A program made the translations under genes and the position numbers. From positions 1 through 25,843 of the IMG/VR virus record IMGVR_UViG_3300048586_000509: a stretch of 25,843 nucleotides of DNA. One strand, written 5' to 3'. Under the pieces are notes generated by a model that saw only the letters and a list, made by a program, of their open reading frames with translations, made no database searches and was not told where the DNA came from. Positions 1 to 25,843 of this stretch are shown here, piece by piece; within the stretch, counting starts at the first letter, position 1, and every line of letters starts with the position of its first letter. The DNA comes from a virus.

Positions 1-2
1 GC

Positions 3-224
3 GAGTGGGCTGCGCTGGTGGAACCAGGACGAGCGTGGGAGATTCGAATCGCAGACCTCTTCCCAGCCTCCGAAGTAGACGAGATGCAGGTCATGGCGTT
101 CGGCGAGCTGGTCTGTGACGGCGGCCTCGTGAAGTGCGGGGCTACCGTCACGAACTGGTATCAGCCAGGCATCCCGCCAGGCGTCGCCCCGGTCGTCAAC
201 AACGTCGAGTTCCAGTGTAGGTGA
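3..224 (+). CDS. C-terminal part of a probable structural/tail protein (partial)
   Basis: The reading frame is open to the left edge of the window and ends with TGA at 222-224, so this is most likely the last 73 codons of a gene that starts outside. A GTG at 18 could open a 68-residue version, but no ribosome binding site is visible before it. The visible part is mildly acidic, has two cysteines near the middle (around CDGGLVKC) and one at the C-terminus, and resembles no family I can name. It reads in the same direction as, and overlaps the start of, the large glycoside-hydrolase-like gene. A structural or tail-tip role is inferred only from this position upstream of a lysis-type cassette. 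Confidence 0.55.
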   Translation, partial: EWAALVEPGRAWEIRIADLFPASEVDEMQVMAFGELVCDGGLVKCGATVTNWYQPGIPPGVAPVVNNVEFQCR

Positions 225-1780
225 ACATGTTCGCATCAGAGCAGTGGTACGCTACGGCGGCCGAGACCATCGACACCCTCGTTCGTGAGGAGTTCCCGCG
301 CACGCGGCCGAACGGCCCCGACCGGGCGCTGTTCGGGATGCTGATGCATCACGCTCGCGAGAACGGGGCCGATGCGGATCGGCTGCGCCAGATCCTCCGC
401 GACTCGCCCGAGTACGCCGACAACCAGAAGCCGGCAGTCGACCCCGAGGTGCCGCCGCCCGTCCAGGAGCCCGGGCCGACCGGGCCGGTTGACCGTATTC
501 AGTACCCGGTCGTCGCGACGGCGCACGGCTGGATGGACGCGACCGGGTATCGGCCGATCATCCTCCAGTCGTTCTTCCCGGCGCTCTACTTCGAGAAGCA
601 CGACCCGGGCCGCGTCGACTATGTGCTGGGCCTGCTCCAGGCCGACGGCATCAACGGCATCCGAGGCTTCGGCTTCGTCGGCGGCGCGGTCGGCTGGGGC
701 CGACACCTCGGCGACGGCTGGCGTGACCGCGAAGTGCTGACCGTGCCGATGGTGCGGGGCAACGAGCGCCTCGCGGCCTGGCCCGATGCCAAGGACGTCG
801 TCATCCGCCTCGCGCGCAAGCTGGAGGCGCGTGGGATGGTTTGGGACCTCACGCAGGGCGACCTCCAGACGGTCGACGGTGACGAGGCCCTCGTGATGCA
901 GTTCATCGCGCAGTGGCTCAGCGAAGCGGGCCTCACGCACGTGCTCTGCCTCGCCGAGACCAACGAGGGCTGGCAGAACAGCCGGCGCGGGAACGACCCG
1001 GCGCACTTCGAGCGGCTCGTCAAGCCGCTGGCGCGGCTCGGGGTGCCCTGGGGCACCTCGGCGCACCCGCCCATCGACGGCCCCGGGTACAACCACGACC
1101 AGATGGAGAAGATGGCCGTCCCTGGCTCGGTCGCGTGCTATCACGTCACGAGCGGGACCGAGACCCAGGTGCGCCACACCTTCAACGTCCGGCATGACGG
1201 TGAGGGTATCGGGTTCCGTCGTGCCGTCGCCTCCACCGAGCATCGCGGCCCCGGGCCGGATGTCTCGTCGGGCGCCGTCAACGAGACCGGTTGGGTGGCC
1301 CTCGTGGGCGTGATGGCCGTGATGACCGGCCAGCTGTTCGTGCTCCACACGTCGCAGGGCGTTCGCGACCTGCCGACCGACCATGGCTGGGAAGCGTACC
1401 GGCCGTACGCCCAGCGTCTCACGGCGATGGCGCGGCACATTCCCCGGTCCAAGGTGGTCGGGATCGGCCACGGCGGCCGAGGTGGTGTCGGCCAGTACTC
1501 CATCTTCGCCTCGACGCGCGCCGACGGGGCCTTCGCAGGCGACAAGCCCGGGGTCTCGGGCGAGTTCCATCGCGCCGATAGCGCAGCCTACGCTGACGGA
1601 CAGGTTGCTGCGCTGCTGTATGGCGGGTCGGGTCATCGACGCATCAAGTGCGATGCCATCGAGGGCACCTTCTACGACACACACGGCAACGTGTACCTGT
1701 CTGGCCGTTGGCCCAACGGCGACGTCCTCGACCTCAGCGACCCGGGTGACGGGCTGCTTTTCGTCGGGCGTCGCGTCTAG
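221..1780 (+). CDS. TIM-barrel / glycoside-hydrolase-like phage protein
   Basis: This is a 519-residue soluble protein without a signal peptide. Residues about 1-70 look like a small helical N-terminal region, followed by a proline-rich linker (about 72-92). A large alpha/beta region follows, with several strand-like hydrophobic stretches that alternate with helices as in a TIM barrel. Around residues 243-250 the sequence LCLAETNEGWQ contains an Asn-Glu pair reminiscent of the acid/base glutamate of clan A glycosidases (GH5-like); this is a resemblance, not proof. The last ~100 residues are Gly-rich and beta-like. The start is uncertain: GTG 221 overlaps the previous stop (GTGA), and ATG 227 follows two codons later. 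It lies just before the holin-like gene, so it may be a tail fibre/tailspike with carbohydrate-degrading activity or a lytic enzyme. No classic endolysin is seen in the window. Confidence 0.6.
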   Translation: MNMFASEQWYATAAETIDTLVREEFPRTRPNGPDRALFGMLMHHARENGADADRLRQILRDSPEYADNQKPAVDPEVPPPVQEPGPTGPVDRIQYPVVATAHGWMDATGYRPIILQSFFPALYFEKHDPGRVDYVLGLLQADGINGIRGFGFVGGAVGWGRHLGDGWRDREVLTVPMVRGNERLAAWPDAKDVVIRLARKLEARGMVWDLTQGDLQTVDGDEALVMQFIAQWLSEAGLTHVLCLAETNEGWQNSRRGNDPAHFERLVKPLARLGVPWGTSAHPPIDGPGYNHDQMEKMAVPGSVACYHVTSGTETQVRHTFNVRHDGEGIGFRRAVASTEHRGPGPDVSSGAVNETGWVALVGVMAVMTGQLFVLHTSQGVRDLPTDHGWEAYRPYAQRLTAMARHIPRSKVVGIGHGGRGGVGQYSIFASTRADGAFAGDKPGVSGEFHRADSAAYADGQVAALLYGGSGHRRIKCDAIEGTFYDTHGNVYLSGRWPNGDVLDLSDPGDGLLFVGRRV

Positions 1781-1804
1781 TCCACTCGCAACAAGGAGAG
1801 TTCC

Positions 1805-2641
1805 ATGCTTGCTTTCTTCGCAAAGGAACCGCTGGCCGTGACGGCCACGGTCACGGCGCTGTTGATCGTCGGGGTCCAGTTCGGCCTGCCGATCACCGGC
1901 GACCAACAGGACGCGATTCGCAACTTGCTCAGCACGCTGCTCGGCCTCGCCGGGCTCTGGGTCGCCCGCAACAACGTCGCCGCGCCCCGCACGCTGGTCA
2001 AGGCCGGCACGACGCTCGACGAGGTGGCCGAGCTGGCCGGCGACTCCACGCGCGAGCTGCGGCCGGTGAAGGTCTCGGCCGGATGGGAGCCGCCCAAGGC
2101 CCGACCCTTGGGGTTCCCGCCGACCGCTGTACTGGTCGTCCTGGCCCTCGCGAGCCTCGCGGCGGCCTGCGGCGGCCGGTCGGTGACGACGACCCCGGAT
2201 CAGGCGGTCACGCGCCTCGCGACCTACGGGACGACGGCCGTGAACCTCGCGACCGAAGTCCAGACGTCGGTGACGGCGTTCGCGTCGCTCCAAGGCGGCC
2301 GCACGAAGGAAACCGATGCGGTCTCGACCCTGCTTCGTGACGAGGTGCTTCCAGCGGCGCGCACGCTGAACACCCGTCTGCAGCAGTACCACGCCATTCG
2401 CCAAGTAGGCGGCGCGGTCGATATCACCGACGTGAACAGCGTGACCGAGGCCCTGGAGAGCTACGAGAGTGCGATCAACGCCGTGCTCAAGTCCCCACTA
2501 CCCGAGGGCCTCGCCAAGGAGGTCGGGGTGACCGTCGGCGAGGTCACGCGCCTCATCCAATCCATCCGTCGACAGCTGGACCGCACTGCGACGGTCGGTG
2601 GCAACATTTCCCTGAGACTGGAGCCGAGCGTCCATGGCTGA
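1805..2641 (+). CDS. Holin-like membrane protein fused to a lipoprotein-like domain
   Basis: This 278-residue protein starts at ATG 1805 behind a strong AAGGAGAG site. Residues about 8-27 and 41-55 are hydrophobic and resemble short phage holins with two membrane segments. A linker follows, then a third hydrophobic stretch at about 107-120 ending in LASLAAAC, which looks like a signal-peptidase II lipobox with Cys as the lipidated residue. After this comes a mostly helical, Gln/Thr-rich region of ~150 residues ending in a likely amphipathic helix. A separate lipoprotein could be translated from an internal GTG (2066) in the same frame, which would make this a holin plus an embedded spanin-like or lipoprotein gene. 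The function is inferred from topology and position after the hydrolase-like gene. Confidence 0.55.
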   Translation: MLAFFAKEPLAVTATVTALLIVGVQFGLPITGDQQDAIRNLLSTLLGLAGLWVARNNVAAPRTLVKAGTTLDEVAELAGDSTRELRPVKVSAGWEPPKARPLGFPPTAVLVVLALASLAAACGGRSVTTTPDQAVTRLATYGTTAVNLATEVQTSVTAFASLQGGRTKETDAVSTLLRDEVLPAARTLNTRLQQYHAIRQVGGAVDITDVNSVTEALESYESAINAVLKSPLPEGLAKEVGVTVGEVTRLIQSIRRQLDRTATVGGNISLRLEPSVHG

Positions 2642-2927
2642 CCTGACCAAGATTCTCGAAGGCGTGCAGCGCACCGGGCAGATTGCCTCCGCTGCCAACG
2701 GCCTCGTCGGCCTCACCGGGGCGCTCGTCGCCTCGGTCGTCGGCGCGATCAACGAACTTCGCAAGCCCGACGGCGGCGAGAAGACGCCCGAGCAGATCGC
2801 GGCCGACCTCGAAGCGGCGGTCGCGAAGTTCGGCCCGGCGGTCGACCGGTTCCAGGCGGCGAACGACGCCTACTGGGAGCTCCCGGCCAAGGCCGAGGGC
2901 GAGACCGAAGCGTTCCGGCAGACGTAG
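2634..2927 (+). CDS. Small protein with one hydrophobic segment, lysis-cassette associated
   Basis: This is a 97-residue protein. Its ATG (2634) overlaps the 3' end of the holin-like gene by eight bases, with a GGAG about ten bases upstream, so the two are probably translationally coupled. Residues about 17-42 (IASAANGLVGLTGALVASVV) form a small-residue-rich hydrophobic helix that could span a membrane. The remainder is charged and helical, rich in Ala and Glu. I do not recognise a family. It could be a second holin, an antiholin or an accessory lysis protein. It is the last rightward gene before the convergent terminator. Confidence 0.6.
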   Translation: MADLTKILEGVQRTGQIASAANGLVGLTGALVASVVGAINELRKPDGGEKTPEQIAADLEAAVAKFGPAVDRFQAANDAYWELPAKAEGETEAFRQT

Positions 2928-2933
2928 CGCCGG

Positions 2934-2950
2934 CTCCGGAACGTCCGGAG
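2934..2950 (+). other. Short perfect hairpin after the last rightward gene
   Basis: CTCCGGA and TCCGGAG pair over seven bases around an ACG loop, just after the stop of the small hydrophobic protein. It is not followed by a T-run, so alone it is not a classic terminator. It may protect the 3' end or assist the stronger hairpin at 2959-2993. Confidence 0.5.
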
Positions 2951-3000
2951 AAAGAAACAGGGCGGGGCGCGGTCGTCGACCGTACCCCGCCCTTTGTCGT
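2951..3000. terminator. Bidirectional intrinsic terminator between convergent gene blocks
   Basis: AGGGCGGGG (2959-2967) pairs perfectly with CCCCGCCCT (2985-2993), and an inner GGTC/GACC stem (2971-2974/2978-2981) closes a three-base loop. On the plus strand TTTGTCGTT follows; on the minus strand GTTTCTTTC follows. It lies between the rightward lysis genes and the leftward array, so it should stop both. A further GCTCCG/CGGAGC hairpin sits at 3002-3020, next to the stop of the leftward gene. Confidence 0.75.
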
Positions 3001-3021
3001 TGCTCCGAGAGGCCCGGAGCC

Positions 3022-4722
3022 CTACTCGTAGCGGTCGATGATGACCCGGGTACGGAGCCCGCCGGCGAGGTCGAGGTCCAGTTCGACCCCACGCGGGTCG
3101 CCCGGCCCGGCGTGGATCAGCAGCCCGATGGCCTGCTGCACCTTCGGAATCACCCCGAGGGTGCCGCGCTTGCCGTGCGCCTCGATGACCGACCGGATGC
3201 CGTGGAACTCGGACTTCAGGAACTCCGGGAACAGCCCGATGCCGCTCCCGGGGCTGCGCCGGGTCTCGGTCGCGCCCTTCAGCACGAGGATGACACCCCG
3301 GCCGTGGTGCTCGCACCCCGGGGCCTCGCCGTTCCACATCCACGGCTTCGTGACGGCCGCCACGACCTCGACCGCCCGGTCAGGCATCAGGTCCAGCTCG
3401 GCCGCCGAGGTTCCGCCGTGCCACACGTACCAGGCGAACGGGTTGCGCCGCGCCTCGGTGTCCCACTGCAGGATCGGCGGCGCCGTCGGGTCCTGGGCCG
3501 TCGTGAGGAAGGCCACCGACCGGCGCCGACCCGAGGTCAGCACCGTGCGCATTGACCGTACGAACGGCAGCAGATCCTTCTGGAACTTCACCCAGGTCAT
3601 CGTACCCGGAAAGCTGTCCCTCAGCCCCACGACCCGAGCCCGAGGCTGCGCGGCGTCGAGCAGGTCGGCGAAGATCGGCGTGCTGGCCTGACCCGAGCGC
3701 CCCTCGCGCGCCTCGCGGGGCGTCCAGATCTTCTCGTGCACCTCGTCGAGCGTCGCGAGACGCCGCAACAGCGCGTTGCCGGCGCCGAGCTTCGCGAACA
3801 GGTCCTCAGCCTGCTTCACCGTGCCGGCGGCCGGCGGCGCCGTCGGCCGCTGATACTTCAGCGGGTTCAGCATCGCGTTGTACCGGCGGCGGATTTCGTC
3901 GGCCGAGACCCCGGCGGTGAGGTCGTCGAGCACCTTGCCGAACACCGAGCTGTTGATGTAGCACCAGCCGGCCGGCGCGACGGCCGCCGCGAGCCACACC
4001 AGGTTCATTCGGATCGCGGCCCGGGCGCCGTTGAAGCGCAGCCCGAGGTCGCGGAACCACTCGGCCCGCTGCTTGATCTTCTCGCCCCGGAACAACACGT
4101 CCAGCCGCGTGAGCAGGTAGGCCTGCTCGCGCACCTCGGGCGAGTACACCGCGAGGGCCTCGTACAGCATGTCGAACTCTTCGCGCGACTTCGCCGAGGC
4201 CTGATGCGGCGTCAGCGGGCGCGCTGCCGTGACCTGCCGCAGCATGCCCTTCGACGGCTTGAAGCACAAGTGCGACCAGATGCCCGTGCGCGCCGTGCCC
4301 CACTCGGTCTCGGTCGTGTAAAACACGCCACTCACGCTGGTGTGCGTCATCGCGACAGCCATGGCGTTGATCGCGCGCTGGACCGGCGTGCCGTGGGCCG
4401 CCGCAACGGTCTCGGCATTCCAGAACAGCGAGCGGGTCTCGCCGGTCGTCGGGTCGATGGTGACGAGGTTGCCGTACCGGCGGATGAAGGCGCGGCACGT
4501 GTTGCAGTTGTGATGCTGCCGGGCCTTCTTGGTCTTGAAGGCGCTGAGGTAGATGTCCCACAGCGTCTCGCCCTTGATGTTCGTCGTGAAGACGGGCGTG
4601 ATCGGGGCGGCGAGGTCGTGGAAGTGCCCGAGGAAGACGTTGTAACGGTCGTCGTCGAGGTTGCCGCCGGTGTTGTGTCCAGCCTTGACGGCCGGCTTGG
4701 AAGTGGTACCGCTCGTTCGCAT
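3022..4722 (-). CDS. Large early protein of unknown function
   Basis: This is a 566-residue soluble protein. The frame extends to a TTG at 4755, but ATG 4722 has a GAGAGG site at the right distance and is the preferred start. Near residues 70-85 it has a conserved-looking HHNCNTCRAFIRRYG motif with a CxxC pair that could bind zinc. The middle is helical. The C-terminal third has beta/helix patterns and a GCEHHGRG stretch of Cys/His residues. I do not recognise its family, and it shows no Walker, nuclease or polymerase motif. It is the last gene of the leftward transcription unit, has an elaborately structured leader (4757-4829), and follows a possible ssDNA-binding protein. A role in phage DNA metabolism is only a guess from position. 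Confidence 0.65.
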   Translation of the reverse strand: MRTSGTTSKPAVKAGHNTGGNLDDDRYNVFLGHFHDLAAPITPVFTTNIKGETLWDIYLSAFKTKKARQHHNCNTCRAFIRRYGNLVTIDPTTGETRSLFWNAETVAAAHGTPVQRAINAMAVAMTHTSVSGVFYTTETEWGTARTGIWSHLCFKPSKGMLRQVTAARPLTPHQASAKSREEFDMLYEALAVYSPEVREQAYLLTRLDVLFRGEKIKQRAEWFRDLGLRFNGARAAIRMNLVWLAAAVAPAGWCYINSSVFGKVLDDLTAGVSADEIRRRYNAMLNPLKYQRPTAPPAAGTVKQAEDLFAKLGAGNALLRRLATLDEVHEKIWTPREAREGRSGQASTPIFADLLDAAQPRARVVGLRDSFPGTMTWVKFQKDLLPFVRSMRTVLTSGRRRSVAFLTTAQDPTAPPILQWDTEARRNPFAWYVWHGGTSAAELDLMPDRAVEVVAAVTKPWMWNGEAPGCEHHGRGVILVLKGATETRRSPGSGIGLFPEFLKSEFHGIRSVIEAHGKRGTLGVIPKVQQAIGLLIHAGPGDPRGVELDLDLAGGLRTRVIIDRYE

Positions 4723-4756
4723 GTTCGCCTCTCGTGTCTTTCGCGTCGTGAACAAA

Positions 4757-4829
4757 TTGGGTGGGCCGGGTTCCTGGACGCTCCCCAGCGTTTCGATCCA
4801 GCGGTAGGATACCGCGCCGGCCCACCCAA
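4757..4829 (-). promoter_or_regulatory. Highly structured leader: long stem enclosing two hairpins
   Basis: TTGGGTGGGCCGG (4757-4769) and CCGGCCCACCCAA (4817-4829) form a perfect 13-bp stem. Inside are ACGCT-cccc-AGCGT (4778-4791) and GCGGTA-gga-TACCGC (4801-4815), giving a predicted three-way junction. Read on the minus strand it lies after the stop of the 259-residue gene and before the ribosome binding site of the 566-residue gene, and the outer stem is followed by AATTTGTT. It may be a terminator/attenuator, a processing site or a riboregulator. No known riboswitch class is recognised. Confidence 0.55.
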
Positions 4830-4835
4830 AGGGTA

Positions 4836-5615
4836 CTACATGGGCGGCGCGCCGCTCCCGTCCTCGGGGTTGGAGGCCATCGAGTCGTCGATGTCCTCGG
4901 CACCGTCACGCTCGAACTTGATCTCCTTGTCCTTCAGCGTCTCGGCGAGCTGCTTCAGGACGTGGAACTCTTCGCGGCTGACCCAGCCGGCCGAGGCCAC
5001 CTGGTAGACCGCGAACTTGCCGTGCTTGTTCTGGTCCATCCCGGTCGTCAGCGAGAACCTGCTGGCGAACAGCGGCTTGGGCCGGCGCAGCATCAGCAGC
5101 GTGTTGATCTGCTTGGCGACCTTCAGGCCCGTGCTCTTCAGCGAGAGCACCATGGTCTGGTCCATCACTGCCGTGATGTCCTCGGGCAGCGGCAGGCGCA
5201 CCGCGTAGAAGTCGTAGAACTTCGTGGCGACGGGAACCTCACCGTTCGGCCCGAACTGCGTGCGCGGGTCGTTCTCGGGGACGTTCATGTCCTTCACCCC
5301 GCCGCCGGCCTCGCGAGGGAAGAACTCGATGTAGCGCGGGCGGTCGGCGCGGACGATGGCGAACTCCAGCGGCCCCTTGCCGTAGATGTCGCCGGTGATC
5401 GTGTTGAACAGCTCGCCGACCTTGAGCGCCTCCAGGTACTTGGAGTGGCTCGGGTCCAGCTCGTGCGACATCTGCTGCGCCAGCCCGAGGCGCGGCATGT
5501 TGATGTCGTCGCGCCCGATATGGTCGGTGCCCGAGGCGTCGTTCTCGTCCTTGAGCCAGTCGGGAACGGCGGCGAGGGACTTGTCGGTGTTGGCGATTGC
5601 CTTGCTGTCTGCCAT
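4836..5615 (-). CDS. Conserved phage protein, possible ssDNA-binding protein
   Basis: This is a 259-residue soluble protein starting at ATG 5615 with a CGGGAG site. The N-terminal ~40 residues are polar. From about residue 38 it has the pattern MPRLGLAQQMSHEL followed by KVGELFNTITGDIYG, common at the start of a widespread phage early-protein family. A beta-rich middle and an acidic C-terminal tail (DGAEDIDDSMASNPEDGS) follow. An acidic, disordered tail is typical of single-stranded DNA-binding proteins, and the gene sits near helicase genes. That supports, but does not prove, an SSB-like role. Its leader carries competing GC-rich hairpins (5625-5657). Confidence 0.6.
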   Translation of the reverse strand: MADSKAIANTDKSLAAVPDWLKDENDASGTDHIGRDDINMPRLGLAQQMSHELDPSHSKYLEALKVGELFNTITGDIYGKGPLEFAIVRADRPRYIEFFPREAGGGVKDMNVPENDPRTQFGPNGEVPVATKFYDFYAVRLPLPEDITAVMDQTMVLSLKSTGLKVAKQINTLLMLRRPKPLFASRFSLTTGMDQNKHGKFAVYQVASAGWVSREEFHVLKQLAETLKDKEIKFERDGAEDIDDSMASNPEDGSGAPPM

Positions 5616-5624
5616 TTGCGGTCT

Positions 5625-5657
5625 CCCGGGTAGAAGCCCGGGGCGGTTGGCCCCGGG
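5625..5657 (-). promoter_or_regulatory. Competing hairpins overlapping a ribosome binding site
   Basis: CCCGGGGC (5637-5644) pairs with GCCCCGGG (5650-5657) around a five-base loop. Alternatively CCCGGG (5637-5642) can pair with CCCGGG (5625-5630), which abuts the GGGAG ribosome binding site of the gene starting at 5615. The two pairings exclude each other, so this leader could act as a translational switch. Only base pairing is seen; no regulator is known. Confidence 0.4.
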
Positions 5658-5690
5658 GTCAGCGCGACCCGTTGCGCGGTGATGACGTCT

Positions 5691-5696
5691 AGTTTA
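5691..5696 (-). promoter_or_regulatory. Possible -10 element TAAACT
   Basis: On the minus strand TAAACT lies in the gap upstream of the possible SSB gene, overlapping the TAA stop of the gene before it. The hexamer 17 bases upstream (GTACGA) is a poor -35. It is listed because the same TANACT form recurs in other gaps of this array. Confidence 0.25.
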
Positions 5697-5963
5697 ATCC
5701 CAAACGCGTGGGATCGTACGGGCCTCTTGCGCGAGGCCGCAGTGCTTGCAGCGACGGGTCTGGATCAGCGACCCGGAGCGCGGGGCGCGCTCCCAGTCTT
5801 CCCAGTTCCCGTACTCGTGCTCGCCGCCGGGCGACCTCGGGCACGGCTCGGGCGTCGCGTTCTCGGCCTCGCGCCGCGCCGTCCGCGCTCGGATGAGGTC
5901 GAGGACGACCAAGGCGATGAGTGTGAGGCAGAAGCCGAAGATGACGGAGTTCGCGTCGATCAT
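5694..5963 (-). CDS. Membrane-anchored small zinc-ribbon-like protein
   Basis: This is an 89-residue protein with one N-terminal membrane segment (about residues 7-25, FGFCLTLIALVVLDLI), a positively charged stop (RARTARRE) and a cytoplasmic region. The cytoplasmic region has a CPRSPGG cysteine and a CKHC pair near the C-terminus, suggesting a zinc-binding knuckle. ATG 5963 is chosen over ATG 5978 because AGGG lies six bases before it and it starts one base after the stop of the coiled-coil gene. The function is unknown. Confidence 0.6.
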   Translation of the reverse strand: MIDANSVIFGFCLTLIALVVLDLIRARTARREAENATPEPCPRSPGGEHEYGNWEDWERAPRSGSLIQTRRCKHCGLAQEARTIPRVWD

Positions 5964-5964
5964 G

Positions 5965-6372
5965 TCAGCCCTGCGCACTCTCGGCGGCGTCGATGGAGGT
6001 CTGAACGTCGAGGGTCTCGACCTCGCTGATCTGGTTCTCCAGGTCGGCGATCACCTTCTCCAGCGCCTCCACCTCGGCGCCGAACCCGAGATCGTCGAGC
6101 GTGCCGACAGCGTTCTCGGCCTCGTTGAGGGCCTCTTCGAGGTTCTCGATGGCCTCGTCGGCGGCCTCGCCCTTGGAGCCGCTCTGGAGGCTCTCGGGCA
6201 TGTTGTCCTTGTACTCCTGTTCGTCGTCGCGGGCGGTCTCCAGCTCACCCTTGGCCTGCTCGATGAGGTCTCGGCTCTCTTCGAGCGTGGAGGCGGCGTC
6301 TTCCAGCTTGCTCTTCGCTTCTTCGAGCTGGCTGATGGCGGACTTGATCTGCTGGCGGCGTGCGGCGTTCAT
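5965..6372 (-). CDS. Acidic coiled-coil phage protein
   Basis: This is a 135-residue protein that is very rich in Glu, Ala and Leu with heptad-like spacing. Two long helices (about 5-50 and 70-128) are separated by a YKDNMPESLQSGSKGE segment. Small proteins with this NMPE-LQ hinge are common in unrelated phages and are annotated as hypothetical. ATG 6372 follows an AAGGAG site at ideal distance; an upstream in-frame ATG at 6390 has none. It probably forms an antiparallel or oligomeric coiled coil. The partner is unknown. Confidence 0.7.
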   Translation of the reverse strand: MNAARRQQIKSAISQLEEAKSKLEDAASTLEESRDLIEQAKGELETARDDEQEYKDNMPESLQSGSKGEAADEAIENLEEALNEAENAVGTLDDLGFGAEVEALEKVIADLENQISEVETLDVQTSIDAAESAQG

Positions 6373-6403
6373 GGTCGCTCCTTCATTCACTACGGGTTGA
6401 GAG

Positions 6404-6937
6404 TTACGCGGACTTGCGGACGACGGGCTTGACCTTCACGAAGGCCTTCACCCCGGGCGGCGGGTCGAGCCCGTCCAACAGCCGCTGCTTGGTGATCGAG
6501 TTGGTGGTGGCCCAGGGCAACGACAGCTTGCGCTCCAGGTCCTGCTCCTTACACCACTCGCGGAAGACGTCGGCATCCGTGACCTGCGCATAGGGCTCGG
6601 CCTGGAGCGTGACGTTCTTGCCGTGCTCGGCCGAGTCGATACGCTCGACGCCTTCCTTCTCGAAGGCGGCCTGCATCAGCTGCGAGACCGCCTCCATTTC
6701 CAGGTTGAGCCGCTTTTCCTCCTCGCTCAGCTCATCCTTGGCCGAGTCGAGGTCGGCGTACATGTTGGCCAGGGCGGTCGAGGTGAGCGTGTCGTGCTGC
6801 TCGATGAGTGCGCGCTTCGCGGCCTCGACCTTCTCCTGGTAGGGTCCATCCTGCGGGGGGAGCGCCTTGAGATTCGGAAGAACCTGGGCGTACTTGCCCC
6901 GGTACCGATTTCGCGGCGCCCCAGACGTCTTGCTCAT
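6404..6937 (-). CDS. Conserved phage protein of unknown function, helicase neighbour
   Basis: This 177-residue protein starts at ATG 6937, overlapping the stop of the UvrD-like helicase (ATGA) behind AAGGAGAAGG, so it is translationally coupled to it. The N-terminus is basic (RNRYRGKY). Residues about 35-100 are a charged helical region (ALIEQHDTL, SEEEKRLNLEMEAV). The C-terminal half contains VFREWCKEQ and a final LLDGLDPPPGV motif. No catalytic signature is visible. The coupling suggests a helicase accessory or replication role, which is an inference. Confidence 0.65.
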   Translation of the reverse strand: MSKTSGAPRNRYRGKYAQVLPNLKALPPQDGPYQEKVEAAKRALIEQHDTLTSTALANMYADLDSAKDELSEEEKRLNLEMEAVSQLMQAAFEKEGVERIDSAEHGKNVTLQAEPYAQVTDADVFREWCKEQDLERKLSLPWATTNSITKQRLLDGLDPPPGVKAFVKVKPVVRKSA

Positions 6938-8448
6938 TCTGCCTTCTCCTTGTAGACGTACACCAGTTCGTTCTTGGCGCGGGTGATGGCGACGTAGGTG
7001 ATGTTGCGCTCCTCCTGGTTGTGCTCCTTCAGCGTGTCGGCGAGGATGAACACGCGGTTGGCCTCCAGGCCCTTCGCGCGGTGGACGCTCGACAGCGTGA
7101 CCACGCCGTTGCTGCCGCGCTCGTCGTCGGTGAACAGATAGTCGATCTTGGACCCGATGTCGGCGACGCTCTTGGCCTCGCTGGCGAGGGTCACGAGCAT
7201 TTCGGCCTTGTCGCGGACCTCGTCGACCTTGGCTTCCTTCTTGGCGGCCTGGTAACGCGAGACCTCGCGGTTCTCCCACACCGCGACGCGCTCCAGGAAG
7301 CGGGGCACCGAGGTCGAGGCCGCGCCGGTCGCGAGCTTGCGGACGAGGGCCTTCAGGCCGGCGCCGATGTCGCGTCCCTGGATGCGCGCCCGGCGACCCT
7401 GCGTCAGGAGCTTCATCGCCGTCGAGACGAGCGGGGCGTTGACGCGGCTGAGGACGAAATCGCCGTACTCGACCTCGCTGAGGAGCTTGTCGAGCAGGGT
7501 CGAGCGCACCACGCCGTCGGCGTTGCTCTCGTGGGCGATGAAATCGGGCACGAGGGCCTGCGCCTCTTCCACGATGCTCTTGCCGCAGCGGTAGGTCACG
7601 GTGAGCCCGAGCTCCGCCGCGTTCAGCTCGGCCTTCAGGCGGTCGAGGCTCTCGCTGTCGGCGCCCCGGAAGGCGTAGATGGCCTGGCAGTTGTCGCCGA
7701 CGACGATGATGCGGCCGCCGCGCTTGACCGAGTGATGCGCGATGACGAGCTGCGCCACCGTCATGTCCTGCGCCTCGTCGACGACCACCAGGTCATACAT
7801 CGGCAGGATCCAGCGGTTCCGCACCGGCAGAAAGATCATGTCGGCGAAGTCGATGCCGTCGACCGGCTGAACAGCGGCGGCCAACTCCATCGCCTTCAGG
7901 GCGCGATCCACGATCCACTCGATGGGGAACCACTCGCGGTAGGTCTCGTCAGGCTCGCACTCGAAGGTGTAGGCGAGGTCGAGCAGGTCTGCGCGCTCGG
8001 TGGCGTAGGGGTTGATCTCGCGACCCTTGGTGTGGAGCTTGGCGATGAGCCGCATGATGGTCGGCGGCACGTCCATGGCGCGCGGACCCTCGACGCGCGC
8101 CCAGACGCCGACGGCCTGCGCGGCGAGGTCGTCAGCGCGGCGGCCGTTCTCACGCTCGACCGAGACGCGGGGCCAGTACCGCTTCACGGCCGCGAAGCCG
8201 AGGGCGTGGAGCGTCTTGGCCTCGGCGCGCGGGTTGGTGATGCGGGCGTTCAGCTCGGTGGCGATGCTCTTGTTGAAGGCGCAGAGCAGGATGCGCTCTT
8301 CGCGGGCGAAGTCCAGCGCCTTGATGATCGTGGTGGTCTTGCCGGTGCCGGCGCGAGCGCGGACGACCAGGGCGGTCACGGCCGGGTCCACGGTCTCGAC
8401 CCAGTTGAAGATGGCCTGCTGCTGATCACTCCAAGTACGCTCGCTCAT
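6934..8448 (-). CDS. UvrD/Rep-type superfamily 1 DNA helicase
   Basis: This is a 504-residue ATP-dependent DNA helicase. ATG 8448 with AAGGAG is chosen; the frame extends to 8535 without a good site. Visible motifs in order are Walker A ARAGTGKTTT (31-40), Walker B VVVDEAQDM (about 200-208), motif III VVGDNCQAIYAFRGA, motif V SVHRAKGLEANRVFIL and motif VI YVAITRAKNELVYV near the C-terminus. At ~500 residues it is shorter than bacterial UvrD (~720), as is usual for phage versions. It probably unwinds DNA in replication or recombination. A sigma70-like promoter lies upstream (8521-8549). Confidence 0.93.
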   Translation of the reverse strand: MSERTWSDQQQAIFNWVETVDPAVTALVVRARAGTGKTTTIIKALDFAREERILLCAFNKSIATELNARITNPRAEAKTLHALGFAAVKRYWPRVSVERENGRRADDLAAQAVGVWARVEGPRAMDVPPTIMRLIAKLHTKGREINPYATERADLLDLAYTFECEPDETYREWFPIEWIVDRALKAMELAAAVQPVDGIDFADMIFLPVRNRWILPMYDLVVVDEAQDMTVAQLVIAHHSVKRGGRIIVVGDNCQAIYAFRGADSESLDRLKAELNAAELGLTVTYRCGKSIVEEAQALVPDFIAHESNADGVVRSTLLDKLLSEVEYGDFVLSRVNAPLVSTAMKLLTQGRRARIQGRDIGAGLKALVRKLATGAASTSVPRFLERVAVWENREVSRYQAAKKEAKVDEVRDKAEMLVTLASEAKSVADIGSKIDYLFTDDERGSNGVVTLSSVHRAKGLEANRVFILADTLKEHNQEERNITYVAITRAKNELVYVYKEKAE

Positions 8449-8520
8449 GGTCGTCTCCTTGCCGTCTCGTTGCGGCTGTAAGGTCGGCGGCCGGTCTCGT
8501 TCCGACCGCCAACAAAAGCG

Positions 8521-8549
8521 AGTATGCCTGAACACAAAACCGAAGTCAA
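8521..8549 (-). promoter_or_regulatory. Sigma70-like promoter upstream of the UvrD-like helicase
   Basis: On the minus strand TTGACT (8544-8549) is followed after exactly 17 bases by CATACT (8521-8526). Both hexamers match the sigma70 consensus at five and four of six positions respectively, with ideal spacing. The surrounding bases are notably AT-rich for this genome. It lies 72 bases before the helicase start and is the best promoter in the window. Confidence 0.65.
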
Positions 8550-8553
8550 GCGA

Positions 8554-8637
8554 TTATTTTGCGCTGTCGGTCTCGGCCTCGACGGTGCCCATGTACTTCG
8601 AGCAGTCGAACAAGGCGGTCACGCTGTACTTGCGCAT
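8554..8637 (-). CDS. 27-residue microprotein, possibly truncated
   Basis: ATG 8637 has GGAT seven bases upstream, and the frame ends at TAA 8554-8556. The product begins MRKYSVTALFDCSKYMGTVE, resembling the N-terminal beta strand pair of small phage proteins that normally continue for another 30-50 residues. The sequence after the stop does not clearly continue in another frame. It is either a real microprotein or the 5' remnant of a longer gene. Confidence 0.45.
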   Translation of the reverse strand: MRKYSVTALFDCSKYMGTVEAETDSAK

Positions 8638-8639
8638 GG

Positions 8640-8825
8640 CTATCCTTTCGGCTTTTCAGGAGTGATGAAGTTGATCGGCACCCGCAGCGTCATCTTTGAC
8701 GGGTCGTCGGTCAGCACGCGCCCGCACTTCAGGCACATCCACTTCCGGTCGCCACCGAAGGTCGTGACCTCAGCGAGGCGGTTGTTGCCGCACGGGCATC
8801 GCTCGGGCGCGGTCGGAACCCACAT
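8640..8825 (-). CDS. Small zinc-ribbon protein
   Basis: This 61-residue protein has CPCG (about residues 10-13) and CLKCG (about 31-35), the four-cysteine pattern of a zinc ribbon, with a GGDRKWMC strand between. ATG 8825 overlaps the previous stop (ATGA); a GTG one codon earlier is also possible. Such proteins are common in phage early regions. It may bind nucleic acid or a host protein; the function is unknown. Confidence 0.65.
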   Translation of the reverse strand: MWVPTAPERCPCGNNRLAEVTTFGGDRKWMCLKCGRVLTDDPSKMTLRVPINFITPEKPKG

Positions 8826-9085
8826 CACCGTCGAACCGGATTGGGCATCGGGCCGCCCGTCTTCACCTGGGGCTGGGGCGGCTCGATGGGCTTGACGAGG
8901 GTCACCGACGGCGCGTCAAAGGTCTGCGCCTCGAACGGCTTACCCTCGTGAAGCCCGCGCGCCTGGAGCGTGACCCGCTCGCAGTTGTTGATCCAGAAGG
9001 TGATCGCGACGACGACCCCTTCGTAGCCGGAAATCCCGTCCCGGGCCGTGTCCCCGAGGGCAAATCGCGCAACGTAGTTTCGCAT
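8825..9085 (-). CDS. KOW-like small beta protein, conserved in phages
   Basis: This is an 86-residue protein. Residues about 9-40 (LGDTARDGISGYEGVVVAIT) and the following CERVTLQ and GKPFEAQTFDAPSV segments form a beta-barrel pattern seen in many phage hypothetical proteins, where DxISG-x-GVV resembles a KOW/SH3-like loop. ATG 9085 is preferred over ATG 9091 because GAGAGGA is six bases before the former but touches the latter. It might bind RNA or DNA. The function is unknown. Confidence 0.65.
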   Translation of the reverse strand: MRNYVARFALGDTARDGISGYEGVVVAITFWINNCERVTLQARGLHEGKPFEAQTFDAPSVTLVKPIEPPQPQVKTGGPMPNPVRR

Positions 9086-9087
9086 GG

Positions 9088-10698
9088 TCATTCCTCTCGC
9101 AAGGCGCGCACCCAGGCCGCCGTGGTCCAATTCGCCAGGTCGTGCTTCTCGCGGCGCGCCTTGACGATGTGATGGTCAATGGTCTTCTGCCCGTTCGGGC
9201 CGGTCGCCACGACGTCGAAGTATGACGTCGGGCGGGTCTGCCCCGGGCGGTGAATCCGGTCGCGACTCTGCGTGTACTTGTACAGGCTGAAGTCATACGA
9301 CAGGTCCAGCATGTTGTCGGCGGCCGTCATATTCAGCCCGAGCGACCCGGTCCCGAGGGTCCCAAAGAGCCATGCCGGCCCCGACGGCGCCGTGCGTGGG
9401 TCAAGCGCCCGTAGGGCGTTCTCGCGGTCGAGGCGCTTCTGTCCACCATACAGACCCTCGATCACGACCCGAGGGAACCTCTCGCGGGCGGCCTCGACGG
9501 CGCGGTGTAGCTCGGGCAGGAAGCGAACCCAGATCACGACCTTGAAGTTCGGGTCGGCGACGAGCCGGTCCCCGAGCCAGTGCAGCAACCAGTCGAGCTT
9601 CTCCCGACCCACCTCCGCGACCGGTCCCGCGAGGGCCGGTGCCGGGGTCGACTCGACGGCTGGGGCCTCGGTCGCGAACAGCTCCTCAAGCCACCCCGGG
9701 GCCTCCGTCGGCGTCTCTTCGAGCAGCGGCGCTTCGACCGAGACCCCGCCGATGAATCCCGAGGTTAGCTGGGCGAGCCGCAGCCCCTTCACCATCGCCT
9801 GCTGCGCCGTCGCGGCCGTCGTGTCAGAGAGCCACGCCACCATGTCGTCGCGCATCTCCTTGTACAGCTTCCACGTCGGGTCGGTCAGCGCCACGGTGTA
9901 GGTCACCGGTGGCAGCTTCTCGGGCAGGTCGAGGCAATCCTTCTTCAGCCGGCGCAAGACGTACGGCGCGAACCGGCGCTGCATGTCGTCGAGGTTCAGC
10001 CACTTCACAACCTGCCGGTTCTCGAAGCCACCCATGACGGCGTACTTGCTGTAGAAGTGCTGCAGCGTGTAGGACTGCCCCGGGCGGTCGTTGAGGATGG
10101 AGTCGGCCATCATCTTGCCCTGCGCGTACATGTCGAGCGGGTTGTTGGCAATCGGCGTGCCATTCAAGAGCAGCACCCGGCCACACCGCTTGCGGAGCAT
10201 GAAACACGCCTTCGTCTGGAGCGCCGTCCAGTTCTTCACCGCCGTCGACTCGTCGAGCACCAGTAGGGTCTTGGGCCCGGTCGAGGCCAGGAGCTGTTCC
10301 AATCGGTTCTTCGACCGGATGAACTCATAGTTGGTGATCAGGAACTGGAGCCGGCGCCGGGCGTCGGGCGGTCCCGAGTGCCACGTCCTCGGCTTGGCGT
10401 GGAACTGAGTGACACTCGCCGGGGTCGTCTCCCACAAATGCTTCTTCAGCTCACCCAGCTCGGGGTCGAACCAGACCGAGCGCACCGAGGCCGGCGCGAT
10501 GATCAGGGCACGGTCGAGAACCTCGGTCTCGAACATCACCTGAATCGCGTCGATAGTCTGCTTGGTCTTGCCGGCGCCCATTTCGTCGGCGAGCATCATC
10601 GCGGGCTTCGTGAGAATCCAGTCCACCCCGACGCGCTGATGGGCGTACGGCACGAGCCGGGCGCGTGAAAGGTCGTACGGCTGAGACCCGTCGCTCAC
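9088..10698 (-). CDS. SNF2-family superfamily 2 helicase / DNA translocase
   Basis: This is a 536-residue ATPase. Motif Q/I region: PYAHQRVGVDWIL then MLADEMGAGKTKQTI (Walker A, about 35-49). Motif II is LDES (149-152). Motif III is LLNGTPIANN, and the C-terminal lobe has LGTGSLGLNMTAADN (V) and QSRDRIHRPGQTRPT (VI with arginine finger). An insert of about 50 residues rich in Ala, Pro and Glu separates the lobes. The GTG start (10698) overlaps the preceding stop. Phage SNF2-like proteins are thought to act in replication, recombination or anti-restriction remodelling. The exact role here is unknown. Confidence 0.93.
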   Translation of the reverse strand: MSDGSQPYDLSRARLVPYAHQRVGVDWILTKPAMMLADEMGAGKTKQTIDAIQVMFETEVLDRALIIAPASVRSVWFDPELGELKKHLWETTPASVTQFHAKPRTWHSGPPDARRRLQFLITNYEFIRSKNRLEQLLASTGPKTLLVLDESTAVKNWTALQTKACFMLRKRCGRVLLLNGTPIANNPLDMYAQGKMMADSILNDRPGQSYTLQHFYSKYAVMGGFENRQVVKWLNLDDMQRRFAPYVLRRLKKDCLDLPEKLPPVTYTVALTDPTWKLYKEMRDDMVAWLSDTTAATAQQAMVKGLRLAQLTSGFIGGVSVEAPLLEETPTEAPGWLEELFATEAPAVESTPAPALAGPVAEVGREKLDWLLHWLGDRLVADPNFKVVIWVRFLPELHRAVEAARERFPRVVIEGLYGGQKRLDRENALRALDPRTAPSGPAWLFGTLGTGSLGLNMTAADNMLDLSYDFSLYKYTQSRDRIHRPGQTRPTSYFDVVATGPNGQKTIDHHIVKARREKHDLANWTTAAWVRALREE

Positions 10699-10883
10699 GA
10701 GACCGGCTCCAGGTTGTCAATCGTGACGTCGCTGAGACGAAACCGACCAGCCTGCACGCCGGCCCGGAACTCTTCGAGCGCCTCAGTATTGTCGGCGTCG
10801 CCCTCGGGGCCGCCGCGCATCCGCTCTTCGAGGTCGTCGGGCACCTCGATGTGGGCGTGAATCCATGCGCTAATCGTCTTCAT
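10695..10883 (-). CDS. 62-residue acidic hypothetical protein
   Basis: ATG 10883 overlaps the stop of the preceding gene (TAATG), and GGAGG lies ten bases upstream. The product begins MKTISAWIHAHIEVPDDLEE and is rich in Asp and Glu. Its predicted fold is a strand followed by helices. I do not recognise it. Its overlaps with both neighbours support it as a real gene. Confidence 0.55.
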   Translation of the reverse strand: MKTISAWIHAHIEVPDDLEERMRGGPEGDADNTEALEEFRAGVQAGRFRLSDVTIDNLEPVS

Positions 10884-11254
10884 TACAGGTATCCTCCGAC
10901 CTTGCCCCTCATTCGCTCGGTCGTTGCGATGAAGTCAATGTCAAGGTCGTAGCAAACGCGCGCATCCACCGCGCAGTCGATGTTGAGCGACGACATATGG
11001 CCGACGGGCGCGAAAATGTTGTCTGTCATGCGCACGTACAGCGGGTCACCCCGGATGAACGCTTCGCGCACCGCCAATAGGTCGTCCGGGGCGCGCAGCG
11101 GGTCGAATTGCTTGGGCAGGGTCGAGACCCCGACGACCTGCGCGGCAGCGACCTGTTCGACCTCGGCCGGGCTCGCGAGGCGCACCAGCGCTTCTTTCGC
11201 GCCGACCGCGCTGACGAACATGGCTTTCAGGAAATTCCGACGGTCGTCACTCAC
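10883..11254 (-). CDS. Hypothetical protein with a twin-arginine-like N-terminus
   Basis: This is a 123-residue protein starting at GTG 11254 with CAGGAG nine bases upstream. Residues 5-10 are RRNFLK, matching the Tat signal core (S/T)RRxFLK, followed by AMFVSAVGA, a short weakly hydrophobic stretch. The remainder contains YVRMTDNIFAP and VCYDLDIDF. If real, the signal would direct export of a folded protein; the hydrophobic region is shorter and interrupted by Lys and Glu, so a cytoplasmic protein is equally possible. The family is unknown. Confidence 0.55.
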   Translation of the reverse strand: MSDDRRNFLKAMFVSAVGAKEALVRLASPAEVEQVAAAQVVGVSTLPKQFDPLRAPDDLLAVREAFIRGDPLYVRMTDNIFAPVGHMSSLNIDCAVDARVCYDLDIDFIATTERMRGKVGGYL

Positions 11255-11528
11255 TTCTCTGCTCCTGCCGGCCGTGGTCCAGGCCGTTCTTGTACCACGA
11301 GTAGTTCACCGCGTCGGTCTCGCCCCCGCAAAGGCGGCACCGGTATCGCTTCGGCGTCATCGCGCCGATGTACTCGCAGGGCTCGAACTCGTGCGGCCCT
11401 CGACACTCGCGCAACTTGTTGTGGTTGACCTGGACCGCGTTCCAGATGTCGAGGGCATCCGACTTCGGGATGCCCGACACCTTCGCCATGAGGTCCAGGA
11501 GCGTTTCCTTCGGCTTGTCGTCTTCCAT
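11247..11528 (-). CDS. Small zinc-ribbon phage protein
   Basis: This is a 93-residue protein. Residues 1-35 are helical (LLDLMAKVSGIPKSDALDIW). A likely zinc site is formed by C42 and C51 (CRGPHEFEPC) with the CRLCGG pair (about 65-70). The C-terminal VNYSWYKNGLDHG resembles small phage proteins with a wYknGl-HG ending. It starts at ATG 11528 with GAGGAG close before it, and its stop region overlaps the next gene. The function is unknown. Confidence 0.6.
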   Translation of the reverse strand: MEDDKPKETLLDLMAKVSGIPKSDALDIWNAVQVNHNKLRECRGPHEFEPCEYIGAMTPKRYRCRLCGGETDAVNYSWYKNGLDHGRQEQRSE

Positions 11529-11534
11529 AGCTCC

Positions 11535-11786
11535 TCAGAGCGGCGCGCCGCACCCATTGCAGCGCCCGACAGGACTGCTTGCCCAGAGGCGGCAGTACCG
11601 ACATTTGAACACCCACGGCTCGGGCTGAGGCCGGGGCAGCGTCAACGGCTTCACGCCGTGGTGAAACGCGAGAAGGCTCCCGGCCACTTGCGCTGAGACC
11701 GGCTTGCCGTTCAGGCGGAACTCGGCCTCTAGACCCGTGCGGATGACCTCCAAGACGTTGCCGTTCTTGAACGTGTAACGGGGCAT
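11535..11786 (-). CDS. Small beta protein with C-terminal zinc knuckle
   Basis: This is an 83-residue protein. The N-terminal part (YTFKNGNVLEVIRTG) is a short beta hairpin domain. The C-terminus holds CRYC and CNGC, a rubredoxin-like four-cysteine knuckle. ATG 11786 overlaps the stop of the upstream 41-residue gene (TAATG), so this start is chosen over the longer frame to 11870. The function is unknown. Confidence 0.6.
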   Translation of the reverse strand: MPRYTFKNGNVLEVIRTGLEAEFRLNGKPVSAQVAGSLLAFHHGVKPLTLPRPQPEPWVFKCRYCRLWASSPVGRCNGCGAPL

Positions 11787-11911
11787 TACGACACCGCCCG
11801 GCGTACGGCATCGAAAACGCAGTACAGAAAGTACGACCCGGCGACGAGCACCTGCGCCCAGGCTATCCACTCTGAGGCTTCCATAGACCTCACGGCGTCC
11901 CTGAATTTCAT
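11786..11911 (-). CDS. 41-residue single-pass membrane microprotein
   Basis: ATG 11911 overlaps the preceding stop (ATGA) and is preceded by GGAGAG at seven bases; its TAA overlaps the next ATG (TAATG). The product has a charged N-terminus (MKFRDAVRSMEASE), a hydrophobic helix WIAWAQVLVAGSYFLYCVF (about 15-33) and a basic end. The two overlaps and good ribosome binding site make it a convincing small gene despite its length. Confidence 0.65.
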   Translation of the reverse strand: MKFRDAVRSMEASEWIAWAQVLVAGSYFLYCVFDAVRRAVS

Positions 11912-12165
11912 TCGCGTCTCTCCAGCTCCCGGATCAGTTCAAGCCGCAGCCGAATGATGATCCGCTCGGCGTCGTAACGCGCGAACCGCTGCTCGCGCGT
12001 CTCGTTCGGGATCGGCGATTGCAACGCGACGTACATGCGCTGCAACAGGCGTACGCCTCGCATCCGCCGGGCATCGGCTAGCGTGCGGACAATCCAGCAC
12101 GTGCCGTGAAAGCTGGCGACGATCAGCGCCGCCACCAGCACGAGGTCCAGCGCGTTAGGCCACAT
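11908..12165 (-). CDS. Small membrane-anchored helical protein
   Basis: This is an 85-residue protein with one N-terminal membrane segment (LDLVLVAALIVASFHGTCWI, about residues 6-25), then a basic amphipathic helix rich in Arg (RRMRGVRLLQRM and the last ~30 residues). ATG 12165 overlaps the end of the SbcC-like gene by 11 bases. This topology is common among phage early proteins that target host membrane processes. No family is recognised. Confidence 0.6.
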   Translation of the reverse strand: MWPNALDLVLVAALIVASFHGTCWIVRTLADARRMRGVRLLQRMYVALQSPIPNETREQRFARYDAERIIIRLRLELIRELERRE

Positions 12166-13450
12166 GCCCGTCTTCGATCATCACGGTCACGCCGCCGGCC
12201 TGCTCGGCGACGCGCTCGACCCAGATCTGGGCGCCTGCGGTCTCGGCCTGCTCGGCCACGGCCTTCATGGAGCGTGAGTCGAGGTCGTTGCCGCTCCGCA
12301 CCAACAGCACCTTGAGCTTCGGGTTCAGGGCGAGGCCGATGGCGACGCTGACCCGGATCTGCTCGGCGGTCGAGGCCTGTTTCAGCGGCACGTCGTTGAA
12401 CGTGACGCCGGTCTCGCTGACCCCGAGACCCTCGACCGGGTACTGCACCGAGCCGATCAGCTCGGCCTTGCGCGCCGCGAGGTCGACGAGGCGCTGGTCC
12501 TGCTCCTTGGCCTTGGCCGTCGCGGTGTCGAGCGCAGCGAGGGCCTCGGCCCGGAGGCGGTTCTCGCGCACCTGCGCGTTCGTGCGCTCGGCCGCCGCGA
12601 GCTCCTCGCGAATGACGTCGGTGGCCGGCACCTCGGCCTCCAGACGGGCGACCTCGGTCGCGAACTTGTCGACCTCCACGGTCTCGACAACGATCCGGTC
12701 CTGAACGTTCACCAGTCGCTGCTCGGCCTCGGCGAGCTTCTTGCGGAGCTCCTCGACGGTCTCGCGGCCGAGCCGCTCGGCGCCGGTCAGGGCGTGCACA
12801 CTGTCCAGGGCTCGCTCGTGCTTGCGCTTCGCCTCGGCCACGGCCTGCCGCGCGTGTTCCGCGTCGAGCATGCGCTGGCTGATCGCGTCGATGGACACCT
12901 CCTGTTCGGGCGCCTCGGCGTGATGCGGCATCCCGTCGACCCGCGCCTTGAGCTGCAGTACCTCGCGGTTGAAGTGCGTGCGGAAGCTGTACGCCTCGCG
13001 GTGCTGGTCGTCGAGAATCGACGTGTCGAGGTTGACCAGCTGGACGAGGATGTCGCGCTGCGCCTTCGGCTCGGCCCGGGCGAACTCCAGCGGGTCGAAC
13101 GACAGCTTGCCGAGCAGCTTGTCGAGCATGGCCTGCGGCGACGGGTACTTGGCCCCGTCGGCGTTGGTTACGGTCAGACTGCTCTTGACCTCGTTCGCCT
13201 CGCTGAACCAGAACTTCCGCGTGACGACGAACTCGCCGAGGTCGAGCACGACCTTGGCTTCGGTCTCGCCGTGGCGGATCGGTTCCTCGGGCACGAGCTT
13301 GTTGCCGCCGAGCGCATAGGCGATGGCGTCGAGGACCGAGGACTTGCCGGCGCCGTTCAGGCCGCCGACGGTGATCAGCGATCCTTCGGGCGTGATCTCG
13401 ACGGCCGAGAGGCGTTTGATGTTCTCGGCGACCAACTGAACAATCTTCAT
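12155..13450 (-). CDS. SbcC/RecF-like SMC-type ATPase
   Basis: This is a 431-residue protein. Walker A is GGLNGAGKSS (29-38) after a strand typical of SMC/Rad50/RecF heads. The middle (about 170-340) is a charged coiled coil, shorter than in bacterial SbcC (~1000 residues total). The C-terminal head has a signature-like STAEQIRVSVAIGLALN and LKVLLVRSGNDLD where Walker B is expected. The usual Asp-Glu pair is not obvious, a deviation I recall from related phage ATPases. No SbcD nuclease gene is visible nearby; the DnaQ-type exonuclease (14572-15423) is a possible partner. ATG 13450 overlaps the previous stop. It probably acts in DNA end processing or recombination. Confidence 0.85.
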   Translation of the reverse strand: MKIVQLVAENIKRLSAVEITPEGSLITVGGLNGAGKSSVLDAIAYALGGNKLVPEEPIRHGETEAKVVLDLGEFVVTRKFWFSEANEVKSSLTVTNADGAKYPSPQAMLDKLLGKLSFDPLEFARAEPKAQRDILVQLVNLDTSILDDQHREAYSFRTHFNREVLQLKARVDGMPHHAEAPEQEVSIDAISQRMLDAEHARQAVAEAKRKHERALDSVHALTGAERLGRETVEELRKKLAEAEQRLVNVQDRIVVETVEVDKFATEVARLEAEVPATDVIREELAAAERTNAQVRENRLRAEALAALDTATAKAKEQDQRLVDLAARKAELIGSVQYPVEGLGVSETGVTFNDVPLKQASTAEQIRVSVAIGLALNPKLKVLLVRSGNDLDSRSMKAVAEQAETAGAQIWVERVAEQAGGVTVMIEDGHVA

Positions 13451-13557
13451 TTGCTTGTCTCCTCCAAGAGCTTCCCCAGCTCTCTGTCCACCACGTCAAT
13501 CGCGTTGCGCAACTTGGACAGCGCGATCCGGAGCGCGATCAATGTCGCGCGGTTCAC
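13447..13557 (-). CDS. 36-residue helical microprotein
   Basis: GTG 13557 overlaps the stop of the 118-residue gene (GTGA), and its TGA overlaps the ATG of the SbcC-like ATPase (ATGA). The product is one amphipathic helix (IALSKLRNAIDVVDRELGKL). The tight couplings and coding-like composition support a real gene. It could be a small subunit or regulator of the ATPase, but only position suggests this. Confidence 0.5.
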   Translation of the reverse strand: MNRATLIALRIALSKLRNAIDVVDRELGKLLEETSK

Positions 13558-13910
13558 TTGATGTTCGCCCGGGTGAGCGCCTCGCTCAATGCTCGGGCGA
13601 GGCGCACGACCTCGAAGCGCGGGTCGTCGGGCTCGGCCAGCCAGACGTCGATGTCTGAGCCGCGTCCCTGCATGTCCACGGTGGTGTACCAACCGGGCTT
13701 TTCACCCGACTCCAACCCGACGCGACGCAGGAACGCCGAGGTGGACCCGAGGCCCGCGAGCTCCTGCAGGCGCCGATGGAAGACCTCCGTCACCTGGCCG
13801 GGGTCGAGGCGCACGTACTCGACCTGCGCGACCTGCATGCGCAAGGTCTCGGCCCCGCGCTTGATACGGGCGAGCGTCTCGTCAACCTCTTCGGGCTTTG
13901 CGAGTGCCAC
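13554..13910 (-). CDS. 118-residue hypothetical protein
   Basis: The GTG start (13910) has GAGGAG six bases upstream. The first 60 residues are charged helices; the second half has beta patterns (PGWYTTVDMQGRGSDIDVWL) and a final helix. I do not recognise the family, and no membrane segment or metal site is seen. The start overlaps the end of the preceding gene by 29 bases. Confidence 0.55.
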   Translation of the reverse strand: MALAKPEEVDETLARIKRGAETLRMQVAQVEYVRLDPGQVTEVFHRRLQELAGLGSTSAFLRRVGLESGEKPGWYTTVDMQGRGSDIDVWLAEPDDPRFEVVRLARALSEALTRANIK

Positions 13911-14187
13911 GGGGTCTCCTCATCTTGTGACGGGTATCGCCGTCCTGCGTGCGCCGATAGGCGCGATGACCGGTGTCCCAGCCCGGGGTGTCGTGCGAGC
14001 AGGCCACGCACCGGAGCGTGAGCCGGCCGGCCTCGGTGGTGTGGAGGTAACGATCATGGCCGCGCACGCCACACCATACCTGTCCGAGCCAGACGGCGAA
14101 AGACGTCAGACGCTCGCGCCAGGAGGTCGTGGCCATCGGGGTCCATTCGGGGTTCGAAGCTGAAGCCTCCGCTGCGTGCCAGGTCAT
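13882..14187 (-). CDS. Small Cys/His protein, probable zinc binding
   Basis: This is a 101-residue protein. The core FAVWLGQVWCGVRGHDRYL and LRCVACSHDTPGW resembles short phage proteins with W-x-C-x-GHD followed by CxxC, probably one zinc site. ATG 14187 overlaps the previous stop (ATGA). A shorter version from ATG 14136 would begin just before the conserved part. The C-terminus is very basic (RHKMRRPRGTRKARR). Confidence 0.5.
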   Translation of the reverse strand: MTWHAAEASASNPEWTPMATTSWRERLTSFAVWLGQVWCGVRGHDRYLHTTEAGRLTLRCVACSHDTPGWDTGHRAYRRTQDGDTRHKMRRPRGTRKARRG

Positions 14188-14492
14188 CACGACCGCTGAC
14201 CCCAGGGAAACCCGCTCGCCGCGTACGACAGCCTCGCTTCCCCGACCGCCTTGTTGATCTCGTCGGCGACGAACCGCTTCAGCTGGTCGAGCACTTGGCG
14301 CGGGTCGTCGGTCGGGGCGACGATGGCGCCGGCCTCGACGTGGAGGTTCCCGAACTTGCCGTCGTAGCAGGCGTTCGCGCGGAACCGGACTTCGATGACC
14401 CTGGAGACTTCGATGCCGTTGTGCGGCAAGACGGTGGGCGGCTTCTTCGGGGCGCGCCGCCGGGGCGCCGGGGTGGGAGACTTCTTGGCCAT
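14187..14492 (-). CDS. 101-residue basic-tailed hypothetical protein
   Basis: ATG 14492 is placed behind GAAGGAGCGA at good distance; the in-frame ATG at 14543 lies inside a hairpin and has no site. The N-terminus is Pro/Arg/Lys rich (PAPRRRAPKKPP), then a beta-rich domain (VSRVIEVRFRANACY, NLHVEAGAIVAP) and a helix follow. It might bind nucleic acid through the basic tail. The family is unknown. Confidence 0.55.
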   Translation of the reverse strand: MAKKSPTPAPRRRAPKKPPTVLPHNGIEVSRVIEVRFRANACYDGKFGNLHVEAGAIVAPTDDPRQVLDQLKRFVADEINKAVGEARLSYAASGFPWGQRS

Positions 14493-14514
14493 GTCACTCG
14501 CTCCTTCATTCGCG

Positions 14515-14550
14515 TGGAAAAGGGCCGGCGCAACCGCAGTCATTGCGCCG
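14515..14550 (-). terminator. Terminator-like hairpin after the exonuclease gene
   Basis: On the minus strand CGGCGCAA (14543-14550) pairs with TTGCGCCG (14526-14533) around a nine-base loop, and GCCCTTTTCC follows. It lies downstream of the exonuclease and between a possible promoter (14569-14597) and the next gene. It could terminate read-through or form a stable 5' leader hairpin. Confidence 0.45.
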
Positions 14551-14568
14551 ACCTAGAACACAGATGCT

Positions 14569-14597
14569 AGTCTACTCGCTTTTGCGGGGAAAGTCAC
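14569..14597 (-). promoter_or_regulatory. Possible promoter GTGACT-N17-TAGACT
   Basis: GTGACT (14592-14597) and TAGACT (14569-14574) are spaced by 17 bases on the minus strand, parallel to the stronger TTGACT-N17-CATACT promoter at 8521-8549. It overlaps the 3' end of the exonuclease gene and would serve the 101-residue gene and those below. Weak -10 conservation keeps confidence modest. Confidence 0.4.
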
Positions 14598-15423
14598 CCG
14601 CCAACGCGCGCCGTGCGATTTCCTTGACCTCGGGCGAGAAATCCCGGCCCAACATCCACTCCATGAAGCCCTGCGCGGCGCCCGCATGGAGCGGCACGCC
14701 CTTGTGCTTGCCGAAGTTCAGGCAGGGCACACCGCTGATGAATACGAACTTGCCCTCGGTGTCGATGCCGTTCGGGTCGCGAGGGTAGCACAGGTCATGG
14801 ATGCCCTCGGGCGTGCGCGGCACCTGCGAGGCTTCCTGGAGCAGGCCCACGAGGCCGTCGAGGGTGCCGATGACGTCGACACTCGCATCGTGAGCGCCTT
14901 CCAGTTCCCGCTTCGCGAATCGCCGCACGAAATCGCTCAGCGTGCGCGGCTCGACGACCTGCCAGAGGCGCAGCCCGTCGATGATACGCGCCTTGGAGAA
15001 GTCGAACTCCAGCGCCGCGTGGCGCTTGAATTCGGCCTGCATGACCCGGAGGTCGTAGCTGCGGATGTTATAGCCGCCGAAATCCGCGTCACGGAACCCC
15101 TCGTACAGCCGGGGCGCGAGGATGTCGAAGGTCGGAACCCGCTTGAACTCCGGGCACGTCGAGGTCGGATGGACCTCGGCCCGCTGCCAGCACTTCGCGC
15201 ATCCCGTCTCGATGATCTCGTCGGTGATGCCGTGCACCTTCGACGCTTCCTCGGGAATGGGTACCCGAGGGTTGATCAGCGTCTTGTACTCGGTGACGTC
15301 GCCCGAGGGCTTGAAGACGTGCATGTGCATTGACACGGCACGCGCCTCGCCGGGGTCCTTGCCGGTCGTCTCCAGGTCGAAGACGATGAGCGGCCGGTCG
15401 AGGGTGAGCAGGTTATTCAGCAC
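14572..15423 (-). CDS. DnaQ-type 3'-5' exonuclease with zinc insert and C-terminal DUF3820-like domain
   Basis: This 283-residue protein starts at GTG 15423 with GAGG. DEDDh motifs: Exo I FDLETTG with D16 and E18; Exo II GGYNIRSYDLRVM; Exo III HDASVDV near residue 185 with catalytic His and Asp. Between Exo I and II is an insert with three cysteines and a histidine (CAKCWQRAEVHPTSTC) that could bind zinc. After the nuclease, residues about 225-280 contain LNFGKHKGVPL and FMEWMLGRDFSPEVKEIA, a motif pair seen in DUF3820-type C-terminal domains of phage exonucleases. It probably proofreads or trims DNA; no polymerase is present in the window. Confidence 0.88.
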   Translation of the reverse strand: MLNNLLTLDRPLIVFDLETTGKDPGEARAVSMHMHVFKPSGDVTEYKTLINPRVPIPEEASKVHGITDEIIETGCAKCWQRAEVHPTSTCPEFKRVPTFDILAPRLYEGFRDADFGGYNIRSYDLRVMQAEFKRHAALEFDFSKARIIDGLRLWQVVEPRTLSDFVRRFAKRELEGAHDASVDVIGTLDGLVGLLQEASQVPRTPEGIHDLCYPRDPNGIDTEGKFVFISGVPCLNFGKHKGVPLHAGAAQGFMEWMLGRDFSPEVKEIARRALAGDFPRKSE

Positions 15424-15646
15424 TGGGGTCCTCGCTCGCGAATGTGACGTTGACAGCCCTCAGCCCATCGGCTTTCGGCCCGTCGTTGGTTGGGGTGAAC
15501 TCCACGCGGTCGCCGGGCTTCATGATGTCGAAGTCCGCACGATTGACGACACCCCGCGCGTGCATGAAGCGCGCCCGGTTGTCTGCGTCGCCACGGATGA
15601 ATCCGTAGCCCTTGTCATACTCCATGCGGATGACGGTGCCCTTCAT
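15413..15646 (-). CDS. Cold-shock-domain protein
   Basis: This 77-residue protein begins KGTVIRMEYDKGYGFIRGD, with a clear RNP1-like KGYGFI motif. The RNP2 position reads ARFMHARG in place of VFVHFS. The remainder (MKPGDRVEFTPTNDGPKADGLRAVNV) matches the last strands of an OB-fold cold-shock domain. It should bind single-stranded RNA or DNA. ATG 15646 overlaps the stop of the DUF3310 gene (ATGA), and its own end overlaps the exonuclease start. Confidence 0.88.
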   Translation of the reverse strand: MKGTVIRMEYDKGYGFIRGDADNRARFMHARGVVNRADFDIMKPGDRVEFTPTNDGPKADGLRAVNVTFASEDPSAE

Positions 15647-15879
15647 GGTTGATTCTTCTCCAAGTGCGCGATGTACCGCTGCAGGTACCAGAGGGCCTTC
15701 TTCAGGTCTTGCAGCAGGTCGGGATGCTTCTTGCCGGCGCGCCACACGTACTTCGTGACGTTCCCGATATGGTAACCCCAGCCCATGGCCTCGGCGACCT
15801 TGATGTGCTCGTACGGGTTGTCGGCGCCGCCGTAGTGGCTGGGGTGGTCGACAGCTTCGTCGGTCTTGCTCACGCTCAT
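15643..15879 (-). CDS. DUF3310 phage protein
   Basis: This is a 78-residue protein with the family pattern DHPSHYGG near the N-terminus, HIGNVTKYVWRAGKK in the middle and DLLQDLKKALWYLQRYI at the end. DUF3310 proteins are widespread in phages, are sometimes labelled nucleotide kinase, and have no proven function. ATG 15879 has GGAG very close; GTG 15873 is better spaced. A third option is GTG 15936, overlapping the TS-like stop (GTGA), which would add 19 residues with three cysteines (VNCTCGIPLAEHGNGC). Confidence 0.8.
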   Translation of the reverse strand: MSVSKTDEAVDHPSHYGGADNPYEHIKVAEAMGWGYHIGNVTKYVWRAGKKHPDLLQDLKKALWYLQRYIAHLEKNQP

Positions 15880-15932
15880 TCTCCGCAGACACCCGTTGCC
15901 GTGTTCAGCCAACGGAATGCCGCATGTACAGT

Positions 15933-17021
15933 TCACGCCTTCGCAGCTCGGGCGGCGCGACGGCGCCACAGCCAGTCGCGGCAGGCCACGACCCAGTCCG
16001 CGTTGTCGGGCGAGCCGTCGAACTCGCCCTGCGTGTCCTCGGGATCGTCGTCGCCGTGCTTGTACATGACGTAGGCGGCGAAGCACTCCGAGACCATCGT
16101 GGCCCATGGATTGAACGAGAAGTCCCAATCCAGGTCGCACAGCGCCTCGGGGTCCGTGACCTCGGCAATCTTCAGCAGCTTGGGGATGAGTTCGTCGATG
16201 TTCTCGGGCATCGGCACGTAGTGCACCCGCTTGCCGTCGCCCTCGTCTTCGAGGTTGTTGTCGTAGACGTACGGGTTGCTCCAGCGCGCACTGCTCGTGT
16301 TGATCGTGCGCACGCGCTCGTACAGGCTGTTCTGATAGGCGTGCCAGTTGACGCTCACCTGGGTGTAGACCCCGGGCGGCACGCCAATCTTCAGCGCCAT
16401 GTACTCCAGTAGGAAGGCAAAGTGGACGGCGTTGGCGCCGTAGCAGCCCCAAATGATGTCGTTGGAGCGGCAGAAGACCGTCATGTCCAACTTGCCGTCG
16501 TTGATCATGAACGCGGCCGACTGGTTGCACGGCACGTCTTTGCCGACGCGCCCGAGGTCGGCGACCGGGTCCCACATCTGCAGCATGCAGCGCCGGTCGT
16601 CGGGGTTGGCCTTCAGCGCCGCAATGATTGTGGGCAGCTGATCGACGGGTGTCGGGTTATCCACGTGGCCGTGCTCGTCGGCTCGGGGGAACCAACCGCG
16701 CCACCGGTGTCCGTAGGCGCCGTGGAAGGTCTCACCGTCGTCGCTGAACTGGGCGAACGACTTGAGGATGGCGCTCGGGCCGGCGACGTCGTTGCGCCCG
16801 GCGAGCATCCACAGCGCTTCGTAGAGGTGGAAGAACGGGTTGGCGTCGCGCTCGGGCCAGAACAGCACGCGCTGCATCGGCTTGCGGTAGACGGTCGAGA
16901 CCGGACCCGGGGCGACGAGAACCGGGCCGTTTCGGCTATCGCGCTGAACGCCGTGGCGCCCGAGATAGATGAGGGCCTCTGGGAGGGCCGTGTGGACGTT
17001 CGTTGCGTCGATGACATGCAT
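15933..17021 (-). CDS. Thymidylate-synthase homologue, predicted dUMP hydroxymethylase
   Basis: This is a 362-residue ThyA-superfamily enzyme. ATG 17021 is chosen because GAAGGAG precedes it. Visible features are FHLYEALWMLAGRNDV (E68, equivalent to the catalytic Glu), DDRRCMLQMWDP (R143/R144, phosphate binding), catalytic C165 in DVPCNQS, CRSNDIIWG (184-192) and GANAVHF with N197, consistent with uracil recognition. The usual PCH is PCN. TS homologues with an altered active site in phages convert dUMP to 5-hydroxymethyl-dUMP with methylene-tetrahydrofolate. The downstream kinase, amino acid transferase, radical SAM and PLP genes support this over plain dTMP synthesis, but the biochemistry is inferred. 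Confidence 0.85.
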   Translation of the reverse strand: MHVIDATNVHTALPEALIYLGRHGVQRDSRNGPVLVAPGPVSTVYRKPMQRVLFWPERDANPFFHLYEALWMLAGRNDVAGPSAILKSFAQFSDDGETFHGAYGHRWRGWFPRADEHGHVDNPTPVDQLPTIIAALKANPDDRRCMLQMWDPVADLGRVGKDVPCNQSAAFMINDGKLDMTVFCRSNDIIWGCYGANAVHFAFLLEYMALKIGVPPGVYTQVSVNWHAYQNSLYERVRTINTSSARWSNPYVYDNNLEDEGDGKRVHYVPMPENIDELIPKLLKIAEVTDPEALCDLDWDFSFNPWATMVSECFAAYVMYKHGDDDPEDTQGEFDGSPDNADWVVACRDWLWRRRAARAAKA

Positions 17022-17068
17022 TCGCTCACTCCTTCGCTTGGGGACGGCCTTCGGAGACGTCACCCGAT

Positions 17069-17074
17069 AGTCTA
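17069..17074 (-). promoter_or_regulatory. TAGACT element before the TS-like gene
   Basis: TAGACT lies in the 55-base gap between the helical-domain gene and the TS-like gene, 48 bases before the start codon. No convincing -35 is visible at 16-18 bases. It matches the element in the gaps at 14569 and 19724. Confidence 0.3.
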
Positions 17075-17076
17075 CC

Positions 17077-17922
17077 CTAGCTGACGGCGAAGCGCCGCTT
17101 CAAACGGGCTCCGGTCTGGGCGCTCCGGTACTTCGCGTACTCGCAGGCCCACATTTCGCACTCGTGGAGTTCCCACGGTTCCCACTCGGTCGGCCAGTGG
17201 CGCGGGTCGCGACTCGCCTCCAGAAGGTCCCACATCACCCCGAGCATCGTCGCCTGGTCTTGCGTCGAGCCGTACCGGTAGTGCGCCGGGTCGTCGGCCA
17301 TCAGCCAGCCGAGACCGCGAGTGCAGCCCGGGCCGGCGACGGTCCACGTGTTGATGTCGGGCGCCTTGTCCAGCACGTCGGTGTAGCGCAGGTCGATCAC
17401 GACCTCGCCCGCGCTGAACTCGCCCATGTTGTACAGAGCCACCAGGTGCTCGAACGTGTGCTGGAGCGACCGCACCGGTGGCGGACTCTCCCACCAGCGA
17501 CGAAGATGCGGCCGCGCCTCGTCGATGGCGTACAGCAGGCCGTCGAGTTTGTTGAACCCGATGGGCGAGTGGACCATGTAGGCGCCGGTGACGAGCGGCG
17601 CGACACCCTTCAGCCGGCGACGCGCCTCTTCGGTGTCCCAGCCCTCCACGAGCAGGTCGGTGATCCGCTCGCCGGTCTCGATGCGGTTGAACCAGCGGAA
17701 GATCAGACAGGCCTCGACCGCGCGCAGACCCGAGACCTTCGAGCGGACGTTCTCGCGGAACCACACCGTCGTCTTGTCGTTCTCGCGATGCACGTTCGTG
17801 AAGCGCCACTGCTGGAAGATGGGGTCATCGGTCCAGGTCTCGCGCGGCGCGCCCCACTCTCGCTTCCGACGGATGCGCTCACGCTCACGAGCCACCCCGA
17901 AGTAGTGGGCCACATTCTTCAT
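17077..17922 (-). CDS. 5-hmdU DNA kinase helical-domain homologue (formerly aGPT-PPlase type)
   Basis: This 281-residue protein has RERERIRRKREWG (11-24), TWTDDPIF and FTNVHRENDKTTVWF (41-55), then helical segments and a VAGPGCTRGLGWL motif near residue 200. This arrangement matches the phage family first described as alpha-glutamyl/putrescinyl-thymine pyrophosphorylases and later treated as the helical domain of 5-hydroxymethyl-dU DNA kinase (HMUDK_hel). Here it has no P-loop of its own, so it is probably a DNA-recognition subunit working with a separate kinase, most likely that at 18455-19027. ATG 17922 overlaps the MT-A70 stop. Confidence 0.75.
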   Translation of the reverse strand: MKNVAHYFGVARERERIRRKREWGAPRETWTDDPIFQQWRFTNVHRENDKTTVWFRENVRSKVSGLRAVEACLIFRWFNRIETGERITDLLVEGWDTEEARRRLKGVAPLVTGAYMVHSPIGFNKLDGLLYAIDEARPHLRRWWESPPPVRSLQHTFEHLVALYNMGEFSAGEVVIDLRYTDVLDKAPDINTWTVAGPGCTRGLGWLMADDPAHYRYGSTQDQATMLGVMWDLLEASRDPRHWPTEWEPWELHECEMWACEYAKYRSAQTGARLKRRFAVS

Positions 17923-18458
17923 GCTTCGTCTCCCAGATAGGTCCAGTGCGGCCGGCGCACCGGGTTTCGCGCGAACAGCTCGGTGTAGGGGCCGTCATAC
18001 AGCGCCTCGACGATGTTGTAGAACTCGTCAGGCTTCTCGCTGTGGCCCCAGTTGATAGCTTCGAACGTCGACCGCACGTTGGCGGCCTTCCGGGTCGGCC
18101 GGCCTCGGGTCGCAATCAGGCAGGTCTCGTGCTCGGCGCGCACGTACCGCCCCATCCCGAACCACCGGTTCCCCTTCACCGTTCGCTTCAGCCAGATCAG
18201 CTCGCTCTTGGGGCCGTTGAAGCCCCACGCGCGGATGACCCTCAGCGCCTCATCCTGCATCGAGGCGACGCGCCAGAGGAACAACACGCAATCGTCGGCG
18301 AGCGGCGGCAACTCCAACGCGCAGATGTCCTCAATGGACATCGTGGCGTAGTGCTTGTCAGCGCCTCGGGCCAGGCCTGGCAGTCGGTCGCCGAACTGCC
18401 AGGCCGGGTCGGCCACGAGAACGCTTGCACGCGGAATGACGTGACCGTACGGGATCAC
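17919..18458 (-). CDS. MT-A70-family DNA adenine methyltransferase homologue
   Basis: This 179-residue protein has VLVADPAWQFGD (about 13-24), placing DPAW where MT-A70 enzymes usually have DPPW. HYATMSIEDICAL, CVLFLWRVASM and an RAEHETCLIATRG strand follow, then KPDEFYNIVEALYDG and ELFARN near the end, all typical of phage MT-A70 proteins. It would transfer methyl from SAM to adenine N6. The Pro-to-Ala change in the catalytic motif may be tolerated or may lower activity. The GTG start overlaps the kinase stop. It lies between the two parts of the predicted 5-hmdU kinase system. Confidence 0.88.
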   Translation of the reverse strand: MIPYGHVIPRASVLVADPAWQFGDRLPGLARGADKHYATMSIEDICALELPPLADDCVLFLWRVASMQDEALRVIRAWGFNGPKSELIWLKRTVKGNRWFGMGRYVRAEHETCLIATRGRPTRKAANVRSTFEAINWGHSEKPDEFYNIVEALYDGPYTELFARNPVRRPHWTYLGDEA

Positions 18459-19027
18459 GCGAGGTCCAGTACCGCCACGAGGTAGTCGTACGCCTCGTCG
18501 CGGCTCAGCTCCTCGACGCGCACCCCGGCGGCCCTCAACCGGGGCATCATCCGCTTGCGGAGGTTCGCGTCGCGGTTGACGGTGTTCGTCGGGTCGAGCG
18601 GCTTGTCATTTCCCTTGGCCGTCCGCCGCTCTCCGATGCTCCGGAGGCACTCGTCAATCGGGGTCGACAGGACGATCACCCGGAAGTCGTCGCCGAACTC
18701 CTCCGCCAGCGCGGCGGCGCGCTTGAAGTCATCGCCGACGATGATGCCCTCGAAGAGGACGTCACGGTGCATGTTGATGCCGTGCTCGCGGATGATGTCG
18801 TAGACCTGCTGCGGGCTCTTCAGCGTGTCGCACCCGCCGCAGGCGACCTCATAGTGCCCCGGCACGAGCAGGTCGAGGCGGCCCGCCTTGGGGTGCGTGC
18901 ACACGTTGAAGAACGGGCGCCGCCGGCCGTCGGTGTAGTGCGGCGTGCGCGCTGAGTAGCGCGCCATGATGCGCTTCACGAGGGTTGACTTGCCTGAGCC
19001 GCCGGTGCTCCGAATGTTGATGATCAT
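18455..19027 (-). CDS. P-loop kinase, predicted catalytic part of 5-hmdU DNA kinase
   Basis: This is a 190-residue NTPase/kinase. Walker A is STGGSGKST (7-15). VPGHYEVACGGCDTLKS (55-71) is a signature I associate with phage nucleotide or DNA kinases next to hypermodification genes. DVLFEGIIVGDD (89-100) is the acceptor-side strand with a likely catalytic Glu. A lid-like ERRTAKGN and a C-terminal helical end follow. In phages M6 and ViI a kinase phosphorylates 5-hydroxymethyl-dU within DNA to make it a leaving group. ATG 19027 overlaps the HD-gene stop. A free-nucleotide kinase is the alternative. Confidence 0.75.
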   Translation of the reverse strand: MIINIRSTGGSGKSTLVKRIMARYSARTPHYTDGRRRPFFNVCTHPKAGRLDLLVPGHYEVACGGCDTLKSPQQVYDIIREHGINMHRDVLFEGIIVGDDFKRAAALAEEFGDDFRVIVLSTPIDECLRSIGERRTAKGNDKPLDPTNTVNRDANLRKRMMPRLRAAGVRVEELSRDEAYDYLVAVLDLA

Positions 19028-19701
19028 CGCGTGTACTCCCCCATCAGCGCGTCGTTGAACTTGCGCACAATGCGCTTGGCGGCCCAGCTCAGGGTACGGC
19101 TGGGCAGTGGACGGCTGGAGTCCGTGAGGACCCCGTCCAGTTGCCGGATGAGTCGGGCCTGCTGGTCGAGGAAGCCCTGACGGGCCTCGCGCCACGACCA
19201 GAAGCCCCACGCCCCGACCTGCGCTTCTTCCTCGGGCGTCAGGGGCGGGTACTTCGCACTGGGGACGCCGGCCGGCGCCCAATCCTTCGCGAAGCCCCGG
19301 GAGCCCTCGTAGCGCACCATCAGCGTGTCGGCGCGGCCGACGGCCGGGTGCTGAACGATGGTGATGCCGAGGGCCGTGTAGATCGTGCGCTGGGCGCGCT
19401 CCTCGGCCTGGCGATAGCCGCGCATGGCGGGGGTCTGCTTGAGCCACTTCGTCACGTCGCCCAGGTATGCCTCCGAGGCGTCGTGGAACAGCGCCTGATA
19501 GGCGACGTGCGGCCCATACGGCTCGCAGAGCCGCGAGACGTACACCGAGTGCTGGGCGACGCTGATCGGCTTCTTCAGGTGGCCGGCGAAACGGTTGCAG
19601 TTGGCGAGGGCGTGCGCGATGTCCTCGACGCGCACGTCCTTCTGGGCGAGGTTCAGCGGGTTCACATAGAGCCCGCTGAATGTTCTGATCACTGGCTTCA
19701 T
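19024..19701 (-). CDS. YfbR-like HD-domain phosphohydrolase
   Basis: This 225-residue protein has DIAHALANCNRFAGH (27-41), VAQHSVYVS (H51), LFHDASEAYLGD (H73-D74) and a later D125, the metal-binding set of YfbR-type HD enzymes, which dephosphorylate deoxynucleoside 5'-monophosphates. In a phage that replaces or modifies thymine, such an enzyme could tune dTMP, dUMP or hmdUMP pools; this role is inferred. ATG 19701 has a strong GAAGGAGCGA site. The last ~80 residues extend beyond the usual domain and are helical and basic. Confidence 0.85.
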   Translation of the reverse strand: MKPVIRTFSGLYVNPLNLAQKDVRVEDIAHALANCNRFAGHLKKPISVAQHSVYVSRLCEPYGPHVAYQALFHDASEAYLGDVTKWLKQTPAMRGYRQAEERAQRTIYTALGITIVQHPAVGRADTLMVRYEGSRGFAKDWAPAGVPSAKYPPLTPEEEAQVGAWGFWSWREARQGFLDQQARLIRQLDGVLTDSSRPLPSRTLSWAAKRIVRKFNDALMGEYTR

Positions 19702-19723
19702 TCGTTCGCTCCTTCAGGGCGAG

Positions 19724-19753
19724 AGTCTATCGCGGTTTCAGTCGTCGAGTCGA
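19724..19753 (-). promoter_or_regulatory. Possible promoter TCGACT-N18-TAGACT
   Basis: TCGACT (19748-19753) and TAGACT (19724-19729) lie upstream of the HD gene on the minus strand, in one of the few non-overlapping gaps within the modification locus. The -35 falls inside the end of the radical SAM gene. Confidence 0.35.
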
Positions 19754-21156
19754 CGCAGTGGGATGAACTTGCCCTGGTACTTGTCGAGGTCGATGGGCTT
19801 CTTGTAGTCGACCGGCATCAGCTTGGGCGCCGAGCCGAGCATCAACGACCCGCACGGCACGTGCTTGTCGCCGCCGAACTCTTCGCCGCACGAGAGGCAC
19901 CCCGACGGCGGGCAGACGTCCATGGGCTGGAACAGCTCGTTGCCCGACTGCCGGTGGTAGATGGGCACGCGCTGGCCGTGGCACTGGTCGCCCGTCAGGT
20001 ACTTGTACCCGAGGGACTTGCCTCGCGAGCGCAGCACCTTGCCGGCGGCGTCGCGCTCGAACTCATACTCATAGCACAGCGACATCGTGACGCCGGCCTT
20101 CTTCGTCTCGATCATGAACCGGTCGAAGGCTGCGATGCGGTACGCCTCGTCGATGGTGCGCTGGCCGCCGATGTTGCACGTAAACAGGTCGCCGAACGCC
20201 TGTCCGCGCTTCTCGCCGAACCGCACCTTCATCTGGTTGATCATGGCCTGCACGGCAGGGTAGCTGATCTCCACGAACTTGAAGATGAGGTGGTTGGCGC
20301 CGGCCTCGGCGAGCATGTGGATCAACTCCACGATGTCATCGTTGGTCACGACCCCGGCAACGATGGGGTTGACCTGGATGGACACGTAGATGCCGTGGCG
20401 GCGCATTTCACGCACCTGCTCGATTTGATGCTCCAGCGACTCGGCCCGAGGCGACAGCTTGCGCCAGTCGTCGGGCTTGGAGGTGTTGATCGAGAACTGC
20501 ATGTAGCTGTGCTTGTTGCGCTTGAGGTGATCGTACGCCCAGCCCGGCACGTGCTTGCGCGTCAGGAAGAAGATGGGAAGGCCGTGGTCGACCGCCGCCT
20601 GCGACGTGTTCTGGGTGTTGTGGTAGTGGTCTTCCAGCTCCAGGAACGGGTCGATGAACGACGACATGTACACGGCGGTGCCGATGCGCATGCCTTCGAT
20701 CTGCTTCCGGATCTTGTCACCGTAGAACGGGTCAACCGTCGCGAGGCCCTGACCGCGATACCCGCGCACGCCGTGGTTGATGTAGCAGAAGGCGCACCCG
20801 ACGGCGCAGAAGCCGCCATACGGCTGGGTGAGCAGCGCATCGGTCATGCACGGGCGCGGCCGCACGTTATCGGGTTCGTACTTGCCCTTGTACCAGCCCC
20901 GCAGGGGCACGTTCTGCTCGGGCAGAACGACGTGCGGGATGGGCTCCAGGAACACCTTCATCTCCCGGGTGTTCGCCTCGCTCGCGTTCCGCACCATGCC
21001 GATGTCGCGGTACGTGTACCGCCACCCGGTCTCGGGGTCCACCTGGGGTTCAATCTTGTTCAGGTGGGGCTCGCTCTGCATAAAGAACGCGTACGGGTCG
21101 GTCTGTTCGAGGACGTCCTGGGTCAGACCCTCGGTGAGCTGCTGATCGATGTCCAT
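19738..21156 (-). CDS. Radical SAM enzyme of the DNA hypermodification locus
   Basis: This is a 472-residue protein. The [4Fe-4S] motif is CAVGCAFC (C117, C121, C124), followed by YINHGVRGYRG and barrel strands such as TAVYMSSFIDPF and SYMQFSINT, similar in layout to SplB-like radical SAM proteins. The C-terminus has CPPSGCLSCG and a later VPCG (about residues 415-435), enough ligands for an auxiliary cluster or zinc. In phage M6 a radical SAM isomerase turns an N-linked glycyl adduct on 5-hmdU into a carbon-linked one, and this gene is a candidate for that step. ATG 21156 follows AAGGTGG; a GTG one codon upstream is possible. Confidence 0.88.
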   Translation of the reverse strand: MDIDQQLTEGLTQDVLEQTDPYAFFMQSEPHLNKIEPQVDPETGWRYTYRDIGMVRNASEANTREMKVFLEPIPHVVLPEQNVPLRGWYKGKYEPDNVRPRPCMTDALLTQPYGGFCAVGCAFCYINHGVRGYRGQGLATVDPFYGDKIRKQIEGMRIGTAVYMSSFIDPFLELEDHYHNTQNTSQAAVDHGLPIFFLTRKHVPGWAYDHLKRNKHSYMQFSINTSKPDDWRKLSPRAESLEHQIEQVREMRRHGIYVSIQVNPIVAGVVTNDDIVELIHMLAEAGANHLIFKFVEISYPAVQAMINQMKVRFGEKRGQAFGDLFTCNIGGQRTIDEAYRIAAFDRFMIETKKAGVTMSLCYEYEFERDAAGKVLRSRGKSLGYKYLTGDQCHGQRVPIYHRQSGNELFQPMDVCPPSGCLSCGEEFGGDKHVPCGSLMLGSAPKLMPVDYKKPIDLDKYQGKFIPLRRLDD

Positions 21157-21848
21157 CACACCACCTTCTTGTATTCGTCTCGGGCGAGGCCCGCGACGGT
21201 ATTGTTGAACGGGCCACGCTCGAAGAGGATGTAGGCGGCCCGCGAGTGATAGGCGATACGGATCGGCCGATACCCGTAGTGGCGGCCAACCACATAGCTC
21301 ACCGCCGAGAGATAGCTGGGGATGTTCGGGTCGACCGAGACCCCGTAGCCGGCGATGTGCGTGAGGCTCATCTCATACGTCTTGGCGTTGAGATGCACCC
21401 AACCGACCGCCGCGTCCGTCAACTGGACATACGGCGCGCCGGCCTTGAAGATGCGGTCGGTGACCGCCCGATACTCGGGATTGAACGCCCACTTCTTCGC
21501 CGTCCAGCTGTTGAAATCGGCGCTGATCAGGTCGTAATGCCCGGGCGTCGGGATGTGCGCCTTGAACGAGTCTGTGCAGTGTAGCACGCTGTTCGGGCGC
21601 AAGACCTTTAGCCGCTCGATGCAGGCCTGCGAGTAGTCCCAGGCCTCGTGGGACTGGATCAGGTCGAGGTCGTCGAGCACGCTGGCGAGCAGCCCGATGC
21701 CCGCGAACAGCTCCAGCACGCGCAGTGGGCCGCCAAACGACGTCGAGAACAAGTGCCGGAAGCACTCACCCTCGCGGCGGGTCTCGTTGGGCTTCTCCGA
21801 GGTCATCGTGAGATAGTCACGGGCCTCGGCATAGGTCGGCTTGGCCAT
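21156..21848 (-). CDS. SAM-methyltransferase-like protein with unusual motif IV
   Basis: This is a 230-residue protein. Motif I is VLELFAGIGLLASVL (44-58), typical of class I SAM-dependent methyltransferases, and an acidic EAWDYS follows as motif II/III. Where DNA N-methyltransferases have (D/N)PPY/W, this has SADFNSW (109-115), and no PC dipeptide of cytosine-C5 enzymes is seen. It sits between the radical SAM and PLP genes, so a small-group modification of the hypermodified base is an attractive guess. Cytosine, protein or non-catalytic roles remain open. ATG 21848 overlaps the preceding microprotein stop; the longer frame to 21881 lacks a site. Confidence 0.7.
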   Translation of the reverse strand: MAKPTYAEARDYLTMTSEKPNETRREGECFRHLFSTSFGGPLRVLELFAGIGLLASVLDDLDLIQSHEAWDYSQACIERLKVLRPNSVLHCTDSFKAHIPTPGHYDLISADFNSWTAKKWAFNPEYRAVTDRIFKAGAPYVQLTDAAVGWVHLNAKTYEMSLTHIAGYGVSVDPNIPSYLSAVSYVVGRHYGYRPIRIAYHSRAAYILFERGPFNNTVAGLARDEYKKVV

Positions 21849-21940
21849 CAGAAGATGTTGTCCGTGGGCAGGCACGCCCAAGCGAGGGTGAGCACGACGC
21901 CGACGACGATGCCGACGATGAACGAGGCGACGATGAGCAC
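21848..21940 (-). CDS. 30-residue membrane microprotein
   Basis: GTG 21940 lies one base after the stop of the PLP gene, with GGAG seven bases upstream, and its TGA overlaps the ATG of the methyltransferase-like gene (ATGA). The product is almost wholly hydrophobic (LIVASFIVGIVVGVVLTLAW), followed by CLPTDNIF. It would insert in the inner membrane. Its place inside the modification locus fills an otherwise unexplained 93-base gap. Confidence 0.5.
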   Translation of the reverse strand: MLIVASFIVGIVVGVVLTLAWACLPTDNIF

Positions 21941-21941
21941 G

Positions 21942-22811
21942 TCAGGCTCCGATGTTCCAGAAGACGACCGGGCCGCGCACGGCCAGCTCGTCGAGGATGC
22001 CGGGGCGCGTCAGCCACTTCCAGGCTTTCGCGTCATAGTACGGGTTGCACGGAAACGGCACCGACACGTCCTTGGCCGCGTCAGCGTAGCTGTAGCCTTC
22101 GTCGACGAGGCGCCAGTTGTGCCTCCACGTCGTGCCCGACATCTGGGCGATGTAGTCCTTCAGGGCCTCGGTGCTGCGCGAATAGCCCATGTGGAACACG
22201 ACGTCGTATTCCAGTCGGCTGGCGACCAGACCCTTGACGATGCCCGAGGCGACAGTGCCCGAGCTGACACTGATCACGAGTGTCCCGTCCTCGGGGAGCG
22301 CCGCGTGCCCCGGGCGCCGCTCGTTGAGGAACGTGCGCTCGAACTCAGCGGCGTTCTCGGTCACTGACTCGGGCAGCTTGAGCGCGTTGGGCATCAGGTA
22401 GGCGCCGTGCGCGCCATGCGTCGCCTTCAGGCTCGACTTCGCGGCGTGGTACAGGATCGCCGAGCGGCCGGCCTTCAGCGCGACGAGGGACGCGCCCAGC
22501 TCGCGCGCCCTCTCCTGCTGGCTCCGGAGGTGACCGTCGGGATCGGCGGTATACCGGGGCCAGAAGTTGACGCACTCTTTGCCTAGGGCACGGCAGGTGT
22601 ACGCGACGGCCCACCCCGCTTTGGAGTGGTAGGTGTCGAGCACGCCGATGACCGGCTCGGGCCGCTTCGCGATGTGGGCGACGACCCCGCGCAGCTTCGA
22701 GAAGCTCGGACCGGGCTCGGGGCACGAGAGGTCTTCGCGCTTCACGAGGATCGGGTGCCCGTCGAACGAGTAGGTCTCGACCGGCGTGTTGAGTGTGAGC
22801 AGATTGGTCAT
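21942..22811 (-). CDS. Fold-type-II PLP enzyme, predicted decarboxylase of a DNA-linked amino acid
   Basis: This 289-residue protein has ILVKREDLSCPEPGPSFSKLRG (21-42). KRED followed by SKLRG matches the start of ACC-deaminase/cysteine-synthase-type enzymes, where the Lys (K39) forms the PLP Schiff base. IGVLDTYHSKAGWAVAYTC and a VSVSSGTVASGIVKG phosphate-cradle loop follow. In phages M6 and ViI PLP enzymes decarboxylate the amino acid attached to 5-hmdU; the neighbours here imply the same class of reaction. A lyase or racemase reaction is also possible. ATG 22811 overlaps the second kinase stop. Confidence 0.82.
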   Translation of the reverse strand: MTNLLTLNTPVETYSFDGHPILVKREDLSCPEPGPSFSKLRGVVAHIAKRPEPVIGVLDTYHSKAGWAVAYTCRALGKECVNFWPRYTADPDGHLRSQQERARELGASLVALKAGRSAILYHAAKSSLKATHGAHGAYLMPNALKLPESVTENAAEFERTFLNERRPGHAALPEDGTLVISVSSGTVASGIVKGLVASRLEYDVVFHMGYSRSTEALKDYIAQMSGTTWRHNWRLVDEGYSYADAAKDVSVPFPCNPYYDAKAWKWLTRPGILDELAVRGPVVFWNIGA

Positions 22812-23332
22812 GACTTGGCCAGCTCCTCTTCGACTTGCTTGCGCAGCATTGCGATGAAGGCCGGCGCGTAGCTGAATTCGAGATCCATCTGCCACCACGT
22901 CGCCGTGACGCCGTGCTTGCCGATGAGGTTGCGATAGCGCCCTCGGCCTTCGTACTCGCACATCTTCGTGGTCCAGTACTCGGCCTTGAACTCCTTGCCG
23001 TTGCCCTCGCAGCGGCGGCGGATGGACGCTTTCATATCCTCGGCCGAGGCTCGGGTGGCGTGGACGATAAGCGTGCGGGCGCCGATCTGCCGCTTGATGT
23101 CGAGCACGGCCGAGGCGATACGGTTGGTGCCCTCGACGACGATCACCGGCACGCCGGTGTCGCACAGGTCGATGAGCTTGGCCATCATCTCCGCCGGCTT
23201 GAGCTTCCAGCCCGAGCCGTTGTCGGCGTACACTGTGGCCACGCGCGGGTCGTCGACCCACGGCGTCAGAGCCGCCTTCACTGAGGTCGTCTTGCCCGAG
23301 GCGTTCGGGCCGGTCACGAGGATCAGGATCAC
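22808..23332 (-). CDS. Second P-loop kinase in the modification locus
   Basis: This is a 174-residue protein. Walker A is VTGPNASGKTTS (6-17). A VPVIVVEGTNRI strand with a likely acidic residue (about 55-66), SIRRRCEGNGKEF and a CEYEGRGRYRNL segment follow. It is not obviously homologous to the kinase at 18455-19027 outside the P-loop, because it lacks the GHYE-CGGC motif. GTG 23332 overlaps the transferase stop and is preceded by GAAGGAGCGA. It might phosphorylate 5-hmdUMP on the way to the triphosphate, or an intermediate on DNA. The function is undetermined. Confidence 0.75.
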   Translation of the reverse strand: MILILVTGPNASGKTTSVKAALTPWVDDPRVATVYADNGSGWKLKPAEMMAKLIDLCDTGVPVIVVEGTNRIASAVLDIKRQIGARTLIVHATRASAEDMKASIRRRCEGNGKEFKAEYWTTKMCEYEGRGRYRNLIGKHGVTATWWQMDLEFSYAPAFIAMLRKQVEEELAKS

Positions 23333-24276
23333 GACTTCGCTCCTTCCCAGGGCTCGCCGCGCATCCGGCCGGCCGCCTGGGCGTTCAGTTCGTGCAGCGC
23401 CTGCTGATTGTGGTCGCCGTCCAGAAACGACCGGAACGCCGCGCCGAGCTGCTGTGCGGTCTCGCTGACGAGACTCCACTCATGAAGACCCAGGGACAGC
23501 TCGCGCGAGTCGAGCCCCATCGGGTAGTGCCCCGACAGCGACGACTTCCACTTGCACAGGACGGTCTCGACCTCCTGCAGCTGGATGGGTCGGTCGAAGT
23601 GCGGCGGCGCGGCAAGGTCGCTGTAGGCCTGACCGAGGTGGTCGACGACCCACTTGATACGGCTCGCGTCGCTCGGGAACTCGTCGCGGTTCCCGATGAG
23701 CATGTCGGCCTGCATCAGCGCCGCCTTGTAGGGCGAGTCGAACATGAACACGTCGGCGTCCTCGAAGCAGATCGGAACGCCCATGACCCGTTCGAGCATG
23801 TCGCCGACCTTGAAGGCCATCCACGGCCCGAACAGGCGCAGCTGCTGGACGCGCTTCGAGACCAGCTTGAAGGGGAGCCGACCCTCCTTGCCGTGGTCAC
23901 GCGGGTGATTGGCGAAGGCGTCCACGAGGGCCTCGGGGCCGTCGGGCGCGAGCTGCATGTAGCTGTCGACGGCGGTGATGGCCGCAGCGCCTCGGAAGTG
24001 CCGGCGCTCGTGCCCTCGGGGCCACCGGCCGCCAATGGGTGTCTCGGCGGTGTTGTAGGCCGCCTTGAGCATGCGGCCCCAGTACTTGTCAGCCGTCGGG
24101 GCATCCGCGATGTAGCTCGCAGCGCCCGCGTTGTAGAAGCACCAGTAGGCGAACAGCAGCCGCTTGAGCTTCGTCGGCTCCAGCTCGGCGCCGACGAGCG
24201 CGATGTACAGGGGGTCGAGGTCGCCGGTGACGATGAGCTGGCGGCCGAACTCTTCGATTGGGGTCACGTCTTTCAT
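23329..24276 (-). CDS. Amino acid:DNA transferase homologue (aGPT-PPlase clade 2 type)
   Basis: This 315-residue protein starts at ATG 24276 with GAGG six bases upstream; ATG 24282 and GTG 24294 are alternatives. Key motifs are LLFAYWCFYNAGAASYI (40-56) and GGRWPRGHERRHFRG (82-96), which I associate with the phage family first called alpha-glutamyl/putrescinyl-thymine pyrophosphorylase clade 2, later shown to attach amino acids to phosphorylated 5-hmdU in DNA. The fold is predicted helical, DNA-glycosylase-like. The amino acid used cannot be read from sequence; glycine is suggested by the co-occurring radical SAM and PLP genes. Confidence 0.82.
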   Translation of the reverse strand: MKDVTPIEEFGRQLIVTGDLDPLYIALVGAELEPTKLKRLLFAYWCFYNAGAASYIADAPTADKYWGRMLKAAYNTAETPIGGRWPRGHERRHFRGAAAITAVDSYMQLAPDGPEALVDAFANHPRDHGKEGRLPFKLVSKRVQQLRLFGPWMAFKVGDMLERVMGVPICFEDADVFMFDSPYKAALMQADMLIGNRDEFPSDASRIKWVVDHLGQAYSDLAAPPHFDRPIQLQEVETVLCKWKSSLSGHYPMGLDSRELSLGLHEWSLVSETAQQLGAAFRSFLDGDHNQQALHELNAQAAGRMRGEPWEGAKS

Positions 24277-24290
24277 TCGCATCCTCGGGT

Positions 24291-24509
24291 TCACTCGGCG
24301 GCTTCAGCGACGTCGAGCAGGGGCTTGGGGCCGTCATCCGTCATCACCTTCGGCTCGAAGCCTTCGGCGATGAGACGACCTTCGACAGCGTCCGCGACCC
24401 ACGCTGAGATGGACATTTCGCGGCGCTTGGAGGCATCCTTGATAGCCTCCTTCACTTCGGGTCGCACGTGCGCCCCGATGTATTCACTTCGATCCGAAAT
24501 GGTGATCAT
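24291..24509 (-). CDS. Ribbon-helix-helix-type small DNA-binding protein
   Basis: This is a 72-residue protein. SEYIGAHVRPEVKEAIKDASKRREMSISAWVADAVEGRL reads as a beta strand followed by two helices with an S-x-S-x-W/hydrophobic turn, as in Arc/CopG/MetJ-type proteins. ATG 24509 is chosen; a strong ribosome binding site is lacking, but it overlaps the nuclease gene by 26 bases. It could repress an early promoter. It stands at the head of the modification locus, so autoregulation of that locus is plausible but unproven. Confidence 0.65.
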   Translation of the reverse strand: MITISDRSEYIGAHVRPEVKEAIKDASKRREMSISAWVADAVEGRLIAEGFEPKVMTDDGPKPLLDVAEAAE

Positions 24510-24882
24510 GGCGAGCCAGTATCTCTGTGAGTGCCGCCTCGACGTCGAACCCCGGGACGAGCCATTCATAGGTCTCGACCCACGCGTCTAGGTGCCTCGG
24601 GTGAACGATTCTCGTTGAACGCACGCCTTTGCGCTCAGCGAAGATGACGTACCGAGCATACCCCGCTTTGGCCAGCCGATTCAAGACAAATTTTTGTATG
24701 CCCGGACCCCGTACGTCGGGGTTTGCATACTTCACCTCCCACCACGACGTTCCACCGTTTCCGGTCAAACTGATGTCGGGCGTTCCGCTGTTGAACCGTT
24801 CCTCGTGTCTGATGGTCCAGAAGTCAGGCCGGCGCTCCCGGACCCGGTCGACCATCTTACCCTTCAGTGTGCTTTCGTTCAT
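24484..24882 (-). CDS. VRR-NUC-like PD-(D/E)xK nuclease
   Basis: This 132-residue protein has an N-terminal helix with MVDRVRERRPDFW, then RHEERFNSGTPDISL (GTPD) and WWEVK (E-x-K), the catalytic core of PD-(D/E)xK enzymes of the VRR-NUC type. Downstream are GPGIQKFVLNRLAKAGYARYVI (the helix-strand that completes the fold) and a C-terminal helix. Such phage nucleases may resolve branched DNA or cut foreign DNA. The gene is visibly more AT-rich (for example about 24684-24706) than its neighbours. ATG 24882 overlaps the 77-residue gene by 26 bases. Confidence 0.85.
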   Translation of the reverse strand: MNESTLKGKMVDRVRERRPDFWTIRHEERFNSGTPDISLTGNGGTSWWEVKYANPDVRGPGIQKFVLNRLAKAGYARYVIFAERKGVRSTRIVHPRHLDAWVETYEWLVPGFDVEAALTEILARHDHHFGSK

Positions 24883-25090
24883 GCGCAGTCACGTGGTCAT
24901 ACCAGCGTTCAATCTTCAGGGCCGCCGAGAGCAGGTCGACGACCGCCTTGGTCTGTTCAGACTCGGTTCGGGCAGCGGCAAACGCGACGCGCGCCGCTTT
25001 GACCTCGGCCGCGAGCGGCTTCACGGCGTCGAGCCGCTTGCGGTCGGCCTTCAGCGTCCGGAAGATGCCGGTTGTCTGCTCAGCGGTCAC
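24857..25090 (-). CDS. 77-residue helical early protein
   Basis: GTG 25090 overlaps the previous stop (GTGA), with a GGGAGGGTGG purine stretch just upstream. The product is all helix, rich in Ala, Lys and Glu (KADRKRLDAVKPLAAEVKAA), probably a helical hairpin. No family is recognised. It overlaps the nuclease gene. Confidence 0.55.
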   Translation of the reverse strand: MTAEQTTGIFRTLKADRKRLDAVKPLAAEVKAARVAFAAARTESEQTKAVVDLLSAALKIERWYDHVTAHERKHTEG

Positions 25091-25166
25091 CCACCCTCCC
25101 CTCCGTCGTCCCCGCCATCGCGTCGAGCAGGGCGCGGACGGCGGCGTGGGCGGCTGCGCGGGTCAT
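25080..25166 (-). pseudogene. 28-residue ORF: probable truncated copy of the 5' end of the right-edge gene
   Basis: ATG 25166 has GAGGTG at good distance and the frame ends at TGA 25080-25082. The product begins MTRAAAHAAVRALLDAMAGT, and its RALLDAMAGTTE part is identical to the sequence encoded at the right edge of the window, in the same frame. It is nested in another frame of the DUF551 gene's C-terminal tail. It looks like a duplicated gene start that lost its downstream part, though it may still be translated. Confidence 0.45.
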
Positions 25167-25425
25167 CGGGGCACCTCGACTCGCCCGTCTGGGGCGGGTC
25201 ATCGGGGGCCTCGGGCAGGGGCATCCAGTGGGTAGGCTGAACGCCGACCACCGGCACATGCATGCCATGCACGGGACGGAATTTGCCCTGACGCCACTGC
25301 CAGCCAGCAGACCGGCGTGTGCCGAACGTGCAGTAGAAATCTACTTCCGGCGCATCGGCGTCGCCCAGCCACACATCGATCACCGTTCCATCCTTCGGTG
25401 CCGTCTCAATCGGTTGCCAGTCCAT
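25087..25425 (-). CDS. DUF551 protein with unusual Arg/Gly-rich tail
   Basis: This 112-residue protein begins MDWQPIETAPKDGTVIDVW, the hallmark of DUF551, a small phage family of unknown function, and reaches its usual end at THWMPLPEAP (about residue 74). The remaining ~38 residues (DDPPQTGESRCPDD, then Arg-rich and GGDDGGEGG) are low complexity and lie over the duplicated 37-base repeat, so the original stop was probably lost when the repeat inserted. ATG 25425 follows TAG directly and has a strong GGGGGAGG site. Confidence 0.75.
   Translation of the reverse strand: MDWQPIETAPKDGTVIDVWLGDADAPEVDFYCTFGTRRSAGWQWRQGKFRPVHGMHVPVVGVQPTHWMPLPEAPDDPPQTGESRCPDDPRSRPRRRPRPARRDGGDDGGEGG
25102..25138. 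repeat. 37-base direct repeat, copy 1
   Basis: Bases 25102-25138 are identical to 25807-25843. Both copies are in the same orientation and encode, on the minus strand and in the same frame, RALLDAMAGTTE of small early proteins. Copy 2 is cut by the window edge, so the true repeat may be longer. Confidence 0.9.
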
Positions 25426-25503
25426 CTAGTCCTCCCCCATCAGCGCCCGCAGCACCGGCCCGAGGCGGGCGGGGCAGGCGCGGGCGATGTCATTGGTTGT
25501 CAT
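25426..25503 (-). CDS. 25-residue microprotein
   Basis: ATG 25503 overlaps the stop of the right-edge gene (ATGA), and its TAG is immediately followed by the DUF551 ATG. The product starts MTTNDIARACPARLGP and is probably one helix. Only the tight spacing supports it; the ribosome binding site is weak. Confidence 0.45.
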   Translation of the reverse strand: MTTNDIARACPARLGPVLRALMGED

Positions 25504-25843
25504 CGCCTGAACGGTCCGTAGCGAAGCTGCATGTCGTGCAGGTGCGTGTCGATGCGCTTCTCGGCCCGCTTCCTGAAGTGGTGCGGCCTGTGGCGCTCGT
25601 TCGGGCTGTCGAAAGCCATCTCCTCCGCGCACGCCTCGATGGCCGCCTTTCGGTTACAGAACGGACACGGGATCTCGCCGCCGCTGGTATAGGCCCATAC
25701 GTCTCCGTCCGCGTCGCCGGAATCGGCATCCCATAGGTATCCCTCGACGCAGACACCATCCGGGTAGTTCGCGCCGAATGTCGGAGCCGTGTAGGAGCAG
25801 CCTAATTCCGTCGTCCCCGCCATCGCGTCGAGCAGGGCGCGGA
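25500..25843 (-). CDS. Small Cys/His early protein, 5' end beyond the window
   Basis: The frame is open to the right edge. An ATG at 25823 would give 107 residues but has no ribosome binding site. By comparison with the duplicated copy, the true start is probably about 30 bases outside. Visible features are CSYTAP and VCVEGYLWDADSGD, a VWAYTSGGEIPCPFC zinc-knuckle pair, and a basic helical end (HHFRKRAEKRIDTHLHDM). Similar small phage proteins exist without known function. Confidence 0.6.
   Translation of the reverse strand, partial: RALLDAMAGTTELGCSYTAPTFGANYPDGVCVEGYLWDADSGDADGDVWAYTSGGEIPCPFCNRKAAIEACAEEMAFDSPNERHRPHHFRKRAEKRIDTHLHDMQLRYGPFRR
25807..25843. repeat. 37-base direct repeat, copy 2 (cut by window edge)
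   Basis: This is identical to 25102-25138 and reaches the very last base, as expected if the sequence was cut or an assembly ended at a repeat. It encodes the N-terminal part of the right-edge gene. Confidence 0.9.

Follow-up and report, generated by a model that had tools for sequence, protein, structure and literature searches.

A predicted M6-type thymidine hypermodification operon with a methyltransferase-like protein and an additional kinase in a viral DNA fragment

A viral DNA fragment of 25.8 kb (25,843 nucleotides, as a whole called the window here) encodes an M6-like enzyme set for thymidine hypermodification, together with an extra P-loop kinase (kinase B) and a methyltransferase-like protein. 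Judged from homology, some thymines in the DNA of this phage are very probably replaced by an amine-bearing base like that of phage M6, and kinase B and the methyltransferase-like protein may decorate the aminoethyl base further. We consider it probable that the system joins an M6-type core to a methyltransferase that tailors the base. Such a pairing of an M6-type amine-bearing thymine with a SAM-dependent tailoring enzyme of an unlisted family would make new DNA bases accessible by a route that can be tested.

Layout of the operon

Ten close-set genes, all on the minus strand, form an operon at 24294-15933 (Table 1). The first-pass annotation had placed a single-stranded set of overlapping genes at 15933-24276, and every enzyme that it claimed is indeed encoded there; the MT-A70 protein is an addition to its gene list. 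The order runs from ADDT, kinase B, the PLP enzyme, the methyltransferase-like protein and the radical SAM enzyme to the HD phosphohydrolase, kinase A, MT-A70, HMUDK_hel and the TS-like predicted dUMP hydroxymethylase. ADDT may start at GTG 24294 or ATG 24276. A short hydrophobic frame sits between the PLP and methyltransferase-like genes and overlaps the start of the latter.

Table 1 Features of the operon and its downstream neighbour in the window
Feature	Coordinates	Strand	Basis
ADDT, predicted to transfer a glycyl group to activated 5-hmdU in DNA	23329..24294	-	PF18724, phrog_6364, M6 gp051, PDB
Kinase B, extra P-loop kinase	22808..23332	-	Walker A; kinase A profile
PLP fold-type II enzyme, predicted decarboxylase of isomerised glycyl base	21942..22811	-	PF00291, phrog_7093, M6 gp052
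30-aa hydrophobic reading frame, uncertain as gene	21848..21940	-	sequence reading
Methyltransferase-like protein, predicted SAM-dependent base tailoring enzyme	21156..21848	-	model, Foldseek, motifs
Radical SAM enzyme, predicted glycyl-adduct isomerase	19738..21156	-	phrog_9252, M6 gp053, cysteines
HD phosphohydrolase, predicted deoxynucleoside 5'-monophosphate phosphatase	19024..19701	-	phrog_318, M6 gp059
Kinase A, predicted P-loop subunit or partner of 5-hmdU DNA kinase	18455..19027	-	phrog_800, M6 gp054
MT-A70 adenine N6-methyltransferase-type protein	17919..18458	-	PF05063, PADLOC MTase_II
HMUDK_hel, predicted helical component of 5-hmdU DNA kinase	17077..17922	-	PF18723, M6 gp055
Thymidylate-synthase homologue, predicted dUMP hydroxymethylase	15933..17063	-	PF00303, phrog_5131, M6 gp058
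DUF3310 protein, possibly a deoxynucleotide kinase like T7 gp1.7	15643..15903	-	PF11753

The nearest relatives differ by gene: those of the radical SAM enzyme lie in L012/L013, those of kinase A, the HD protein, MT-A70 and TS in L055/L063/L066/L078, and those of the PLP enzyme and ADDT in L050 and M6-like phages. This spread over different lineages, in a record that is only a fragment, is what a degenerate or non-expressed locus might give, that is, a reassorted, non-functioning gene set in a metagenomic contig. All ten reading frames are intact, however, with stop/start overlaps of mostly 1-4 bases and conserved catalytic residues, making a defunct locus very improbable.

Core enzymes and comparison with phage M6

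In Pseudomonas phage M6, 5-hmdU in DNA is phosphorylated and joined to glycine, and the product is isomerised by a radical SAM enzyme and decarboxylated by a PLP enzyme to 5-(2-aminoethyl)-dU. At the sequence level, the window contains the members of this pathway, namely a TS-family hydroxymethylase, a P-loop kinase with HMUDK_hel, ADDT, a radical SAM enzyme and a PLP enzyme. The HMM searches proposed in the first-pass annotation placed four of these above the curated Pfam cut-offs: HMUDK_hel (PF18723, E 1.1e-30), ADDT (PF18724, 1.2e-22; phrog_6364, 5.5e-85), TS (PF00303, Thymidylat_synt, 4.7e-21; phrog_5131, 1.4e-107) and the PLP enzyme (PF00291, PALP, 5.1e-9; phrog_7093, 8e-101). The HMUDK_hel and ADDT candidates (the latter called AADT there) thus fell in the expected families rather than in unrelated ones. 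Pfam matches of the radical SAM enzyme (Radical_SAM, 2.3e-6) and of the HD phosphohydrolase (YfbR-like HD, 5e-4) lay slightly under their cut-offs, and the PHROG matches were decisive (phrog_9252, 1.2e-134, and phrog_318, 6.1e-44, respectively). Kinase A, a homologue of M6 gp054, matched phrog_800 (1.6e-14); the name 'terminase small subunit' given to that PHROG was rejected as clearly mistaken, and so was a 'DNA repair photolyase' label on a homologous PHROG. MT-A70 was above its curated cut-off (PF05063, 1.5e-20; PADLOC MTase_II, 8e-44). The DUF3310 protein just downstream of the operon (PF11753, 5.7e-13) probably supports the nucleotide pool; DUF3310 has been implicated in the nucleotide kinase activity of T7 gp1.7 (PMC10700055).

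Residue and structure comparisons are consistent with these assignments. The window ADDT matches the glycinyltransferase 8z2m (E 4.6e-67) and the ADDT 25qc (E 1.4e-75) in the PDB; homology to 8z2m/8z2n and 25qc spans nearly the whole window protein, and the motifs RWPRG(H/A)ERRH and QEVET(V/I)LCKWKS are common to them. These relatives have solved structures, whereas for the window protein, a predicted amino acid:DNA transferase, glycine as substrate is a prediction from homology. The best PDB match of the TS homologue is a CMP 5-hydroxymethylase (3.6e-16), and the TS-type Asn is retained, in keeping with a predicted dUMP hydroxymethylase. With numbering from the first GTG, its DVPCNQ cysteine is Cys179 and its YGAN asparagine Asn211; with Met15 as residue 1 they become C165 and N197, so that the residues and PCN motif given in the first-pass annotation are right in that numbering. 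Catalytic Lys39 of the PLP enzyme is invariant in the alignment, as is CxxxCxxC at 117/121/124 of the radical SAM enzyme, whose C-terminal cysteines are also conserved.

M6/YuA phages (Mesyanzhinovviridae; M6 gp051-gp059) share ADDT, PLP, radical SAM, P-loop kinase, HMUDK_hel, TS and HD genes with the window, in the same ADDT-to-TS direction. Identity to the M6 proteins is 59% for PLP/gp052, 47% for ADDT/gp051, 46% for TS/gp058 and 45% for radical SAM/gp053, which together with the ADDT match to 8z2m makes a 5-(2-aminoethyl)-dU core likely. HMUDK_hel and kinase A are each only about 25% identical to their M6 counterparts (phmmer, 5e-18 to gp055 and 1.5e-7 to gp054), and the HD protein matches gp059 at 2e-5. 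Compared with M6, the window has kinase B, the methyltransferase-like protein and MT-A70 in addition, lacks a recognisable gp056 (Nmad5) homologue, and carries an HD protein of a different subgroup, placed between radical SAM and kinase A. The M6-like character of the set is therefore upheld by the profiles, the M6 comparison and the glycinyltransferase relative. Viral metagenomes reportedly contain these genes in combinatorial permutations (Lee et al. 2022), which makes the window system a variant within a known type; on this point the first-pass annotation, which saw in the combination its best candidate for an undescribed system, was overstated.

The methyltransferase-like protein, kinase B and their distribution

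The methyltransferase-like protein has about 230 aa, with no space for a separate DNA-recognition domain. Its AF2 model (pLDDT 86.5, pTM 0.85; one alignment row, from an annotated phage record, was left out of the input) displays a Rossmann methyltransferase fold with a SAM motif and an acidic residue after strand 2, and the GxG and D/E are conserved. The best 50 Foldseek matches of the model are all class I SAM methyltransferases, and a PDB profile search with the family matched methyltransferases at 3e-5, with spermidine synthases among the weak matches. We are confident from the modelled structure that the protein has a class I SAM methyltransferase fold. A BD-FAE hydrolase match (E 0.01, below cut-off) was set aside as chance, given this fold. 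The family carries the motifs GxG, DFN, TDSA and LHLN; it has no above-cut-off match in Pfam, PHROG or NCBIfam, and with the window protein neither a single-protein scan of IMG/VR nor a phage-record search gave any match. By its absence from the libraries searched, the family is previously undescribed.

Kinase B has the Walker A motif GPNASGKT and, by sequence, is a distant relative of kinase A, whose profile matches it at 2e-6. It gave no match among 50,697 phage records and no useful-score family match in Pfam, PHROGs or NCBIfam, and all four of its scan matches lie in HEL-KinB-KinA-rSAM operons (L029/L037/L039/L132). Structure comparison of a low-confidence model (pLDDT 64) gave dTMP and adenylate kinases as similar proteins (E about 2e-3), but this model was too weak for a function to be named. 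Because both families are absent from these libraries and, in the scans, were found solely in such operons, the view that the methyltransferase-like protein and the second kinase are new elements is strengthened.

About ten relatives of the methyltransferase-like protein were found, in M6-type operons and mostly adjoining the PLP gene, as in the window, L006, L020, L030, L039, L041, L042, L074, L086 and L115; L006 has two such genes, one on each side of PLP, and in Pseudanabaena phage Pam3 (L009) several genes separate it from PLP. Members are just 16-29% identical to the window protein, so their substrates may differ. Scans for the family that were unseeded by radical SAM or PLP matched hypermodification contigs only, using short conserved patterns that reach close relatives only (the 10-sequence alignment was too divergent for scanning); no relative was found in 11.3 million genome contigs scanned. 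L041 and Pam3 resemble the window in having an M6-type operon with a methyltransferase-like gene, and L041 also in its ADDT-PLP-MT-rSAM-KinA order, but their methyltransferase-like proteins are only 19-25% identical and both lack kinase B and MT-A70. The IMG/VR contigs L063/L064, L066 and L078 (64-70 kb phages) share ADDT, radical SAM, HD, kinase A, HMUDK_hel and TS with the window, yet none has a methyltransferase-like or kinase B gene; MT-A70 occupies the same place in L063/L064 and L078, with 61-64% identity.

The complete M6 core would also fit a plain M6 system with 5-(2-aminoethyl)-dU as the final base, to which neither the methyltransferase-like protein nor kinase B contributes, both having other roles, in regulation, RNA, host factors or the nucleotide pool. 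Most related loci have PLP and radical SAM genes without either addition, and supply of hmdUTP could be the sole role of DUF3310 or kinase B. That the methyltransferase-like family was found in hypermodification operons only, beside PLP or radical SAM, argues against this, as do the amidoligases that hold its slot in related operons and its repeated gain or loss with these operons (11 presence changes for 11 carriers scattered on the radical SAM tree). A plain M6 system is hence an unlikely, albeit serious, alternative.

Proposed pathway and product

In the pathway that we favour, an M6-type core followed by base tailoring, the TS homologue would hydroxymethylate dUMP, the HD phosphatase would probably clear competing dTMP, and the DUF3310 kinase may help convert hmdUMP to the triphosphate. 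After replication, HMUDK_hel and kinase A would phosphorylate some 5-hmdU in DNA, and glycine would replace the phosphate via ADDT. The radical SAM enzyme would then turn the N-linked glycine into a C-linked amino acid, which the PLP enzyme would decarboxylate to 5-(2-aminoethyl)-dU. These steps are proposed from homology to the M6 enzymes. Fold, operon position and co-occurrence suggest a further step, in which the methyltransferase-like protein would alkylate the side chain, most likely by N-methylation of the amine, while kinase B would probably improve activation by acting as a second kinase on the base or on nucleotides. Tailoring by N-methylation alone has somewhat less than an even chance.

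The methyltransferase-like protein might instead act with SAM on the undecarboxylated intermediate, at its alpha-amine or carboxylate, or use a SAM relative (carboxy-SAM, decarboxylated SAM or aminocarboxypropyl transfer), yielding another side chain. L044 has methyltransferase-like, radical SAM, ADDT and kinase genes with no PLP gene in the sequence examined, and its substrate may therefore be the undecarboxylated base; the paired genes around PLP in L006 and the spermidine synthase matches point the same way, and phage CmoX is known to act on DNA with carboxy-SAM (PMC12783734). In the window, however, the PLP gene is complete, intact and directly upstream, and the window genes examined included no recognisable CmoA or SAM decarboxylase, which leaves such chemistry quite improbable.

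Returning to tailoring of the aminoethyl base, our most specific reading is tentative: the product would be a base unseen so far, 5-(2-aminoethyl)deoxyuridine carrying an N-methyl or another SAM-derived alkyl group, and the undescribed methyltransferase family would be one of several interchangeable end-tailoring cassettes plugged into M6-type operons (methyltransferase, amidoligase, GNAT-like, FAD oxidoreductase with aldo-keto reductase). L078 has the last pair where PLP would be. An interchangeable tailoring slot, as suggested by the surrounding loci, would help account for the variation of phage DNA chemistry in the face of restriction enzymes, and would be a source of enzymes for attaching groups to primary amines in DNA. 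CmoA/CmoX/CmoY of Synechococcus phage S-B43, which hypermodify DNA with 5-carboxymethylcytosine (PMC12783734), likewise combine a SAM-type transferase with an amide ligase to tailor a phage DNA base, but they work on cytosine with carboxy-SAM and their core enzymes are unrelated to those of the window.

The window's M6-type gene set

Ten consecutive minus-strand genes, mostly overlapping their neighbours by 1-4 bases, encode, in order, an amino acid:DNA transferase (ADDT), kinase B, a PLP enzyme, a methyltransferase (MTase)-like protein, a radical SAM protein, an HD phosphohydrolase, kinase A, an MT-A70 protein, the helical kinase component HMUDK_hel and a TS homologue. A 30-aa hydrophobic frame lies between the PLP and MTase-like genes, and a DUF3310 gene follows the run. 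The record, complete in IMG/VR at 25,843 bases, is a fragment; its helicases, SMC-like ATPase, exonuclease and Pam3 gp34-like gene fit a tailed-phage origin.

The TS, HMUDK_hel, MT-A70, PALP and ADDT proteins exceeded the curated Pfam cut-offs, and TS, radical SAM, PLP, HD and ADDT had strong PHROG matches. In a direct comparison with gp051-gp059 of Pseudomonas phage M6, identities were 59% (PLP), 47% (ADDT), 46% (TS), 45% (radical SAM), 27% (HMUDK_hel) and 24% (kinase A, phmmer 1.5e-7), with HD matching at 2e-5 (phmmer). Two solved relatives were found for ADDT, one named glycinyltransferase. Lys39 of the PLP enzyme, the radical SAM cysteines at 117/121/124 and Cys179/Asn211 of the TS homologue (C165/N197 of the first-pass annotation, counted from Met15) are present. 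The M6-like, one-strand set of overlapping genes proposed by that annotation is confirmed by gene order, Pfam and PHROGs. Its HMUDK_hel and ADDT candidates fall in the expected families, the check that the annotation itself had set, and profile families, M6 identities, solved ADDT relatives and catalytic residues support its M6-type interpretation. The locus is a variant of the already known M6-type hypermodification kind and very probably has an M6-type core. Its nearest relatives vary gene by gene among related loci (L numbers): L012/L013 for radical SAM (69 and 65%), L055/L063/L066/L078 for kinase A, HD, MT-A70 and TS, L050 and M6-like phages for PLP and ADDT, and L116 for HMUDK_hel, indicating a mosaic origin.

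In M6, the core reportedly builds 5-(2-aminoethyl)-dU (5-NedU) from 5-hmdU, which is phosphorylated and joined to glycine before a radical SAM enzyme isomerises the adduct and a PLP enzyme decarboxylates it. PMC6449724 documents the presence of 5-NedU in M6 and also the kinase step on 5-hmdU. From homology, the window phage would likewise phosphorylate 5-hmdU, transfer glycine to it, isomerise the product by radical SAM and decarboxylate it by PLP to 5-(2-aminoethyl)-dU.

PHROG and phage-record labels for some homologues (terminase small subunit, DNA repair photolyase, threonine dehydratase; phrog_800, phrog_9252, phrog_7093) look wrong, and such labels hide hypermodification loci.

The MTase-like protein and proposed end-product tailoring

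Searches of 50,697 phage records, of PHROGs and of NCBIfam gave no match to the MTase-like protein. Searching the loci gathered through radical SAM and PLP gave about a dozen divergent relatives sharing a GxG SAM motif, DFN, TDSA and LHLN. The protein's structure model (pLDDT 86.5, pTM 0.85) folds as a class I SAM methyltransferase, the top 50 PDB matches are all enzymes of that class, and the profile alone matches MTases at 3e-5.

The gene adjoins PLP in the window, L006, L020, L030, L039, L041, L042, L074, L086 and L115, adjoins radical SAM in L044, and lies a few genes from PLP in Pseudanabaena phage Pam3. To check whether this linkage is an artefact of gathering loci by radical SAM and PLP, MTase-like alignments were scanned against IMG/VR twice; these scans, reaching close relatives only, returned solely contigs already known as hypermodification loci, and a genome-contig scan of the same reach returned none. 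In L006, a single PLP gene has a different MTase-like gene on each side.

In HEL-KinA-rSAM-ADDT-PLP-X operons, X is the MTase-like gene in L020, L030 and L042, and an amidoligase (PF12224) in L026, L032, L046 and L113. Amidoligase_2-type proteins, often directly after PLP, occur in M6-type operons of these four loci and of L013, L016 and L048, and could ligate an amino acid onto the aminoethyl amine. L033 has an FAD oxidoreductase and an aldo-keto reductase at the expected PLP place; no PLP gene was found in the ADDT/radical SAM operons of L033, L040 and L078 that carry this pair, which suggests a different product from the same intermediate. GNAT-like proteins were recognised by reading of the sequence in L017, L028 and L115 (no Pfam match). 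On a quick radical SAM tree with several long branches, the 11 MTase carriers require 11 changes in MTase presence, and the tailoring states taken together require 21.

Primary-amine chemistries include methylation, acylation and amide formation; because all three are of this kind, we infer that action of the MTase-like protein on the aminoethyl group is favoured. No PLP was found in L044, though the MTase-like gene is present, so the substrate may differ. On balance, the window operon probably includes an MTase that tailors the base; N-methylation is a more tentative assignment.

Kinase B and other features

Kinase B carries a P-loop and weakly resembles kinase A (profile 2e-6, hhalign probability 70%); its structure model is poor. 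A scan found four loci, one of them new, all (4/4) with HEL-KinB-KinA-rSAM operons. Another, different second kinase, annotated as a polynucleotide kinase, sits between radical SAM and ADDT in Rhizobium phage RHph_I65. Kinase B possibly serves a second phosphorylation or acts as an hmdUMP kinase, a role that the DUF3310 protein may already fill.

No TS homologue was seen in the four operons with Tet_JBP-type oxygenases, so 5-hmdU may arise there by oxidation of T in DNA.

Coordinates of features in the window and related loci
Locus	Position	Strand	Feature
Window	24294-15933	-	Ten-gene run
Window	21156-21848	-	MTase-like protein
Window	17919-18458	-	MT-A70, between kinase A and HMUDK_hel
Window	18455-19027; 19738-21156		Genes whose homologues seem mislabelled
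Window	12155-13450		SMC/AAA ATPase, phrog_1499
Window	24484-24882		Small protein upstream of ADDT
L006	9234-11600		PLP with two MTase-like genes
L033	12170-13941		FAD oxidoreductase/aldo-keto reductase pair
L040	7961-9788		Same pair
L078	7849-9748		Same pair
L015	2863-3804		Tet_JBP-type oxygenase (Pfam match)
L019	6206-7399		Tet_JBP-type, relative by profile
L056	8359-9330		Tet_JBP-type, relative by profile
L086	181-1362		Tet_JBP-type, relative by profile
L056	about 4663-5352		Intein-like insert near radical SAM gene

The window's SMC/AAA ATPase has weak similarity to the LmuB and Mad3 defence ATPases. The small protein upstream of ADDT has a nuclease-like look (PD-x-EVK), and L063, L066 and L078 have related proteins (cluster C20) upstream of their operons. 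The MT-A70 catalytic motif is DPAW in the window, DPGW in L078 and DPPW in L063. The L056 insert appears to interrupt the radical SAM coding sequence directly after the RPC motif, and the genes flanking PLP in L123 and L124 encode a second subtype of radical SAM protein.
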